Assembly (NCBI RefSeq): GCF_028993575.1
Contig: NZ_CP118615.1
Coordinates: forward strand, 5,981,001-6,045,000
Source of the DNA: Micromonospora cathayae
GTDB taxonomy: Bacteria > Actinomycetota > Actinomycetes > Mycobacteriales > Micromonosporaceae
DNA: 64,000 nucleotides
Direction: 5' to 3'
The position numbers and the translations under genes are program-made. Position 1 is the stretch's first letter, and every line of letters starts with the position of its first letter. A model generated the notes under the pieces. That model had not been told where the DNA came from. It did not search any database and worked only from the letters and a program-made list of their open reading frames with translations. Below, piece after piece: positions 1-64,000 of the stretch.

Positions 1-282
1 GGCGACGACCACACGATCCTCATCGGCCAGATGGTGGCCGTCCATTACAGGACCACGCCGGCAGCAGGCACCCGACGCCCTCGCCGTGGTCGGAATCCAG
101 CAACTGCGCCGCGTACGACTGGTCCACGTACCGGCTCAGGCCAGCACGGGCCGGGCGGGTCCATCACGTCTGCGCTGCTGGAGGAGAACCGCACCCGGGC
201 AGTGGGCGAGATGGCCGATGCCTGCCGGGCTGCCGAGGAACTTCTTGACACCTTCTTAACTGATCGACAGACTTGCCCGTGT
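1..282. other. left edge, no gene that can be supported
   Basis: This stretch holds no convincing complete gene. The first 17 codons of frame 1 read GDDHTILIGQMVAVHY, which faintly resembles the last strand of a flavin-reductase-like domain. The same frame then turns into low-complexity Arg/Pro/Thr sequence, so at most it is the broken end of a gene lying to the left. A TTGACA at 245-250 is a possible -35 box for the protease gene, but I see no good -10 at the right distance. Confidence 0.3.
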
Positions 283-294
283 GAGAGCGCTCTC
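283..294. promoter_or_regulatory. 12-bp perfect palindrome, LacI/CebR-like operator
   Basis: GAGAGCGCTCTC is a perfect palindrome 84 bp before the protease start. Its GAGCGCTC core is the core of operators bound by LacI-family sugar regulators such as CebR in actinomycetes. It lies downstream of a TTGACA at 245-250, where a repressor could block transcription. Assigning the regulator is inference. Confidence 0.4.
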
Positions 295-377
295 TGGTGG
301 CGCGGACCGTCGTTCAGTAGGCCCTGCGCCGCCCGGACCGCCGGACGGGCCGTAGCCCCTGTGTGGAAGGACAACCC

Positions 378-1913
378 ATGACCCGTGCCTACCGAGTGAT
401 CGCGGTGGCGGTGGCGGCGACAGTCGCCGCCACCCTCTCCCCGCTGGTCAGCTCCGCCGCCGTACCGTCGACGACGCCGGCCGCGCGGCCGGCGCCGGAC
501 CTGCCACCGGACATGCTGGCCGCGCTGCGCCGGGACCTGGGGCTCACCGACCAGCAGCTCGCCGTCCGGCTGCGCGTCGAGGCGACCGCCCCGGCCGTCG
601 AGCAGCGCCTCCGCGCCGAACTGGGTGGACAGTTCGGCGGCGCGTGGCTACCGGACGGCGGTTCCCGGCTGACCGTCGCGGTGACCAGCGAGGCGGCGGC
701 GGAGAAGGTCAGGCGGCACGGGGCGGACGCGACGATCGTCGCGCGCGGGCAGGCGGACCTCGACGCGGCCCGCGGCAGGCTGGACCGGCACGGCGCCGAC
801 GCGCCCCGGGACGTCCGGGGCTGGTACACCGACGTGCTCACCAACAGCGTCGTGGTGCTGGCCAGACCCGGTGCCGAGGAGGTCGCGACGACCTTCGCCA
901 GGACCAGCGGCGCCGGCGAGGTGCGGGTGGTGCCGATGGCCGAGCAGCCCCGGCCGATGTACGACCTGCGCGGCGGCGACCAGTACGTCATCAACGGCAA
1001 CACGCTCTGCTCGGTCGGCTTCCCGGTGGCCGGCGGCTTCGTCACCGCCGGGCACTGCGGCGGCGTCGGCAGCCCCACCCTCGGCTACAACAACGTGTCG
1101 CAGGGCCAGGTCGCCGGTTCCTCGTTCCCCGGCAACGACTACGGCTGGGTACGCACCAACGCCAACTGGACGCCCCAGCCGTGGGTGAACAACTACGCGG
1201 GCGGGAACGTGACCGTGGCCGGCTCGCAGGAGGCGGCGATCGGCAGTTCCATCTGCCGTTCCGGGCGGACCACCGGCTGGCGCTGCGGCACCCTGCTCGG
1301 CCGGAACGAGACCATCAACTACGCGCAGGGGGCGGTCTCCGGGCTCAGCCGCAGCAACGCCTGCGCGGAGGGCGGCGACTCGGGCGGCGCGTGGATCTCC
1401 GGCAACCAGGCGCAGGGCGTCACCTCCGGAGGTACGGGCAACTGCTCGTCCGGCGGCACCATGTGGTTCCAGCCGGTCAACGAGATCCTCGGCGCATACG
1501 GCCTCACGCTGACCACCACCGGCGGCGGGAACACCAGCGCCGTGATCAGCAACTGGAACAACAAGTGTCTCGACGTGCCGAACTCGAACTTCTCCGACGG
1601 CGTCCTGGTCCAGATGTGGGGCTGCAACGGTACCGGCGCGCAGCGCTGGACGTTCGTCAACGGCACCCTGCAGACCGCCAACAACAAGTGCCTGGACGTG
1701 GCGTGGGGCTCGACGGCGAACGGCGCGAACATCCAGATCGTCACGTGCAGCGGCAACCCGGCCCAGCAGTTCGTGCTCAGCGCCGCCGGTGACCTGGTCA
1801 ACCCGCAGGCCAACAAGTGCGTGGACATCCGCGACTGGAACGGCAACGACGGGGCGCGGCTGCAACTGTGGGAGTGCGGCGGCACGTTGAACCAGAAGTG
1901 GCGTCGCGGGTGA
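378..1913 (+). CDS. secreted streptogrisin/alpha-lytic-type serine protease with C-terminal ricin-type lectin domain
   Basis: Probable extracellular endopeptidase of family S1 (chymotrypsin fold), made as a pre-pro-enzyme of 511 residues. Residues 1-31 form a signal peptide with a short basic end and an Ala/Val-rich core. Residues about 40-190 fit an alpha-lytic-protease-type pro-domain that would fold the enzyme and then be cleaved off. The catalytic triad is visible: His226 in TAGHCGG, Asp254 in NDYGWV and Ser335 in GGDSGG. Residues about 395-511 form a ricin-type beta-trefoil (CBM13-like) with the recurring NNKCLDV and QxW pattern, likely binding polysaccharide. ATG 378 is preferred over GTG 363 because GGAAGG sits 7 bases upstream and the signal peptide begins there. 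The gene stands alone and ends before a strong hairpin. Confidence 0.93.
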   Translation: MTRAYRVIAVAVAATVAATLSPLVSSAAVPSTTPAARPAPDLPPDMLAALRRDLGLTDQQLAVRLRVEATAPAVEQRLRAELGGQFGGAWLPDGGSRLTVAVTSEAAAEKVRRHGADATIVARGQADLDAARGRLDRHGADAPRDVRGWYTDVLTNSVVVLARPGAEEVATTFARTSGAGEVRVVPMAEQPRPMYDLRGGDQYVINGNTLCSVGFPVAGGFVTAGHCGGVGSPTLGYNNVSQGQVAGSSFPGNDYGWVRTNANWTPQPWVNNYAGGNVTVAGSQEAAIGSSICRSGRTTGWRCGTLLGRNETINYAQGAVSGLSRSNACAEGGDSGGAWISGNQAQGVTSGGTGNCSSGGTMWFQPVNEILGAYGLTLTTTGGGNTSAVISNWNNKCLDVPNSNFSDGVLVQMWGCNGTGAQRWTFVNGTLQTANNKCLDVAWGSTANGANIQIVTCSGNPAQQFVLSAAGDLVNPQANKCVDIRDWNGNDGARLQLWECGGTLNQKWRRG

Positions 1914-1983
1914 GCCCGGTACGCCGTGGCCGGGAACGTCGGTTCCTCGACAGGACCGCCGCGGCCGACGGCAGGTGACTCCA

Positions 1984-2032
1984 CGACGGACGCGGGCTCC
2001 GACCCCTTGCTGGTCGGAGCCCGCGTCCGTCG
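1984..2032. terminator. bidirectional hairpin terminator between convergent genes
   Basis: A perfect 21-bp inverted repeat (1984-2004 paired with 2012-2032) with a 7-base loop lies between the stop of the protease gene and the stop of the converging esterase gene. It can serve both strands. It has no long U tract, as is common for actinobacterial terminators. Confidence 0.85.
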
Positions 2033-2052
2033 GTGGGTTCAGTGGGACGCCC

Positions 2053-3357
2053 TCACTGGGCCAGGAGCCAGCGCAGGATGGTGCGGTCCTCGTAGGTGGG
2101 GGCGGCCGCGAGGTGGTAGTCCGGCTCGGAGAAGGCCGAGTCGGCGTACTCGGTGTACTTGATCACGGCGTTCGCCTGGGCGGGCGTCTTCCCGAGCGCG
2201 ATGTGGGCGTTCCAGATCCGGTTGTACGAGGTCTGGGCGGTGGTGACCACGTTGAGCAGGTGGTCGTGGGTTCCGTGGGTGATCCAGACCGGGGTGCCGT
2301 TGGCGGCGATGGCGGTCGCCTGGGCGGCGCTGGCACCGAAACCTCCGGTGATCAGGGCGGCGTCGAAGAGCCTGGGGTGGGTGGCGAGCGCCGCCCACGC
2401 CAGCGTCGAGCCGTACGAGACGGTGGACGCGTAGATCCGGTCCTGGTCCACCGAGAAGTCCCGGGTGAACGCGTTCAGGAGTTCGACCATGGCGTCCGCC
2501 TGGGCGGCCGGGGTCCCGACCCGCTGGTTCTGCGGGGCCAGCACGATGACGTCCTCGTCGGTGCCGGTCCACTTCTCCTGCGACCACGCCGTCGCGGGGA
2601 TGTCCGCCGCGACCTGCACCCCTTCGTTGGTGCCGTTGAATCCCATGCCGTGGCCGGGCAGGACCACCACGACCGGGTACCTCCTGGCGGCGTCGTAGCC
2701 GGCGGGCAGGTGGTACGCGTAGGGAAGCAGGGTGCCCGAGGTCGTGGTGAACCGCTGGTACACGAAGTCGTCGGCCAGCAGGTTGACCGCCGGTCTGGTG
2801 GGCCGGTACGCCTCGGTGGACGCGGCGGCCAACCGGGGGCCCCGGCCCTGTCCGGCCCGACCGGGCTGGGCGTGCACGTCCTCGTTCTGCTTGACCTGCG
2901 TCTGCAGGTCGGGGTTGACCTTGACGTGGTTCCCGGTCGCCATGATGGTGTTGCCGCCCGGATCCCGCGCATCGAGTTCGACGATGACGTACCTGCCGGG
3001 GTCGGACTGTCGGTCCGCGTTCAGGTCCGGGGTGTCGTTGGTGTAGACGGCGGTGACGGTGCGGTCGGCCCGCTTGCTCGGATCGGTGAGGTCCGCGACG
3101 GGGTTGAAGCGGAAGTTGTAGAGGCTGTCCGAGACGGTGTAGGTGTCGCGGCTCAGGGTCCGGGGGTTGACCTCGGCCGAGTACTCGACCGCGACGGCCG
3201 TGACCTTCTGGCCGAAGGCCAGGATCTGCGTGATCGGGATGACGTTCCGGACTCCGTCGCCGCGGTCGCCGGCCGGGGCCGCGGTGACGCTGCTGGGGGC
3301 GATCAAGGCCGCGCCGACGACGACGGCCGCCGCGGCCAGGGATGTTCGCTTGGACAC
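2053..3357 (-). CDS. secreted alpha/beta-hydrolase (esterase with Ig-like N-terminal domain)
   Basis: Predicted secreted esterase or polysaccharide-ester hydrolase of 434 residues. A signal peptide (SKRTSLAAAAVVVGAALIA...) ends near an Ala-rich cleavage site. Residues about 30-170 form a beta-rich Ig-like region typical of esterases that carry such a domain in front of the catalytic part. The alpha/beta-hydrolase part carries the oxyanion-region motif LPGHGMG, a nucleophile-elbow-like ASTVSYGST with Ser before Tyr-Gly, and a late THGTHDH histidine cluster. GTG 3357 is chosen because GGAGG lies about 9 bases upstream. The gene converges on the protease and shares its terminator. The substrate is not evident. 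Confidence 0.8.
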   Translation of the reverse strand: MSKRTSLAAAAVVVGAALIAPSSVTAAPAGDRGDGVRNVIPITQILAFGQKVTAVAVEYSAEVNPRTLSRDTYTVSDSLYNFRFNPVADLTDPSKRADRTVTAVYTNDTPDLNADRQSDPGRYVIVELDARDPGGNTIMATGNHVKVNPDLQTQVKQNEDVHAQPGRAGQGRGPRLAAASTEAYRPTRPAVNLLADDFVYQRFTTTSGTLLPYAYHLPAGYDAARRYPVVVVLPGHGMGFNGTNEGVQVAADIPATAWSQEKWTGTDEDVIVLAPQNQRVGTPAAQADAMVELLNAFTRDFSVDQDRIYASTVSYGSTLAWAALATHPRLFDAALITGGFGASAAQATAIAANGTPVWITHGTHDHLLNVVTTAQTSYNRIWNAHIALGKTPAQANAVIKYTEYADSAFSEPDYHLAAAPTYEDRTILRWLLAQ

Positions 3358-3471
3358 TGGTCGTCCCTCCGATCGGTGCACCCCGTCAGCGGGGGGCGCC
3401 CTGGCACGGCACGCTACTTAACAGCCCGGAAACCGTCAATACACAAAAACAAGCGGAACGGGGCCCGATAT

Positions 3472-3491
3472 TTGCGACAGTCTTGTCGTAA
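3472..3491. promoter_or_regulatory. inverted repeat, possible operator between divergent genes
   Basis: TTGCGACA-gtct-TGTCGTAA is a near-perfect inverted repeat (7 of 8 positions pair) in an A+T-richer gap between the divergent esterase and ROK genes. It is a natural candidate for autoregulation by the ROK protein. Assignment is inference. Confidence 0.4.
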
Positions 3492-3567
3492 GTGGGCTGA
3501 CCGGATCCACCCACGATTATCAGTCGTCAGGCGACCATCCTCGGTAGCGGATTTATGACGAGCCAGC

Positions 3568-3584
3568 TATAAATACGGACTGTG
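3568..3584 (+). promoter_or_regulatory. -10 box placing a leaderless start for the ROK gene
   Basis: TATAAAT lies 8 bases before GTG 3582, and there is no Shine-Dalgarno sequence. The expected transcription start therefore falls on or beside the start codon, suggesting a leaderless mRNA. The -35 region is weak. Confidence 0.45.
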
Positions 3585-4835
3585 TCCATCACCTCCGACG
3601 GCGACCTCGACAACGTCGCCACCGGCACCGAACGCGCGGTCCTGCGGGTGCTGTCCGACGGACGGCGACGAACCGTCGCCGAGGTCTGCGCCGAACTCGC
3701 CACCGCGCGCAGCAGCGTCGTGCACGCATTGAACCGCCTCCGGGCGGCGGGGGTCGTCGTGGAAGGCCCCACGCAGCGGACGACGAGAGGGCGACCGGCC
3801 CGCGCGTGGTCCCTCGCCGCGTCGCCGGGACTGCTCGCCGTCGTCGTGGCGGCGGCCCACGGGTTCCTCGCCGGGGTGGTGCGCCCCGACGGCGAGATAC
3901 TGGCAGCGGTGCACGGCACGGCTGACTGCACCGCACCCGGGACAGCGCTGGAGCTGCTCGACCGTGCCCTGACCCGGGCCGCAGTGACGTCCCGGGACAT
4001 CGCCCTCGCCGTACTCGGGCTTCCCGGTCCCTCGATGTTCGCGCGGACGCCGGGCCCGCCCTCGTTCGCGGCCTCCCACCTGCGGCGGTTCCGGGAGTGG
4101 GACGGGCGGCCCGCCGCGGACGTCCTGGGTGAACACCTCGCCCGCCCGGTCTTCTGCGAGAACGACGCCAACCTGGCAGCGCTCGGTGAGGCCGTCTACG
4201 GCGACGCCGCCGGCGCCGCCACCATGCTGCACGTCTCCCTCACCCACGGCACCGGCGCCGGTGTGGTCATCGGCGGCAGGCTGCACCGTGGCGGCTCGCG
4301 ACTGGCGGGTGAGATCGGACATCTCCATGTGGACGACGGTGGACAGCTCTGCGAGTGCGGTGCCCGCGGTTGCTTCTGGCAGACCACCAGCATTCCGGCG
4401 CTGCTCAGCGAGCTGGCGGTGGCCCACGGAAGGACCTTCACGGTGCGGGACCTCGACGCTGCCGCCGCCTCCGGGGAGTTGGAGATCGTGCGGGCCCTGC
4501 GGGGGTTCGGCCGTTCCCTGGGTCGTCGGGTCGCCGACTTCGTCGTGTTCCTCGATCCGGAGGCCATCGTCGTGGACCCCTCCCTGGGTGCCGCCTCCGA
4601 CGTCATCGCGGCCGGCATCCGCGAGGCGGTGCACCAGTACACCCCGCCGATGATGGCGGCGTCCGTCCGGATCTCGTCCGGGTCTCTCGGCACCACCGCG
4701 CATCTGAAGGGGGCTGCGGCCCTGGTCCGTACGGAGAACCTCCTCGACGTCGCCGGGTCCGGCCCCACGGGCGTCCCGGGCGGGCCCGGGGTCCGGCGCC
4801 CGGTCCGGGTCCCGCCGACGGCCGACGCCCGCTGA
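3582..4835 (+). CDS. ROK-family transcriptional repressor
   Basis: Sugar-responsive regulator of 417 residues. The N-terminal 80 residues form a winged HTH (TVAEVCAELATARSSVVHALNRL...). The rest is a ROK sugar-kinase-like fold with the ENDANLAALGE motif and the family zinc signature CECGARGCFW near residue 265. The C-terminal 30 residues are Gly/Pro/Arg-rich and probably disordered. It is divergent from the esterase and separated from it by a 224-bp gap with an inverted repeat. It likely represses that gene and itself, but the ligand cannot be read from the sequence. Translation seems leaderless. Confidence 0.85.
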   Translation: MSITSDGDLDNVATGTERAVLRVLSDGRRRTVAEVCAELATARSSVVHALNRLRAAGVVVEGPTQRTTRGRPARAWSLAASPGLLAVVVAAAHGFLAGVVRPDGEILAAVHGTADCTAPGTALELLDRALTRAAVTSRDIALAVLGLPGPSMFARTPGPPSFAASHLRRFREWDGRPAADVLGEHLARPVFCENDANLAALGEAVYGDAAGAATMLHVSLTHGTGAGVVIGGRLHRGGSRLAGEIGHLHVDDGGQLCECGARGCFWQTTSIPALLSELAVAHGRTFTVRDLDAAAASGELEIVRALRGFGRSLGRRVADFVVFLDPEAIVVDPSLGAASDVIAAGIREAVHQYTPPMMAASVRISSGSLGTTAHLKGAAALVRTENLLDVAGSGPTGVPGGPGVRRPVRVPPTADAR

Positions 4836-4890
4836 CCGGGGCGGGTGACAGCGGTCGTCCCCGGCCCCGCCGGGAGCGACGCCTCCCCGG

Positions 4891-4925
4891 CGGCCACTAC
4901 CGGCCACCACCGGCCACCACCGGCC
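4891..4925. repeat. three tandem copies of a 10-bp unit
   Basis: CGGCCACYAC is repeated three times in direct succession and followed by a partial copy, in the gap between the convergent ROK and glycoside hydrolase genes. A further inverted GGCC-rich stretch follows and could act as a weak terminator. Confidence 0.6.
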
Positions 4926-5004
4926 GGCCCTGGTGGCGGCCGGTCGGGTCGCTCAGGCTCTCAGCCCTCGGCGTGCGACGGATCGCTGCCCGGTCGGGTA
5001 CCGG

Positions 5005-5976
5005 TCAGGCGGGCCCACCCTCACCGCTGGCCGCCGGGCCGGCCGGTGCGCCGGGAGTCAACCCGGTCACCGGGTCGTAGCGGACCGGCAGGGGGTCGGA
5101 GAGGTGGCCGGCGAACTCGCCGTCGACGTGGTCGAGAAAACCGATGAGGGACCAGGTGTCGTCCAGGTCGGGAACCAGGCGGGGGGCGTACAGATGGGGG
5201 TCCGGGAACGGTCGGGCCGCGCCGATGTCCCACGGGCCGGTCACGGTGGGGGCGGTGGCGGTCCAGATCCGGTGCGCGGTGTGCCGTGGGGTGGCTCCGG
5301 CGTTGGTGCAGAACAGCAGGACGGGCTGGCCGTCGACGACCGCGACCTGCGGGACCTCCAGGTGACCGAACCCGGCCGGCCGGGACAGCGGTGGCCGGAC
5401 CGTCCAGGTGACCAGGTCGGTGGAGGTGGCGTGGCCGACGACACCGCGTTCGGCTGCCGGGCCGTGGTTGGCGCGGGCGGTGATCAGCATGTGCCAGCCG
5501 TCGCCGGTGGGGTCGGGGAAGACCCAGGGGTCCCGCCACGCCTGTTCGTACCACACGTCCCGGTCGAGGAGTTCGTACCAGGTCGGGTCGGCCTCCACCA
5601 CGGGGTCGGGACCGAGCCGGTGCCAGGTGATCAGGTCGTCGCTGACGGCCAGCCCGATCCGTTGCACCAGCCCGTCCTCGGCGCGGCCGACCCCGGTGTA
5701 GAACAGGTACCACCGCCGGTCCGGTCCGCGTACCGTGCTCCCGGTCCAGGTGGCCAGGTCGTCCCAGCTCGGCGTGTCGGCCGGGACGAGCGCGTCGGCG
5801 ACCAACCGCCAGGAGCGCAGGTCGGTCGAGACGGCGTGGCCGATGGTGGCGCGCAGGTGGCGGCGGTCCGGGTCGAGCAGGGCGCGGGAGGCACGCAGGA
5901 AGAACGCGTGCCGCAGCCCGTCGTCGTCCCGGGCGTACCAGCTGTCCCACACCCAGTGGTCGGGCAGACGTAGCAT
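5005..5976 (-). CDS. clan GH-J glycoside hydrolase (beta-fructosidase-like)
   Basis: Predicted five-bladed beta-propeller hydrolase of 323 residues in the GH32/GH68/GH43-62 superfamily. The motif order fits clan GH-J: VWDSW near residue 11 (nucleophile Asp), WTGSTV, WRDPW (transition-state stabilising RDP) and HLEVPQV (acid/base Glu). There is no signal peptide, so it acts in the cytosol, consistent with an importer bringing in the substrate. A LacI-type operator directly precedes it (5995-6006). No Shine-Dalgarno is visible before ATG 5976, so translation may be leaderless. A fructoside or sucrose-like substrate is inferred from the family; GH43-like activity is the alternative. Confidence 0.75.
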   Translation of the reverse strand: MLRLPDHWVWDSWYARDDDGLRHAFFLRASRALLDPDRRHLRATIGHAVSTDLRSWRLVADALVPADTPSWDDLATWTGSTVRGPDRRWYLFYTGVGRAEDGLVQRIGLAVSDDLITWHRLGPDPVVEADPTWYELLDRDVWYEQAWRDPWVFPDPTGDGWHMLITARANHGPAAERGVVGHATSTDLVTWTVRPPLSRPAGFGHLEVPQVAVVDGQPVLLFCTNAGATPRHTAHRIWTATAPTVTGPWDIGAARPFPDPHLYAPRLVPDLDDTWSLIGFLDHVDGEFAGHLSDPLPVRYDPVTGLTPGAPAGPAASGEGGPA

Positions 5977-5994
5977 GGCCGCGAAGGTAACAGA

Positions 5995-6006
5995 TAAATC
6001 GGTTTA
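5995..6006. promoter_or_regulatory. LacI-type operator in front of the glycoside hydrolase gene
   Basis: TAAATCGGTTTA is a near-perfect palindrome 18 bp upstream of the hydrolase start. It shares its half-sites with the operator of the ABC importer at 7323-7342, so both units are probably repressed by the LacI protein encoded between them. Confidence 0.7.
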
Positions 6007-6124
6007 GCACGACGGTCAGGGACCCCACCGCAACCGGTGTCGACCGCCGGCCCGGCACGCAGCGGCGCGGGCCGGACGGTGCGCGGCCCGGCACGAAGCC
6101 GCGCGCGGGGCGGACGGCCGGCGG

Positions 6125-7150
6125 TCACGACGCGGGGCGGGCGACGGACCGCCGCCGTCGCAGCGGCATCGGGACGAGCACCGGTTCGGCGGCGCGGCCG
6201 TCGAGGAGGATCTCCACGGCGCGGCGGCCCATCTGCTCGTGCGGCAGCGCGGCGGTGGCCAGTCCGGGGCGCAGCCAGGCCGCGATCGGGTCGTCGTCGA
6301 ACGACACCACCGAGATGTCGTCGGGGATGCGCAGGCCGGCCTCACCGAGCGCCTGGTACGCGCCGAAGGCGAGCCGGTCGTTCATGCAGATGACCGCGCT
6401 GGGCCGGGTCGGCCTGGCGAGCAGGGACCGCATCGCGGCGTATCCGTGCTCGGGCAGCCAGTCGGCGCAGGTGGCCTCGGCGAACAGCGCCGTCCCGGCG
6501 GCCGAGAGGGTGTCCCGGACCCCGGTCAGCCGGGCCTGGGCGGCGAGGGAGACCTCCGGGTCGCGTTCCTTGAGCCGGTGCCGGCCGATGAGCGCGATCC
6601 GGTCGTGGTGACCGCGCTGCAGGAGCGCGGTGGCGACGGTCCGGCCGGCGCGTTCGTCGTCCGGCAGTACGCACGGCAGCGGTTCCGGGCTGGTCGCGTT
6701 GAGCAGCACCACCGGGCCGCCGAGGAGGGCCGGCGGTACGGCGAGCCGACGGGTGGCCATCGCGGCGTAGACGACCCCGTCGACCTGCCGGTCGAGCATC
6801 GCCTCGATGGCGTACCGCTCGAACGCCTCGTCGCCCTGCGTCTCGGCGATGAGCAGCACGTGGTCGCGTTCGCGGGCGGCGTCCAGGGCACCCCGGATCA
6901 GGCCGCCGGCGAAGCGGGTGGTGGCCACGATGTCGGAGACGAACGCGATGGTGGCCGTCTTGCGGGTGCGCAGGCTGCGCGCGGCGACGTTGGGGCGGTA
7001 GCCGAGTTCCTCGGCGGCCTCGAAGACCCGTCGGTGCGCCTCGGGCGAGAGCCGGCTGCCCTCGCGCCCGTTGAGCACCATCGACGCGGCGGTCTTGGAC
7101 AGCCCGGCGAGCCGCGCGACGTCGGCCAGCGTTGCCCTGTTGCGGCCCAT
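6125..7150 (-). CDS. LacI-family transcriptional repressor
   Basis: Regulator of 341 residues. The N-terminal LacI HTH reads TLADVARLAGLSKTAASMVLN, followed by the hinge helix (NVAARSLRTRKTATIAFV). A periplasmic-binding-protein-like sugar domain fills the rest, with the usual ending ISVVSFDDDPIAAWLRPGLAT. ATG 7150 is chosen over GTG/ATG further upstream because GGAGGG lies 7 bases before it. It sits between the hydrolase and the importer, and both carry matching palindromes. It is therefore the likely local repressor, released by an imported sugar. Confidence 0.92.
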   Translation of the reverse strand: MGRNRATLADVARLAGLSKTAASMVLNGREGSRLSPEAHRRVFEAAEELGYRPNVAARSLRTRKTATIAFVSDIVATTRFAGGLIRGALDAARERDHVLLIAETQGDEAFERYAIEAMLDRQVDGVVYAAMATRRLAVPPALLGGPVVLLNATSPEPLPCVLPDDERAGRTVATALLQRGHHDRIALIGRHRLKERDPEVSLAAQARLTGVRDTLSAAGTALFAEATCADWLPEHGYAAMRSLLARPTRPSAVICMNDRLAFGAYQALGEAGLRIPDDISVVSFDDDPIAAWLRPGLATAALPHEQMGRRAVEILLDGRAAEPVLVPMPLRRRRSVARPAS

Positions 7151-7293
7151 CAGTCCCTCCGAATCGGGGCGGTGATCCACACTCCGCCCGCCCCATCATG
7201 CGGGGTCGGCGTCCGGTGTCCAGTGCGGCGGAGGCCCGGGATCCGGTCGGACCTCGGTGAACGGGCTGTTTCGAAGCTGTTGCGGACTCGTTC

Positions 7294-7342
7294 TTGACAG
7301 CTTCCCGAACCGCGCGCATGCTCTGCTAAATCAGTTTAGCAG
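7294..7342 (+). promoter_or_regulatory. promoter with overlapping LacI-type operator for the ABC importer operon
   Basis: TTGACA at 7294-7299 is followed after 17 bp by CATGCT (7317-7322), a plausible -35/-10 pair. Directly downstream is CTGCTAAATCAGTTTAGCAG (7323-7342), an inverted repeat with perfect 8-bp arms and a 4-bp centre. A repressor bound there would cover the transcription start. The same half-sites occur at 5995-6006. Confidence 0.7.
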
Positions 7343-7527
7343 CAGGTTTTCCACTCCAGGTCAGGCGACCCACCGCCGTCCTGGAGGTCAGGGTCGGATA
7401 CCGCCCACCCCCGGGTCGAGGCGCGGGTGCGACGTGCTCTCCACGTGGCGACCACCCGAGGTCCCGGACGCAGTGGCAGTGGACCGCCGGCCGGTCAGGT
7501 ACGCGGAGAAGTCAAGGAGCCGAGAAG

Positions 7528-8889
7528 GTGTCTGGTTGTTCGACGAAGTACCCGCGGCGTCGACTGGGGCTGCTCGCCCCGCTGCTCGGCGTCGCCGTGG
7601 CGATCACAGCATGCAGCTCACCGGGAGCCGACCAGGCACCCACCGGTGAACGGTCCGGGTCGGTCAGCACCGAACTGGGGACCGAACCGATCAAGCTGGA
7701 GATGTACGCCGAGACCGGCTTCCCGCTGGCCAAGGCGCTCGCGGACGAGTTCACCAAGCAGCACCCGAACGTGACGTTCAACGTCCGGGAGGACCAGTTC
7801 ACCGTCATCGTGGAGAACGCACCCCGGGTGCTGGCCTCGGACAACGCACCCGACATCATCCGGCTGCCCACCATGGTCGACCTGGTCAAGGACGGGCTGC
7901 TGGCGAACCTCGACCCCTACTTCACCGCGTACGGGTGGGACAGGTTCCCGGCCTCCCAGCTTGTCCAGCTCCGCGTCGGCGAGGGCGGCCGGCCCCGGGG
8001 CACCGGTTCGCTGTACGGGATGGGGCTGGGCTACAGCGTCACCGGCGTGTTCTACAACAAGGACCTGGCCGCCCGGGTCGGGATGACCCAGCCGCCGGCC
8101 ACCATCGCCGAGTTCGAGGACCTGCTCGCCCGGGCCAAGACCGCCGGGGTGCAACCGATCATGCAGTTCAACAAGAACACCGCCGGCATCAACTTCCCGC
8201 ACCAGGCGTTGCAGAACCAGTTCGGCGACCCCGCCCCGATCGCCGACTGGATCTTCCAGAAGCCGGGTGCCACGTTCGACACGCCGGCCGCCCTGAAGGC
8301 CACCGAGACCATCCAGAAGTGGGCCCGCGCCGGCTACTTCCCCGCCGACGCCAACGCCATCGACTACACGGCGATGATGGGCGAGTTCCAGAAGGGCAAC
8401 GGCCTGTTCATGTTCAACGGCGACTGGGAGTCGGGCAACCTCGACAAGTCGATGGCCGGCAAGGTGGGCTTCTTCCTCTTCCCCGGCGAGACCGCCGGGG
8501 CCCGGCACGTGGCGATGTCGGCCCCCAACACCTTCGGCATCGGCGCGAAGGCCAAGAACCCGGACGCCGCCGCGTTCTTCCTCAACTGGGTCCACACCAA
8601 CGACAAGGCCCGCCAGATCTCGGTCACCGTCGGCGGCTCGCACCCCGGCGGCCCGTCCGACCTGGCCGTCCCGGCCGTCGCCGAGGGCAGTCTGCTGGCC
8701 CAGACGCTCGCCGCCTCCCAGCAGCTCGGCGCGGAGAACGGCGCGGTGGACTTCACCGCCAACGCCACCGGCGGCATCTTCGCCGCGGCGATCACCCCGG
8801 AGATGCAGAAGCTGGTCGCCGGCCAGCAGACCCCGCAGGGGTACGTCAAGGCGGTGCAGGCCGAGTACGAGAAGGAACTGTCCCGATGA
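7528..8889 (+). CDS. ABC sugar importer, substrate-binding lipoprotein
   Basis: Extracellular sugar-binding protein of family 1 (453 residues). The N-terminus has basic residues, a hydrophobic stretch and the lipobox ITAC, so it is anchored by a lipidated Cys. The mature part has the usual binding-protein features, including an LDPYF-type segment, YNKDLA and the late GIGAKAKNPDAAAFFLNWV. GTG 7528 follows AAGGAG by about 9 bases. The stop overlaps the permease start by 4 bases. It delivers an oligosaccharide to the two permeases. The ATPase is not encoded here, so a shared MsiK-type ATPase elsewhere is expected. Confidence 0.92.
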   Translation: MSGCSTKYPRRRLGLLAPLLGVAVAITACSSPGADQAPTGERSGSVSTELGTEPIKLEMYAETGFPLAKALADEFTKQHPNVTFNVREDQFTVIVENAPRVLASDNAPDIIRLPTMVDLVKDGLLANLDPYFTAYGWDRFPASQLVQLRVGEGGRPRGTGSLYGMGLGYSVTGVFYNKDLAARVGMTQPPATIAEFEDLLARAKTAGVQPIMQFNKNTAGINFPHQALQNQFGDPAPIADWIFQKPGATFDTPAALKATETIQKWARAGYFPADANAIDYTAMMGEFQKGNGLFMFNGDWESGNLDKSMAGKVGFFLFPGETAGARHVAMSAPNTFGIGAKAKNPDAAAFFLNWVHTNDKARQISVTVGGSHPGGPSDLAVPAVAEGSLLAQTLAASQQLGAENGAVDFTANATGGIFAAAITPEMQKLVAGQQTPQGYVKAVQAEYEKELSR

Positions 8890-9842
8890 CGCCTGCCCCC
8901 GGCAGCGCACCGCCCGGACGGCAGGCGACCCGGTCGTCGACGGCATCCGTGCGGCCCCACCGGAACCGGTGGGGCCGCACGGCCCGGTGGGCCGGCTGGT
9001 GGTGGGTGCTGCCCGCGCTGCTGATGTACGCCGTCTTCGTGCTGCGCCCGCTGGCGCTGACCTTCCAGTACTCGCTCTACCACTGGAACGGCATCGGGGT
9101 GGCCCGCTGGGCGGGCCTGGACAACTACCTGACCGTCTTCACCGACCGCGACCTGTTGAAGATCATCACGAACGCCTTCGTGCTGATCGTCTTCTTCAGC
9201 TTCGTCCCGGTCGCGCTCGGGTTGCTGGTCGCCAGCCTGGTCCGCCGGATCACCACCGGGACGTTCGGCACCGTCGTCCGGACCATCCTGTTCCTGCCGC
9301 AGGTGATCCCGCTGGTCGCGGCCGGCATCGCCTGGAGCTGGCTGCTCTCCTCCAACGGCCTGGTCAACCAGGTGCTCCGCGCGGTCGGCCTGGACGGTCT
9401 CACCCGCTCCTGGCTCGGCGACTTCGACACCGCACTGCCCTCGGTCGGCATGATCGGCGCCTGGGTGATGCTCGGCCTCTGCACCATCCTGCTGGTCACC
9501 GGCATGAGCAAGATCGACCCGGCGCTGTACGAGGCGGCCCGGATCGACGGCGCCGGACCGGTACGCGAGTTCTTCGCGGTCACCCTGCCCAGCCTGCGCC
9601 AGGAGATCGGGGTCTGCCTCACGGTGACCGTGATCGCGGCGCTGGCCAGCTTCGACATCGTCTACATCTCCACCAGCGGCGGCCCCGGCATCCAGACCAC
9701 CGTGCCCGGCCTGGAGATCTACCGGCTGGCGTTCTCCCAGCGCCAGGTCGGACTCGCCTCGGCCCTGGCCGTCGTCCTCATGCTGCTGGTCCTGGCCTGC
9801 GTACTGCCCATCCAACGGCTGACCCGGGAGGACAGGGGATGA
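8886..9842 (+). CDS. ABC sugar importer permease (MalF type)
   Basis: Inner-membrane subunit of 318 residues with about six transmembrane helices, the first at WWWVLPALLMYAVFVL. The EAA loop that contacts the ATPase reads YEAARIDGAGPVREFFAVTLP. It begins at an ATG overlapping the binding-protein stop and ends overlapping the next permease, so the three are translationally coupled. The N-terminal 40 residues are Pro/Arg/Ser-rich and cytosolic. Confidence 0.93.
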   Translation: MTPAPGSAPPGRQATRSSTASVRPHRNRWGRTARWAGWWWVLPALLMYAVFVLRPLALTFQYSLYHWNGIGVARWAGLDNYLTVFTDRDLLKIITNAFVLIVFFSFVPVALGLLVASLVRRITTGTFGTVVRTILFLPQVIPLVAAGIAWSWLLSSNGLVNQVLRAVGLDGLTRSWLGDFDTALPSVGMIGAWVMLGLCTILLVTGMSKIDPALYEAARIDGAGPVREFFAVTLPSLRQEIGVCLTVTVIAALASFDIVYISTSGGPGIQTTVPGLEIYRLAFSQRQVGLASALAVVLMLLVLACVLPIQRLTREDRG

Positions 9843-10663
9843 ACCTGAGCCGACGCGAACACCTGACCGGGCGCGTCTTCCTGATCGCCCTGGTCGTCGT
9901 CACACTCCTGCCGTTCGTGAGCATGCTGTCGGCGGCGCTGCAGCCACGCGGTACGGTCCCCACCGGCCTGACCTGGCCCAGCGACCCGCAGTGGGGCAAC
10001 TTCGTCGACGCGTTCACCGCCGCGAACATGGCCGCGCTGCTGCGGTCCAGCCTGCTCATCATCGTCGGGGTCGTGCCGATCTCCGTGGTCATCGCCACCA
10101 TGGCCGGCTTCGGCCTCGGTCACCTGCGGGTGCCCGGCGGCCGGATCGCGTTCGCGCTGCTGCTGCTCGGCCTGACCCTGCCGTTCGAAGCCGTGATCAC
10201 CCCGATCTACTACCAGATGCGTGACTTCGGCCTGCTCAACACCCGCTGGGCGATCATCCTGCCGCTCGTCGGGCTCTACATGCCGTTCGCCGTGTACTGG
10301 ATGCGGGCCCACTTCGTCAGCGTGCCGCCCGAACTCTCCGAGGCCGCGCGGACCGACGGCAGCAACACCTGGCAGCTGTTCTGGCGGATCCAGGTGCCGC
10401 TGGCCCGACCGGCCATCGCCTCCCTGACCATCCTGCTGTTCCTCTGGACCTGGAACCAGTTCCTGCTCGCCATCGTCCTCGTCGACGACGCCACCAAACG
10501 CACCATGGCCGGCGCGCTCGGCGCGTTCCAGGGCCAGTGGGGCACCGACCTGGTGCTGCTCTGCGCCGGGTCGCTGCTCATCCTGACCCCCACCCTCGTG
10601 GTCTTCCTGATCTTCCAACGCCAGTTCATCAAGGCACTGCTCCAGGGCTCGGTGAAGGGTTAA
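9839..10663 (+). CDS. ABC sugar importer permease (MalG type)
   Basis: Second membrane subunit of 274 residues with six predicted helices and the EAA loop SEAARTDGSNTWQLFWRIQVP. It forms the heterodimeric channel with the preceding permease. The start ATG overlaps the preceding TGA, and the stop lies 3 bases before the serine hydrolase gene. Confidence 0.93.
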   Translation: MNLSRREHLTGRVFLIALVVVTLLPFVSMLSAALQPRGTVPTGLTWPSDPQWGNFVDAFTAANMAALLRSSLLIIVGVVPISVVIATMAGFGLGHLRVPGGRIAFALLLLGLTLPFEAVITPIYYQMRDFGLLNTRWAIILPLVGLYMPFAVYWMRAHFVSVPPELSEAARTDGSNTWQLFWRIQVPLARPAIASLTILLFLWTWNQFLLAIVLVDDATKRTMAGALGAFQGQWGTDLVLLCAGSLLILTPTLVVFLIFQRQFIKALLQGSVKG

Positions 10664-10666
10664 CCG

Positions 10667-11824
10667 ATGTCGACCCACCCCAGCATCCACGGCGACGTCG
10701 CCGACGGGTTCGGCCACGTCGCCGACGTGTTCACCGACAACTTCGCCACCCGCGGCGAGGTCGGCGCGGCGGTCACCGTCTACGTCGGCGGCCGCAAGGT
10801 CGTCGACCTGTACGGCGGGACCGCCGACGCCCGGTCCGGACGGCCCTGGACCGCCGACACCCCCGCCGTGGTCTTCTCCTGCACCAAGGGGATCCTGGCG
10901 ATCTGCGCGTACCTGCTGGTCCAGCAGGGCCGGCTGGACCTGGACACGCCGGTCACCCGCTACTGGCCCGAGTTCGGCCGCCACGGCAAGCAGGACGTCC
11001 CGGTCCGCTGGCTCCTCACCCACCGGGCCGGGCTGCCCGCGCTCGACCGGCCCCTCACCCTCGCCGACGTGCTCGCCTGGACCCCGGTGATCGAGGCCAT
11101 CGAGGACCAGCGCCCACTGTGGCGACCCGGCACGGCACACGGCTACCACCCGATGACCTACGGCTGGCTGGTCGGCGAGGTGATCCGCCGGATCACCGGG
11201 CAACCGCCCGGGGAGTTCCTCCAGGACTCGCTGGCCGTCCCACTCGGTCTGCGTACCTGGCTCGGACTGCCGGACGCCGAGCGGGACACCGTCGCCTGGA
11301 CCCTCGCCCCACCGGCCGAACCCGGCATCCCCGTCGACCCGGTCGCCGAACGCGGCCTCACCATGAACGGTGCCTTCGCGTTCCCCGCCGACGAGCAGGG
11401 CCTGGTCAGCTTCAACGACCCCAGCATCCGGGCCGCCGGCATACCGGGGGCCGGCGCGGTCAGCACCGCCGACGGCCTCGCCCGCCTCTACGCCGCCTGC
11501 GTGTCCCCGGTGAACGGTCCCCGCCTGCTCACCGCCGCGACCGTCGACGACGCGACCACCGTCCGGTCCCGGGGCCAGCAGCGGTACGGCCCGCCCGACA
11601 CCGGGCAGCGCTGGGGCACCGGCTTCCTCCTGCACTCCCCGCCGGCCCGGCCGCTGCTCGGCGACCGGAGCTTCGGCCACGACGGCGCGGGCGGGCACCT
11701 CGCGTTCGGCGACGACACCCACCAGGTGGGCTTCGGGTACGTCGTCAACCAGATGGGCGGCCCCGACGACGACCGCGCCAACCGGCTGACCGCAGCCGTG
11801 CACACCTGCCTGACCGACCGGTAG
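10667..11824 (+). CDS. serine hydrolase of the beta-lactamase class C / EstB family
   Basis: Serine-dependent hydrolase of 385 residues in the beta-lactamase-like fold used by esterases and peptidases. The nucleophile motif SCTK (SxxK) is near residue 70, a Tyr motif GYHPMTYGW follows near residue 160, and FGHDGAGG near the C-terminus replaces the KTG motif. There is no signal peptide, so it is probably cytosolic. It begins 3 bases after the permease stop, in the same operon. Its job with an imported sugar is inferred only, perhaps removal of an ester substituent. Confidence 0.8.
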   Translation: MSTHPSIHGDVADGFGHVADVFTDNFATRGEVGAAVTVYVGGRKVVDLYGGTADARSGRPWTADTPAVVFSCTKGILAICAYLLVQQGRLDLDTPVTRYWPEFGRHGKQDVPVRWLLTHRAGLPALDRPLTLADVLAWTPVIEAIEDQRPLWRPGTAHGYHPMTYGWLVGEVIRRITGQPPGEFLQDSLAVPLGLRTWLGLPDAERDTVAWTLAPPAEPGIPVDPVAERGLTMNGAFAFPADEQGLVSFNDPSIRAAGIPGAGAVSTADGLARLYAACVSPVNGPRLLTAATVDDATTVRSRGQQRYGPPDTGQRWGTGFLLHSPPARPLLGDRSFGHDGAGGHLAFGDDTHQVGFGYVVNQMGGPDDDRANRLTAAVHTCLTDR

Positions 11825-11883
11825 CCGGCCGCCCTCGATCAACCGTGTCCGAACAACAGACCTACTCGAAGGAGTGTGCTCAG

Positions 11884-13767
11884 ATGGGGAAAGCGATCGG
11901 AAGACGCAGGTTCACGCGTACGGTCTCGTTGCTCGCGTTCATGTCGCTCGGCGCAGGTGCCGTCGTCTTCCCGCCGGCCGCCGTCGCCGCCGAGCCCCCG
12001 GTCGTGGAAGGCGCGACCGTCACGGCGGATCCCCAGTCGCCGACCGGATACACCGCCACGTTCGTCTACCGCAATCCGAACGCCACGCAGGTCCGTCTCG
12101 CCGGGGACCTGACCCTGCTCGACCTCGGCACCGGCAACACCCGGTACCAGCCGGAGGCGTGGCAGCCGGGGCGGTACCACGCCGGAGGTACCGAGTTCCT
12201 CAGGGACATGACCCGGGACGCGAACGGATACTGGTCGGTCTCGGTCCCGCTGCACGCCGGCGGCCTCAGCTACTGGTACCGGGTCTGGGACCCGACCCGG
12301 GGCTGGGTGAACAAGCGCATCTGGGATCCCGCCTCGACGAACCCCCGACCCCCGGGTGAGTCCTCGTTCCGGGTCAGGAACAACGACGTTCTCGACGCCG
12401 TGTACGTGCCGTACGCCGAGAAGCAGAACGATCCGGTGCTGAAGAGGCGCGCGGAGTACGAACTGCCGGTGGCGGACCCGGCGAAGCGGGGCACCGTCCG
12501 GTACGTCCCCTACACCACCATCCTCGGCGACAGCGGCCACCACCTCGGCGTCTACCTGCCGGCCGGCTACGACGCCGACCGGGCCGAGCCGTACAAGGTG
12601 GTGTACCTCGCCCACGGCATCTTCGGTGACGAGACCGACTTCATGGTCCCGGCGAACGTCCCGAACATCCTGGACAACATGACCGCGAGAGGCGAGATCG
12701 AGCCGACGGTGGTCGTCACCATGGGGAACCACTTCACGGGCACCAGCCTCGGCTTCGCCTCCTACAACCAGACCAACGCCGCCGACAACCTGGTCCGGAC
12801 GATCCTCCCGCTCATCGAGCAGAACTACCACGTCTCGACCGAGCGGGCGGGACGCGCCTACGCCGGGTTCTCGTACGGCGGGATGACGGGGGCCCACGTC
12901 ATCAGGGGCTACCCGACCACGTTCTCGTTCTACGGACACTTCTCCGGCAACCCGTCGCTCAGCACCCAGGACTACGACAACGTCGCGGCCGCGGTCGGGG
13001 ACGACGACCTCTTCGTGTTCCTCGGCAACGGTGTCTTCGAGGGCAACCTCAACGTCCAGAACGGCATCGCGGACAACTTCCGGGCCCGCGGGTACCGCGC
13101 CGCGACGACCCAGGTTCCCGGCGCGCACGACGGGATGACGGCGAGCCAGCTGTTCACGATCTTCGCCCGGGACCACCTGTGGACGGGCGTCGACTCCGTG
13201 TCGGTGACGCCCGCGTCCGTGGACCTGACCCGGGGCTGGAACTGGGACAGGCAGTTCGGGGCCCGGGTGACGACCAACGCGGGGGTGAGCCCGGCGGTGA
13301 CGTGGTCGGTCGAGGGGGCGAACTCGGCGGGCACCACCGTCTCCGCGACCGGTCTGCTCTCGGTGGCCGCTGACGAGACCGCGTCGTCGCTCACGGTCGT
13401 GGCGACGTCGGTGGTCGACCCGACCAAGGCCGGCCGGGCCCGGGTCACCCTGACGCCGGCGGGCACGGCAGCAGTCGTGGTCAAGGCGAAAGCCGCACCC
13501 GCGTCGATCGTCGGTGGTGGCGTGTTCACGCTGGACGTGGACGTGCGGGCACAGTCCCGGCACCGGAAGGCTCCGACGGTGACCGGTGAGATCGCTGTCT
13601 CCTTCGGCGGCACCACGCAGGTGGTTCCGCTGACCGGCGGCTCGGCCGTGGTCTCCCTGCCGACCGCCGGGCTGCCGGCCGGGGTGTACCCGGTCCACGT
13701 CGCCTACTCGGGTGACCCGACCTACGCGGCCGACGACGCGGTGCACCAGCGACTGCGGGTTCGGTAG
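11884..13767 (+). CDS. secreted esterase with E-set N-domain and C-terminal Ig-like repeats
   Basis: Secreted esterase of 627 residues. A signal peptide (residues 1-35) is followed by an E-set/CBM48-like domain (residues about 40-160, ending with WDPTRGWVNKRIWDP). The esterase domain, of the feruloyl-esterase / esterase D family, has the nucleophile elbow GFSYGG near residue 340 and a late GAHDG histidine. The C-terminal 190 residues hold a BIG2-like domain (SVTPASVDLTRGWNW...) and an Ig-like repeat ending in SGDPTYA. AAGGAG lies 9 bases before ATG 11884. It probably cleaves ester-linked groups from plant polysaccharide, which is inference from the family. Confidence 0.82.
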   Translation: MGKAIGRRRFTRTVSLLAFMSLGAGAVVFPPAAVAAEPPVVEGATVTADPQSPTGYTATFVYRNPNATQVRLAGDLTLLDLGTGNTRYQPEAWQPGRYHAGGTEFLRDMTRDANGYWSVSVPLHAGGLSYWYRVWDPTRGWVNKRIWDPASTNPRPPGESSFRVRNNDVLDAVYVPYAEKQNDPVLKRRAEYELPVADPAKRGTVRYVPYTTILGDSGHHLGVYLPAGYDADRAEPYKVVYLAHGIFGDETDFMVPANVPNILDNMTARGEIEPTVVVTMGNHFTGTSLGFASYNQTNAADNLVRTILPLIEQNYHVSTERAGRAYAGFSYGGMTGAHVIRGYPTTFSFYGHFSGNPSLSTQDYDNVAAAVGDDDLFVFLGNGVFEGNLNVQNGIADNFRARGYRAATTQVPGAHDGMTASQLFTIFARDHLWTGVDSVSVTPASVDLTRGWNWDRQFGARVTTNAGVSPAVTWSVEGANSAGTTVSATGLLSVAADETASSLTVVATSVVDPTKAGRARVTLTPAGTAAVVVKAKAAPASIVGGGVFTLDVDVRAQSRHRKAPTVTGEIAVSFGGTTQVVPLTGGSAVVSLPTAGLPAGVYPVHVAYSGDPTYAADDAVHQRLRVR

Positions 13768-13881
13768 CCACCGCGCCAGGTGGGCCGGCCACGTCCCGTC
13801 GTCGGCCCACCCGGCGCGCCGCCAGGCGATGCGGTTGCCGCCCGGCGTCGTCGCCTCGGACGGCCCCGGCGGCGAGGGCTG

Positions 13882-14208
13882 GTGCTGGCCCGGTCGCTGC
13901 TGGACCGGTGGGTGCGGCAGGTCGACCGGCGGGCCGGGGCGACCCTGTCGCGACGGGCGGCCCACCCGGTCCGGCTCGGCTGGCGCACCGTGCTCGGCTG
14001 GCCGCGTGCCGCGTTCGCGGTCACCACCTTCGCGGGCGCGGTGGCGTTGGCGATCGCCGCCCTGCCCCGACCGGACTCCACCACGAGGTATGCGGCGGTC
14101 GTCCTGCTCATCGTCCTGAGCGTCGTCGCGCTCGCCGTGATCAACGCGCGGACCGCGCGCAGCGGCATGGTGGCACGGCAGGCCACGAGCACCCGGCGAA
14201 CCGGATGA
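13882..14208 (+). CDS. small two-helix membrane protein coupled to GntR regulator
   Basis: Short protein of 108 residues with two predicted membrane helices (AAFAVTTFAGAVALAIAAL and YAAVVLLIVLSVVALAVI). No family is recognised. GTG 13882 is preferred because a purine-rich GGCGAGGG precedes it and the frame upstream is Arg/Pro-rich; GTG 13780 is possible. Its stop overlaps the GntR start, so the pair is co-expressed. Such membrane proteins are commonly paired with YtrA-type regulators. Confidence 0.55.
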   Translation: MLARSLLDRWVRQVDRRAGATLSRRAAHPVRLGWRTVLGWPRAAFAVTTFAGAVALAIAALPRPDSTTRYAAVVLLIVLSVVALAVINARTARSGMVARQATSTRRTG

Positions 14209-14597
14209 TCGTCATCGACTCGATGTCGCCCGTCCCGCCGTTCGAGCAGCTCCGCGCCCAGCTCGCCCAGCAGATCCAGGACCGCACGCTGGCCGTGGGC
14301 ACCCGGCTGCCGACCATCCGCCGGCTGGCCGCAGACCTCGGACTGGCCGTCAACACCGTCGGCCGAGCCTACCGGGAGCTGGAGGAGGCAGGGTTGATCG
14401 AGACCCGCGGGTCGGCCGGCTCGTTCGTGTCCGCAGCCGGCGGGAAGGGGCGCGAACGGGCAAGCCGGGCCGCCGCCGAGTACGCCGCCGTCGTCGCCAG
14501 CGTCGGCCTCGATGCCGACGAGGCCCTCCGCATCGTCCAGGCGGCTCTGACCAGGGGCATCGCCCTGTCCCCCGGCACACCCGAGGCCGAAGCGTGA
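14205..14597 (+). CDS. GntR-family regulator, YtrA subfamily
   Basis: DNA-binding protein of 130 residues. A winged HTH covers residues about 10-75 (PPFEQLRAQLAQQI, RLPTIRRLAADLGLAVNTV, ELEEAGLIETRG). A short C-terminal tail follows instead of a ligand-binding domain, as in the YtrA subfamily. It starts inside the stop of the preceding membrane-protein gene. YtrA regulators normally control their own operon and cell-envelope or transport genes. Confidence 0.88.
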   Translation: MIVIDSMSPVPPFEQLRAQLAQQIQDRTLAVGTRLPTIRRLAADLGLAVNTVGRAYRELEEAGLIETRGSAGSFVSAAGGKGRERASRAAAEYAAVVASVGLDADEALRIVQAALTRGIALSPGTPEAEA

Positions 14598-14746
14598 ACT
14601 GGCCGCGCCCGGGGGCCGCCCGGGGCTGCCCAGCCAGGCGACGGGGGTGACATCCGGTGGTCCGTGCCCCCGCCCTGACGCCGTCCCCGCATAGACGGCC
14701 GGTGTTACGTTGAAGCGTCCACTTGCGATGGTTGCCGGAGGTGTGC

Positions 14747-15424
14747 ATGGCTGAGACTGCCGGACGGGTGCTGCCGGTCTATCTGGTGGCGGACGAGTCC
14801 GTCTCCATGACCCCGGTCGTGGACGAACTGAACGCGGGACTGCGGTCGCTGCACGACGCCCTGCTGCGCGAGCCCCTCGCGGCGGCCAAGGTCCGCTTCT
14901 CGATCGTCGGCTTCTCCGAGGACGTGATCGTCCATTCGGCGCTGTCCGACCTGCGCAACGAGACGGCGCTGCCGCAGCTGTCGGTGCGGGCCGGGACCGC
15001 CTACGGCGCCGCGTTCAGCCTGCTGGTCGATCGGATCCCGGCCGATGTGCGGGCCCTCAAGCGGGAGGGCTTCGCGGTCCATCGGCCGGCGGTGTTCTTC
15101 CTCAGCGACGGGCAACCGACCGATCCGGGCGAGTGGGAGCCGGTCTATGCCGAGTTGATCGATCGGGAGCGCACACCGACCGCGCCGAACATCATCGCCT
15201 GTGGCATCGGTGACGCGCGTGCCGAGACGATCCTGCACGTGGCGACCCGGCCGGAGTTCGCGTTCGTGGCCACGCCGGGCGTGGAGGTGGGTTTCGCGAT
15301 CGCCGAGTTCTGCACCGCCCTGACCCGCAGCGTCATCAGGTCGGGGCAGGCCGTCGGCGGTGACACGGCAGAGCTTGTCGTGGAGCGGCCGGACAGCTTC
15401 CGGATGGCCGTGGACGTGGTGTGA
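14747..15424 (+). CDS. vWA-domain protein (TerY-like), first member of a vWA/PP2C/kinase triad
   Basis: Single von Willebrand A domain of 225 residues. The metal-ion site is recognisable as DESVSM (DxSxS) near residue 19, a Thr in RAGTAYGAAF near residue 83 and SDGQPTD near residue 118. It resembles TerY, the vWA protein of tellurite- and stress-linked loci. GGAGG lies 5 bases before ATG 14747. The stop overlaps the phosphatase start by 4 bases. The vWA protein, PP2C phosphatase and kinase form the arrangement known as the TerY-P triad, in which the vWA protein is thought to be the phosphorylation target. Confidence 0.88.
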   Translation: MAETAGRVLPVYLVADESVSMTPVVDELNAGLRSLHDALLREPLAAAKVRFSIVGFSEDVIVHSALSDLRNETALPQLSVRAGTAYGAAFSLLVDRIPADVRALKREGFAVHRPAVFFLSDGQPTDPGEWEPVYAELIDRERTPTAPNIIACGIGDARAETILHVATRPEFAFVATPGVEVGFAIAEFCTALTRSVIRSGQAVGGDTAELVVERPDSFRMAVDVV

Positions 15425-16275
15425 CCTTCGACTGGACGCCTCCGCTGATCGGGGCGACGGGCCCGGAGTCGCCGGCCCGCGCCCCGCAGACGCAGCCGTA
15501 CCGGCCGGACACGGTGATCGACGGCTGGGCGGCGGCCGGCTTCGAGGTGCGGGCGGCCTCGGTGCGTGGGCCCGGCCACCGGGCGTCCGGCGTACCCCGG
15601 CAGGATGATTTCGCGCTGGCCACGGTGGCCGATTCGGTGATCGCGGTGGTGGCCGACGGGGTCTCCAACGCCCCGCTGTCCCACCTGGGCGCCACCGTGG
15701 TGTGCCGGACGGTCGTCGACTATCTGCTGCGCGCCGACGCCGCGATCGACTGGCACGACCTGCTGCGCTGCGCGGGATGGGCGCTGGTGGAGTACGCCGG
15801 GCGGCAGCTGGGTGAAACCGATCCGCAGCGGGCCGAGACGCTGTTGGCCAGTACGGTGGTGGTCGCCCTCGTCCGGCCGGACGGCCCCGGTCGGGCCGTC
15901 GCCCAGCTGGTCCGGGTCGGCGACTCGGCCGCCTGGCGGGTCCGCGACGGCAGCTGGGAGCCGCTGTTCGCCGCCCTGTCCGACCCGCAGGACGAGCTGC
16001 TCCCGGACGGTGTCGCCGCCCTGCCCCGGGTGCCCGCCGAGGTCGACCCGGTGGAGGTGGCGATCGCCGAGGGCGAGGTGTTGGTGCTGGCCACCGATGG
16101 CTTCGCCGAGCCGTTCGGCCACGGCACCGGAGACCTCGGGCGGCTGTTCACCGACGGGCTGGCCACGCCGCCCCCGATGACCAGGCTCGCCTGGATGCTC
16201 GACTTCGCCGGCGGGTCGTGGGACGACGACCGCACCGTGCTGGCCGTCTGGCCGGTATCGCCCGCCCCGTCATGA
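15421..16275 (+). CDS. PP2C-type protein phosphatase of the triad
   Basis: Ser/Thr phosphatase of 284 residues. Metal-binding aspartates are visible in the order QDDF, VADGVS, LATDGFAEP and WDDDRTVL. There is no signal or membrane segment, so it is cytosolic. It overlaps the vWA gene upstream and the kinase gene downstream by 4 bases each. It would reverse phosphorylation done by the neighbouring kinase. Confidence 0.85.
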   Translation: MTFDWTPPLIGATGPESPARAPQTQPYRPDTVIDGWAAAGFEVRAASVRGPGHRASGVPRQDDFALATVADSVIAVVADGVSNAPLSHLGATVVCRTVVDYLLRADAAIDWHDLLRCAGWALVEYAGRQLGETDPQRAETLLASTVVVALVRPDGPGRAVAQLVRVGDSAAWRVRDGSWEPLFAALSDPQDELLPDGVAALPRVPAEVDPVEVAIAEGEVLVLATDGFAEPFGHGTGDLGRLFTDGLATPPPMTRLAWMLDFAGGSWDDDRTVLAVWPVSPAPS

Positions 16276-17906
16276 CCGGCCCGCTGCCGCCCGAGGTGAG
16301 CCTGTCCGCCCTCGGCCCGCGTACCCGCATCGGGGCTGGCGGTCAGGGCACCGTCTACGCCCTCGCCGAGGATCCGCGGTGGGTCTACAAGGAGTACGCG
16401 AGCCGGTTCGTCGACGACGTCGACGTCACCACGTTGAACCGCTTCGTCCGGCTCGCCGCCGAGGCCGGACCGGATGCGGACGCGTTGCTCGGTCTCGCCG
16501 CCTGGCCCACCGCGATCGTCCGCAAGCAGGGCGTGGTCCACGGGTTCCTGATGCCCCGGGTACCCGACCGGTTCCGGGTCCGGATCCAGCTGCCGGGCGG
16601 GCCGGACACCGTCCTGGCGCAGGTGCAGTATCTGCTGAACAGCGACGGCTATCTGCTCGACCGCGGGCTGCGCATCGACAACCGGATGCGCCTCGAGCTG
16701 CTGCGTGACACCGCCGAAGCGCTGACCCTGCTGCACCGGCTCGGCGTCTGCGTCGGTGACCTGTCGCCGAACAACCTGCTGTTCAGCCTCGACGCCCGGC
16801 CACGGTGCTACTTCATCGACTGTGACGCGATGCGCCTGGATGGCGACTCGGTGCTGGCGCAGGTCGAGACCCCCGAGTGGCACGTGCCGGACGCGGACGC
16901 CGAGGAACTGGCCACACCGGCCACCGACGCGTTCAAGTTCGGACTGCTCGCGGTCCGCCTGTTCGCAGGTGACCAGCAGACACGTGATCCGGACGCGGCC
17001 CGGCGGCGGCTCCACCGGGAGCTACGCGCTCTCGCCGGCAGGAGCCTCGACCCTGCTCCGGAACGCCGGCCGGCTCCGGAGCAGTGGTTGGACGCACTGG
17101 ACCGGAGCATCCGACGCACGCCACCGACGCCGCCGGCGGAACCGGTTGCTCCCTCGACGGGCCAGGAGCCGTACCGCCGGGAGCCGACGCGCCGGAACGC
17201 GTCACGGCAGAATCCGGTACGCCGGCTCGTCCCCGGGCCCGGGGCGGCCGTTCGCCAGCCGGTCGGCTGGGGCTGGGGGCTCGCCGTCGCGGTGATGGCC
17301 GCGGTGATGGTGCTGGTCGGCCTGATCAACGCCGACGACGACCCGTCGGGCACGGCCCCGTCCGCCCGGCAGAACCTGCCGACGACACGCTGGTGGGACG
17401 TCACCCGGCCGTCACCCTACCCCGGGTTGCCGACGACGATCCCGGGCCTGGTCCCACCCACCGGCGTCTCCGGAGCGGACCCCCGGTATCCCGGCCTGTC
17501 CCTGCCGACCTATCCCGACCTCGGGCGCCCGCCCCTCCTGCTCTGCCCCCTCACCGACGTCAGGGTGGGACGGGGCCTGAACCCGACGTCCGCCCGGACG
17601 AAAGCCGCCGTCCCCGCCGTCGACAGCTTCATCTGCTCGATCAACAACGAGACATCGCCGCTGGACGACGAGCGCGGCACCCAGGCCACCCGCGCCGCCA
17701 CGTTGATGAAGCACGGCCCGTTCGACGCCGCGACGATCATCGGTATCCGCACTGCCGGTGACGGTCCTCAGGTCAACGTGGTGTTCGAACCGGCCGGTGA
17801 CGGCTCGTCGTCCGGCTGCTGGCGTTCCCGGCTGACGCTCGCCGAGGACGGCGACGGACTGCGCGTCAGCGCGCTCTCCGCACCGGCCCGGGTCTCCTGT
17901 CCGTGA
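16272..17906 (+). CDS. membrane-anchored protein kinase-like protein of the triad
   Basis: Protein of 544 residues. The N-terminal 290 residues form a protein-kinase-like fold: glycine loop GAGGQGTVYAL, Lys in WVYKEY, catalytic loop GDLSPNNLLF and metal loop FIDCDAMRL. The canonical HRD and DFG motifs are replaced by VGD and DCD, while the catalytic Asp, Asn and metal Asp remain. This pattern is found in kinases of TerY-P-type triads. A Pro/Arg-rich linker leads to a helix at residues about 335-357 (GWGWGLAVAVMAAVMVL), then an extracytoplasmic part with four cysteines. Its last 138 bp overlap the opposite-strand gene. Confidence 0.82.
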   Translation: MTGPLPPEVSLSALGPRTRIGAGGQGTVYALAEDPRWVYKEYASRFVDDVDVTTLNRFVRLAAEAGPDADALLGLAAWPTAIVRKQGVVHGFLMPRVPDRFRVRIQLPGGPDTVLAQVQYLLNSDGYLLDRGLRIDNRMRLELLRDTAEALTLLHRLGVCVGDLSPNNLLFSLDARPRCYFIDCDAMRLDGDSVLAQVETPEWHVPDADAEELATPATDAFKFGLLAVRLFAGDQQTRDPDAARRRLHRELRALAGRSLDPAPERRPAPEQWLDALDRSIRRTPPTPPAEPVAPSTGQEPYRREPTRRNASRQNPVRRLVPGPGAAVRQPVGWGWGLAVAVMAAVMVLVGLINADDDPSGTAPSARQNLPTTRWWDVTRPSPYPGLPTTIPGLVPPTGVSGADPRYPGLSLPTYPDLGRPPLLLCPLTDVRVGRGLNPTSARTKAAVPAVDSFICSINNETSPLDDERGTQATRAATLMKHGPFDAATIIGIRTAGDGPQVNVVFEPAGDGSSSGCWRSRLTLAEDGDGLRVSALSAPARVSCP

Positions 17907-18742
17907 CCGCTGGCACCCTTGTGCAGCAGGTCGTTGACGGCGTCAGCGGTGGCTGACGCCAGCGGACGACCCTCCTCGACCGGGAAACCCAGCTCGGCGA
18001 CCAGGCTGCGGTGACGCAGGTCGACGGTCGCCTCCACTAGGTCGGCGAGCAGGCCCGCCGCAGACCGGGCCCGCCACCAGGAAACCACGCCGAGGGTCGC
18101 GCCGAGCAGCACCGCCGGCCACCACCACGGCGTCAGCGCGAGGTAGAGCAGCGCCCAGCCGGCCACGGTGACGGCCCGGTCGAGCCGGTCGCGCGCCTGC
18201 ATCACGTCGGTCCGTGCGTCGGTGTCGAGCATCAGCCACAGCCGCGACCAGATCAGGCCCAGGCGGAGGCCGTACTGCGCGGCCACCCGGTCGTCGACGA
18301 GCCGGATCCGGTCGGCCATCCAGGTCGGACGCGCGGGCAGGTACACCGCCGGTACCACCCGGCCCTGCTCGGCGATCCGGCGCCGGGCGGCGGCACGCCG
18401 GCGCGTGGTCACCGTGGCCGCGATCCGGCTCGCCGGCCCGGCCCAGACGCCCAGCCAGACGTGACGGACGGCCCTGCCGGCCGCCTGGGCGCTGACCGCT
18501 GCCGCCGCGGCGGACGCGACGACGAACGACCCGACCACCACGGCCAGGCTGACCCGGTCCTTGAGCTGGTCGAGCGCGTCGGCCGCGGCGAGCGCCGCCC
18601 CGGGTACGTCGAAGACGGCACGGCGGCCCGGGAGCACGGCGAAGGCGGCCACCGCGCACCACAGCAGGGCCGGGCCGAGCGCCCGGGTCAGCCAGCGGTC
18701 GTTGATGCGCCGGCCGACCTCGCCCAGCAGCACTTCGATCAT
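17768..18742 (-). CDS. membrane protein, antisense-overlapping the kinase gene
   Basis: Protein of 324 residues with four likely membrane segments: WLTRALGPALLWCAVAAFAV and SLAVVVGSFVVASAAAAAV near the N-terminus, and AGWALLYLALT with PAVLLGATLGVVSWW centrally. No family is recognised. ATG 18742 overlaps the stop of the upstream small-protein gene. The last 46 codons are complementary to the 3' end of the kinase gene and encode a Ser/Pro-rich tail. The reading frame stays open, but the true end cannot be tested without comparison. Confidence 0.6.
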   Translation of the reverse strand: MIEVLLGEVGRRINDRWLTRALGPALLWCAVAAFAVLPGRRAVFDVPGAALAAADALDQLKDRVSLAVVVGSFVVASAAAAAVSAQAAGRAVRHVWLGVWAGPASRIAATVTTRRRAAARRRIAEQGRVVPAVYLPARPTWMADRIRLVDDRVAAQYGLRLGLIWSRLWLMLDTDARTDVMQARDRLDRAVTVAGWALLYLALTPWWWPAVLLGATLGVVSWWRARSAAGLLADLVEATVDLRHRSLVAELGFPVEEGRPLASATADAVNDLLHKGASGHGQETRAGAESALTRSPSPSSASVSRERQQPDDEPSPAGSNTTLT

Positions 18743-19113
18743 CGCTCGGACCGGTACGTCATCGGTGTCCCGGCGAGCGCGCAGGTGGGCACCCGGCCCC
18801 GGTCGTCGCGGTGGGCCCGACGCGAGCACCGGTCACGTGGGCAGCGGTAGTCGCCGTCCAGCACCACCGGAGCAAGGCCCTCCAGCCGGGCGCCCTCGGT
18901 GTAGTCGGGAAACGCCGGGTCGTTGTCGGCGTTGCGCTCCGCATCGGTCTCGACCGTCCAGCCGAGCTGCCGGCAGACCTCCACCACCGGTCTGCCGGCG
19001 GCCAGGTCGTCGAGTACCTCGTCGAGCAGGTCGGTCCACAGCCCCGCCTCCGCGCGTTCGCGCAGGGTCGGTACGGCGGCGCACAGCGATGCCAGCAGAC
19101 GGCGTTGCTCCAT
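18739..19113 (-). CDS. uncharacterised small protein with C-terminal Cys cluster
   Basis: Protein of 124 residues. The N-terminal half is predicted helical (LLASLCAAVPTLRERAEAG, LLDEVLDDLAAGR). The C-terminal half carries YRCPRDRCSRRAHRDDRGRVPTC, in pieces a CxxxxC-H-C pattern that could bind zinc. It is divergent from the CHAT-protein gene with only about 30 bp between starts, and its stop overlaps the next membrane-protein gene. The pairing beside a CHAT gene suggests a joint role; the function is unknown. Confidence 0.65.
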   Translation of the reverse strand: MEQRRLLASLCAAVPTLRERAEAGLWTDLLDEVLDDLAAGRPVVEVCRQLGWTVETDAERNADNDPAFPDYTEGARLEGLAPVVLDGDYRCPRDRCSRRAHRDDRGRVPTCALAGTPMTYRSER

Positions 19114-19145
19114 ACCCGACACTCCCGTCGATTGACGCCCCGGCT

Positions 19146-22034
19146 GTGGTCGAATCTACTGAGCCGGTGCCATCCGGGGAGGAAGCCATCGAGGCGGTGG
19201 ACCCACTCATCGTCGCGTACAACGACAGCGGCGACGAGTCTCTGCTGGTCCGGGCGGAGAGCATGGCGCGGAACCTCCTCGTTGCCGATCCGTCCCGGGT
19301 GGACGTGCTCGTCGCACTCTCCACCGTGTTGGTGTTGCGCGGCCGGACGTCGGACCCGGCGTGCCTCGACGCCGCCGTGGCCACCGCCGAGAAGGCGACG
19401 GCGGTGACCACGCCCGGTGATCCGTGGTGGCCGTACGTCAACGCCCAGCTCGCCTTCGTTGCCGGCGTCCGGTTCGAACATCGGCGCGAGGTGTCCGACC
19501 TGTCCGTGGCGAGGCGGCACGCGGACGTCGCGGTGGCGGCCGTCGGCGAGGGCGACCCGGGCCGGACGGACGTCCTGATCCGCTGTGTGAACGTGTACCG
19601 GCTCGGTTTCGAGAGGTTCGGCCGGCTGGCGGACATCGACACCGCCGTCGGCCTCAGCCGGGAGATCCAACGGTCCGCCGACCCCGACCACGCGCTCACC
19701 GCCCGTCAGCTGCTGGCGCACTGCCTGGTCATGCGCTTCATCCGTACCGGCGGCCCATCCGATATCGACGAGGCGATCGAGCACTGCCGCAGAGGTCTGG
19801 CCACCATGCCTGACCGGCACGTCGACCGGGCCGCCCTCAACGGCGTACTGGTGATCGCGCTGTTGCAGCGCTGGGTGAGTGTCGACGGTGACGACGCCGA
19901 TCTGCACGAGGCAGTCCAGGTCAGCCGGCGGGTCGTCGCCGACCTGCCGAACATCGGCATGGTCCGCGCGCAGCTGTTGGCCACCCACGGCATCCTGCTG
20001 GTCGTCCACAGCCTCAGCAGCAACTCGTCGCTGCACCTGGACGAGGCGATCCGTAGCGCCCGGGAGGCCGTCGACTCGCCGACGGCCGGCACACAGCGGG
20101 CCGGTCACCTGATCAGCCTGGCCCACTCGCTGCTCATCCGGGCCCGGATGAGCAGCGACCCGGCCGGGGTCAGCGACGCTGTCACGACCGGCATGGCCGC
20201 CCTGACCGGGTTCTCTCCCGGCCACCCGGACCGGGCACGGGCTCTCAATGTGCTCGGCACGGCACTGCGGGTCCGCTACCTGATCGGTCACGACCCGGCC
20301 GACCTCGACGCCGCGGTCGGCATGTGGCGCTCGTCGTCGGCTTCCCGGGTGGGTGCGATCCAGATCCGGATGACCGCGGCCCGTAGCTGGGCGCAGGCCG
20401 CCGCCGAAGCCGACGACGCGGAGCTGGCCCTGGAGGCGTACGGCAGGGCCGTGGGTCTGCTGCCGCTGCTGGCGTGGCGCGGCCTGGACCGCGCCGTGCA
20501 GGAGAATCGGCTGGCCGCGGTGACCGGTCTGGCCGGCGACGCGGCGGCCTGGGCCGTCGCCGCCGGGCGGCCGGAACGCGCGGTGGAGCTCTTGGAGCAG
20601 GGCCGTCAGGTGCTGTGGTCACAGGCCCTGCAGACCCGCAGTGACCTGTCCGAGCTGGCCGCGGTCGCGCCCGCGCTCGCCGACGAACTGGACCGGGCGC
20701 GCCGGGAACTGGACGGAGCCGAGGCTTCCCAGCTCGTCGAGCTGCCGGCCGGCCCCGGCTGGGACGTTGGCCGCGACCTGCTGACCAGCGCACTGGGTGG
20801 ACCGTATCGCGCCGAGACCGAGGACGCCGGCCATCGCCGCCGGTTGGCGGAACGCTGGGAGGATCTCGTGGCCGAAGCCCGCCGCCAGCCGGGCTTCGAG
20901 AACTTCCTGCATCCGCCGTCGTTCGCCACGCTGCAACCCGCGACCGCCGGCGGTGCGGCGGTGCTGGTCAACACCTCGCGGTGGCGCAGCGACGCGATCG
21001 TCGTCACCGCCGACGAGGTACGGGCGGTGCCGCTCCCGTGGCTGTCCCACGACATGGCACAGCAGCGGGCCGCGGCGTTTCTCGAGGTGCAGCGGGCGGT
21101 GGAAGAGGGCGGCGGGCCGGCCGAGCGGGTCGCGCTGCACCAGACGCTGGTGTCGCTGCAACGGTGGCTGTGGGACACCGTCGGGGAGTCCGTCTGCGCG
21201 GCCCTCGACGACGTGCTCGGTGGCGTGCCGGATCGGCGGCACCGCGTGTGGTGGTGCCCGACGGGGCCGCTGACGATGCTGCCGCTGCACGCCGCCGGCC
21301 GGTTCGGGGCGCGCGAATCACTCGCCGCGAAACGCCGGATCTCCATCGCCGCCCGCTGCGTCTCGTCCTACACCCCGAGCCTGTCGGCGCTGCTGCGCGC
21401 CCGCGCCACGCCGGCACCATCCGGGCCACCGCGGGCTTTCGCGGTGGGACTCGGCACTCTGCCCGGCGAGGTGCCGCTGCCGGCGGTCAGTGACGAGCTG
21501 CGCGCGGTCAGCTCGCACGTGCCCGGCCTTCGGGTGCTGTCCGGCCGCAGCGCCACTGTCGCGGGTGTGTTGACGGCGCTCGAACGGCACAGCTGGGCGC
21601 ACTTCGCCTGCCATGGAACCCAGGACTTCAAGCGGCCCAGTGCCGCCGCCCTCCGCCTGGTCGACGGCAGGCTCAGCGTCCTGGACCTGGCCGGCCGTCT
21701 CGCCGCCCGCAGCCGGTCGGCCGGTGGTGCCGATCTCGCCTACCTGTCCGCGTGCCGCACCGCAGCGGGTGGCCGTGACCTGCCCGACGAGGCCATCCAC
21801 CTCACCGCGGCGCTGCAGATGGCCGGTTTCCGGCACGTCATCGGCAGCCAGTGGGCGGTCTCCGACCGGGTGGCGGCTCAGGTCGCCGACGACGTCTACG
21901 CCGGCTTGAAGGCCGGGGGGCGGCTGGACGCGGACAATGCGGCCCTCGCGCTGGACAAGGCCATCGATCGGGTGCGACGTGAGCACCCGGATCGCCCGGA
22001 GCTGTGGGCGGCGTTGGTCCATACCGGCCCGTAG
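19146..22034 (+). CDS. TPR-repeat protein with C-terminal CHAT (caspase-like) protease domain
   Basis: Protein of about 962 residues. Residues about 20-550 are helical tetratricopeptide-type repeats. Residues about 650-960 form a CHAT domain of the caspase/separase clan. The catalytic dyad is visible: His823 in HFACHG and Cys870 in YLSACRT, followed by the family motif AGFRHVIGSQWAVSD. CHAT proteases act in bacterial defence and regulated proteolysis, usually activated through the repeat domain. The start is uncertain: GTG 19146 avoids overlap with the divergent gene, while ATG 19089 and GTG 19197 are in frame. It directly follows the vWA/PP2C/kinase cluster. Confidence 0.85.
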   Translation: MVESTEPVPSGEEAIEAVDPLIVAYNDSGDESLLVRAESMARNLLVADPSRVDVLVALSTVLVLRGRTSDPACLDAAVATAEKATAVTTPGDPWWPYVNAQLAFVAGVRFEHRREVSDLSVARRHADVAVAAVGEGDPGRTDVLIRCVNVYRLGFERFGRLADIDTAVGLSREIQRSADPDHALTARQLLAHCLVMRFIRTGGPSDIDEAIEHCRRGLATMPDRHVDRAALNGVLVIALLQRWVSVDGDDADLHEAVQVSRRVVADLPNIGMVRAQLLATHGILLVVHSLSSNSSLHLDEAIRSAREAVDSPTAGTQRAGHLISLAHSLLIRARMSSDPAGVSDAVTTGMAALTGFSPGHPDRARALNVLGTALRVRYLIGHDPADLDAAVGMWRSSSASRVGAIQIRMTAARSWAQAAAEADDAELALEAYGRAVGLLPLLAWRGLDRAVQENRLAAVTGLAGDAAAWAVAAGRPERAVELLEQGRQVLWSQALQTRSDLSELAAVAPALADELDRARRELDGAEASQLVELPAGPGWDVGRDLLTSALGGPYRAETEDAGHRRRLAERWEDLVAEARRQPGFENFLHPPSFATLQPATAGGAAVLVNTSRWRSDAIVVTADEVRAVPLPWLSHDMAQQRAAAFLEVQRAVEEGGGPAERVALHQTLVSLQRWLWDTVGESVCAALDDVLGGVPDRRHRVWWCPTGPLTMLPLHAAGRFGARESLAAKRRISIAARCVSSYTPSLSALLRARATPAPSGPPRAFAVGLGTLPGEVPLPAVSDELRAVSSHVPGLRVLSGRSATVAGVLTALERHSWAHFACHGTQDFKRPSAAALRLVDGRLSVLDLAGRLAARSRSAGGADLAYLSACRTAAGGRDLPDEAIHLTAALQMAGFRHVIGSQWAVSDRVAAQVADDVYAGLKAGGRLDADNAALALDKAIDRVRREHPDRPELWAALVHTGP

Positions 22035-22203
22035 CGTCCGTCCGCGCCGTCGACCGGCGGGCCGGCGGCGTGCTCTCGATGCGGGCCGGCGGTGGGAGGC
22101 TCTCCGACTGTGGTGGCGGCGGTCACGTCGGCGGTCCACGAGGCCAACACGCTCCCGGAGGCCACACCGGTTCGTCCATTCGCTACGGGTATAGGTTCGG
22201 TGG

Positions 22204-23136
22204 GTGGATGTGGTCGCCGCCTGCCGGGCCTTCGTCGCGGTCAGCGGCCACGGCAGCTTCACCTCCGGCGCCGCCGCGGCGGGCATCCCCCAGTCGGTCG
22301 CCAGCCGGCGCATCGCCGCCCTGGAGGACCACGTCGGCGCACGACTGTTCGACCGGTCGTCCCGCGCGGTCAGGTTGACCTCGTTCGGGCAGGACATGCT
22401 GCCCACGGCCCGACGCCTGGTCGACCTCGCCGACGCGATGACCGACGACGCCGAGCGGGCCCGGCTGCGCCCACTGCGGGTCGCCGTACCGGAGATCTGC
22501 CCACCACACCGCCTCGCCACCCTGGTGGCCGCAGCACGGCGGCAGCGGATCCACCTGGAGGTACGGCCGGCCGGCCCGCAGGAACGCGCCCGGCTCTGCC
22601 AGGCCCTGGAGGTCGGTGCCGGAATCGTGGCCGTTCCGGACCCGACAGCCGCCTGGCGGGTGCCACTCGGGCTGGCCGCCCGGACCCCGTTCCCGGCCCC
22701 GACGGTCTACCTGGAGACCCTACGCAGCGGCCGGGCCCGCACCCAGGCCCGCCGGCGGATCCTGATCCAACCCGAGGACGACGTCGCCCACCTGCGGGAC
22801 CCGTTGACCCGCGCCGGCCAGTCGACCGGCCTGGCACCGGCCCAGGTCACGGTCGCGCCGTCCCTCGTCGACGCCGCCGCGACGGCCCTCGGCTCCCCCG
22901 ACCTGCTGCTCTGCTCCCGCCAGCAGGCCGAGGACTTCGGACTGCACTGGTGCCCCCTCGCCGGCCCGCCACTCGTGCGGGGCTACGACGTCGCCGCCGG
23001 CGTACGCGACGACCTCGAACAGTTCCGCACCGTCCTGCACGCCGACATCGCGCGATGCCTCGGTGCGCCCGACAATCACCGGACGTCGCTCGGGGGCGCC
23101 ACACCCGGTCACCGCCGGGCGAAGGATCCGACGTGA
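22204..23136 (+). CDS. LysR-family transcriptional regulator
   Basis: Regulator of 310 residues. The N-terminal LysR HTH reads ACRAFVAVSGHGSFTSGAA and is followed by PQSVASRRIAALEDHVG. The effector domain covers residues about 90-300. GTG 22204 lies about 9 bases after a TATAGG box and has no Shine-Dalgarno, suggesting a leaderless mRNA. Its stop overlaps the start of the beta-lactamase-like gene, so the pair is an operon. LysR control of beta-lactamase genes is known in actinomycetes, although here the gene order is tandem rather than divergent. Confidence 0.88.
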   Translation: MDVVAACRAFVAVSGHGSFTSGAAAAGIPQSVASRRIAALEDHVGARLFDRSSRAVRLTSFGQDMLPTARRLVDLADAMTDDAERARLRPLRVAVPEICPPHRLATLVAAARRQRIHLEVRPAGPQERARLCQALEVGAGIVAVPDPTAAWRVPLGLAARTPFPAPTVYLETLRSGRARTQARRRILIQPEDDVAHLRDPLTRAGQSTGLAPAQVTVAPSLVDAAATALGSPDLLLCSRQQAEDFGLHWCPLAGPPLVRGYDVAAGVRDDLEQFRTVLHADIARCLGAPDNHRTSLGGATPGHRRAKDPT

Positions 23137-24053
23137 GCGCCTCCGCGGTGGTACGCAACGCCCGTGACCTGCTAGACGAGGCGGGGTTGCGCGGCGCCTT
23201 CCTGGTCCGCGACCTCGACACCGGCGAGGAGATCGGCTTCGACACCGACACCCCGTATCCGGCGGCCTCCCTGGTGAAGGTGCCGCTGGCGGTCGCCGTC
23301 GGGGAGCGGGTGGCCCGCGGCGAACTCGATCCGGCGATGCCGCTCGACGTCGCACCCGGTCGGATCACCGCACCGGGTCCCACCGGGCTGAGCCGCTTCC
23401 GTCACCCCGCCCGCATCGCCGTGGACGACCTGCTCTACCTGAGCACCGCCATCAGCGACGGCGTAGCCGCCGACGCCCTGTTCGACCTCGTCCCGCCGGC
23501 CGCGGTCGCCGCCGAGCTGCGGCGACTACGCATCGACGGCATCACCGTACGAACCCGGGTCGGCGACCTCGCCGACACGCCCGCAGAACGACTCGGCCCC
23601 GACGACGTCCACCTGGCCCACTCCCTCGCCATCGCTGCCGCGACCCCCGGGCAGGGTCACCCCGTCGCCCAACTCGACGTCACCCGCGCCAACACCGGAT
23701 CCGCCCGGGCCTTCGTCGACCTGCTGCACGCCCTCTGGCGACCATCGACGATCCACCAGGACACCGCCGCACGGGTACGCGCCCTGATGGGTGACAACCT
23801 GCACCGGCAGCGACTCGCCCCGGACTTCACCTCCGACGCGTCCCGCTGGTCGTCCAAGACCGGCACCCTGCTGCACCTGCGCCACGAGATGGGCGTGGTG
23901 GACCACGCCGACGGGCGGTCGTATGCGGTCGCCGCGCTCACCGCCTCCCGGGTACCCGCCGCCGCCCAACCCGGCAGCGAAGCGACGATGGCACAGGTCG
24001 CCCGCTCCCTGCACGACCACCTGCGCACGGGCACCCTGCCCTGGTGGAGTTAG
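23133..24053 (+). CDS. class A beta-lactamase-family serine hydrolase without signal peptide
   Basis: Protein of 306 residues in the class A beta-lactamase fold. The nucleophile motif is SLVK near residue 47, SDG near residue 108 replaces SDN, and SKTGT near residue 250 is the KTG box. A clear Glu166-type ExxLN motif is not seen, so hydrolysis of beta-lactams is doubtful. There is no signal peptide or lipobox. It overlaps the LysR stop by 4 bases. It may be a D-amino peptidase or esterase, or a cytosolic penicillin-recognising protein. Confidence 0.75.
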   Translation: MSASAVVRNARDLLDEAGLRGAFLVRDLDTGEEIGFDTDTPYPAASLVKVPLAVAVGERVARGELDPAMPLDVAPGRITAPGPTGLSRFRHPARIAVDDLLYLSTAISDGVAADALFDLVPPAAVAAELRRLRIDGITVRTRVGDLADTPAERLGPDDVHLAHSLAIAAATPGQGHPVAQLDVTRANTGSARAFVDLLHALWRPSTIHQDTAARVRALMGDNLHRQRLAPDFTSDASRWSSKTGTLLHLRHEMGVVDHADGRSYAVAALTASRVPAAAQPGSEATMAQVARSLHDHLRTGTLPWWS

Positions 24054-24116
24054 GGCCTGTGTCGAAGTCCCTGGCCGGCCTACGGCGGGCCCAGACAACG
24101 GCCGGCGAGGGTGCCC

Positions 24117-24158
24117 GGGCCCCACGCTCGGTGGGCCGGGCCCCACGCTCGGTGGGCC
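24117..24158. repeat. perfect tandem 21-bp duplication, hairpin-forming
   Basis: Two identical 21-bp copies (24117-24137 and 24138-24158) lie between two convergent genes. Each copy can fold on itself, with CCCAC pairing with GTGGG plus flanking GG/CC and a bulged C. The pair probably acts as a double terminator for both strands. Confidence 0.7.
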
Positions 24159-24167
24159 GGCACGCCG

Positions 24168-25073
24168 TCACAATCCGGCGATCACGACCTCGGCCGCCCG
24201 GGCGATCAGGGCGTTGTCGTAGCCGGCGTCCTTCTCGTCGCGGCTGGACAGCACCGCCAGCACGATCGGCGCACGGTCCGGCGGCCAGACCACCGCGATG
24301 TCGTTGCGGGTGCCGTACCCGCCGGAGCCGGTCTTGTCCCCGACGACCCAACCGTCGGGCACACCGGCGCGGATCAGCTCACCGCCGGTGGTGTTGCCCC
24401 GCAGCCAACCGTTGAACACGTCGCGGTCCCCGGGTTCGAGGGCGTCACCGACGGCGTACGCCCGCAGGTCCTGAGCCAGGGCCCGTGGGGTGCTGGTGTC
24501 CCGCCGGTCGCCCGGCCGCGCCTCGTTGAGCGCGGTCTCGTAGCGCGCCGGGTCGGTGACCTTGTCCCCGATTCCGCGCAGTTCCCTCTCGAACCCCTGC
24601 GGCCCGCCGAGCTGGCGCAACAGCAGGTTACCGGCGGTGTTGTCGCTGTACCGCACGGCCGCGTCGGCGATCGCACGCAGCGTCATGCCCTCGCCGACGT
24701 GCTGCTCCGTGATCGGCGAGTAGGTCACCAGGTCGTCCGCCGAGTACCGCACCACCCGGTTCAGCTCGGCGTCGGTGGTTCCGTCGAGGACCTCCGCGGC
24801 CGCCAACGCCTTGAACGTCGAGGCGTACGCGAACCGCTCGTCCGCCCGGTACCCCATGGTGCGGCCGGTGCCGGTGTCGATCGCGTACACCCCCAGTCGC
24901 GCGTCGAACTCCTTCTCGAGCTGCCGGAACTCGCCGTACCGGTCGGCGGCGGTGGAGGCGGTGACCGTCCCCGTACGGTCGCGCGTCGGCTGCTCGGCGG
25001 CGCCGGCCGGGGCGCAGGCGGCCAGGGACACCACTGCCGCTGCGGCCACCAGGCGGTGCATGGCACTGATCAT
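24168..25073 (-). CDS. bla: class A beta-lactamase, lipoprotein
   Basis: Penicillin-hydrolysing serine beta-lactamase of 301 residues. A short signal peptide ends with the lipobox LAAC (Cys20), so the enzyme is membrane-anchored outside the cell. All class A motifs are present: STFK (Ser70), SDN (130 loop), the omega loop with ETALNEA (Glu166) and KTGSG (234 loop). AAGGAG lies 5 bases before ATG 25073. It converges on the LysR-linked gene. It is likely intrinsic to this lineage, and the spectrum cannot be judged from the sequence alone. Confidence 0.93.
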
Positions 25074-25299
25074 GATCACTCCTTGTCGGTGCCGTGGGTC
25101 CGGCGCGGGTGGCGCCGGTTGGACAGGACTCGACCCTGGCAGGGATCCGGCATGCGATCGAAGACGGAACTGTCGGAGTTCATGCTGATCCGGCATCACC
25201 GCAGCACACCGGCCCGGTCGGGGCCGGCCCGTGCACGGACGGGGTGAAGGCCCGCAGGGCATGGCTCGCAGGGCATGCCCGCAGCTGCGACGTCCCGTG

Positions 25300-26184
25300 T
25301 CAGCGGCTCGTGCGTCGCAGGGCCGGTCCGTTGGCGGACAGGAAGTCCTGCAGCGTCGTCGGCGCCGTGCCGGTGACGCGAGCGACGGTATCGGTCACCA
25401 CCGCGAAGCTGCCGGCGCGTACGCGCTCGAACGTCAGCCTGTTGAGGTCTCGTTCGAAGCCCTCGGTCCCGGCCACGGCCTCGTCCACGGTCAGGTCGCG
25501 GTGGATCACCGGGTGCCCCGCCGCGGCGGAGAGCAACTCCGCGGTACGTGGCAACGACAGGCTCTCCGGACCGGAGAGCTGGTACGTGCGACCGACGTGC
25601 CCGTCGGAGATCAGTGCCCGCTCGGCGACTGCGGCGATGTCGCGGGCGTCGATCCAGGCCAGGTCGGCGTCGCCGCTGGGGAACGGCAACTCGCCTGCGT
25701 CGGCGATCTGGTGCCGGTAGAAGCGCGGGTCGGTGAAGACCTGCATGAACCAACCCGGCCGCAGGATCGTCCAGGGACGCCCACTGCCGCGTACCACGCG
25801 CTCGACGCTCGGTGCCCAACCGGCCGGGTAATCGGAGCCCGGGTGGCCACCGTCCCTGTCGGACAGCAGGACCACCCGGGTCGAGGGTGCGGCCTTCGCT
25901 ACCAGTGCCCCGATGAGTTCCGGCGCGTCCACGCGATCCGGCCGGACCACGTACACGGCGTCGACGCCATCGATCGCCGCCGCCCACCCGGCAGGCTCGT
26001 CCCAGGAGAAGGCGATGGGGTGGACGCCGTTGATGCCGACGGTGGACGGATCACTACTGCCGCCGAGCACCTCGACGCCCTGCCGTGCCGCGAGTGACTC
26101 CGCCAGCGGTAGTCCCGTCTTGCCCCGGACCCCGGTCACCAGCACCCGAGCCACGTCGGCCCCGGTCGAGTTCGCATGCCGCAT
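25300..26184 (-). CDS. NmrA/SDR-like NAD(P)-binding oxidoreductase
   Basis: Atypical short-chain dehydrogenase of 294 residues with the N-terminal nucleotide-binding strand [11 protein letters not shown], which is close to the TGxxGxxG pattern. Typical NmrA-family elements follow: [30 protein letters not shown] and [14 protein letters not shown] sits about 8 bases before ATG 26184. The family includes quinone reductases and redox-sensing regulators; the substrate is not evident. It precedes no obvious partner and lies downstream of the response regulator on the same strand. Confidence 0.85.
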
Positions 26185-26248
26185 CGTGTGCTCCTCCTGT
26201 GCGCTACCTGGGTGACATGGCGGACGGCCCTGACCGGTCGAGCGCCGG

Positions 26249-26851
26249 TCACAGCCAGTCGTGTTCGCGGGCGTAGCGCGCCGCTTCGTGGCGGGTCCGG
26301 GTCTGGGTCTTGCGCATGGCGTTGGACAGGTAGTTGCGCACGGTGCCCGGCGCGAGGTGTAGCCGGACGGCGATGTCGGCCACCGAGTAGCCCTCGCCGG
26401 TGACCCGCAGCACGTCGGCCTCACGGTCGGTCAGGGGGCAGTCCTCGGTGACGGCGAGCGCGGACACATCCGGGTCGATCCAGCGTTTCCCCGCGTGCAG
26501 GGTGGCGATGACCGAGGTGATGTGGGCCGGCTCGGCGGACTTGCTGACGAAGCCCTGGACGCCGAGCCGCAGCGCCTTGCGGAGCACGCCGGGGCGGGCG
26601 TGCCGGGTCAGCATGAGGATCACCTGCTCCGGGAGCGCGCGACGGATCTCGGCGACCGCGTCGAGCCCGTCCATGCCCGGCATCTCCAGGTCGATGACCA
26701 GCACGTCGGGCCGCTGCCGGAGGGTGGCCTCGACGGCGGTCCGGCCGTCCTCGGCCTCGGCGAGGACGGTGATGTCGCCCTCCATCGGCAGCAGCGCGGC
26801 CAGGGCGGTACGCAGCAGGACCTCGTCGTCGACAAGCACGATGGTGATCAT
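26249..26851 (-). CDS. NarL/LuxR-family response regulator
   Basis: Response regulator of 200 residues. The receiver domain holds DDE near residue 9, phospho-acceptor Asp in VLVIDLEMPGMDG and Lys in GFVSKSAEP. The C-terminal LuxR HTH reads LTDREADVLRVTGEGYSVAD and continues to NYLSNAMRKTQ. It overlaps the histidine kinase stop by 4 bases, so the two are coupled. The pair probably controls the divergent ABC exporter through the repeats at 28037-28074. Confidence 0.94.
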   Translation of the reverse strand: MITIVLVDDEVLLRTALAALLPMEGDITVLAEAEDGRTAVEATLRQRPDVLVIDLEMPGMDGLDAVAEIRRALPEQVILMLTRHARPGVLRKALRLGVQGFVSKSAEPAHITSVIATLHAGKRWIDPDVSALAVTEDCPLTDREADVLRVTGEGYSVADIAVRLHLAPGTVRNYLSNAMRKTQTRTRHEAARYAREHDWL

Positions 26852-28005
26852 CGGCCGTCCTTCGTCGATGCTGTCGGGGACGCGTCGACCCGAGCGGGCG
26901 GGAAGACCGCAGCTGTCAGGAAACGCTCGTCGGTCAGTTCGACGGTCAACTCGCCTCCATCGTCCGCCACCCGTTGCCGCAGCGCAGAGAGCCCTCTGAG
27001 CTTCGGCGGAGAGTCGCCGTTCACCCCGTCGTTGACGACGGTGATGCCCGACTCGGTGAGGGTGATCCGCACCCCGGTGGCCTGCGCGTGCCGCAGGATG
27101 TTGGTGGTCGTCTCGCGCAGCACCTGCCCGAGCAGTTCGCTGAAGCGGGCGTCGACCTCGGCCTCCCGGGTCACCCGGACGCGGATGCCGGCGGCCTCGA
27201 ACAGGTTCTTCGCGTTCTCGATCTCCGCGGTGAGGTTGAGCCGCCGTTGGCCGTTGGCGAGTTCCTTGGTCTGCGCGATGGTGTCACTGACCAGCGCGTA
27301 CGTCTCCCGCAACTCCTTCGCCGCCCGATCGGTGTCGCGGTCCAGCAGTTTCTGTGCCAGAGCGATCTTCAGCTTGACCACGTGCAGGGTGTGGCCCTGG
27401 ATGTCGTGCAGGTCGCTGGCGAACCGGACGCGTTCCCGCACGACGGCCAGCTCCGCCTCGCGTTCCCGGGTCTGTTCCAGTTCCCGGATGAGGTCGTAGA
27501 ACCGCTCCCCCAGCACCGTCAGGACCGCCACGACGACGGTGAGGACGGTCGGCACGAGGACGTAGGTCACCAGGACATCACCGGGGTCGTCCCGCTGCAC
27601 CAGCAGCCGCATCGCCCCGATCACGGCGACGAAGGAGAACAACCCGGTCAGCGCCAGAGCCCGGTGTCGCCGCACCTCCCGCATCGCGAGGGAACCCACG
27701 GCGCAGATCCCCCAGTACCCGTTGGGACTGCCGGTCACCAACACGCCGAGCGGCCACACCGCCCCCGCGACGAAAAGGCAGGGCAGCGCGAACCGGGCGA
27801 GGTCGTTGGCCGTCCACCGCTCGAAGGCCACCAGGGCCGCCACCGCCCCCGGCGCCAGGACCACGACGTGCCACCAGGCACGGGCGTCGAGGTAGACCAG
27901 GACCACGGCGGCGAACACCACCGGCGGCAGTGAGGCGGCAAGGTTGAGCCGGCGCAGCCTCCTCTGCGTCGAAGCGGTGAAGCGCGGCGATGGTGCGGTC
28001 ACCAC
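26848..28005 (-). CDS. sensor histidine kinase (HisKA_3 type)
   Basis: Membrane kinase of 385 residues. Four to five predicted membrane helices fill the first 170 residues. The HisKA_3 dimerisation motif with the phospho-acceptor His is SDLHDIQGHTLHVV. The ATPase part has the N-box-like LRETTTNILRHAQA and GLSALRQRV. It resembles DesK/LiaS-type kinases with short extracellular loops that sense membrane or drug stress. It is divergent from an ABC exporter, the usual arrangement for a drug- or peptide-responsive exporter. Confidence 0.92.
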   Translation of the reverse strand: MVTAPSPRFTASTQRRLRRLNLAASLPPVVFAAVVLVYLDARAWWHVVVLAPGAVAALVAFERWTANDLARFALPCLFVAGAVWPLGVLVTGSPNGYWGICAVGSLAMREVRRHRALALTGLFSFVAVIGAMRLLVQRDDPGDVLVTYVLVPTVLTVVVAVLTVLGERFYDLIRELEQTREREAELAVVRERVRFASDLHDIQGHTLHVVKLKIALAQKLLDRDTDRAAKELRETYALVSDTIAQTKELANGQRRLNLTAEIENAKNLFEAAGIRVRVTREAEVDARFSELLGQVLRETTTNILRHAQATGVRITLTESGITVVNDGVNGDSPPKLRGLSALRQRVADDGGELTVELTDERFLTAAVFPPARVDASPTASTKDGR

Positions 28006-28036
28006 CCCAGTATCCGGCGGCCACCGGCCCCGACCA

Positions 28037-28074
28037 GTGACACCATGTCACATCCGGTCGTGACACCGTGCCAC
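28037..28074. promoter_or_regulatory. two copies of a GTGACA-based palindrome, likely response-regulator site
   Basis: GTGACACCATGTCAC (28037-28051) is a perfect inverted repeat with 6-bp arms. GTGACACCGTGCCAC (28060-28074) is a second copy with one mismatch, 23 bp downstream, about two helical turns. They lie between the divergent kinase and ABC-exporter genes, where a LuxR-type regulator would bind to control both. Confidence 0.65.
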
Positions 28075-28109
28075 TGACGCCTCGGTCGCGTCCGCGCTGT
28101 CATGGGTGC

Positions 28110-28991
28110 ATGTCCACCACACCCGTCATCGACGTCGACCGACTGAACCTGACCTACGGTGACTTCCACGCCGTCAAGGACCTGTCCTTCGAGGTGCGCC
28201 CCGGTGAGCTCTACGCGCTGCTGGGCACCAACGGGGCCGGCAAGACCTCGACGCTGGAGGTCGTCGAGGGACACCGGAGGCAGACCTCCGGGACCGTACG
28301 CGTCTTCGGGCAGCGTCCCGGCGACCGGCGCGCGGTCCGTCCCCGGATGGGCGTCATGCTCCAGGAGAGCGGGTTCTCCCCGGACCTCACCGTCCGTGAG
28401 TCCGTCGGCCTGATCGGTCGGCTCAGCGGGCGCAGCGACGACGTCGACCGGGTGCTCGACCTGGTCGACCTCACCGACCGGGCCGGCCGGAGGGTGTCAC
28501 AACTGTCCGGCGGGGAGAAGCGGCGGTTGGACTTCGCCACCGCCGTCTACGGCACCCCGGAGCTGATCGTCCTGGACGAGCCGACCACCGGTCTGGACAT
28601 CGCCTCCCGCGACGCCGTCTGGACAACGGTGGACCGGCTACGCGAGAACGGCGCCACCATCGTGCTCACCACCCACTACCTGGAGGAGGCACAGCAGCGC
28701 GCCGACCGCATCGGGCTCATGCACCAGGGCACCCTGCACCGCGAGGGCACCGTCTCCGAGCTGACCCGCAGCCTGCCGGCCGTCATTCACTTCTCGCTAC
28801 CGGTGGCGACGCCGACGCTGCCGCTGCCGGCCGTGGTCGACGGAGCCGGGAAGGTCCGGGTCGAGACCTTCGCCCTACAGAAGGACCTGCATGTCCTGCT
28901 CCGGTGGGCTCAGGATCACTCCGTCGAACTGCAGGGCCTGGAGGCCGGGCCGACCCGCCTCGACGACGTCTTCCGCGCCCTCAGCAACTGA
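28110..28991 (+). CDS. ABC exporter ATPase (DrrA type)
   Basis: ATPase subunit of 293 residues with Walker A GTNGAGKTS, signature LSGGEKRRLD, Walker B LIVLDEPTTGLD and switch His in TTHYLEEAQQ. The C-terminal 90 residues match the DrrA-type extension. ATG 28110 begins the family start (MSTTPVIDVDRLNLTYGD). It pairs with the permease 26 bp downstream and probably exports a drug or lipid. Confidence 0.94.
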   Translation: MSTTPVIDVDRLNLTYGDFHAVKDLSFEVRPGELYALLGTNGAGKTSTLEVVEGHRRQTSGTVRVFGQRPGDRRAVRPRMGVMLQESGFSPDLTVRESVGLIGRLSGRSDDVDRVLDLVDLTDRAGRRVSQLSGGEKRRLDFATAVYGTPELIVLDEPTTGLDIASRDAVWTTVDRLRENGATIVLTTHYLEEAQQRADRIGLMHQGTLHREGTVSELTRSLPAVIHFSLPVATPTLPLPAVVDGAGKVRVETFALQKDLHVLLRWAQDHSVELQGLEAGPTRLDDVFRALSN

Positions 28992-29017
28992 CCCGCCGCC
29001 CCGACAGGAGTGCCACC

Positions 29018-29737
29018 GTGTTGCCCATCGCCTCCAGCGAACTGATCCAGATCTTCCGTAACCGGCTGGTCATGGTCACCAGCCTCATCATCCCGTTCGC
29101 CGTCTCCGCCCTCTTCGTCCGCCAGCACGAGACCTTCGCCGACATCGGCAGCCTCGGCTACATCGCCGCGATCGTGCTGTTCACCGTGGCCGCTTTCGGG
29201 CTCTACGCCACCGCCGTCACCACGCTGGCCAGCCGACGCCAGAACCTCTTCCTGAAGCGGCTGCGCTCCACCGCCGTCGCCGACTCCACCATCCTGGCCG
29301 GCCTGCTGCTGCCCCCCACCACGATCGCGGTGGTGCAGGTGGCCGCGATCCTGACCGCGCTGGCCATGGTCGCCGGCGGGCCGGACAACGTCGCCCTGCT
29401 CGTGCTGGCGGTCCTCGCGACCCTGGCCATGATGATCGGCCTGGCCCTGGCCACCGCCGGACTGACCACCTCCCCCGAACACGCCCAGGTCACCACCCTG
29501 CCCGTCACCCTCGGCGTGATCGCCGTGGCCACCTGGGTGGGCATCTCCGGCACCGAGAACCTCGCCTGGCTCAAGCGGCTGCTGCCCGGCGGCGCGGCCA
29601 CCGAACTGGCCCGGAACGCCTGGAACGGCGGCGTCCCCGTGACCGACTCCCTGCTCCTGCTCGCACCCACCCTGGCCTGGGTCGTCGTCGCCGTCGCCCT
29701 CGCCACCCGACTCTTCCGCTGGGAGCCCCGCCGATGA
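29018..29737 (+). CDS. ABC-2 type exporter permease (DrrB type)
   Basis: Membrane subunit of 239 residues with six predicted helices, beginning SSELIQIFRNRLVMVTSLIIP and ending with LLLLAPTLAWVVVAVALATRLFRW. AGGAG lies 7 bases before GTG 29018. Its stop overlaps the GPP34 start by 4 bases. A collapsed paralogous copy of the N- and C-terminal helices is found at 33020-33268. Confidence 0.92.
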   Translation: MLPIASSELIQIFRNRLVMVTSLIIPFAVSALFVRQHETFADIGSLGYIAAIVLFTVAAFGLYATAVTTLASRRQNLFLKRLRSTAVADSTILAGLLLPPTTIAVVQVAAILTALAMVAGGPDNVALLVLAVLATLAMMIGLALATAGLTTSPEHAQVTTLPVTLGVIAVATWVGISGTENLAWLKRLLPGGAATELARNAWNGGVPVTDSLLLLAPTLAWVVVAVALATRLFRWEPRR

Positions 29738-30432
29738 CCACCGCCCCCACGGAGCGCACGAACCCGCCGACCCTGGTGGAGGATCTCCTCCTGCTGCTGT
29801 TCCAGCCCGCGTCCGGGACCATCGCGGGAGAGAACACGCTCTTCTACGTCCTCGGCGGCGCCGCCCTCGCCGACCTCGCCCTCGGCGACCACCTGACCAC
29901 GACGGGCCGGGGCCGGGTCAGCAGTGTGGCGGGTCACCCACCGCCGGACGGCCTCCTCCGGCCGGCGTGGGACTACCTCGCGGAGAAACCGAGGGGGGTG
30001 CAGACGGCCCTCGCGGCGATCGGCCCCGCCCTGCGCGAGCCGGCGCTACAGCGGCTCATCGCACGAGGCGACATCGACCAGCAGCCCCGCAAGGTGCTCG
30101 GCCTGTTCCCGTCCACCGCCCTGCGGGAGGGACGGACCGAACGCCGGGCCCGTCTCCTCGCCGACGTCCGACAGGTGCTCGTGGAGGGCGTGGAGCCGAC
30201 GGCCCGGGTCGCCGCGCTCACGGCACTGGTCTCGGCGAGCGGGACGCTCCCGTGGTTCCACCGTGAGATCCCCTGGACGTCGCCGGTGATCACCCGGGCC
30301 AAGGACCTCGAACGCGGCGACTGGGGTGCCGACGCCGCGGCGGCGGCCGTGACCCGCACCGTGACCGCCACCGTGGTGAGCAGCACCATCGTGGCCGTCA
30401 CCGTGCTTCCGCACCCCACCCCACCGCGCTGA
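29734..30432 (+). CDS. GPP34/GOLPH3-family phosphoinositide-binding-like protein
   Basis: Protein of 232 residues in the GOLPH3/VPS74 fold family, common in actinomycetes. Characteristic segments are TLVEDLLLLLFQPASG, the Ala/Leu-rich AALADLALGDHL, and HREIPWTSPVITRAKDLERGDW. The eukaryotic relatives bind phosphatidylinositol phosphates; the bacterial role is not established. It overlaps the exporter permease gene by 4 bases, so it is made with the DrrAB-type pump. Confidence 0.85.
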   Translation: MTTAPTERTNPPTLVEDLLLLLFQPASGTIAGENTLFYVLGGAALADLALGDHLTTTGRGRVSSVAGHPPPDGLLRPAWDYLAEKPRGVQTALAAIGPALREPALQRLIARGDIDQQPRKVLGLFPSTALREGRTERRARLLADVRQVLVEGVEPTARVAALTALVSASGTLPWFHREIPWTSPVITRAKDLERGDWGADAAAAAVTRTVTATVVSSTIVAVTVLPHPTPPR

Positions 30433-30689
30433 CCCGGCCCGTGAGCGCCGCAGGCGGTGGCGGGTCGACGGGCCGGAGGCCAGCTCTGGGCCTTGCCGCT
30501 GGTGAGCCGGGCCAGGACGAACGCGACGAGGTTGACACCCCTTGCCGCCGTCGGGGCCGATCCCACCGATGACGAGGCCGGGGACTTCGCGCCCGCCGAC
30601 GGCGATCAGGGCGTGCACGTCGACGGTCCGGCCTTTCTCGCGGACCGTCGACCTGTCGGGTCGTCAGACGCGCTGCCTACGATCAGACG
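30433..30689. other. gap with a possible minus-strand gene remnant
   Basis: On the minus strand, a frame reads GRTVDVHALIAVGGREVPG, and a second frame nearby reads NLVAFVLARLTSGKAQ. Both look like protein-coding text, but the frames do not join and no start is seen. I take this as a broken gene of unknown family. Confidence 0.3.
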
Positions 30690-32021
30690 ATGATCGACGC
30701 TACGTTGTTCCAGGCCGATGTCTGGCGTCCGTTCGTCACCGCGCTGCGCGACAGCATGCCCCTTGAGGCGGCGGAGGCCGAGTTCCGGGGCACGCTGGCC
30801 CCGGACACGTTCGGCGGATCGATCACCTACGACGGCGACCACCGCCTCGCCGGGCTTGACCTGGAGCCGGGTGAACAGCCGACGGACAAGCTCCGCGCGC
30901 TGGCCGGGCTGACCGGCGGGCAGGCCGTCGCGGTGCGCGGCGTCACGACCCGCTCCGGGGCGGCGGTGGTGAGCATCGTCCCCAGCGCGCCGCAGGTTTC
31001 GTTCGGGATGCGTGATCTGCTGGAGAACGTGCACCTGGTCGCCGGGGCGCACCCGGAGCCGTACCGTCGCGAGCCGATCCGCTACGACGTGGCCGTCCCC
31101 GCCGAGGCCGACGCGGCCACCGTCACCGCGCTGGTCCGGCAGCTGCTGCCGGACGCGCGGCCGGCCGACCCGTCGGAGCTGGCCACGGCGGAGGCGGACC
31201 TCGGCGTCGCGTTGCCCGACGACGTCCGAGCGCTCTACCTCGCCGCCGCCGAGGGCACCCTGGTCCTGCAGCCCGCCGACCAGGAACGTTTCTACGGTCT
31301 GCGAATCGTGCCGCTGGCCGACGCCGCCGCCCGAGCCTACCTGGAACCGCAGGCCCGGTACCTGTCCTGGACGTACGGCGCGACCGAGGTGGTCGCACCC
31401 GACCCGTACGGCCGGATGCAGCCGCTGGCGGCGTCGCCGGCATGGTTCGTCGTCGGGGACGACGGTGGCGGCAACCTCTACGTCGTCGACCTCGCCCCCG
31501 GGCCGCGAGGAACGTTCGGCCAGGTGCTGTTCGTCGACCACGAAACGTCGGCCGGCGCCCGCTGGCTGGCGTCCTCGCTGACGGCGCTGCTCACCGAGCG
31601 GCCCGCCACCCTGGCGGAGCTGGGCCCGGAAGGCGGGCTGCTCGTGCGGGTCGGATCGCGCAGCGGCAGGACGCTCGCCGATGTCCAGCCGGAGACCGAG
31701 GTGCTGTACGTCAGCGCGGCGACGGTGCCCGCTGACCTGTCCGCGCTGAGCGGCCACCGTCGGCTGCGTACCGTGATCACCGAATCCGCCGTCGTCGCCG
31801 ATCTTTCCGCCGTCACCGAACTGCCCGCGCTGGAATACCTGCAGCTCGACGTCGCGGGCTGGCGGCAACTGCTGCGCGCCGGGCAGGTCCCGTCGACCCT
31901 GCTGGCCGCCGGCCTGCGTGGCCGTGCCGGCTGGACAGACACGGTCGAGGTGGTGAACGGTCTGCTGGCGGCCCGGAACCAGGACCCGGTCCAGGTGATC
32001 GACGTTGCGGTGCAGCTCTGA
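30690..32021 (+). CDS. SMI1/KNR4 (SUKH) family protein
   Basis: Protein of 443 residues with a SUKH-like middle part (residues about 155-300): ELATAEADLGVALPDDVRAL, a region giving surface-exposed loops, then WFVVGDDGGGNLYVVDL. The last 120 residues contain leucine-rich stretches such as LPALEYLQLDV. SUKH proteins in bacteria are often immunity proteins against contact-dependent or polymorphic toxins; no toxin gene is adjacent. ATG 30690 is the first start after the gap. Confidence 0.8.
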   Translation: MIDATLFQADVWRPFVTALRDSMPLEAAEAEFRGTLAPDTFGGSITYDGDHRLAGLDLEPGEQPTDKLRALAGLTGGQAVAVRGVTTRSGAAVVSIVPSAPQVSFGMRDLLENVHLVAGAHPEPYRREPIRYDVAVPAEADAATVTALVRQLLPDARPADPSELATAEADLGVALPDDVRALYLAAAEGTLVLQPADQERFYGLRIVPLADAAARAYLEPQARYLSWTYGATEVVAPDPYGRMQPLAASPAWFVVGDDGGGNLYVVDLAPGPRGTFGQVLFVDHETSAGARWLASSLTALLTERPATLAELGPEGGLLVRVGSRSGRTLADVQPETEVLYVSAATVPADLSALSGHRRLRTVITESAVVADLSAVTELPALEYLQLDVAGWRQLLRAGQVPSTLLAAGLRGRAGWTDTVEVVNGLLAARNQDPVQVIDVAVQL

Positions 32022-32234
32022 TCGCCGGCCCGGGTCAGGCGGACACCAGCCGGACCGCGAGGACGTCGACAGCTGGTGTCGCATCGTGGGAGGCTCCGAA
32101 CAGCGACACGAGGTCACTTCCGGCGAGACGGCGCAGGTGGATCTCCCGGGCCGGTAAGGGAACGCGCACGGGAGCTGTCGTCCGCCCGGGCGGACATCGA
32201 CGTCTGCGCGAACGTCGTGCGTGCCGGGAAGCCG
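32022..32234. other. short gap with minus-strand coding remnant
   Basis: A minus-strand frame ending at 32035 reads APVRVPLPAREIHLRRLAG then SDLVSLFGASHDATP, which looks like the end of a real protein. Upstream the frame runs into the antisense of the GIY-YIG gene. It may be a 3' fragment of a lost gene. Confidence 0.25.
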
Positions 32235-32807
32235 TTACGGCGCTCGTGGAGGCTCGCCCGGGCGGCTGCTGGCGTTGTAGGAGTTCTTGGCAGCGACCAC
32301 GGCCGCCTGGAGATGCTCGGGGTTGACGCCGTGCACGTTGAGGGGCGGGTGCACACGCGGGACGAGCGCGGCCTCGATGGTCGCCGGTTCCGGGTCCTCC
32401 GCCCAGGTCAAGCGTAGGTGCGTGTGCATCCACGCGGTCAGCCGCGCCTCGTCCTCGGGGACCAGGACGACGCGGTCGGTCCAGGTCGTTCGGTAGCCCT
32501 CGGCCACCAGAAGCCCGGCCAGGGTACGGCGCAGCGTCGAGCTGCCCGAACGCCTCAGATGGTTGCGCAGGATCCGCCCCCGCAGGCTGGTCGCCCGTCC
32601 GAGGTACAGCAGGCGCAACGACGGGTCGTTCTCATTCGGCAGCCCGGGGAGGTCGGGAAGGACCGAGGGAGCAGCCCACCAGGCGTAGACACCGCTACCA
32701 CGGCCGAGCCGCTTGACGGCGACACCGAGTTCGACCGGGACACCGGAGAGCAGCCGGAGGGCCTCGTCGATCCGGGCCTCGTCGGGCCGTCGTTCGGGAA
32801 TGGTCAT
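32235..32807 (-). CDS. GIY-YIG nuclease family protein
   Basis: Protein of 190 residues with a GIY-YIG-like core: GVYAWWA (GIY position) and LLYLGRATSLRGRI (YIG position), then Arg/His-rich NHLRRSGSSTLRRTLAG and the late ARLTAWMHTHL segment. Such stand-alone domains may nick DNA, but actinobacterial members are largely uncharacterised. ATG 32807 is chosen over GTG 32816; neither has a strong Shine-Dalgarno. Confidence 0.78.
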   Translation of the reverse strand: MTIPERRPDEARIDEALRLLSGVPVELGVAVKRLGRGSGVYAWWAAPSVLPDLPGLPNENDPSLRLLYLGRATSLRGRILRNHLRRSGSSTLRRTLAGLLVAEGYRTTWTDRVVLVPEDEARLTAWMHTHLRLTWAEDPEPATIEAALVPRVHPPLNVHGVNPEHLQAAVVAAKNSYNASSRPGEPPRAP

Positions 32808-33019
32808 CCGGACCATCGTAGGCCCCGGGGGGATCGTGGCCGGGACCGGAGGGACCGGGAACGCCGCCGAGGGCCCCCTCCACCCGGGCGGCGTGATCGC
32901 CTACGGCTGCCGGGACCGGAGCGAGCGCTCTGCGCTCCGCCAGGCAGCAGCTGGCCTCGACGCGGCGGTGGACATGCGCAGCGTCGAACTCGCCCCGCCG
33001 AGCAGCGGATACGTGCTCG

Positions 33020-33268
33020 TTCACCGGGCTTCACGCGAAGCATCTCTACGGCCAACACCATCACCACCACCCACGCCACGGTCGGAGCCAGCAGGAGCAT
33101 GGAGGCCGCTCGCCGCTACCGGCGTGATCCAGCTGGTGATCAGCACAGCACGGTTCCAAAAGAGCCGGGTCGACTCGCTGCGTGCGACGGACTGAGCGCC
33201 CTCGCCACAGCGTGCCGACGTTCGGGGAGTCGCCCGACCAGCCGGATCGACTCCCGCACGCGCGACCG
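33020..33268 (-). pseudogene. collapsed DrrAB-type ABC exporter remnant
   Basis: Three minus-strand pieces, in transcription order, match the intact exporter nearby. At 33268-33194, VRESIRLVGRLPERR matches the helical part of an ABC ATPase (intact copy VRESVGLIGRLSGRS). At 33191-33102, ESTRLFWNRAVLITSWITP matches the permease N-terminus (ELIQIFRNRLVMVTSLIIP). At 33100-33020, LLLAPTVAWVVVMVLAVEML matches the permease C-terminus. The rest of both genes is missing and the frames differ, so this is a remnant after internal deletions. Confidence 0.7.
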
Positions 33269-33668
33269 GGGACGAGAGCTCCTCGACGGGCTGGAACTCA
33301 CCGCAGGTGACGTCCGGCGGGGCGACGTCGACGACTGGACTGACCGGCATCGTGGATCCTTTCGCCTCGGCACACTGTCTCGGTCCGCGTCGAGGTCGTG
33401 CATCGCGTCCGGACGCGGCGGGACCCGGACGGCCGTGGCTCCGGTCAGATCAACCGCGATCGGGTACGAGCGCACCGCGTCGAGCCCGACGCCTGGCTCA
33501 AGGGGTACCGACCAGTTCGACCGGGTCGTCAGTGGACTGACCGAGCCGCATCCTCCCTCCGCGCTGTGGTGCCGTCCCCTGAGGCGGATGCACATGGATG
33601 GCGGTAATGCGCACACATGCGAGGATGATGACGCGGTCGGCACGCGTCGACCGGATCGGAGTCGGGTG
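33269..33668. other. no intact gene; degenerate sequence
   Basis: About 400 bases without an open gene. On the minus strand, one frame reads LDAVRSYPIAVDLTGATAV, which resembles coding sequence, but no start, stop context or family could be recognised. Confidence 0.35.
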
Positions 33669-34615
33669 ATGCAGCGACCGCATCAGGTGGTGGTCCTCGT
33701 ACTCGACGGGGCGCTCCCGCTGGACGTCGGGATCCCGGCGGAGGTGTTCCATCCGGGGTCGGGTTCCCCTACGAGGTGTCGGCCTGCGGGATCACCGCCG
33801 GAACGGTGCCGTCTCACGGGAGCTTCGGCTACGCGGTCCCGCGGGGCCTGGAGGCACTGGCCGACGCGGACACGATCGTCGTCCCGGGCTACGCTCCGGC
33901 GGGTCGGCCGATACCGGTGGAGGTGTGCGAAGCGCTCCGGAGCGCCGCAGCCCGGGGGGCACGCATCGTGTCGATCTGCTACGGCGCATTCGCCCTCGCG
34001 GATGCCGGCCTGCTCGATGGCCTGCGGGCGACGACGCACTGGGATGCGGCGGAGAAGCTCGCGGAGCGGCATCCGCAGGTCACGGTCGAGCCGAACGTGC
34101 TCTTCGTCGACGAGGGAGCGATCCTCACCTCGGCGGGGGCCGCCGCCGGTCTGGACCTGTGCCTGCACATCGTTCGGCGCGACCTCGGCGTGAGCGCGGC
34201 GAACGAGATCGCACGAGGACTCGTCACCGCCCCCTACCGGGCCGGGGGTCAGGCCCAGTACCTGCCGAAGGCCAGCTCGGTAGTTCACGGCGAAACCCTC
34301 GCCGCGACGCGCGAATGGGCCATGACGCGGCTCGACCAGCAGCTCACGATCGCCGGACTCGCCGCACACGCGCAGATGTCGCCCCGCACGTTCCTGCGCC
34401 GCTTCGCCGAAGAAACCGGCAGCACCCCGCTGCAGTGGATCCTCCGGGCGCGGGTCGACGCCGCCCGCGAACTTCTGGAGAACACGAGGCTGTCGGTCGA
34501 CCGCATCGCGGACCAGGTCGGCCTGGGAACCGGATCGAACCTCCGACTGCATTTCCGCCGGCTCTTGGACGTGTCCCCTTCGGAGTACCGTGCCACCTTT
34601 TCCGGACGGGGCTGA
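33669..34615 (+). pseudogene. AraC-family regulator with GATase1-like domain, frameshifted near 33755
   Basis: Regulator of the GlxA type: an N-terminal DJ-1/PfpI-like domain (ARIVSICYGAFALADAGLL, VLFVDEGAILTSAG) followed by an AraC HTH pair (LTIAGLAAHAQMSPRTFLRR, SVDRIADQVGLGTGSNL). The true start is ATG 33669, with GGAG seven bases upstream, giving MQRPHQVVVLVLDGALPLD. That frame runs out of homology near 33755, and the rest continues in another frame from about 33760 (YEVSACG). One base has been lost or gained. Otherwise the gene is complete to 34615, so this is either recent inactivation or a sequence error. Confidence 0.75.
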
Positions 34616-34653
34616 CCACCCGCGATCATCGCCCGAGCGCCTGGCGCGTTCCA

Positions 34654-35661
34654 CTACGAGATGCGCGGGGGAAGCGCGACAGTCTCGCCCGCCACATCGA
34701 TCGCGACCTTGCCGCGGAGTGCGTACGACCGCCTGTTCTCCAGGAGTTCATGAGCCTCGCCCATTCGAGCGAGCGGAAGAGTCGCGCCGATGACCGGTTT
34801 CACGAGACTGCGCTCGACCAGCGTGGTGAGCGCATCCAGCTTCCCTCGGTTCTGTCGCGTGAAGACGAAGTGATAGGCGGCGTTCCTGCCCCACGCCTCG
34901 ATGAGGTTCTGCGGCTGCGCGATGTCGACGATGCTGACAACGCGGCCGAAGTCGGCGAGCGTCAGCGGACTTCGGGTGAGCGTGTCTCCACCGATCGTGT
35001 CGAAGACGACATCGACCCCCTTGCCTCGCGTCAGCTCGGCCACGGCATCGACGTAGCCCGTTGACGTGAAGTCGATCGCCGCATCTGCTCCGAGAGAGCA
35101 CACGAACTCATGGTCGCCTGGCTTCGCGGTGGTGATCACGCGTGCGCCGATCACCTTCGCGATCTGGACCGCGATCGTGCCGACACCGCCCGCGCCCCCG
35201 TGGATGAGGATCGTCTCTCCCACGGTGAGCTGAGCTCGCGTCACCAGGGCCTCCCAGACCGTTCCGCCGACGAGCGTCAGGCTCGCCGCCTCCAGGTGCG
35301 TGAGGTTTTCCGGCTTGCGGCCGACGAGGTCGACGTCGGCGACGTGCTGTTCGGCGTAGGAGCCGGGGCCGCCGAAGATCCGGGGCGTGTAGTACACCGC
35401 ATCGCCGGCGCGGAACTCGGTCACGTGGGATCCGACTTCCTCGACCACGCCGGAGATGTCGTGCCCGATGATCGCCGGGAGCGGCACCTGATCCGCGTAG
35501 TCTCCGCGCCGGATCTGGAAGTCGAGCGGGTTGACGGCGGTCGCATGGACGCGCACCCGCACCTGGCGGGGTTCGACTCGCGGTACGGAGACGTCGCGCA
35601 ACTCGAATGCATCGGCCCCTCCGAAACGGGTGAGCACAACGGCCTTCATCGAATCAGTCAT
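34654..35661 (-). CDS. zinc-independent quinone oxidoreductase / NADP-dependent MDR protein
   Basis: Medium-chain dehydrogenase/reductase of 335 residues. The N-terminal catalytic part begins [20 protein letters not shown], with [12 protein letters not shown] near residue 70. The nucleotide-binding motif [15 protein letters not shown] is near residue 155. It lacks the structural-zinc cysteine cluster, as in QOR-type enzymes. GAGGAAC precedes ATG 35661. It lies convergent with the AraC/GATase1 gene and may be its former target, which is inference. Confidence 0.88.
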
Positions 35662-35949
35662 ATCGGTGTTCCTCATAGTCTTTCTGGGGTGTGCGGCGCG
35701 CCGGGACGGGCGGTTCTCTCTCAGCGTCGCGCGCACGATCCACACACTCCAGTGGCGACAATGCCACAATCCGCGAGGATAGTGACACTCTGTCGCGCGG
35801 TGCTCGGGCACGCTCCTGCCGCGGATGCTCGGGCTTGAAGTGGCCTGAGGATCCTCGCGGGTACGTGATCGAAGATGGCTGATGTCTTCGGTGGATGGTT
35901 CGGCGACCAAGCAGAACCTGAAACCGGAGACCTCGTGGACGCCCCAGCG

Positions 35950-36036
35950 ATGACGACGCGGTTCAACCTGGGTGACGTGCAGTGGGCGGTGCTGCACCCG
36001 TTGCTGCCGGTGCCGAAGCGGCCAGGTCGACCGTCG
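35950..36036 (+). pseudogene. IS5/IS4-type transposase N-terminal fragment
   Basis: A 28-codon frame reads [19 protein letters not shown] followed by RPGRPS and a stop. This is the N-terminal signature of IS5-group transposases (DxxWxxLxPLLP...GRP). The rest of the transposase is absent. Confidence 0.7.
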
Positions 36037-36248
36037 TGACGGAAGCTTCCTCACTCACATCCATCACCCGAGTGGACAGAGTCAGTCGAGCCCATGTCGC
36101 CGGACACAGTCACGATCAGCGGATCTCCACCGGCGGTGCGATGACGCTCTCGGCACCCCTTCACCCCGATCGTCTCGTCCGCGTCGGACGGCAAGGCGTC
36201 ACGATCGACGCCGGCGCGGTCGGCATCCGCTTCGACCACCTGACGCGA

Positions 36249-36581
36249 CTAGGCCGGTGCATGGTCGCGCAGGAGGACGGCGATGTCGCGGCGGGCGCGA
36301 GTGAGACGCTCTAGCTCCGAAGCGAGGCCGGCGTCGACCTGGCGCAGCACGTCGGCCGTGACCAGACCCCGCGATCCGGCGGCGCCGATCTTGGCTAACG
36401 GCACACGCAGCTCGACGAGCCGCCGGATGCGGCGCAGGCGGACGAGGTCCGGAACACCGTACTGCTTGTAGCCGTTGTGCCGCCGTGGCGGCTCCTCGAG
36501 CAGCCCGATCCGGTGGTAGTGCCGGACGGTGTTCACCGTCGTGCCGGCCAGCTCGGCAAGTTCGCGGGTACTCCAGGCCAC
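36249..36581 (-). CDS. MerR-family regulator, possibly truncated
   Basis: Protein of 110 residues with a MerR winged HTH at its start (WSTRELAELAGTTVNTVRHY, then HRIGLLEEPPRRHNGYKQY) and the following helical region. Many relatives continue for 150 more residues after the point where this one stops (VLLRDHAPA), so it is a natural short form or lost its effector domain. GTG 36581 has GGAAGGAAG 4 bases upstream. The decayed IS material to its left supports truncation. Confidence 0.78.
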   Translation of the reverse strand: MAWSTRELAELAGTTVNTVRHYHRIGLLEEPPRRHNGYKQYGVPDLVRLRRIRRLVELRVPLAKIGAAGSRGLVTADVLRQVDAGLASELERLTRARRDIAVLLRDHAPA

Positions 36582-36605
36582 GTGACTTCCTTCCCGAGCC
36601 GTCAT

Positions 36606-37031
36606 TTCCGGTGTGGCCGTGCGGCCGACGACGTCGGCTCGCCGGTCCCGATCGTGCCGGACGACGTGTACGGATCACCGCGCCGCACTCTCAGCGGGAC
36701 GTCGCGTACGGCATGAGGACCGTCGTTTCCCAGGTTTCGCCGGTCGATCTCGATGACAGTTGAAGAGCTCATCGCCCCGAGGATCGCGCGACGACATCCG
36801 CACGGTCAGTGCCGCCACGTCAGGGAAAGACATGACGCGGCGGCACTGGCCGGCCCGGACCCGGCGACCGTGCCAGGCGTCGACGGACGTCCACCGCGGA
36901 CCGCCGGCTCCGGGCTTGACTGTGTTCCCCGCACACAGGTTGCACTGGGGCGAGACGTCCGCAGGGACGCCATGCAGAGCACGCAGCGCGGCCCCGCGTC
37001 GCCAGCAGCGGTAGTACGACAGGGAGACCCA
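36606..37031. other. no recognisable gene
   Basis: This 426-base gap between MerR and RidA genes holds only short frames without family features. It probably includes promoters for both flanking genes, but I cannot point to convincing -35/-10 pairs. Confidence 0.4.
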
Positions 37032-37439
37032 ATGACCGTGGAACTCATGCACCCGGACGGACTGCTCAAGCAGACCGACTACTCGCCGGTCGCCGTAGCC
37101 ACCGGATCTCGACTGGTTCTGCTGGCCGGACAGGCCGGCGTCACCCCGGACTTCAGGCCCGCCGCCCCGGATCTGGCCGGTCAGGCCCACACCGCGCTGC
37201 GCAACGTCATCATCGGTGTCAGAGGCGCGGGAGGGGACGTCGGCGACCTTGCGCGACTGACCTTCTACGTCGTGGACTGGGTGCCGGAGAAGTGGGACGA
37301 GTTGCTGGCCGGCATCGCTCGGGCGCAGCAGGACGAGGGGCTGCCCGCACCGACTCCGCCCATCACCGTCATCGGCGTCCAAGCTCTCTTCACGCCCGAG
37401 TTCGTCGTGGAGATCGAAGCGACCGCCGTCCTCGACTGA
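37032..37439 (+). CDS. RidA/YjgF-family protein
   Basis: Protein of 135 residues in the RidA fold, which deaminates reactive enamine/imine intermediates in known members. Visible features are LVLLAGQAGVTPDF, QAHTALRNVIIGVRGAGGD, and the late ITVIGVQALFTPEFVVEIEA. The usual key Arg near the C-terminal strand is not clear (QALF instead of RxxLP), so activity is uncertain. GGGAG lies 5-6 bases before ATG 37032. Confidence 0.85.
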   Translation: MTVELMHPDGLLKQTDYSPVAVATGSRLVLLAGQAGVTPDFRPAAPDLAGQAHTALRNVIIGVRGAGGDVGDLARLTFYVVDWVPEKWDELLAGIARAQQDEGLPAPTPPITVIGVQALFTPEFVVEIEATAVLD

Positions 37440-38340
37440 GGCGCTCGACCAGGACAGCGAACCGGTTCGTGGCTCGCTGCTCCGCGCCTCTGCGATCGCC
37501 GAGCTTCACATCGCCGGGCTCCTGCGCACAACTGCACCATCCGCGCCTTCGCCTACCGGTTCGACCACGAGATGCCGGGTCTACGCAAGTCTCTGTTCTG
37601 TTCCATCGCCGTGCATCGCGGCGGATGACCGCACCTCCGGACCACGGCGCGCGGCGACCACCGACAAACTTGACGGCAGGGGCCTGGCCCGGTGCTCGAC
37701 CAACATCGGCCCCGGCGCTGCGGCGCACACCGTGTCCCTGGCCGGCGGCTTGCCGGTCAGCAGCGTCGATCGTGGCAGTCGCGCAGGCGCTCAGCCGAGC
37801 GCGCTGCACGCCGAAGTACGGTGCGGCTTTCCCGCGGGCGGCCACGGCGGCCGGCCAGTGCACGGCCGCACTACGCGACGCCGAACCGGAACAACAAGCC
37901 GGCCGTCCACCGGAGCCTCGGCCTGCACCTGTCGCACCCCAGAAACACAAACGGTGCGGGCAAGTGTTGACCTTGCCACGCACCGTCGGGATTCGGTTCG
38001 TGTCCGAGGGGGGGGGACCTCAACACGAATTTGCGGCGCCCATGCTCAGCATGGGTGCTCATGCCGAGAGTCTATAGCAATGGAGTCCCACCGACATGAA
38101 AGAGTATGGGTGTCCCATGTTGCTCGGGACACGGCTGGCCCCGAGCGCGACCAGCCGAACTCGGCGCGCCATCCGACGCCACGGCCGGCATGATCATCTG
38201 CGCCTGAGTGCAGATGTCCGGCGGTCCTGCACAGGCCAAGCTGGTAGACGCGGTACCAGGCATGCCCCTGGACAACCAGTGCCGGCATCGCGCTGATTCG
38301 AAGCCGCCAAGCGGAGCGCCTTCCGCGCCGTCGCCTCCCC
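37440..38340. other. gene-free degenerate stretch
   Basis: About 900 bases next to insertion-sequence fragments. No frame has recognisable motifs, and overlapping frames are Arg/Pro/Ala-rich shadows. It is probably residue of earlier insertions and deletions. Confidence 0.35.
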
Positions 38341-38342
38341 GC

Positions 38343-38585
38343 TCGGCGAAGCCGGCGGTTCTCCTCGGCCATCTCGCTGGTAGGCCGATCCGTGCGCTCA
38401 CCCGCCTCGGCCTCGGCCTGCCGGATCCAGTTCCGCAACGCCTCGTGATGCACACCGAGTTGCTCGGCCAGACGCCGGATCACCGGCTTCGAATCCGACT
38501 CACGGTACAAGCGCACAGCGCGCTGACGCAGATCATCGGGGTACTTCTTCGGTGCTGCCACGGACGACTTCCTCCCCACGGCCAT
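38343..38585 (-). pseudogene. IS3-type transposase OrfA fragment
   Basis: The frame from ATG 38585 reads KKYPDDLRQRAVRLYRESD and QLGVHHEALRNWIRQAEAE, the HTH of an IS3-family OrfA, with the expected MAEENRRLR coiled-coil start. It then changes to unrelated Arg-rich sequence. The catalytic OrfB is absent. It is a truncated element. Confidence 0.75.
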
Positions 38586-38624
38586 CAGACCATGATCAAG
38601 AAGCTCCACGAAGGCGGGGGTAGC

Positions 38625-38830
38625 TCAACCGCGGCGGCGACCGACCCTTCAACCGAGCGCTCTACACCGTCGCGCTGGTCCGCATCGACCACGACCCTCG
38701 CACCCACGAATACGTCACCCGCCGCACCCGCGAAGGACGCACCAAACGCGAGATCATGCGCAGCCTCAAGCGCTACATCAGCCGGCAACTCTTCCGGACC
38801 CTGAACGGCGCCCACTCAGCCACCAGCACC
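38625..38830 (+). pseudogene. IS110-family transposase C-terminal fragment
   Basis: After an in-frame TAG, the frame reads LNRGGDRPFNRALYTVALV and DPRTHEYVTRRTREGRTKR, then LKRYISRQLFRTL. This is the C-terminal end of IS110/IS1111 transposases (NRAL...DPRT...RRT.EGKT..EI.RCLKR). The N-terminal catalytic part is missing. Confidence 0.75.
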
Positions 38831-38857
38831 ACTGACAGCTATAGAAGCATCTCACTA

Positions 38858-39592
38858 CTAAGAAGAAGCGCGCCTAAGAGCACGGATCACGACGCCAAGG
38901 AGACGAGACCGCAGGGCGAAATAGGATAATTCCCCTGGCGCCGCAATCTTTCGGCGATCCGGATTGGCTAGGAACGCGGTCTGGTCACGGCGCAGCTCCA
39001 GCCTTTTCTCGAGGTAACCTTCCGGCAGTGATGGTGCGTCCACCGCTTCAGTTGCTTGATTCCACTCCCGGAGATCATTGATTGCCTCGACGAACTGGGC
39101 GCGCCCCTCGCTTGAGGTTTCCCGCCCCATCGCATCCTTAAGCGCCTTCTCGGCTGATTGGGAATTGAGCCGAAACGAGGTGATCACGTCGAGGGCCCCA
39201 GTTTTGGACTTCGAGTCATCGAGGAAGCGAACGTATAGATCGAGGTGGGCCTCAAGCAACTGCCGGCACAAGACGATCAAATTGGTCGGCTCGCCCCGCC
39301 ACTGTATGTAATCTGGGCTCGCGGCTTCAGCGTTCCCAAGCCTTCGCAAGAGTGTCAACAACAATGCAGGGTCGGGAGTCTCGATGCTGCGAAGGTCGTG
39401 CACTATTCGACAAATTGCATACGGTGTCGCTTCATAGGCGTTTTCATTCCACGCTAGATCATGCACAAGCGTCATGAACGCGCGCTCCCGCACAACTGCA
39501 TCCTTTGACACAAGTTGCGCCAAGAGAATCGGAATGTGCTCAGACAAACCACCCGCACATCCGATCCTGGACCAGTCCGGGTCGATCCCCAT
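38858..39592 (-). CDS. HEAT-like helical repeat protein, unknown function
   Basis: Protein of 244 residues, predominantly helical. The first 90 residues look like HEAT-type repeats (LSEHIPILLAQLVSKDAVVR, ERAFMTLVHDLAW). The gene has clearly lower G+C than its surroundings, a sign of transfer. Its position beside transposase fragments and other orphan genes fits an accessory or immunity-like gene, but no partner is seen. Confidence 0.65.
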   Translation of the reverse strand: MGIDPDWSRIGCAGGLSEHIPILLAQLVSKDAVVRERAFMTLVHDLAWNENAYEATPYAICRIVHDLRSIETPDPALLLTLLRRLGNAEAASPDYIQWRGEPTNLIVLCRQLLEAHLDLYVRFLDDSKSKTGALDVITSFRLNSQSAEKALKDAMGRETSSEGRAQFVEAINDLREWNQATEAVDAPSLPEGYLEKRLELRRDQTAFLANPDRRKIAAPGELSYFALRSRLLGVVIRALRRASS

Positions 39593-40250
39593 GACAGCAA
39601 TTCTACAGCAAGCTCATCTCATCACCAATGCTCGGCCATTCATCCGCGGACGAGTGGCTCTTACTTTGAACCTCAACGGACAAACTCCAGCTGGGCCCTG
39701 GAGGAAGGCTAAGGGCAGGAGCAAGGGCACCAGAAGGCGACGCACCCCTTACTGAAAGGCGAAATCAGAACTCTCCAAGGACCTCTGGCCCGGCGGCAGC
39801 CGCAGCAATTCACCGGACCAGAGGCCGCAGAGTCAAATTCACCGTGACCGAATTTGCCGAGCCCTACAATACTCCGATCAGGGCGCTCTCTTGTTTCACG
39901 GTTACTGTTACCGAAAGGCGGTACCTGGGGGGAACTGGTGCGGCCGGAGACCTGACAATTGGCACACCAGACACACGTCCCACGGAACCCAGCCTGCGCT
40001 TCTATTGTAGCCTAGCGGAGTTGAGTAGCGCAGGGCTCGGGAATCTAGAAGGCCACCGACGGATTCGCGGATCTTCAGCTCTGCGATATCTTCCCCGCAA
40101 AGGTAGATGCTCGCAGGAGTATCCATCGAGACACTTACATATTCGAGTTAATGACAGCCCGCGACGGGCTCTTACCCGTCCCGGGCGGCCGATATGATCG
40201 ATAGAAGTCGATCAGTGGACTCGGTCACATCATCTGAGGGCTACGGGTCT
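39593..40250. other. A+T-richer gap without a supportable gene
   Basis: This stretch of about 650 bases is poorer in G+C than most of the window. Frames at 39844-40197 (+) and 39908-40126 (-) overlap each other and show no family features or ribosome-binding sites. I do not call either as a gene. Confidence 0.4.
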
Positions 40251-40856
40251 TCACCGGCCTTCGCCGGTCTCGTCGTCGGGCCGGTCGCGGATGCGCTGCT
40301 GCTCGGTCAACCACTGCACGACCGCCCGCTTGCCCGCCCGATAGTTGAGGTAGTCCTGCGCGTCGACCTTGCCGCCACTGAACTTGTCCAGAATGGCGAC
40401 CACCTGCTCGGGCGGAAGAGTGAAGTTCTCCAGTGACTCCAGGCCGTACACCCGCCGCCCCTCGTTCCTGCGGTTGAAGCGCCTCCTGATCCGCGCACCG
40501 GGCGCCACCTGGATCTCCAACACCGGGTTGCTCCAGTCGGTGCCAATCTGCACCGCCGTCAACATCTCCACCGAACTCCACGGCAGCCGCGTCGTGGCAC
40601 CACGCGTCCGAACAGTCATCCCCGCCTCGTCGATGTCGATGTAGAACGACCAGAAGAGGGCGACCAACGCCAAGGCGGCACCGAGAAACATAGCCGCGCT
40701 GGCGTACATGAAAGGCCCTGAGTTGTTGAAGGCAGAGGTCGGATCCGCCGCAGAACCCAGGGCCGCGCCCCAACCACAAGCTCCAAGGAGAGCCACAAAC
40801 AAAGCGCTCCCGCGCATCTTCGCCGTGTTCCGTCGCAGCCGCACCCCTTCGCCCAT
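40251..40856 (-). CDS. two-helix membrane protein with PH-like soluble part, unknown function
   Basis: Protein of 201 residues. Two membrane helices fall near residues 17-36 (SALFVALLGACGWGAALG) and 48-70 (MYASAAMFLGAALALVALFW). They are followed by a beta-rich part (YIDIDEAGMTVRTRGATTRL, PWSSVEMLTAVQIG) resembling bacterial PH domains of small membrane proteins. ATG 40856 starts the frame MGEGVRLRRN. No partner gene is adjacent. Confidence 0.65.
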   Translation of the reverse strand: MGEGVRLRRNTAKMRGSALFVALLGACGWGAALGSAADPTSAFNNSGPFMYASAAMFLGAALALVALFWSFYIDIDEAGMTVRTRGATTRLPWSSVEMLTAVQIGTDWSNPVLEIQVAPGARIRRRFNRRNEGRRVYGLESLENFTLPPEQVVAILDKFSGGKVDAQDYLNYRAGKRAVVQWLTEQQRIRDRPDDETGEGR

Positions 40857-41217
40857 CAGACCATCATCACCGCACGGCCCATCCGACCGAAGACCTCTAC
40901 ACCCGGGTATCTCCTCGACCGGCGTCCCGCACAACCGTCAGATCCACCGCCACCACACGCGCTCTTGGCGGCTGCTGTGCTGGTGTACGCCCTAGCCCGG
41001 TCTGGGTAGGCACCCGCCTGGATCGCCTCCGACGTACCCTGGCCTGCGACCGCGCCTCTGCTGCCACCCCGCCCGCCAGGGCCGTACCACTACGCCAAGC
41101 GCAAGCCCCTCAACCACCGCAACATGCCTGCGGGTTCCTGTCCGGGCTCTACACCGCGATCCCCTGGGAGTAGGGTCTGCTGCACCGATCGATGACACCT
41201 GACTGGGCGTTCCAACC
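40857..41217. other. no recognisable gene
   Basis: The 361-base gap has only short overlapping frames with biased composition. I see no promoter, hairpin or family motif worth naming. Confidence 0.4.
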
Positions 41218-41544
41218 TCAGTCGAGGTCGTGAGTAACTATGGCGTCGTGCCCGGCGGCCTGCAGGACCGCAGCGAAGCCGTTAGCCCAGGCGGTCGCCG
41301 GTTCGTAGTCGAACGTCGGCGCGCTCAGCGTGACCCCGTCGCCGTCTCCGTCGCGGTGGGCGTGCTCGTGCTCGATCAGCCAGGCCGAAAGCGGAGTGGT
41401 GTGGTCGGGAAGGTGGACCCAGGCGAACCCCACCATTCCTTCGGGGTAGACCTCGACGCCGTCCGGGCCGCCTTCGAGCGCCAGTGGTGTCGGCCGACAC
41501 GCACGTTGTGCCGCGTCGGCAATCTCAACGGCGATCGCATACAA
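41218..41544 (-). CDS. uncharacterised protein, probably 5'-truncated
   Basis: Frame of 108 codons from a TTG, reading AIAVEIADAAQRACRPTPLA and ending near AVLQAAGHDAIVTHDLD. Before the TTG, the same frame continues with plausible protein text (EQDEALATGDPAAL) but without a good start. The gene may have lost its 5' end. The family is not recognised. Confidence 0.4.
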   Translation of the reverse strand: MYAIAVEIADAAQRACRPTPLALEGGPDGVEVYPEGMVGFAWVHLPDHTTPLSAWLIEHEHAHRDGDGDGVTLSAPTFDYEPATAWANGFAAVLQAAGHDAIVTHDLD

Positions 41545-41618
41545 CGCGGCCGGGTCACCTGTGGCCAGGGCCTCGTCCTGCTCGACCAGGTGGTCCTTCT
41601 TGCCGGGGGTGACGGTGA

Positions 41619-41843
41619 CAAGTTGGGCGGGACTACGACTTCGACGGTGGCCGCTGGACCGCGCGGGACGCCTCCGGCGAGGAGCCGTTCGCCTCGGTGA
41701 TCGCGGGAGTACTGAGCGGCTGGGACCCGGAGTACGACGAGGCTGGCCAACTGATCGGCGGCACCATGCACGTCGGCGACCGGGCGGTGCGGCTGGGACT
41801 GTGGGAGGGTGAGGTGACCTCGTACGCTGTCGGCCGTGGGTGA
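41619..41843 (+). pseudogene. 3' fragment of an unknown protein
   Basis: A 74-codon frame opens after two TGA codons and reads YDFDGGRWTARDASGEEPFA then LSGWDPEYDEAGQLIGG, stopping at 41843. It has coding character but no start. Its stop overlaps the start of the next short gene by 8 bases, an operon-like arrangement that survived loss of the 5' part. Confidence 0.45.
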
Positions 41844-42057
41844 CTTCCTCGAGGCGACGCTGGCTCGGGTGCCGGGCGGATTCGACCTGCCGGAGCCGCT
41901 GCGCCTGCTCTTCGCCTGGGTCGACGAGCAGGGTTTCGTGGTGAAAGGGACCGACGGGGATCTGTACGGATCATTGAGCAATAGCGGCTGGGTGGGCACC
42001 TCGATTGAGTTGCGTGGCTACACCGCCGAGCAGACTCAGCGCCGTGGGTTTAGGTAG
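41836..42057 (+). CDS. short uncharacterised protein
   Basis: Protein of 73 residues starting at GTG 41836 (GDFLEATLARVPGGFDLPEP). It ends at 42057, overlapping the next frame. The text looks coding and acidic, like the N-terminus of a small immunity-type protein, but I cannot assign a family. It could be a fragment. Confidence 0.4.
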   Translation: MGDFLEATLARVPGGFDLPEPLRLLFAWVDEQGFVVKGTDGDLYGSLSNSGWVGTSIELRGYTAEQTQRRGFR

Positions 42058-45000
42058 ATTTCGGTGGCGGCGGACGGGGGCTGCTGTGTGGGCTTGGGCC
42101 GCTGCTGCGGCCTGGGTCTTCGGCACCACAGTTTGGCCGCGGATTCCCCTTGCCGTAGGTGATGCCGGCCGGGGCTTCCAAGCCGCCGCGAGCCTGGCTA
42201 TGTCGGCCATTGTCGCCGCGTTGCTGGTCCTGCTGCCGACAGTTGGGCTGGTCGCTATGCAGCTGCTCTCGCCGTTCTCCTGGCGGGCTGCGAGGGTCGT
42301 CTTCAATTGGTCCAGCGCCATGAGTGTGTGGCTGCCGTCGCTGGCCTGGGCGTCGTGCTACCCATGGTCGCGGCGGTCAATCCCTCCCCGTTCGCGACCC
42401 GCCTGGCGTTCGCCGGCTTCGGAACGGCGCTGCTGCTCTTGGCCGATGCGATCTGGCGTGGATGGCGTCGGGCCAACCCAGGTTGGCTTGTGAGCCACAC
42501 AGCGCGGAGAGTTGCCGCCCTCGCTGGCCGTACTTCCCGAGAACAACGGGCTCTGGCAGCCGCGACGGAGTTGCTCGCCGAGCTTGTCGGCACCACCCGC
42601 CTGCCCATCGGGCAGTACCGGACGGCGGCAGCAACCTGGGCCCTAGTTCTCGTGCGGCGCTGGCACGCCGGTGAGCGACCGGAGGAGATCGCCCGAGCCG
42701 TCCGGCTGGTGGCGGCCGGCCTGCGTCGGGAGCCTGACGCCGGTCGGGAGGACGTGATCGCCGCGCTCGCGGCCCTGGGTGTTCACCTCAGTCGTGATCG
42801 CGTGGTGGCCGAAGCGGTGATCGAAACTCTCGGCGACCTAGCGCAGCGGGCCCGAGGAGCCGGCCGGTACGTACATGGTGAGATCCTGCTCGACGCCCTC
42901 GTGGACGTCATCGGGGCGCGGCTGGCCAATCTCCTACAACCGCGCATTCTTCCGGCACTGAGACCGCCGTCGCCCACCGTCAGCGGCCGTCGGCGGCACC
43001 GCGCCTTAGCTGAACTGGACGGGAGGCCGGCACACGCTGCCGAAGACAGACTCCAACTCTTCGCTGAGCGCAGCAGCGTCGAGAACGGGGACACGGTCGG
43101 TATGCGGCGAGGGCACGGCCCGACGGATGCATTTAGTCCAGGGCAGGGGCGCCGGCGACGGGTGTCACGCTCGGTGCGCGAGGCGATGGACGATGCGACC
43201 CGTCTTGACGATGCGACCCGTCTTGCAGTGGACGCTCAGAAACTTCTAGCGATCTTCGCATCGGTCGCACACACGCAGCCCGCGACACAAGTGACGGCGG
43301 GCTCATCAGCCGACATGCGGACGAGGAGCGGTGACGCCTACGACCTCTTCCTTGCTGAGGTGAATCGTCTCGCCTCCATGCTCGCCGCGCCCGCGCCGGA
43401 GAGTGCGGCCTGGCCAGCCGGGTGGCAGGGCAGTGCCGCGTTTGAAGTCGACGTACGACGCCTCGGGCATCTCGCAAACCAGCTCTACTCGACCTATCGG
43501 ATGCCACCCACCGATGCCGTCGAAGAACAACTAGAACTCATCGCTTCCCGGCTGACCGAGGACATCAGTCCGGCCCGTCCGCTGCCCCCAGATCGCACCG
43601 GATGGCGCACCACCCACACGCCCGACCCGACTGGGCCCCGCCGTGGCCGTCGGCGAGACGCTGGCCGAGCTCGCGGTGGCCGCCTTCCAGGCCGGCTTCG
43701 ATCGGCAAGCGCTACTGGCGGGGCGGAGGCTCCTCAGCGCAGCGACGATGGCAGCCACCGCAGGCGATGGACGAGCGGTCCAGGTCTACACGCAGGCACT
43801 CGACCGCGTGGCCCAACAGCTCAGGCGGGGTCCCAGTAGCGATACGGACGCCAACCGGCACCGCTCATCGCTGGTGCTCGCCGGCCTTATCGCCGAGTTT
43901 GACCCGCTCCTATCAGCGGCTCCGCCCGGCCACCAGGCAGACGAAGCAATCAACGAGCTGGTTGACTGGCTGCCGTGGCGGACCGAGGGAAATCCCTACC
44001 CGCTTGCCGCCGCAGCCTGGCAGGCCCGATTGATCGCCGCCGGCTGGCTGGTCCACAGCCCAGCAAGGCGCCGCCGCCGGCCTGCCCTCGCCATTCAGCC
44101 ACAGACACTCCCGCACACCCTGATCGCGAAGGCTGAGGAAGAACTCCGCCTCCACCTGCGCGTCGATGATCCGACCTACCCGGCCGTCTACCTGTTCACT
44201 CTGTGGGCCCACGCGATCGCCGCCGTTCACGAAGGCGACCGTGGCGCCGCCCAACACCTACACGAGTACCTCACACGGGTCCTAGACGAGTACGACACGG
44301 ACGAGCAGGACGATGACGATGCCAGCTGGCCGGCCACCGAGCAGGGAAACCAAGTCGAAGACGAATGCGACGAGGTCCCCGGCACCCGACGAATGCATCC
44401 CCAGCTTCGTCGTCTCATCGCAGGGGCCATCGACTGGTCGGCAAATGCTGAAAACGGTCGACGTGAGGTGGTTCTACCGGGGCCGCGCGCGCCAGGCCTA
44501 CACGACAGCCTTCGGAAGGCTTTAGCAGCGTCCGGCCTCATCGAACGGCGCTACCACGGCTTACCCGAACGTGGTGGTTCGTACCTCGTGGTGGTCGAGG
44601 AACCAGACGGCAGCCGGCGGCTCCTGCGCGACAGCGAAGCAGGCGCCCGGGGCCTGTTCGCCTGGGGCTACGGCGGCACCGGCCCCCACACCTTGGCCGA
44701 CGTCCTCACCGACGATATCCTTGCCGACTTCAACCGCTGCCCTGACTGCTTCGGCGCCGTCCAATGCGCCGCCGGTCTCATACGCTGCCGGACCTGCCAC
44801 AACACAGGACTCCGGGTGGAACGGTGGCACATCGCCAGCGCACTCGTCCGCAGGGTGATCTCCTCGTTGCCCAAGCATCCGGCAGCCGCGCCAACCATCC
44901 CCGAGGCCGAATGGTCCATGACGCGCTCAGCACTGCTCTCCGAGGCATGCCGGATCCAAGCGGGCGGCCACGGTGACCAGGCGCCGACAAAACAGCGATC

Positions 45001-45070
45001 ACAGCGGTCTCTACCCACAGAGGGCTGTCCCCAAGTCCCTCGGTCTTCGGCTGAGCCGCTTCCGGCCTGA
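42044..45070 (+). pseudogene. large membrane protein gene interrupted by two frameshifts
   Basis: Three frames together read as one protein of roughly 1000 residues. The first frame, from GTG 42044, gives membrane helices AAVWAWAAAAAWVFG and LAMSAIVAALLVLLPTVGLV. It shifts near 42310-42350 to a frame giving VAAVAGLGVVLPMVAAVNP and LAFAGFGTALLLLADAIW, then a long helical cytoplasmic region. A second shift near 43640 leads to the last frame (VAVGETLAELAVAAFQAGF and onward), which ends with a Cys cluster CPDCFGAVQCAAG...CRTCH that could bind zinc. The family is not recognised. Either the gene is dead or the assembly has two indels. Confidence 0.55.
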
Positions 45071-45326
45071 GTCGCAGCGTCCCCAGAAGGTCCGCGTCCT
45101 CCACGCGGCGCTGTTCCCCCGTAGGACGGCGGCCAGCAGGAACTCCCCACGGGCGGCCAGTTAGCGGGGAGCTATCTGGCCGCGTCCGATTACCCTGCGT
45201 GGATATTGGGATGGAGTCGTCGTCCGTTCAAGCTAGCCTCGCCGAGTGAGTTTCAGCGCCTACGCCCGGCATGTTCGCAACCCAGCGCTGCCCCATCGAC
45301 GCCGGGTATCGGCGCTCCGGTCCTGA

Positions 45327-45895
45327 GTGCAGATGTACCGGCCGATCGGCTTTCACGCGACCCTGAGTTTCCTGCGAGTGGTGGCTGGGCCGTTCGAGCG
45401 TGACGAGGTAGCCCTGCTGCGCGCGCTCAAAGCCCTGAGCGCGAGCCGGACCGGCTGGCACGCCGAACTCCGCGAGTACGCCGCGCCGCGCCGCCAAGCG
45501 TCGGGGGCAGCGAAGCCCTCGCCCGAACGACCCGAATCCCAACCAGGGCCCTCGATGCTGGTACGGGGCACCGCAGCAGGCCGCCGTGCATGCCTTGGCG
45601 TTCTGGCGTCGCAAGCGCCTGCCCTCCCTGCTGGCCTGGCCCGACACGATCGCGTCGCAAGTCGATTCCTGCGTCACCGCATGCCTTACGACGGGAGGAT
45701 CTCACGCCCGTCCAACGGCAACATCTGGCCGCCGCGGTCGATACGCTCCAGCACCGAACTCAGGCCGACCTGTGGCATGAAGTCCAGGCCGCCTACTTCC
45801 GGACGCGAGATCTGTTGACGGTCGCTTGGTATGTCCGTACCGCCGCCGATGCCATGCCGGGTTCAGGGCCACCGGTTTTCGATCACAGAAAGTGA
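45327..45895 (+). pseudogene. fragmented unknown gene
   Basis: Pieces of coding-like text occur in successive frames: IGFHATLSFLRVVAGPFERD (45330 onward), then AFWRRKRLPSLLAWPDTIAS (around 45600), then HLAAAVDTLQHRTQADLWHE (around 45720). They look like one decayed gene with at least two frameshifts. No family is recognised. Confidence 0.35.
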
Positions 45896-46024
45896 CGAGC
45901 GAAGGTGGCCGTACCCGGGGAGTACAGCTGGCCACCAACAGCCGTACCAGAGTTTCCGCTCTCTAGCGCCGGGGGCAGGCGAAGGACGAGGTGGACAGGG
46001 ACTACACCTACGCCGAGGCCGCGG

Positions 46025-46245
46025 CGAAGCTTCGCATCGCGCATCCTCCAACAGGCCGCCCGCCACCCGGCGCAATACGTGGCCTTCGACCTCCTGGCGG
46101 ACAGTTGCTCCTCGACGCCCCGCTCATCGAGCGTCGCGCCCGACTGGCGTACCTGCTCGCAGAGGCTCCGCCGCAAGTCATCCTGACTTCGCAGGCCGAA
46201 GTTTCCGAGTGGCTGACTGGGCGGCGGGAATTGAGGGCGTGTTGA
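46025..46245 (+). pseudogene. ATP-dependent DNA ligase fragment
   Basis: Two adjoining frames read QQAARHPAQYVAFDLLA (46050-46100) and then LLLDAPLIERRARLAYLLAE (46105-46165). Together they match the part of ATP-dependent DNA ligases after the nucleotidyl-transfer site (AFDLL...G..L...P..ERR..LE.LL). The frame changes near 46100, and both the lysine motif and the C-terminal OB domain are missing. Confidence 0.55.
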
Positions 46246-46501
46246 AGCTTGAACTCCGAGCGGGTCTCCATGCCGGAGCGGCCAGCGCTGCGGTCCACCT
46301 GAATCCGACACGCCGCCGCCCCGCTGCCCGATGCCGGGCGCGGGGCGGCGTCGCTTGGCCGCCGATTACCTCTCTCGCAAACTGACCCGATCGCTAAATT
46401 CAAAATCTTGGAGACGGCGTTTCACGCTCGGCCTACCAGGGCCCTCTTACCTACCGGAGCCGCGCGCACCGGGTGCCGGCCGAGGACAAGCGAGGTTCGG
46501 T

Positions 46502-46741
46502 TTGGACATCATCAGCTGGGGTTGGATCGTCGCCGCGGTGGCCGGCGAACTCACCGCTCTGGCGGCGTTTTGGATCCGCGCGCGGTGGCGCGCCCAAGCG
46601 GAGAAGGCCCGGGGCGACTCGCTGATCGCAATCGCCGAGGCGCTGCCCGGCGGCAGCCGGCTTCGCGAGCAGCGGGCCGACGGGTCATGCACCACGCTGA
46701 CGGTGCTCACCACCAGCCGGCAGGGGGGCCGCCGTGGATGA
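46502..46741 (+). CDS. small single-helix membrane protein upstream of sigma factor
   Basis: Protein of 79 residues from TTG 46502, with GAGG about 6 bases upstream. One membrane helix (GWIVAAVAGELTALAAFWI) is followed by a basic stretch and a polar tail. Its stop overlaps the sigma-factor start by 8 bases. It could be a short membrane partner of the sigma factor, which is inference. Confidence 0.6.
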   Translation: MDIISWGWIVAAVAGELTALAAFWIRARWRAQAEKARGDSLIAIAEALPGGSRLREQRADGSCTTLTVLTTSRQGGRRG

Positions 46742-47438
46742 CCGCACCCCCGATAAAACGAGACCGGTTTCGGGGTTCTCTACTCACCAGCATCGCGACC
46801 TGGTCATTCGCGACGAGGACGACCTGGTCGTCCGCGAAGCCGTCTACCTTAAGACCGACCTAGTCGTCCGCGAAGAATACGACGACGCCAGCGAGTACGA
46901 GTGCAAGCGGACGCCCGCCCAAGAGAGACCTGAGAAGCCAACTCGACAGCAGGTCGTCGAGGAGTTCAGGGAGTTCTTCCTCAGGTTCGCTGGACGGCTC
47001 GCCGCCTGGCTTCAGTACCTGGGTGTCCCACCCGCTGAGGCCAAGGACGTCACGCAGGAGACGATGCGAAAGGCATACCGCCGGTGGGACAGCATCGACA
47101 ACCCTGAGGCATGGGTACGGGTGGTCGCGTCCAGGGAATGGGCAGCCCGTTTGGCGAAGGTCGACGCTATCCCTGTTGAGGACGTCGAAGAGCACCTGCG
47201 GCACAACGCCGGCGGGTGCGAAATCGCGGCGGCCGATACACGACACGACGTCCGCGAAGCGGTCCGGAAGCTGCCGCCTCGGCAGCGGCAGGTGCTGGCC
47301 TGGTCGTACGAGGGATACACGCCGGCCGAGATCGCCGAGCACTTGAGCATGACGCCGGAGGCAGTGCGCAGCAGCCTCTACCAGGGGCGCCAGAAGCTAG
47401 AGAGGCTCCTACGGCCGCAGGAATCGGGGGACCAGTGA
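46734..47438 (+). CDS. ECF-type RNA polymerase sigma factor
   Basis: Sigma-70 family protein of 234 residues. Region 2 falls near residues 80-130 (FREFFLRFAGRLAAWLQYLG, then EAKDVTQETMRKAYRRW) and region 4 near 170-225 (VRKLPPRQRQVLAWSYEGYT, EIAEHLSMTPEAVRSSLYQG). An unusual 75-residue charged extension precedes region 2, with repeated DLVVRE-like segments. It overlaps its neighbours on both sides (8 and 4 bases), so all three genes are co-translated. No classical zinc-binding anti-sigma factor is adjacent. Confidence 0.88.
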   Translation: MDDRTPDKTRPVSGFSTHQHRDLVIRDEDDLVVREAVYLKTDLVVREEYDDASEYECKRTPAQERPEKPTRQQVVEEFREFFLRFAGRLAAWLQYLGVPPAEAKDVTQETMRKAYRRWDSIDNPEAWVRVVASREWAARLAKVDAIPVEDVEEHLRHNAGGCEIAAADTRHDVREAVRKLPPRQRQVLAWSYEGYTPAEIAEHLSMTPEAVRSSLYQGRQKLERLLRPQESGDQ

Positions 47439-48163
47439 GCGAGGGGGGCATGATGATCGACCAAACCGCGCAGGCACAGGATTGGATCGCGGCGGCTGCT
47501 CACGCCGAGCTCGACGCGATCCAGCGGCGAGTCGAAGAGACCTGGGACATCGAGGCGAGCCTGCGAGAGATCCTTCTGGAGGAGCACTACCACGCATTTG
47601 TTGAAGAACGGACCCGCAGCTTCGACGCCAAAGCGTCCCTGGCAGACATCCTCGCCAGCGACGTAGCGGGTGTCGGCCCCCTAGGAATGGTCTGGAGTAG
47701 CTCGGAAGTGGCGGACTCGCCCAAGGCCCCGCGCCGGGCACAAGCCCGGCACTGCGGCGCCTGGGAGCCGGCATCAGACCCGATCGATCAAGTGCGGCAG
47801 GTGGCTGCGGAAGCGACAGTCGCACTCTTGGCAATCAAGAAGGCGGAGACGACTGCGGCGACTCCCGACTACATCGTGGCCATGACTGAGGCGACCCGCC
47901 GTTCCGTGGAACTCCTCATCCTCGCCGAGGACCTCGACAGGAAGCTCATCAGTAAGGAAGACGCCCTCGATGTTGTGCACGAGACGGCAGGCGCTCTCCT
48001 GGACCTCTGCAAGATCCTCGACAATCAAGACGATCCGTCTGTCGAGAATGCAAAACATTTCATACGCGTGGTATTCACCCTGGCCACCGATGCTAATCGC
48101 CTGAAATCGGCGATTAAGTGCCTGTTTGACCCGTCGGACGACACGGTGGGTTCACTGCTCTAA
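47435..48163 (+). CDS. uncharacterised helical protein coupled to the sigma factor
   Basis: Protein of 242 residues, mostly helical and acidic (QDWIAAAAHAELDAIQRRVE near the start, HETAGALLDLCKILDNQD near the end). GTG 47435 overlaps the sigma-factor stop by 4 bases; ATG 47450 or 47453 is possible. No membrane segment or zinc motif is seen. By position it may control or respond to the sigma factor. Confidence 0.65.
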   Translation: MSEGGMMIDQTAQAQDWIAAAAHAELDAIQRRVEETWDIEASLREILLEEHYHAFVEERTRSFDAKASLADILASDVAGVGPLGMVWSSSEVADSPKAPRRAQARHCGAWEPASDPIDQVRQVAAEATVALLAIKKAETTAATPDYIVAMTEATRRSVELLILAEDLDRKLISKEDALDVVHETAGALLDLCKILDNQDDPSVENAKHFIRVVFTLATDANRLKSAIKCLFDPSDDTVGSLL

Positions 48164-48345
48164 GCGGCTGGGGCGGGAGTTGATTCACCCATCCGTCGGA
48201 GCACCTCGCCCGCGTCGAGGGTGCCGTCCTGTCCCTGCCGGACCAGGTCGAGCAGGTCGGCGTCCCGGCGGGCGGCGGCCCCGTCGCGGGTCCGCTCCTC
48301 GAGGCGAGCTGCTCGGTCCGGCCAGGATGCCCGTACGACGCCAAC
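48160..48345 (-). pseudogene. possible 3' remnant of a minus-strand gene
   Basis: A minus-strand frame ending with TAG at 48160 reads RAARLEERTRDGAAARRDAD then LLDLVRQGQDGTLDAGEVL. It has clear coding character but no visible start. It overlaps the stop of the plus-strand gene by 4 bases and is cut by the neighbouring transposase fragment. Confidence 0.35.
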
Positions 48346-48408
48346 GACAGTTCGGCGGAGTCATCAACGAGTACCACCGAGCAGCCTGACGCGATCTCCA
48401 AACACCAG

Positions 48409-48594
48409 GTCAAAAGCCACCGAACGAGCTTTGGCACCATACAGGACATCCGGACGTGGATCGCCGACTGGAACAGCAACCCACGCGCGTTCATCTGGAC
48501 CGCGACCGCCGAGGAGATCCGCGACTCACTCGCACGATTCGTACGCGAGCTTCCGGCGCAGGGCCCTAGCTCAGGGGATGCGGCTCATTGGTAA
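48409..48594 (+). pseudogene. IS630-type transposase C-terminal fragment
   Basis: The frame reads RTSFGTIQDIRTWIADWNSN then PRAFIWTATAEEIRDSLARF, ending at TAA 48594. This is the characteristic end of IS630-family transposases (I..W...WN..P..F.W..TA..I..S). The catalytic DDE part is missing. Confidence 0.75.
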
Positions 48595-49583
48595 GCGCCG
48601 ACAACGCGGCGGCGACCTCCTGCACCGTCGCCCGCACGTAGGTGGCTGTAGTACCAGCATCACCGCCGCCTTCTGAATGACCGGCGTAGGCCCGAGCGAT
48701 GGCATAGCCGAAGTTCCTTTCCACCCAGGTCAGCGTGGTGTGACGCAACCAGTGTGCTGACCTGTTGTGTATACACCCACGGCAGGTGCTCGCCGATCCG
48801 CACCCACAGATGATCATAACATCGATACGTGATGGGCTGCCCACTTCGATAGCGCAGCAGTTGCCCCGCCTCCGTCGCGCCCCGCTCCTCAGCATGCCGT
48901 TGCAGATACCGCATCAGCGTCGGAGATACCGGTTGCCACCGCCTAGAGTCCGCCTTCTCTCGCAGCAGGATCAGGCACTGGTCTTGGTCCAGATCGGCCG
49001 GACGAAGCGCCAGCGCGCCACCGCGCCGACAGGCCGTCTCGGTGTGCAACCTCAGAAGCAAGGTGTCGAGCGCCGGATCGTCGCCGGTGCTGGCTGCAAC
49101 TTCGTTGATCTCGGCCAGCCGGGTATCCGCCACGGCCCGGCGTGTGCTCGGCAGCCGCCGCGGTTTCGCCACCTTCAACGCAGGGTTCTCCGACGCCATG
49201 ATGAACCCATCAGCGACTGCCCTCTTGTAGAGACAACGCAAGGCGGCAATCGGATGCTCCGCCGCGCTTCGACCTCCACGGGCGTTCCGCCGAGCCACCA
49301 CGTGCGTCTTGACATGCTCCGCCAACTGCTCAATCTCCGACGGGGTGGGCTCGTCCAGTCTTCGATGCCCCCAGTGCTCCACCACCCGCTTCCAGTAGGA
49401 GCCGTAGGCACGCCGTGTACCCGCCGTGACCGCAGCCGCCACCACCGGGACATACTCGGCGAAGGTCGGCGACGGAGGCCGAGCCACCGCGGCGTCCAAC
49501 ATCTCAGCAGGCGAGATACCCATCCGGGCAAGCAGCAGCCGAGCCGCGTCCAATTCAGCATGATTCGCCGATGCATCACTCAT
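48566..49583 (-). pseudogene. tyrosine recombinase (integrase) with a frameshift near 48762
   Basis: Site-specific integrase of about 338 residues. The N-terminal SAM-like DNA-binding domain covers residues about 25-120 and the catalytic domain follows. All catalytic residues can be found: Arg in HTETACRRGGALAL, the HxxR motif in AHWLRHTTL, His in YAGHSEGG and Tyr in TATYVRATV. The first Arg lies in one frame; the others follow a one-base shift near 48762 (after LPWVYTQQV). The start ATG overlaps the stop of the upstream AbrB-type gene. Without correction the enzyme would be inactive. A sequence error or recent mutation is likely. It lies 600 bases from the tRNA fragment, its probable target site. 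Confidence 0.8.
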
Positions 49584-50145
49584 GCTCGCCGCCCCCGAAC
49601 ACCGCATCATGAGCCTGGGTGATCAGCTCGTCGAGCTTCGCCGGCGGGTGAACCACCAGCCGTCCGCTGGCCGGTTCAGCCACGATGAAAACGCGGTCAC
49701 CGGCCGCGAGACCGCACCACTGACGAACCACCGCCGGCAGCCGGACATGACCCTCCTTGGCCACCTGAAAGACACCTTGTGGATCTGCGGACACCACAAT
49801 CAGCCCGCGGCGCTCCCTGATGCTCAATCGCCGTCCGGGCACCCACTGGAGCACCCTCATCGCCGACCGATCAGCGATCCGGCCGTGCGCATTCAGCGTG
49901 ACCAGCCCGTAGACAGCCAGACGACTGCGAGTGGCGGCGAGAGTTGGAAGCGGTAGCGGAGGTCGCCTCATGGCCGCAGCGGGAGAACCAGAAGCACCAC
50001 GTGCGCTGGTCTGCTGACCGGGCAGGGCAACAGCAGGAATGACAGCCGAGATGGCGTGTGTTGTCGCAGCTCTCGCTCCGGAGGGCTTGCCACGAGGGGC
50101 AGCACCGGTGCCTGTGTCGTAGGAGCTTCGGCGGTGGTCAAGCAT
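49576..50145 (-). CDS. AbrB/SpoVT-type DNA-binding protein, operon partner of the integrase
   Basis: Protein of up to 189 residues whose C-terminal 60 residues form a swapped-hairpin AbrB/MazE-type domain: FQVAKEGHVRLPAVVRQWCG then LAAGDRVFIVAEPASGRLVV. The N-terminal part is Ala/Arg-rich; ATG 49971 is an alternative start. The 50145 start codon sits in the loop of a perfect 12-bp inverted repeat, as expected for tight autoregulation. It likely controls integrase expression, which is inference. Confidence 0.7.
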   Translation of the reverse strand: MLDHRRSSYDTGTGAAPRGKPSGARAATTHAISAVIPAVALPGQQTSARGASGSPAAAMRRPPLPLPTLAATRSRLAVYGLVTLNAHGRIADRSAMRVLQWVPGRRLSIRERRGLIVVSADPQGVFQVAKEGHVRLPAVVRQWCGLAAGDRVFIVAEPASGRLVVHPPAKLDELITQAHDAVFGGGEHE

Positions 50146-50158
50146 ACTTGACCACCGC
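50131..50158. promoter_or_regulatory. perfect 12-bp inverted repeat covering the AbrB-type start codon
   Basis: GCGGTGGTCAAG (50131-50142), CATA (50143-50146) and CTTGACCACCGC (50147-50158) form a perfect inverted repeat. The start codon at 50145 lies in the 4-base centre. It may be an autoregulatory operator or an integrase arm-type site, being 31 bases from the tRNA-fragment core. Confidence 0.7.
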
Positions 50159-50188
50159 TACGTCATCTTGTGCACAAATGAAAGATAC

Positions 50189-50217
50189 TGGTGTCCGAGG
50201 GGGGACTTGAACCCCCA
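50189..50217 (-). other. tRNA 3' fragment with CCA, integration attachment site
   Basis: On the minus strand, GGGGGTTCAAGTCCCCC (a perfect T-arm) is followed by CTCGGACACCA (acceptor strand plus encoded CCA). No matching 5' acceptor strand or anticodon arm exists upstream, so this is only the 3' end of a tRNA gene. The sequence resembles the end of an actinobacterial tRNA-Leu, but that identity is uncertain. Such fragments mark attachment sites of tyrosine-integrase elements, and such an integrase lies 600 bases away. Confidence 0.85.
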
Positions 50218-50392
50218 AATAGCGGGCCGCTGACCTGCGCCGATCCTATCGACCCTGCTCAGCTTGTGTCTACTCGTGCCCCGTTGTGGCCGCTTGTAGC
50301 CCTGTGTTCCCGCCGGTGATCCCGCCGGGAACACCGTTGATCTTGCCCATGCGAAGGGGACCGGCCCAGCGGACCGGCCCCCAGCTGTACGG

Positions 50393-50890
50393 TTACGGTC
50401 GTTCGACGACCCCGTGCACGGTGTCGGCTGCGTCGACCGGCACCTCTTCCCACATCCAGTGGCCGCCCATCACGTCGTACCGACCGCGCTCGTCCGGCTC
50501 GATGCGCAGCTCCGGCTCGTCGAGCGCCGAGCGGTCGACCACGATCACGTCACCGTCCCACCGCATCTCCGGCACGTCGGCGTTGAGCGCGCGGCTCAGC
50601 CTCGGCTCGGTCATGCCGTGTGCCCGGTACTCTGCCCGCCAGTGCCGGCGGGCGTGCTCCTGGTCGGTCACCACCGCGGCGGCGACGTCGCGGGTGCAGG
50701 ACCACACCGCCCAGCCGTTCCACCGCCGGACCAGCGTGCCGGCGTACGCCGCCTCGAACCGTCGGCCGCCGTCGTACGGGTACTCCAGCCACTCCCCCGC
50801 GAAGTACCCAGACTCGCCGGGCTGGAGGAACGGGTCGAGGTCGAGCAGCATCCCCGTTTCGGGTCGGGGACGCTCAAGAGTCAGTTCCAC
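50393..50890 (-). CDS. uncharacterised phage protein
   Basis: Acidic protein of 165 residues, rich in Trp and Tyr (FAGEWLEYPYDGGRRFEAAY, WDGDVIVVDRSALDEPELR). GTG 50890 has AAGGAG 5 bases upstream. It is the last gene of the leftward phage block. The family is not recognised. A CCACGTGAAC element overlaps its start. Confidence 0.7.
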   Translation of the reverse strand: MELTLERPRPETGMLLDLDPFLQPGESGYFAGEWLEYPYDGGRRFEAAYAGTLVRRWNGWAVWSCTRDVAAAVVTDQEHARRHWRAEYRAHGMTEPRLSRALNADVPEMRWDGDVIVVDRSALDEPELRIEPDERGRYDVMGGHWMWEEVPVDAADTVHGVVERP

Positions 50891-50906
50891 GTGAACTCCT
50901 TCGTCG

Positions 50907-51326
50907 TCAGAACAGGGTCAGGGCCGGCGACTGGCGTGGCCGGTCCAGCTCGGGCACTTCCTGGTTGGTCTGCTCTTCCCACCAGGCCGCGAACATGCGC
51001 CGGTGGCACCAGTTGTCCGGCGGCGGCACGTTCAGGTCGCAGAAGCAGAGCAAGACGAGCCGGTCGGTGCCGGCCTTGTCGGCGATCTCGGCGAACTGCT
51101 CGGAGATCAGGTCGACGCCGTGGGCTTCCAGCCGCTCCAGGTAGATGTGCCGGTACGGGCCCTCGGCCATCTTGAGCATCGAGTAGGTCGGCGCGAGGAG
51201 CTGGGCGAAGCCGGCCAGGTCGTACGGCAGGCCGAACCGTGGCTTGCCCACGGTCGTCCGGACCGGCGCGCCCTGGTCAGGCTGGAACCGCTGGTAGCGG
51301 TTCGTGAACAGATGCAAGTCGGTCAC
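50907..51326 (-). CDS. DUF488-family phage protein
   Basis: Protein of 139 residues. Its N-terminal strand (LHLFTNRYQRF) and C-terminal signature LLCFCDLNV...WCHRRMFAAWWEEQ match the DUF488 family, whose members have a conserved Cys-His-Arg (CHRR) motif. The biochemical role is not established. It overlaps the upstream gene by 4 bases. Confidence 0.75.
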   Translation of the reverse strand: MTDLHLFTNRYQRFQPDQGAPVRTTVGKPRFGLPYDLAGFAQLLAPTYSMLKMAEGPYRHIYLERLEAHGVDLISEQFAEIADKAGTDRLVLLCFCDLNVPPPDNWCHRRMFAAWWEEQTNQEVPELDRPRQSPALTLF

Positions 51327-51796
51327 GCCGCCGCCCTCGCCTCAGTGCTGGCCTCGGCCGGCGTCGACAGCGGCACGACCGTCGCCGGCCGTTCCGCCAG
51401 CCACTGCCGTCCGACGCGTGCCAGCCGCTCGACCAGCTCGTTGCGCACCTTCTCGGCGCCCTCGGCGTACTGCTCCAGACGGGGAAGCACCCTTCGGGTG
51501 TCGGGGTCGGATTCGGCCTTCTTCCGCGCTGGGGCGAGCAGCCACCGCTCGTTGGCGGCCACCTCCATGTCGGCGACAGTGACCGCGAACGCGATGCCTC
51601 GCAGCTCGGCTGCCTTGTGGATGGCGTCGACCACGGCGGAGGCCAGGTCTCGGGCGTCCCGCTCGCGCAGGTCCAGGTCGAGGTCTGCCGCCATCGTGGT
51701 CAGCGCCGCGGTGGCCAGGTCGCGGACCTCGATGTAGCCCGGCAGGGCCTTCTTGACCTGGCTGGCCTCGTCCTCGATCTTCGCGTTCCGGCTCAT
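51323..51796 (-). CDS. uncharacterised helical phage protein
   Basis: Protein of 157 residues, highly helical and charged (EDEASQVKKALPGYIEVRDL, DARDLASAVVDAIHKAAELR). ATG 51796 overlaps the stop of the upstream gene and its own stop overlaps the DUF488 start, so it is part of a tightly coupled operon. No family is recognised. Confidence 0.7.
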   Translation of the reverse strand: MSRNAKIEDEASQVKKALPGYIEVRDLATAALTTMAADLDLDLRERDARDLASAVVDAIHKAAELRGIAFAVTVADMEVAANERWLLAPARKKAESDPDTRRVLPRLEQYAEGAEKVRNELVERLARVGRQWLAERPATVVPLSTPAEASTEARAAA

Positions 51797-52146
51797 GCGG
51801 CACCACCCGGCCGGCATCGGTGGCCGCAGTCGGGCATTGCGGCCGTACAGCTCGCGGGCACAGTTGTCCCCTCTCCGTTCGGTTTCGGCAGCTGGGCTGC
51901 CCTGACTTCCGCGACGAGCGCCGGGCCGGCGTGGGTGTCGAACACCGCCCGTCGGGCGACCCGGAAGGCCGCCGGTCCGAGCGGGACCGCGTTCAGCATC
52001 CGCGCCTGCCGGTAGAGCTCGGCCTGCGCTCGTCGCATCGCCTGCCGGAGGCGGGCCGGCTGGTGCGGCAGCGGCCACGCCCACAGGACCGTGACCACGC
52101 GCCGCGCACCGATTACCTCCAGCAGTCGGGGGTTGTACATAAACAT
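51793..52146 (-). CDS. uncharacterised small phage protein behind promoter P1
   Basis: Protein of up to 117 residues (YNPRLLEVIGARRVVTVLWA, ARLRQAMRRAQAELYRQARM). The start is uncertain: ATG 52146 and ATG 52140 overlap or closely follow the -10 box of the promoter at 52145-52173, so translation must be nearly leaderless or begin further inside, for example at GTG 52098. It overlaps the next gene by 4 bases. The family is not recognised. Confidence 0.6.
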   Translation of the reverse strand: MFMYNPRLLEVIGARRVVTVLWAWPLPHQPARLRQAMRRAQAELYRQARMLNAVPLGPAAFRVARRAVFDTHAGPALVAEVRAAQLPKPNGEGTTVPASCTAAMPDCGHRCRPGGAA

Positions 52147-52173
52147 TGTATCTGACTGGGTACGTGCCGTCAA
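52145..52173 (-). promoter_or_regulatory. phage promoter P1
   Basis: On the minus strand, TTGACG (52173-52168), a 17-bp spacer and TACAAT (52150-52145) form a near-consensus promoter. TGTAC follows shortly after the -10, as in the three sister promoters. It would drive the terminal small-gene operon to 50393. Confidence 0.75.
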
Positions 52174-52211
52174 ACTGCGACCGTACAGGCGGCGACCACG
52201 ACGAGGCGGCC

Positions 52212-52454
52212 TCACAAGTTCAACGCCCGCCGCTGCTGGTCGTCGAGCGCCGCGCGGGCCTTCTCAACGAGCGGCCCGCCGTCGCAGGCCAGGCACAACA
52301 CCACTGGGTCCCGGTCGCCCCGGCGCACCCGCACCCGGGCCCGCCGGCAGATGCCGCAGGGTGGCAGGTCGATCGGCCCGAGGACCGGCATCAGCGCGCT
52401 CCACGCGAACAGGCGTCCACGCCCGGAGCATACGCACTCCCACTGCACCCGCAC
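52212..52454 (-). CDS. small Cys-containing phage protein
   Basis: Protein of 80 residues with a possible zinc site formed by PPCGICRR and LCLACDGG (two CxxC pairs), followed by a helical tail (VEKARAALDDQQRRALN). The start is uncertain. No family is recognised. Confidence 0.55.
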   Translation of the reverse strand: MRVQWECVCSGRGRLFAWSALMPVLGPIDLPPCGICRRARVRVRRGDRDPVVLCLACDGGPLVEKARAALDDQQRRALNL

Positions 52455-52473
52455 AGGGTTCGCCAGGACGGCA

Positions 52474-52503
52474 GACGCCCCGCGGGTCAGCCCGCGGGGC
52501 GTC
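52474..52503. terminator. hairpin after parB-like gene
   Basis: A perfect 13-bp stem (GACGCCCCGCGGG, 52474-52486, paired with 52491-52503) with loop TCAG lies 17 bases past the ParB-like stop, reading on the minus strand. It lacks a U tract. Confidence 0.7.
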
Positions 52504-52519
52504 CACTCTCACCGGCCGC

Positions 52520-53614
52520 TCAGTGCTGGCACACCGAGCAGAACCCGACCTCCTGCACCGCGTCGGCGTGGCCCTCCCACGTGCAGTCCGGGTCCACCTT
52601 GATCGTGCCGTCGTTGACCAGCGGCCCCGGCACCGGCGCCACGTCGACCAGGTCCGCCGGAATCGCCACGACGTCCGGGTGCAGTTCCACCGTCACGGCG
52701 GCGGCGAGCGCCTGAGCCTTGCGCAGCTTCGTCGCCACCTTGCCCGCCAGCGACCGCAGGTCGTCGACGCGCTGCCGGTGCGCGGCCACGCCGCCCTCGG
52801 CGCCGGCGAGCAGCTTCGCCAGCTCCTTCTCGTCCATCTGCGCCAGCTCGTACAGCAGCTTCCCGGCCGTCTCCAGCCGCTCGATCTTGCTGACCACCTT
52901 CTTGCGCTCCTGGACCACCTTCTCCTGGGCCTCTTCGTCGTGCTCGGCCTCGTCCAGCTTGAAGAACTCCACCTGCTCCTCAGCCGCCTTGCACGCCTTG
53001 GCGAACGCCTCGGCGTCCCGCGCCGACGAGAACTCGCCGCGCGCCCACTTCACGAGGAACCGCCGCTGCTGGTCGGCGGACAGCCGGCACACGTACCAGG
53101 CGACCCCCACCTGCAGCTGGCCCTTGGCGACGAGCTGCTTGGCGTCGTCGATCAGGCCCAGCAGGTCGATCCGCCACCCGATGTACGGCTGGCTCTTGCC
53201 GAACAGCTCGGCAATCGCCGACGTCTCCCAGCCCGCGTCGGCGAGGCGCGCGTACGCGGCGGCCTCCTCCATCGGCGTCATGTCCTGGCGGTTGACGTTC
53301 TCCGCGACCTGCGCGATGAACGCCGCTTCGTCGTCCATCTCCCACACCAGCGCGGCCAACTCCTCGAGGCCGCCCTGCTGGGCGGCCCGCCAGCGCCGCT
53401 CGCCGACGACCAGGCGGTAGTGGCCCGCCTTGCCCGTCTTGCGCACGGCGATCGGCTGGAGCTGACCGATCTTCTTCATCGAGGCCGCCAGCTCGGTCAG
53501 CTCGTCCTCGGTGAACAGCTTGCGCGGCTGGCCTGGGTCCGCCTCGATCTTGCTGACGGGGATCGTCCGCACCACCGGCTTCGCCGGCTTGGTCGCAGTT
53601 GCAGTGGCAACCAT
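52520..53614 (-). CDS. ParB/Spo0J-like protein of the phage element
   Basis: Protein of 364 residues. The N-terminal ParB/sulfiredoxin-like domain reads PVSKIEADPGQPRKLFTEDE, QPIAVRKTG and YRLVVGERRWRAAQ (the ParB NTPase/clamp signature is near GERRWRA). A central HTH follows (MTPMEEAAAYARLADAGWET, IAELFGKSQPYI). The C-terminal part is a long charged helix and a CSVC end. It may be a partition protein or a phage regulator, as many phages have a lone ParB without ParA. AAGGAGG-like GGAGGAAG precedes ATG 53614. Promoter P2 drives it. Confidence 0.85.
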   Translation of the reverse strand: MVATATATKPAKPVVRTIPVSKIEADPGQPRKLFTEDELTELAASMKKIGQLQPIAVRKTGKAGHYRLVVGERRWRAAQQGGLEELAALVWEMDDEAAFIAQVAENVNRQDMTPMEEAAAYARLADAGWETSAIAELFGKSQPYIGWRIDLLGLIDDAKQLVAKGQLQVGVAWYVCRLSADQQRRFLVKWARGEFSSARDAEAFAKACKAAEEQVEFFKLDEAEHDEEAQEKVVQERKKVVSKIERLETAGKLLYELAQMDEKELAKLLAGAEGGVAAHRQRVDDLRSLAGKVATKLRKAQALAAAVTVELHPDVVAIPADLVDVAPVPGPLVNDGTIKVDPDCTWEGHADAVQEVGFCSVCQH

Positions 53615-53647
53615 CGTCTTCCTCCACAGTGAACGGGGTACCGTGTG

Positions 53648-53699
53648 GTACATGTTCATTGTAGGGGACAAATGATCTTGCCGTCAATATTTTATGTAC
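53648..53699 (-). promoter_or_regulatory. phage promoter P2 with flanking GTAC half-sites
   Basis: On the minus strand, TTGACG (53687-53682), an 18-bp spacer and TACAAT (53663-53658) form the promoter of the ParB-like gene. GTACAT precedes the -35 (53699-53694), and ATGTAC follows the -10 (53653-53648), giving an inverted pair 48 bp apart around the promoter. Confidence 0.8.
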
Positions 53700-53713
53700 G
53701 GCGCGCGGCTGGA

Positions 53714-54031
53714 TCACGAGGCCAGCGCACCGTACCCAATCGCCGCGATCATCAAGCTGCCCGTCTGGCTCGTTGCCACGACGCGGGCGGTGCGGCGCAT
53801 CCGCCACACCGTCCCCCCAGCAATGCGCGCCAACTCGACCGACAGCAGCGGGAGCAGCACCTCAACCACCCGCCCCGCTTGGTCGTCGGTCAGGTCGACG
53901 TCATCAACCCGCCCCGAGGCCAACTCCGCCTCGATCCGGTCGGCCAGCTTCTGGATCTCGATCGTGCGCTTCCGCAATGTGCAGCTCCCCGTGCTCGTGT
54001 CGATGCGCCAACAGTCTGACTGCGACCGCAT
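53714..54031 (-). CDS. uncharacterised small phage protein
   Basis: Protein of 105 residues, helical in its centre (RTIEIQKLADRIEAELASGR, DDQAGRVVEVLLPLLSVELA). The start may be one of several. No family is recognised. It lies between the recombinase and promoter P2. Confidence 0.5.
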   Translation of the reverse strand: MRSQSDCWRIDTSTGSCTLRKRTIEIQKLADRIEAELASGRVDDVDLTDDQAGRVVEVLLPLLSVELARIAGGTVWRMRRTARVVATSQTGSLMIAAIGYGALAS

Positions 54032-54197
54032 AGGGGCGGACGACTTAACCAGGACCTAAGGAAGATCGGAACCTGGATCATAAGCTGCCCCACACGAAGA
54101 GCAACAGGGCGATAGTTGACAGTAAGGAATTTTTCCCTCTATCTGTTACGCCGTTCGGACCAGCAACGATGCAACCTAACGGGGCACTGTCCACTTT

Positions 54198-55160
54198 TCA
54201 CTTCCAGACGAACTCCAGCCGGTCGAGGTCGAGCTGGTTCGCCCCGGCCCGGGTCGCTGGCTTGACGATGATCTTGTCCAGCACCAGCGCCAGCAGCTCC
54301 ATGCGCTGCTTCAGTGGCGCGTCGACCCACCACTCAGCCAGGCCCTCCGGCGTGGTCGCCGGCAGCGCCTGCAGTCGCACCGCCTGGGCCATGCGCTCAC
54401 GCAGCTGCTTCTGCTCGCTCCTCGCCTCTTCCTCGATCGCCATCAGCGTCACCATGCTGATCTCCCGCTTGGCGTACGCCTGGCCAGCTTCGGCCAGGCG
54501 ATCGTCGATCGCCTTGAGCGCCGCCTCCGTCGTCTCGTTGCCGCTCATCGCCGCCCTGGCGGCGTTCTCCAGTCGAGCCCGAACCTTCGGCGACGCCAGC
54601 CGGGCGAGCGCCCGCGCGGCGACCTCCTCCTCCAGGCTCTCCGCTGCGATCCGGATGCGCCCGCACCCGTAGCTGGGGCTGCCGGCCCGACACACATAGC
54701 CACGCTTGCCGCTGTTGCTCGGCTGCGTGTACAGCGGCTTGCCGTCGATCCGCTCGCCGCCGTTCTCGTCGGGCAGCGGGAAGCCGCACACGAGGAAGCC
54801 ACCAGACAGCAGGTACTTTCGCTGGTTCGTGGCATGCGGCTGTTTGCGATCCGGCGCGTCCAGCAGTTTCAGCAGCCGCCGGTGCGTCGGCATGTCGAGG
54901 ATCGGCGGCCAGTCGCCCTCGCCGACCACCTCACCCTTGTAGGTCTTCAGGCCCGCCAGCCGCGGATTGCGCAGCAGCCGAGAAAGCGACTGCTGCGTCC
55001 ACGGCCGCCCAGCCGATGTCATGATCTCCCGCGCTCGCAGATCCGCGACAACCGAGCGCATGCTTTCTCCGTCGAGGACCCGCTTGGCGACGTCGCGGAT
55101 CATCGTGGCCTCAGCCTCGATAACCCCCCGCCCCGTCGCGTCGTACCCATAGCACCGCAC
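54198..55160 (-). CDS. large serine recombinase lacking the catalytic domain
   Basis: Protein of 320 residues that starts directly in the Recombinase domain of large serine integrases (GYDATGRGVIEAEATMIRDV, then VADLRAREIMTSAGRPWTQQ). A zinc-ribbon region (VCGFPLP...YVCRAGSPSYGCGR) follows, then the coiled-coil end. One of the usual four zinc cysteines is missing. The N-terminal resolvase domain with the nucleophilic Ser is absent, and TAA stands two codons before GTG 55160, so it cannot be in the same frame. It may be inactive, or a DNA-binding derivative. The 380 bases upstream hold no catalytic domain. Confidence 0.8.
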   Translation of the reverse strand: MRCYGYDATGRGVIEAEATMIRDVAKRVLDGESMRSVVADLRAREIMTSAGRPWTQQSLSRLLRNPRLAGLKTYKGEVVGEGDWPPILDMPTHRRLLKLLDAPDRKQPHATNQRKYLLSGGFLVCGFPLPDENGGERIDGKPLYTQPSNSGKRGYVCRAGSPSYGCGRIRIAAESLEEEVAARALARLASPKVRARLENAARAAMSGNETTEAALKAIDDRLAEAGQAYAKREISMVTLMAIEEEARSEQKQLRERMAQAVRLQALPATTPEGLAEWWVDAPLKQRMELLALVLDKIIVKPATRAGANQLDLDRLEFVWK

Positions 55161-55543
55161 CGTTTACCCCCAGGCAGGTTCCCGGTCTGAACTCGACCGG
55201 GCTAGAGGGTAGCAGTGGGGCAAGGCAACGTACTACGTACACGCGCCTGTGAGATTCCACTGAGTCACTGTCACTTTTTGCACACTGCACCCCTACACCC
55301 TGACGTCCCGCCTTCGTCACGCACAGAGCCCGGGATTCCCTTGTGTGGGAATCCCGGGCTCTGGGTGGTTTTGCCCGGCGCAGGCCGGTCAGGTCTTGCT
55401 GTCCCCCGACGGCTCTCCTGACCGGTCCTGCTGACCAGACGGCACTGTGGGACAGGGCCGGTCACATTCAACCACTGCGACCGGACTGATAGCCACTACA
55501 GCGAAACCCACCGAACGCCGTCGCGGTATCTGACTCTCCTCCT
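55161..55543. other. gap upstream of the truncated recombinase
   Basis: No gene is seen here. The only clear structure is the hairpin at 55325-55362. The missing catalytic domain of the recombinase would be expected in this position if the gene had been intact. Confidence 0.5.
55325..55362 (+). terminator. strong hairpin with T-rich tail on the plus strand
   Basis: A perfect 16-bp stem (55325-55340 with 55347-55362) and a 6-base loop TTGTGT are followed by GGGTGGTTTT on the plus strand. The T-rich side faces right, against the direction of all neighbouring genes. Confidence 0.75.
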
Positions 55544-56526
55544 CTACTGGACCCCGGCGCCGACCGGCACCCGGGCTTCCTGCTGGTCGGTTCCGGCGGC
55601 GACGCTGCCGGCTCCCTTCTCGGCCCGGACCTCCGCCTTGGCCTCCCTGATCCGACTTCGGCCCCACCGCTCTTTGCGGCCGAACTGCGCACCGAGGGCC
55701 TGCGCGGTCAGCGGCTTCCCGGCGGCGACTGACTCCCGCCACGCCTTCCGGGCGGCAGCCCACAGCTCCGCCGTTGCCGCGTCCGGCGGCGCTGTCGGCT
55801 CGGGGTTCGGCATTGGCCGCCGGGCCGGCCACGGCACCGGTGGGACCACCGGCTCCATGCGCGGCAGCGGCACCCGCGCCGTCGGGGACACCGGCGGCAC
55901 GGCCGGCAGCGACACCGGCACCGGGTCCGGCAGCGGCTCGGGGTCCGGCACCGGCTCGGGCTCCGGGTCCGGCACCGGCACCGGCAGCGGCTCGGGCTCC
56001 GGGTCCGGCACCGGCTCGGGCTCCGGCACGGGCACGGGCACTGGCCCCTGGGCTGACAGGGGCTCGGGCTCGGCGACTGGCGGTGCCAGCACAGGCACCG
56101 AAGGCGGCGGCACCGGCGCCGGCGGCGCGCTGGCGGCCGCCGGGGCGGCAGCGCGCTCGGCATTCATTGCCGCGCGCCGCATCTGCGACAGCACCACCAG
56201 CGCGATCGACGCCACGACCACCAGGCCGTCGACGGACAGCTTGCCAGGGCGGCGACGCCGGCAACGATCAGCGTGCCGCCGATCTGCACGCCCCTCAGTA
56301 GCAGGTGCCGCGGTGCCGGCACCCGCGTCATCACCTCCGAGCACAGCAGCAGCGCCAGCGGCGCCCAGCCGGCAACTGCCTTCGCGCCGGCACCGGCACC
56401 GGCGTGCGCGATGTTCGCCGCCAGCGACGCGACGATGCCGGCACCAAACGCCAACCACGCCGACACCCAGGCGCCCTTGCTCGGCCGCTCCGGCACGTCC
56501 CTCTCCACGTGAACCACGGCCGGCAC
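55544..56526 (-). pseudogene. DUF2637 (SpdA-like) membrane protein gene with internal deletion and frameshift
   Basis: DUF2637 proteins of actinomycete mobile elements have four helices, a Pro-rich linker and a C-terminal HTH-like region. Here the first helices are in one frame (SAWLAFGAGIVASLAANIAH, WAPLALLLCSEVMTRV, GGTLIVAGVAALA). The last helix and the rest are in another (LSVDGLVVVASIALVVLSQM). The join near 56240 lacks the expected segment between the third and fourth helices. The Pro/Glu tandem region (PVPEPEPVPDPEP type) and the C-terminal LTAQALGAQFGRKERWGRSR are intact. The gene is probably dead. Confidence 0.7.
55918..56047. repeat. 18-bp-type tandem repeats encoding Pro/Glu/Asp linker
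   Basis: Imperfect tandem repeats of the type GGCTCGGGCTCCGGGTCC and GGCACCGGCACCGGCAGC encode alternating PVP, PEP and PDP units in the DUF2637 frame. Such repeats change length easily and may confuse assembly. Confidence 0.7.
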
Positions 56527-56642
56527 CTACCCGGCAGCCCTGGCGGCAGTGCCGCCGTCGAGCGGCAACACTGCCGCTTCCGGCAGTGCCGGCAGTGCCG
56601 GCACCGTCTTGCTCTCCATCGGTTTCCCTCCAACAGGTCGAG

Positions 56643-56666
56643 GCCGCCCGGGTTACCCCGGGCGGC
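56643..56666. terminator. hairpin after a small phage gene
   Basis: GCCGCCCGGG and CCCGGGCGGC form a perfect 10-bp stem with loop TTAC, 13 bases past the stop of the 56679-56969 gene on the minus strand. Confidence 0.65.
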
Positions 56667-56678
56667 TCTCGTGGGTGG

Positions 56679-56969
56679 CTACAGGCGGGTCAGCGTTTCG
56701 CCGACCAGCGGCCCGCTCTCCGCCCGCGCCCGCTCGTGCTCGGCCAGGTGGTCGACGCACAGCAGCTGCGTCTGCGTCCACGGGTCCAGCTCCAGGCCCT
56801 CCTCCGGGTCGAACAGGCACAGCCCGCCGTCCCCGCACTTCTCGCCGTCGTGCTCGGTCACCAGGCGAGCGACCGCGACAGCCGCGCAGGCGCCGCCGTC
56901 CTCCTCCGGCACGAACTCGGCGTTGAAGGTCGGCACCACGATGCGCTCGGTGCAGCTCAGGTTGGTCAT
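56679..56969 (-). CDS. uncharacterised acidic phage protein
   Basis: Acidic protein of 96 residues with several cysteines (GGACAAVAVARLVTEHDGEK, then CGDGGLCLFDPEEGLELDPW). AGGAG lies 6 bases before ATG 56969. A hairpin follows its stop. No family is recognised. Confidence 0.65.
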   Translation of the reverse strand: MTNLSCTERIVVPTFNAEFVPEEDGGACAAVAVARLVTEHDGEKCGDGGLCLFDPEEGLELDPWTQTQLLCVDHLAEHERARAESGPLVGETLTRL

Positions 56970-57053
56970 CTTTGGCTCCTCAGGTCAGGGTCGGGTTTGG
57001 GCAGGCAGGAAAGGGAAGCGGCGGGCGCGCTCGGGGCGCGCCCACCGGCTCGG

Positions 57054-57293
57054 TCAGCGGTACCGCTTGAGGCTCAGGGTGTACTCGCGGCCGTCGGTCA
57101 GCCGGATGACGACCCCGTTGTCCTGGCCCATGAAGCCCGCGTCGGCCAGCGTCTGGACCTCGCGGACCTCGACCGGCTCGCCGTCCTCGTCGGTCAGCGG
57201 CTGGTCGCCCGCCGTCTCGGCCGCCTCCTCCAGGGCCAGCTCCTCGGCGGCGACCAGCAGGGCGCGCTCCAGGATCTCCTCGTAGCTCAGCAT
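57054..57293 (-). CDS. uncharacterised small phage protein behind promoter P3
   Basis: Acidic protein of 79 residues (LSYEEILERALLVAAEELAL, GVVIRLTDGREYTLSLKRYR). ATG 57293 is chosen because AAGGAG is 8 bases upstream, whereas GTG 57302 touches it. It is the first gene after promoter P3. Confidence 0.65.
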   Translation of the reverse strand: MLSYEEILERALLVAAEELALEEAAETAGDQPLTDEDGEPVEVREVQTLADAGFMGQDNGVVIRLTDGREYTLSLKRYR

Positions 57294-57329
57294 CGGGCTC
57301 ACTCCTTAGTGCAGATTGGGGGGCGTTGC

Positions 57330-57380
57330 GTACAGATTCATTGTATGCGTTTGACGTTCCTGCGTACAAGTTTTATGTAC
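57330..57380 (-). promoter_or_regulatory. phage promoter P3 with flanking GTAC half-sites
   Basis: On the minus strand, TTGTAC (57369-57364), an 18-bp spacer and TACAAT (57345-57340) form a promoter. GTACATAAAAC precedes the -35, and TGTAC follows the -10 (57334-57330), so the flanks match P2 and P4. It drives the small genes from 57293 leftward. Confidence 0.75.
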
Positions 57381-57485
57381 GCCTCGGGCCGTGTAGCAGG
57401 TCACACAGACCGGCGTCCACCCGTCCACGGAGAGCGCCGAACGCGCCGGGTCGGGTAGTGGAGTGAGGGTGTGGCCCGGCCCGGC

Positions 57486-57803
57486 TTAGGCGGGCTGTGA
57501 CCGGTCGGGGCGCTCCCCCAGCCGCCGGGCATCCAGCTCGGCCGCCGCCTCCAGCACCCACGCCGGCGGGCCCGGCCGCCGTCCCGCAGGGCGTGGCAGT
57601 GCCCGGCCGCCCGGCGCGGTCCGCTCCGCGCCGCACGCCTGGCACCTGGTCGTCAGCCACACCAGGCCGCCGCCCTCCTGCGCCGAGCCGTCGAGCATCC
57701 CGGCGCAAACGTCGCACACCCCCACCACACCAACCTCGGCGGCAGCGGCGAACGCCTCCACGTCGACCTGGCCGTCACGCACCAGCCTCGCGTCGATCGC
57801 CAC
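57486..57803 (-). CDS. small phage protein with CxxC pairs
   Basis: Protein of 105 residues with VCDVCAGML and RCQACGAER (two CxxC pairs), a likely zinc ribbon, then an Arg/Pro-rich part and a helix. GGAGG lies 6 bases before GTG 57803. No function is recognised; similar small zinc proteins are common in actinophage early regions. Confidence 0.65.
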   Translation of the reverse strand: MAIDARLVRDGQVDVEAFAAAAEVGVVGVCDVCAGMLDGSAQEGGGLVWLTTRCQACGAERTAPGGRALPRPAGRRPGPPAWVLEAAAELDARRLGERPDRSQPA

Positions 57804-57873
57804 CGCTCACCTCCGACCTCCGATGTGGGACAGGGCCGGGCAGAGGACGTCCTCCGCCCGACCCTGCGCCGCC

Positions 57874-58410
57874 CTACTCCTGCGAACTCGCCGGCAGTGC
57901 CAGCAGGTCCGGCAGCGCCAGCCGGCCGTCCCGGTAGGCCCGCGCCACCTCCTCACGCCCGCCCGTCTTCCAGGTCATCCGCGTTGACGGCGGGGGCGGC
58001 TCCGCGACCTCCACGAAGTCGAGAACCCGGCCCGTCTCGCCGTCGACCACCGTGCCGTCCGGCTCGACCGCCATCCGCGCGAGCAGCGCCTTCCGCCACG
58101 CCGGCCGCACCGACTCGACCGGCGCCGGCACGGTCACCTGGACCTCCGACGGGTGCTCCTGCTTGCACCAGGCGAGGAACCCCGCCTCGTCGACCACGAA
58201 GCCCGCCTTCGGCTCGGAGAGCGTCACCTGCGCCACGGGCGCGTCGTGGCCCGGCAGCCGGACCTCGATCGCCTTGACGCCGAACGACTGGTTCAAGCCG
58301 ACCATGCCGGCGTCGGCGTCGGCTCGGGCCAGGTCGTACGCCTTCTTCACCTCGTCGAGCAGCGCCTTGAGCACCGCCGCCCGCATCGCTCGCTCCTGCG
58401 GCCCCTTCAT
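57874..58410 (-). CDS. uncharacterised phage protein coupled to the RecA-like ATPase
   Basis: Protein of 178 residues. A helical start (LKALLDEVKKAYDLARADAD) precedes a mixed part (LNQSFGVKAIEVRLPGHDAP) and a C-terminal segment ending in LALPDLLALPASSQE. It overlaps the ATPase stop by 4 bases, so it is made together with it and may take part in phage recombination. No family is recognised. Confidence 0.75.
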   Translation of the reverse strand: MKGPQERAMRAAVLKALLDEVKKAYDLARADADAGMVGLNQSFGVKAIEVRLPGHDAPVAQVTLSEPKAGFVVDEAGFLAWCKQEHPSEVQVTVPAPVESVRPAWRKALLARMAVEPDGTVVDGETGRVLDFVEVAEPPPPSTRMTWKTGGREEVARAYRDGRLALPDLLALPASSQE

Positions 58411-59489
58411 CGGCCCGCTCCCGCCGTCTCGGGCTGCCGGCCGTTGGCCATGCGCCCAGCGTCGCGGGCCATCTGCGCGCCGGCCGCCTCCGAGGTGTCA
58501 GGGTCAGCGGCCCGCGCGCCGGCCGCGTCGGCCACTGCCCGGTCGAGCTGGGTGCCCGGGGCCTCGGCCGCCCGCCGCGCGGCGGCGATCTCCGCGCCTC
58601 GCGCGTTGAAGGCTTCCCGCAGCTTCTGCGTCTTGCCGAGGCGCTGCGCCCGCTGCCACAGCACCTCCAGGTCCTCCCGCGAGGCGCACGCGGCGAGGGC
58701 CTTCGGCCAGTCGACGTCCTTGGGGGGCTCACCGTTGTCCAGCCAGTCGAGCAGCTGGTGGCCCAGCTCCGCGCCCGGCTTGTGGATCACCTGGTCGGCC
58801 AGGGCGTCGCACCGGCTCTTCGTCACCCGCAGGTAGTGGCCCTGGTCGAGGTCGCCCACCAGGTCGAACTCGTACTCCAGTCCGTCTCTCTGGTCGGGCT
58901 GCATGCCCAGCTTGGACACCTGCTTCTTGCCGTCGCTGCCCTCGGTGATTTCGTACCTCTGCTTCGACCGCAGGCACACCACGACGTGCCCGGGAAAGCT
59001 CATCAGTGCCTCGATGTACGCCCGCTCGATCGGGCGCACGTCCTTCCAGCCGTCCATCGACCGGCCGCCGTGGTTGCGGGCGAACAGGTCAACCAGCTCC
59101 AGGATGCCGCCCGGCCCGAACCAGTAGTGCGACGCCGAGTCGAGCATGAACCCGGTGAAGCCGGCGTTCGCCGCCTCGTCGATCAGCTCGACGAGCTGCC
59201 GCGGGTCGTACCTGACTGGGGAGAACTTCTGGAAGCCGTAGCCGCCGGCCTCGTCCGGCGTCATGTCGCCGACGCCGGGCAGCTCCGGGTTGACCGCGTA
59301 CTTGTCGGCCGAGTCGCGCTCGGTGTCGACGAACGCGATCCGCTCCAGGCCGTCCGCGATGGTCTGCGCGCCGGTCAGCGTGTAGAGCAGCTTCAAGCCG
59401 GTCAGCGTCTTACCGGCACCGCTCGGCCCGGCGAGGGCGATGCGCGCCTTCGCCTTCTTCCGGGTGGCCGGCATGAACCTCGAACTCAT
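58407..59489 (-). CDS. phage RecA-like ATPase (Sak4-type recombination protein)
   Basis: ATPase of 360 residues. Walker A is GPSGAGKT near residue 25, a DTE motif (FVDTERDSA) follows near residue 55, and Walker B-like GFMLDSASH is near residue 118. RecA-fold segments SFPGHVVVCLRSKQRYEI and the late DLVGDLDQGHYLRVTKSRCD follow. The C-terminal 100 residues form a helical, Ala-rich tail. In phages such single-domain ATPases (Sak4-like) work in recombination-dependent replication with ssDNA-binding or annealing partners; which partner is used here is not clear. GAAGG lies just before ATG 59489. Confidence 0.8.
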   Translation of the reverse strand: MSSRFMPATRKKAKARIALAGPSGAGKTLTGLKLLYTLTGAQTIADGLERIAFVDTERDSADKYAVNPELPGVGDMTPDEAGGYGFQKFSPVRYDPRQLVELIDEAANAGFTGFMLDSASHYWFGPGGILELVDLFARNHGGRSMDGWKDVRPIERAYIEALMSFPGHVVVCLRSKQRYEITEGSDGKKQVSKLGMQPDQRDGLEYEFDLVGDLDQGHYLRVTKSRCDALADQVIHKPGAELGHQLLDWLDNGEPPKDVDWPKALAACASREDLEVLWQRAQRLGKTQKLREAFNARGAEIAAARRAAEAPGTQLDRAVADAAGARAADPDTSEAAGAQMARDAGRMANGRQPETAGAGR

Positions 59490-59530
59490 CCTTCGTCCCT
59501 TTCCACGTGAACGAACGTCCTACATAGATT

Positions 59531-59782
59531 CTATACGGTCGCAATGCGGCACTGCGACCCGACACCCACAGCCCACAACAAAGCGCCCGCGTGGCCCGCG
59601 CAGGCCTCGCTGCCGACGGCGGCCGGCAGGCCGCAGTCGTCTCGCCGGCAGATCACCGGCGTGGCCAGCTCGGTGCAGCCCGTGCCGCCCTCGCGGTGCC
59701 GCCAGTCGTCCCCGGCGGGCACGAGCACGCCACTGCACGTCGCGCACTGCGCGACGTCGATCAGCGCGAGGTTCACCCTCAT
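59531..59782 (-). CDS. small phage protein with Cys-rich zinc-like motifs
   Basis: Protein of 83 residues with AQCATCSGVL and VICRRDDCGLPAA...CAGH motifs, likely zinc-binding. ATG 59782 overlaps the stop of the HTH protein gene, so the two are coupled. Confidence 0.65.
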   Translation of the reverse strand: MRVNLALIDVAQCATCSGVLVPAGDDWRHREGGTGCTELATPVICRRDDCGLPAAVGSEACAGHAGALLWAVGVGSQCRIATV

Positions 59783-60483
59783 TCCCCGATCACACTCCTC
59801 TCTCGCTTGGAAACGACGTTCAGGCGCCGGCTGTGTAGTGGTGCCGACCGCTTGCATCCGGGCATGGCGCACTGGCCGTTCGGCCCTTCGATGTAGGCGT
59901 GGTCGTCGACGCCGCTGCCGCGTTCGGAGGGCGACCCAACCGTTTCTTGTTCCCTGTATGTATTGCGTCCGCCTGACGGACCAACTCGGTCCGCCTGGCG
60001 GACTAGAGCTAGTCCGCGACGCGTACCACTACCGACCTTCACTGGTCCGCCTCTCGTACCAGCCGAACCGGACGAGTCGGGCGGGTCGGACCGAGCTGGT
60101 CCGGCACGCGGACCAACCACGCCCAGCTCGGTGAGCCGCCGCAACAGCTCGGGCGGCACGCCCAGGCGATAGACCGTCCGGGCCTTCTTGCGGCGGGCGT
60201 CCGCGACCGTCGGCCGCTCGCGCCACACCCACTTGTTCTCCGTGCGCTCCGCGCCGTCCTCGCCGTCCTTGCCCTCCAGCACGTTGAGCCACTTCGCGAC
60301 CGACGACCGCGCAAGCCCGGTCGCCTTCTGCAAGTCGGTCAGGCTGGGCGTGAACTGCTCGGGGATCACCGCCGTGGCCGCGTCGGACCACGTGAGGAGC
60401 GTCAAGACGAGCTGCCGGCCGGGAGGGTCGAGCGTGCAAAGCTCGTGCCTCACCGCGCGCTCGACCGTCCAGCGGTCCACCAT
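59779..60483 (-). CDS. replication-type HTH protein of the phage, with internal repeat array
   Basis: Protein of 234 residues. The N-terminal 110 residues form a winged-helix-like domain (WTVERAVRHELCTLDPPGRQ, LTDLQKATGLARSSVAKWLN). The C-terminal half is low-complexity, with repeated segments such as VGPRAGPARSDPP and VRQADRVGPSGG, encoded by the pentamer array at 59967-60114. A Cys motif (CAMPGCK) lies near the end. An HTH protein with repeats in its own gene resembles a phage replication initiator carrying the origin, as in lambda O. The role is inference. Confidence 0.7.
   Translation of the reverse strand: MVDRWTVERAVRHELCTLDPPGRQLVLTLLTWSDAATAVIPEQFTPSLTDLQKATGLARSSVAKWLNVLEGKDGEDGAERTENKWVWRERPTVADARRKKARTVYRLGVPPELLRRLTELGVVGPRAGPARSDPPDSSGSAGTRGGPVKVGSGTRRGLALVRQADRVGPSGGRNTYREQETVGSPSERGSGVDDHAYIEGPNGQCAMPGCKRSAPLHSRRLNVVSKRERSVIGE
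59967..60114. repeat. array of GTCCG/CGGAC pentamers, candidate replication origin
   Basis: Ten copies of GTCCG or its complement CGGAC occur in 148 bp, starting at 59967, 59977, 59988, 59999, 60012, 60045, 60069, 60087, 60099 and 60109. Several pairs form inverted repeats such as GTCCGCC-T-GGCGGAC (59989-60003) and GGACC-GAGCT-GGTCC (60088-60102). Most neighbours are 10-13 bp apart, close to one helical turn. The array lies in the replication-type gene. Confidence 0.6.
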
Positions 60484-60583
60484 GCAGGCGGCCTCTCTGT
60501 GCAGCGCCGCCAGCGCACCGTCGCCCAGGCTGGCGTACGATGCGCGTGCGACCCGTTCTCCGTTCCGGGTACGTCCATTTCGG

Positions 60584-60609
60584 CCCCGCCAGATGACCGC
60601 CTGGCGGGG
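60584..60609. terminator. hairpin between two phage genes
   Basis: CCCCGCCAG and CTGGCGGGG form a perfect 9-bp stem with an 8-base loop, 67 bases past the stop of the small HTH gene on the minus strand. Confidence 0.6.
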
Positions 60610-60675
60610 TCGAGACGTTTTCCGGCACCCTACACCGGCTCTGTACGGCCGCAGTGGGTTCCGACGTGCTCATAC

Positions 60676-60978
60676 CTACGCCGCTGCCTCGTCGGGTTCG
60701 AGGACGTCCCACGGGTCCCACACGATCGTCCGGTTCGTGTCCTCGGCCCAGGCGTAGATCGTCGCCAGCTTCCACTGGGGGTTGTTGCTGAGCTCGCCGT
60801 CCTCCTTGGGCAACTGCCCCTTCGACCGCCACTGATACGGCGTGTTGTCCTTCACGCCGAACATGCGGACCAGCTCCTTGAGCCCGACCGTCACCGGCAG
60901 CTCCAGAGGGCCCGGCTTCATCAGGTCGGCCGCGATCTGCCGCGTGACCGCCTTGAGCTTGCCCTGGTTCACCTTCAC
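60676..60978 (-). CDS. small phage HTH DNA-binding protein
   Basis: Protein of 100 residues with an HTH near residues 35-60 (LPVTVGLKELVRMFGVKDNT, then PYQWRSKGQLPKEDGEL), similar to excisionase- or MerR-like domains. Then comes an acidic end (TIVWDPWDVLEPDEAAA). GTG 60978 is chosen because GGGAGGAG is 7 bases upstream. It is the first gene after promoter P4 and a candidate regulator of the GTAC-flanked promoters, which is inference. Confidence 0.75.
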   Translation of the reverse strand: MKVNQGKLKAVTRQIAADLMKPGPLELPVTVGLKELVRMFGVKDNTPYQWRSKGQLPKEDGELSNNPQWKLATIYAWAEDTNRTIVWDPWDVLEPDEAAA

Positions 60979-61144
60979 TGTCCCTCTCCTCCCACGGCCG
61001 GATGCCATACAGGGTCAATGTACGGCACCCGCCGGGGACATCTAGGCCGCCACCGAGGCGGCGCACGGCTCGCTACACAGCAGGGATCGCACCGGCCTGG
61101 CCAGTGCCTTTCTCATCCATTCCTCCTCGTAGAGATGGCGAGGC

Positions 61145-61195
61145 GTACAGAGTCATTGTATACAACTCGGCCCCGCGCGTCAATATTGTATGTAC
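61145..61195 (-). promoter_or_regulatory. phage promoter P4 with flanking GTAC half-sites
   Basis: On the minus strand, TTGACG (61183-61178), a 17-bp spacer and TACAAT (61160-61155) form a near-consensus promoter. GTACATACAATA precedes the -35, and TGTAC follows the -10 at 61149-61145. It would drive the small HTH gene. A similar but weaker element (TACATTGACCCTGTAT) lies at 61005-61020. Confidence 0.8.
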
Positions 61196-61257
61196 GCGCC
61201 GTGTCGGCTTTGCCCACCGTCGCCACGGGCCGCTATGCTGGTGTCTCCACGTGAACG

Positions 61258-61295
61258 CAGCGCAGCCCCGGATTTCGCGATCCGGGGCTGCGCTG
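61258..61295. terminator. hairpin closing the tail-gene operon
   Basis: A perfect 16-bp stem (61258-61273 with 61280-61295) with loop TTCGCG lies 23 bases past the stop of the glycine-rich tail gene on the minus strand. It separates the structural genes from the promoter P4 region. Confidence 0.8.
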
Positions 61296-61317
61296 TTTCC
61301 GAGGCCAGGTGGGGCGG

Positions 61318-62217
61318 CTAGTAGATGACCTCCACGATGCACAGGCCGCCACCGCCGGCCCCGCCCAACCGCGACGTCGTCGAGGCGATGCCACCGCCAC
61401 CGCCACCGCCGTGCCCGCCCGCGTTGAGCCCGTTCACGCCGGTCGACACCGGAGCCGCCCCGCCCATCCCCAGCAGCGAGTTGCCGCCGAATGCCGCGAA
61501 CACGTGCTGGGCGTCGAGTGTCCGGCCCGGCCCGCCGCCCGCGCCCAGGGAGTTGAGGACGTTCCCGCCCGTCGCTGCGCCGCCGCCACCTCGGCTGCCG
61601 CTTGTGCTCGCCGTGCCCGCTGTGGCCCCGTTGCCGCCGGTGCCGCCGCCAGCCGTCCACAGCCCGCCGAAGCTCGTGCTGCCGCCGGCCCCGCCCTGCG
61701 CACCGGCCAGGCCCGCAGCGCCGGCCGCACCGACGGTCACCGCCACCTCGGCCGGCAGCTCCTCCGCCGGCCACACGCTCTCGCAGTACCCGCCGCCACC
61801 ACCACCCCCGCCCGCGCCGTGGCCGCTGGCCGCCCCGATCACGCCGCCGCCGCCACCGCCGCCGCCGACCCCGTACGCCCGGATCCACCGCGCCCCGGCC
61901 GGCACCGTGAACTCGCCGTCCTCCGTGAACCGCTGGACCAGCGGCGCGGCCGGCAGGCCCGCCGCCGGCGTACCCACCCAGCCGACGATGTGGTTCCCGG
62001 CCGGCGGCGTCTTGAGCACCATCACCCGGGCGCGCACCGCCACGGGCCCGATCATCGACGCCACCCGGATCGGCTGGGTGTCGCCGTCGTGCAGCACCCG
62101 GATCGTCCCGTCGTCGGCAACGCTCATCACCGTCGCCGGGCGTAGGCGCCATGTCAGGCCGAGCTGGATCGCCCTCTCCAGCACCGCCTCGGCCAGCGCC
62201 TTCACCGGTACCGCCAT
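61318..62217 (-). CDS. glycine-rich phage tail protein
   Basis: Protein of 299 residues from ATG 62217 (GTG 62235 overlaps the upstream stop and is an alternative). The N-terminal 90 residues form an OB-like part (LGLTWRLRPATVMSVADDGT). Then follows a glycine-rich domain (FTVPAGARWIRAYGVGGGGG) with polyGly runs, ending VIGGAGGGGLCIVEVIY-like. Glycine-rich tail-tip domains of this type are known in phage receptor-binding or tail-assembly proteins. It is the last gene of the structural operon. Confidence 0.82.
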   Translation of the reverse strand: MAVPVKALAEAVLERAIQLGLTWRLRPATVMSVADDGTIRVLHDGDTQPIRVASMIGPVAVRARVMVLKTPPAGNHIVGWVGTPAAGLPAAPLVQRFTEDGEFTVPAGARWIRAYGVGGGGGGGGVIGAASGHGAGGGGGGGGYCESVWPAEELPAEVAVTVGAAGAAGLAGAQGGAGGSTSFGGLWTAGGGTGGNGATAGTASTSGSRGGGGAATGGNVLNSLGAGGGPGRTLDAQHVFAAFGGNSLLGMGGAAPVSTGVNGLNAGGHGGGGGGGIASTTSRLGGAGGGGLCIVEVIY

Positions 62218-62231
62218 CCCGCCGTTCCCGC

Positions 62232-63317
62232 TCACGCCTCCCCGCCCTTCGTCTCCGGGTACGCCCGCCGCAACGTGTGCCTCATCTCCCCGCCCGGCAC
62301 CAGCGGCATCGTCCAGCCGACCTCCAGCCACCGCAGCCCGTCCCAGCGCACCACCTCGTAGGCGTCGTGCCGCGGGTCGACCGGGGTGCTCAGCTCCACG
62401 ACCTCGTACACCGTCTGCTGGAGCCCCAGCGTCCGGGCGTACACCGTCGCCTGCGCCTGCGACCGCACCTGCACGTCGACCGTCTTCGGCAGCACGAACC
62501 CGCGCCGCTCGATCGAGTGCGGCGCCGACGCCGGCACGTCGTACGTCCCGACCACCGGCTCCGCGTCCGAGCCCGGGTCGTTGGACACCACCACGAAGCG
62601 GTTCGGCGCGACCAGCAGGTCACTCGTCCGCGAGATCGACCCCCGGATGACACGGCGGGAGGCATCCAGGTCGATCGTGACCGCCTGGCTGGCTGGATCG
62701 AACGCGCGGCGCAGCCGCAGCCAGCCCTGGTGGTTGACCCACGGCATGAAATACCCACCCTGCGCGGCCAGGTCCCGCAGCGCGTTCGCCCGCGACGTGC
62801 CCGGCGACCAAGCCGACGCCGACGTGAACTCGGTCGCGTCGACCACCAGCGGCCCGATCGGCAGCCCGTCGACGAGCCGTGCCGCCGCCTGGTCGACGAG
62901 CTGCCCGCCCGCGTCGAAGCCGACGTCCAGCTCCTGGTCGACCACGAACATCTCGTCGAGCAGCGTCAACGGCGCGGTCGAGCCGGCGCTGGTCACCAGG
63001 TCCGACGAGTCCGACACCATGTAGCGGCCCAGCTGGTACGAGGTGCCGTCGCCCAGCAGCATCCGGGGCGCGATCCGGTCCGTCATCTGGTTGATCCGCT
63101 TCGCGTCCTCCACGCCGAGGGTCACTCCGGACAGCCGGCGCGGGATCGTCGAGGTGCTGTCGTGGCTCAGACTCGGCGGCGAGCTGCCCCGCAGCGGCGT
63201 GAGCTCACCCCGGCGCACCCCGTTCCGGCCGTCGATGAGGTCGAAGCGGAACGAGGCCGACCGCTGCCCGCGGTACGCCGGCAGGTCCAGCAGATCAGGC
63301 GGAGGCGCAGATGCCAC
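62232..63317 (-). CDS. phage minor tail protein
   Basis: Protein of 361 residues with beta-rich segments typical of tail-hub proteins (FRFDLIDGRNGVRRGELTPL, YQLGRYMVSDSSDLVTSAGS, EVVRWDGLRWLEVGWTMPLV). It resembles minor tail proteins of siphoviruses of actinobacteria. GTG 63317 overlaps the upstream gene end by 23 bases, and its stop overlaps the next gene region. Confidence 0.7.
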   Translation of the reverse strand: MASAPPPDLLDLPAYRGQRSASFRFDLIDGRNGVRRGELTPLRGSSPPSLSHDSTSTIPRRLSGVTLGVEDAKRINQMTDRIAPRMLLGDGTSYQLGRYMVSDSSDLVTSAGSTAPLTLLDEMFVVDQELDVGFDAGGQLVDQAAARLVDGLPIGPLVVDATEFTSASAWSPGTSRANALRDLAAQGGYFMPWVNHQGWLRLRRAFDPASQAVTIDLDASRRVIRGSISRTSDLLVAPNRFVVVSNDPGSDAEPVVGTYDVPASAPHSIERRGFVLPKTVDVQVRSQAQATVYARTLGLQQTVYEVVELSTPVDPRHDAYEVVRWDGLRWLEVGWTMPLVPGGEMRHTLRRAYPETKGGEA

Positions 63318-64000
63318 GGCCGTCCACCTCCCACTGGTTGCCCTGCCCGTCGACGAACGTCGTCGTGCCGGCCGGCTGCGACTCGAAGTCCGGCGCGGCC
63401 AGGACCGGACCGTCGATGCCGTCGCGCACCTCGATCCGGGCCACGCTCACCGCGCCGGTCAGCACCAGCGCCAGCCGGCCCGGATCGATCGTCGGCGGCT
63501 CCGGCGGCAGCTGGTTCGCGCCCAGGTTCTCCCACGTCACCCCGTCGTCGGACCGCCAGAACAGCACGAACGCCTGGCCGATGCCGTCCTCGTTGCCGTA
63601 CGCGACGCGCAGCCACCGCCGCTGCCGGGTAACCACCAGGTCCTGCGTGTCCCGGCAGTCCTGGAGTCCGGCGCCGCCCCATACGGTCAGGCACGTCGAC
63701 ACCGGCCCGGCGGCCAGCGTCCACCCGGTCGCCTCGTCCTCGTCGGTGCGGGAGAGCTCCGCCGTCCACTCGTCGCCGGTCGGCCGCAGCTCCACCCGCA
63801 CGTCCAGGTCGTTCGTCGACGGCTCCCGCGCGGTCAGGGCGGCGACGCTGACCGTCGGGCTCACGTTCGTGTTGCCGGTGGTCAGCACGCTGCGCATACC
63901 GATCTGGCCCGCGCCCTGCACGTCGGTGTCGGACGCGGACTGCTCCCACCGCAGCATCCCCGGCCCTGTGTCCGCCCACACCGCCACCCGGATCGACGAA
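63295..64000 (-). CDS. phage minor tail protein, 5' end outside the window
   Basis: The frame is open to the right edge (SSIRVAVWADTGPGM), so the start lies beyond 64000. The visible part has beta-sandwich-like repeats (WRSDDGVTWENLGANQLPPE, LALVLTGAVSVARIEVRDGI) typical of large minor tail proteins. It overlaps the following gene by 23 bases. Confidence 0.65.
   Translation of the reverse strand, partial: SSIRVAVWADTGPGMLRWEQSASDTDVQGAGQIGMRSVLTTGNTNVSPTVSVAALTAREPSTNDLDVRVELRPTGDEWTAELSRTDEDEATGWTLAAGPVSTCLTVWGGAGLQDCRDTQDLVVTRQRRWLRVAYGNEDGIGQAFVLFWRSDDGVTWENLGANQLPPEPPTIDPGRLALVLTGAVSVARIEVRDGIDGPVLAAPDFESQPAGTTTFVDGQGNQWEVDGRGICASA

Follow-up and report, generated by a model that had tools for sequence, protein, structure and literature searches.

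In the Streptomyces phage phiC31, the repressor c acts through many perfect dyads dispersed over the genome of a temperate actinophage. On plasmid RK2, KorA is a small protein with dispersed operators. Excerpts of a study of this plasmid describe a ParB-family CTPase clamp, KorB, and its DNA-binding partner KorA as repressing plasmid promoters (PMC11790492). In mycobacteriophage BPs, the excerpted account presents gp33 as a small repressor acting at several genome-wide promoters through two-site operators with a variable spacer, one site of which is palindromic (12 bp, CGACATATGTCG) (PMC4557955). In the cluster A mycobacteriophage L5, 20-30 genome-wide stoperators are oriented with transcription (excerpt of PMC6550527) and, again in excerpted accounts, are asymmetric 13-bp sites that are mostly off promoters and bound by a monomer (PMC6550527, PMC4557955). 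The locus described here, in a prophage of Micromonospora cathayae, likewise carries dyads dispersed over a temperate actinophage genome, and operators working like those of the phiC31 or BPs immunity systems are, by analogy, its best reading.

The window analysed is a 64,000-nt stretch of the 7,196,442-bp M. cathayae chromosome, and sites to its right are given in window-equivalent coordinates, in which the window numbering is continued beyond its end. The prophage measures 70.4 kb and is bounded by a 32-bp direct repeat:

50186-50217, no strand assigned: left attachment-site repeat; its exact 32-bp copy, 120575-120606, lies at the tRNA-Leu(gag) 3' end
112088-113482 (window-equivalent): terminase of the prophage
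119020-120327 (window-equivalent): tyrosine integrase of the prophage

Actinobacterial prophages have been surveyed (PMC10023795, in excerpt). Positions 50300-62300 gave no megablast match to phage records, the terminase is less than 60% identical to all 371 phage records that it matches, and no close relative of this prophage family was found among 50,697 phage records. Among the papers listed on Micromonospora prophages and phages, none describes the family, judged on titles and the starts of abstracts, with most subscription journals outside the coverage. As cargo, the prophage carries a type III restriction-modification pair (window-equivalent 99725-103767), where one relative at least (genome G018) has other large genes. 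Just beyond the left repeat, 48660-49610 encodes a second, weakly XerC-like recombinase, which shows a 54% match to a G018 homologue near that phage's end; the G018 homologue in turn has matches in six further related regions.

Four leftward promoters of a common design had been reported in this element, and all of them are found where the initial annotation placed them, on the minus strand, with hexamers and operators rechecked. Three more lie to the right of the window:

52135-52151, minus strand: P1 operator ATACAATGTTTATGTAC, with the -10 TACAAT at 52145-52150 and the -35 TTGACG at 52168-52173
53648-53699, minus strand: P2, the ParB1 promoter, with the right operator at 53648-53664 (CTACA-N7-TGTAC), TACAAT at 53658-53663, TTGACG at 53682-53687 and the left outer half GTACATA at 53693-53699
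57330-57380, minus strand: P3, with two complete operators (right 57330-57346, left 57364-57380), TACAAT at 57340-57345 and the -35 TGTACG at 57363-57368
61145-61195, minus strand: P4, with the right operator at 61145-61161, TACAAT at 61155-61160, TTGACG at 61178-61183 and the left outer half GTACA at 61191-61195
82475, 84190 and 112063 (window-equivalent), minus strand: three further TACAAT promoters

The reported GTACATA 5' of the -35 at P2, P3 and P4 and the 47-48 bp between outer GTAC boxes are likewise correct, and the -35 given for P3, TTGTAC with an 18-bp spacer, is equivalent, but the operator alignment gives TGTACG with a 17-bp spacer. The promoter pattern TACAATGNNNNTGTAC has exactly four matches without mismatch in the window; with up to two mismatches there are eight, against 0.38 expected, and eight was reached in none of 100 shuffles. 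The four promoters are real, far beyond chance. Across the whole chromosome, TACAATGNNNNTGTAC with at most one mismatch has seven matches, every one of which is exact, lies on the minus strand and falls within 6033135-6093063, whereas its backwards-read control has two at the same threshold. The four matched copies first described are all present, but they belong to a larger set of 12 TACA-N7-TGTA sites and seven TACAAT promoters.

What had been seen as one long inverted GTACAT...ATGTAC pair around each promoter proves to be a misreading of the geometry: the unit is a 17-bp dyad, present once or twice per promoter. When TACA-Nk-TGTA was counted in the prophage for k from 0 to 20, 12 sites were found at k=7 against two at all other spacings together, and in a scan of 4-bp half-sites with at least three A/T and gaps of 0-15, TACA at gap 7 stands out with 12 copies, the next best having three. 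As a positive control, a similar scan of phiC31 (NC_001978) recovers that phage's own dyads in about 15 copies, which we take to be the sites of its repressor. The phiC31 dyad is different, being CTACTCACGTGAGTAG-like and CACGTG-centred; RTACA-N7-TGTAY and TACA-N7-TGTA each occur zero times in phiC31, and a tblastn search of the 70-kb prophage with the annotated phiC31 repressor gene gave no convincing homologue (best E 0.73). The 12 M. cathayae dyads are spread over 60 kb of the prophage and, in contrast to the L5 stoperators as excerpted, ten of them cover a -10 or a -35 hexamer in TACAAT promoters. At all seven promoters the -10 TACAAT is the inner half-site of the right dyad. A left dyad lies 34-35 bp further upstream, over the -35, and is complete at three of the seven; P3 has it whole, P2 and P4 retain its outer half, and P1 has no left operator of the RTACA-N7-TGTAY type. 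As read from the sequence, operator and promoter are merged at both hexamers. The paired arrangement, with a spacing of 34 or 35 bp, resembles the paired, variably spaced promoter sites of BPs.

The strict form RTACA-N7-TGTAY occurs at ten sites in the 7.2-Mb genome, all inside the prophage, and its control gives none, so the motif does not turn up at random elsewhere in the host, a check proposed when the promoters were first noted. The same distribution makes it extremely unlikely that the sites serve a regulator of the host instead of one from the phage: the promoters do resemble host sigma-A promoters, but the strict dyad is absent from the rest of the genome.

Counted from the first base of the -10, the called start codon lies 45-63 nt away at five of the seven promoters, 182 nt away at P4 (the HTH start) and 10 nt away at P1. 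The genes that follow P1 and P3 are small:

51793-52140, minus strand: 115-aa ORF, with its ATG within the P1 operator (ATG-TAC) and a MYNPR start that is kept in several relatives
57054-57293, minus strand: 79-aa ORF, downstream of P3

The start codon inside the P1 operator, together with wobble-position changes after it in relatives (by eye), suggests a leaderless or nearly leaderless message. P1 orthologues also have in common, by eye, a CGGTC-N7-GACCG-like dyad over the -35 (52160-52190), again with a 7-bp gap but with another half-site.

A motif search of the whole element and of related phages, also proposed at the outset, found the strict motif of the M. cathayae genome confined to its prophage, and ten related Micromonosporaceae prophages have largely the same operators in syntenic positions, with some sites missing from some prophages and some on broken contigs. 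The full promoter pattern is found in 10 of 160 genomes of the genus, M. cathayae included (41 sites; control 0), and the two-dyad pattern in 11 of 354 genomes of the family (control 0). In a search of genome contigs, 21 of 26 matching stretches fall in seven Micromonosporaceae records, and the other five are single matches in unrelated bacteria. Because the strict motif is prophage-only and largely syntenic in relatives, the sequence comparison lends good support to the view that one DNA-binding protein governs a scattered set of prophage genes.

The pattern TACAAT-N5-TGTA picked out 78 promoters in the 11 prophages; it fixes the right dyad, whose conservation is thus partly by construction. 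Two full dyads, 34 or 35 bp apart, are present at 35 promoters, another 23 have the outer left half only, and 20 lack the left dyad. The outer-left-half class has a TTGAC-type -35 in 22 of 23 cases, where the two-dyad class has TGTA (by class definition), and its left box is in register with the -35 in all 23. We read these classes as a possible trade-off in which TGTAC makes the good half-site and TTGAC the good -35, operator quality being set against promoter strength.

Dyads also occur around a small regulatory gene near P4:

61007-61023, minus strand: lone operator GTACATTGACCCTGTAT, upstream of the HTH gene, with TACATT at 61017-61022 as a possible -10
60676-60978, minus strand: HTH60676, a 100-aa winged-HTH protein, the best candidate for the operator-binding protein
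60630-60646, minus strand: second lone dyad GTACAGAGCCGGTGTAG, in the interval separating the HTH gene from the next ORF, overlapping a possible -10 TAGGGT
59779-60483, minus strand: 234-aa ORF with a weak HTH signal, downstream of the 60630 dyad
59520-59536, minus strand: degenerate dyad GTATAGAATCTATGTAG, upstream of an AAA gene, with similar sequence in most relatives

The first of these, previously described as a weaker relative at 61005-61020, is actually a complete dyad and the most symmetric operator of all, while the weaker relative noted at 59519-59527 was indeed found, as the degenerate dyad. With its arms extended, the lone operator reads GCCGTACA-N7-TGTACGGC in two relatives (G116 and G336), and its outer arms show a matching change on both sides, GCC..GGC in those two and GTC..GAC in the more distant G174. 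In a second distant phage, G193, its -10-like hexamer is TAGATT, and four of the five G193 promoters found have TAGAAT. The TACATT here and the parallel TAGATT there suggest that the lone operator may be the HTH gene's own promoter; the 60630-60646 dyad may similarly overlap a promoter of the next ORF. These sites bear on the view that a promoter module has been copied within the phage to give the boxes, with the GTAC dyads a stretched promoter consensus and no regulator behind them. The seven promoters do face one direction and have SigA-type hexamers in common, and P3, 82475 and 84190 share about 20 bp further upstream, but a promoter alone needs neither a 7-bp-spaced dyad nor lone dyads, nor need both outer arms of the lone operator change in step, and at 35 of the 78 promoters TGTA (part of the class definition) takes the place where TTGAC would be the better -35. 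We consider this view very unlikely.

Our tentative preference, held with slightly less than even confidence, is that a single dimeric protein of the prophage, most probably HTH60676, has these sites as its dispersed operators and would repress all the promoters together. Each 17-bp dyad RTACA-N7-TGTAY would be built into a sigma-A-type promoter, TACAAT doubling as its inner half-site, with a second operator over the -35 at many promoters. A dimer on one or both operators would block RNA polymerase at all leftward promoters at once, and ParB1, the HTH gene itself, several small genes and ParB2 would be kept off until the protein is removed. HTH60676, lying between two lone operators, would be autoregulated. 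Operator sequence and geometry, confinement to the prophage, synteny and the altered outer half-site of distant lineages are observed; we infer which protein binds, that it represses instead of activating, and that it acts in lysogeny. A point against the scheme is that the repressor must stay expressed in the lysogen, though it would be made from promoters that it represses. If this is correct, the operator sequences suffice to outline the likely regulon in a family of temperate Micromonosporaceae phages.

The initial annotation had named HTH60676 as a possible controller; on comparative grounds it is the best candidate, though an unproven one. Its homologues occur in 13 of the 354 family genomes, namely the 11 motif carriers and the distant G174 and G193, and all 11 core phages have an identical recognition helix, VKDNTPYQWRSK, from which both distant phages depart. 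The prophages of G174 and G193 keep the operator layout, and the outer half-site of their right operators is TATAC at four of four pattern matches in G174 and four of five in G193, where the -10 is mostly TAGAAT. The half-site change is partial, TGTAC persisting in the G174 lone operator, the G193 ParB1 promoter and the inner half of the G193 left operators. Gap 7 is not clearly special in these phages: TA[CT]A-Nk-T[AG]TA gives six sites in G174 and three in G193 at k=7, and four in each at k=5. The parallel change of helix and half-site is only suggestive of HTH60676 as the binder. The protein is only about 53% identical in the two distant lineages, so its helix changes may be drift. Nor can co-occurrence point to a particular binder, all core phages being of one lineage. 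The G110 protein has another residue just after the helix and a wing that differs in places, although its operators are the same. Moreover, winged helices of the Xis/AlpA type often bind direct repeats rather than dyads, which counts against HTH60676. Distant relatives nevertheless supply natural half-site variants on which co-evolved specificity could readily be tested and the immunity repressor identified.

The BPs attachment site lies within the repressor gene. BPs immunity is integration-dependent, in the excerpted description, whereas the attachment repeat here is a tRNA-Leu 3' end away from the candidate gene, and no attachment site lies inside HTH60676, the 32-bp repeat being at 50186-50217 and at the tRNA-Leu 3' end. 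A repressor to the right of the window had been suggested as well, but no good candidate was found there, the XRE protein and ParB2 being poorly kept where operators persist. The XRE protein (70157-71026) has no match in G116 and G134 and is 26-28% identical in G018, G044 and G336, all of which keep operators; ParB2 (110411-112000) has no match in G336, which keeps them too. Following XRE 70157-71026 across the relatives thus revealed no conserved XRE repressor alongside the operators, as a lambda-type CI/Cro switch would have.

Two other prophage genes encode rival binders:

52520-53614, minus strand: ParB1, a ParB/Noc/KorB-type protein (ParB_N and HTH_ParB), downstream of P2; rival binder or co-regulator
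54198-55160, minus strand: recombinase-domain protein, the C-terminal part of a large serine recombinase, without the resolvase catalytic domain

ParB1, as a CTPase-type ParB, could be the operator-binding global repressor, like KorB on RK2, autoregulating via P2. The genus genomes with orthologues of at least 80% identity, 10 of 160, are precisely those that have the motif, other genomes having, among the matches listed, only ParB-like proteins at about 32-41%; its own promoter bears an operator in all 11 core prophages; and it aligns with ParB, Noc and KorB structures, with KorB among its profile matches (8qa8, E 4.3e-13) and a GERR motif, features that suggest a ParB CTPase by sequence. Its helix segment QVGVAWYV becomes NAAW-type in both distant phages, but its first recognition helix (PY-x-x-WRIDLL) is largely unchanged there although the outer half-site changed, and a CACGTG-centred second motif (below) is a more natural candidate target for a ParB-type protein than the dyads. 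We regard ParB1 as an unlikely binder, if one to be taken seriously. Excerpts on ParB/Noc specificity name N178 and R204 as parS-contact residues (PMC7383237); by our own mapping ParB1 has tryptophans at the matching positions, which qualifies the reading of a parS-type target. The system also differs from RK2, a plasmid, in that the ParA-like gene of some relatives is missing from this prophage. Of the 11 core prophages, six have that weakly ParA-like 308-aa gene under P4 (G018, G044, G095, G116, G134 and G157), G035 has a 63-aa piece, and G000, G030, G110 and G336 gave no match.

Large serine integrases bind inverted-repeat sites of about 50 bp, a size that the 51-bp twin-box span resembles. 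The 54198-55160 protein, kept at 320-321 aa with the catalytic domain absent in all 11 core prophages, is presumably retained for something other than recombination, and its DNA-binding region changed in both distant phages. That it was co-opted as the repressor is nonetheless highly improbable: a 50-bp site misfits the lone 17-bp dyads and the single-operator promoters, and we know of no precedent for a serine recombinase without its catalytic domain as such a repressor. Integration itself is presumably by the tyrosine integrase, though this serine-recombinase-like protein is kept.

The second motif enriched in the prophage, TTCACGTGGA, has the parS-like core CACGTG. Nine of its ten genome copies are in the prophage, all nine on the minus strand, against 13 genome-wide for the backwards-read control:

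50886, 56504, 59502 and 61246, minus strand: TTCACGTGGA copies in the window
81915, 82438, 83555, 112018 and 120334 (window-equivalent), minus strand: TTCACGTGGA copies to its right

Seven of the nine lie at most 35 nt before a called start codon. When near variants are counted too, across entire fetched regions including host DNA, an operator promoter lies within 120 bp of 32 of the 110 boxes. A two-layer, plasmid-like circuit of global control, akin to KorA/KorB, can be imagined, in which HTH60676 would act on the dyads while a ParB1 clamp, loading at TTCACGTGGA, would be stopped at the promoters or help to silence them, with specificity drifting from one lineage to another as half-site and recognition helix change together; we hold this decidedly unlikely, and if true, the drift would give different immunity groups. 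Among the distant phages, the motif is absent from the G174 stretch examined and occurs seven times in G193. The box near P4 (61246-61255, minus strand) lies 95-97 bp upstream of the P4 -10 in all 11 core prophages.
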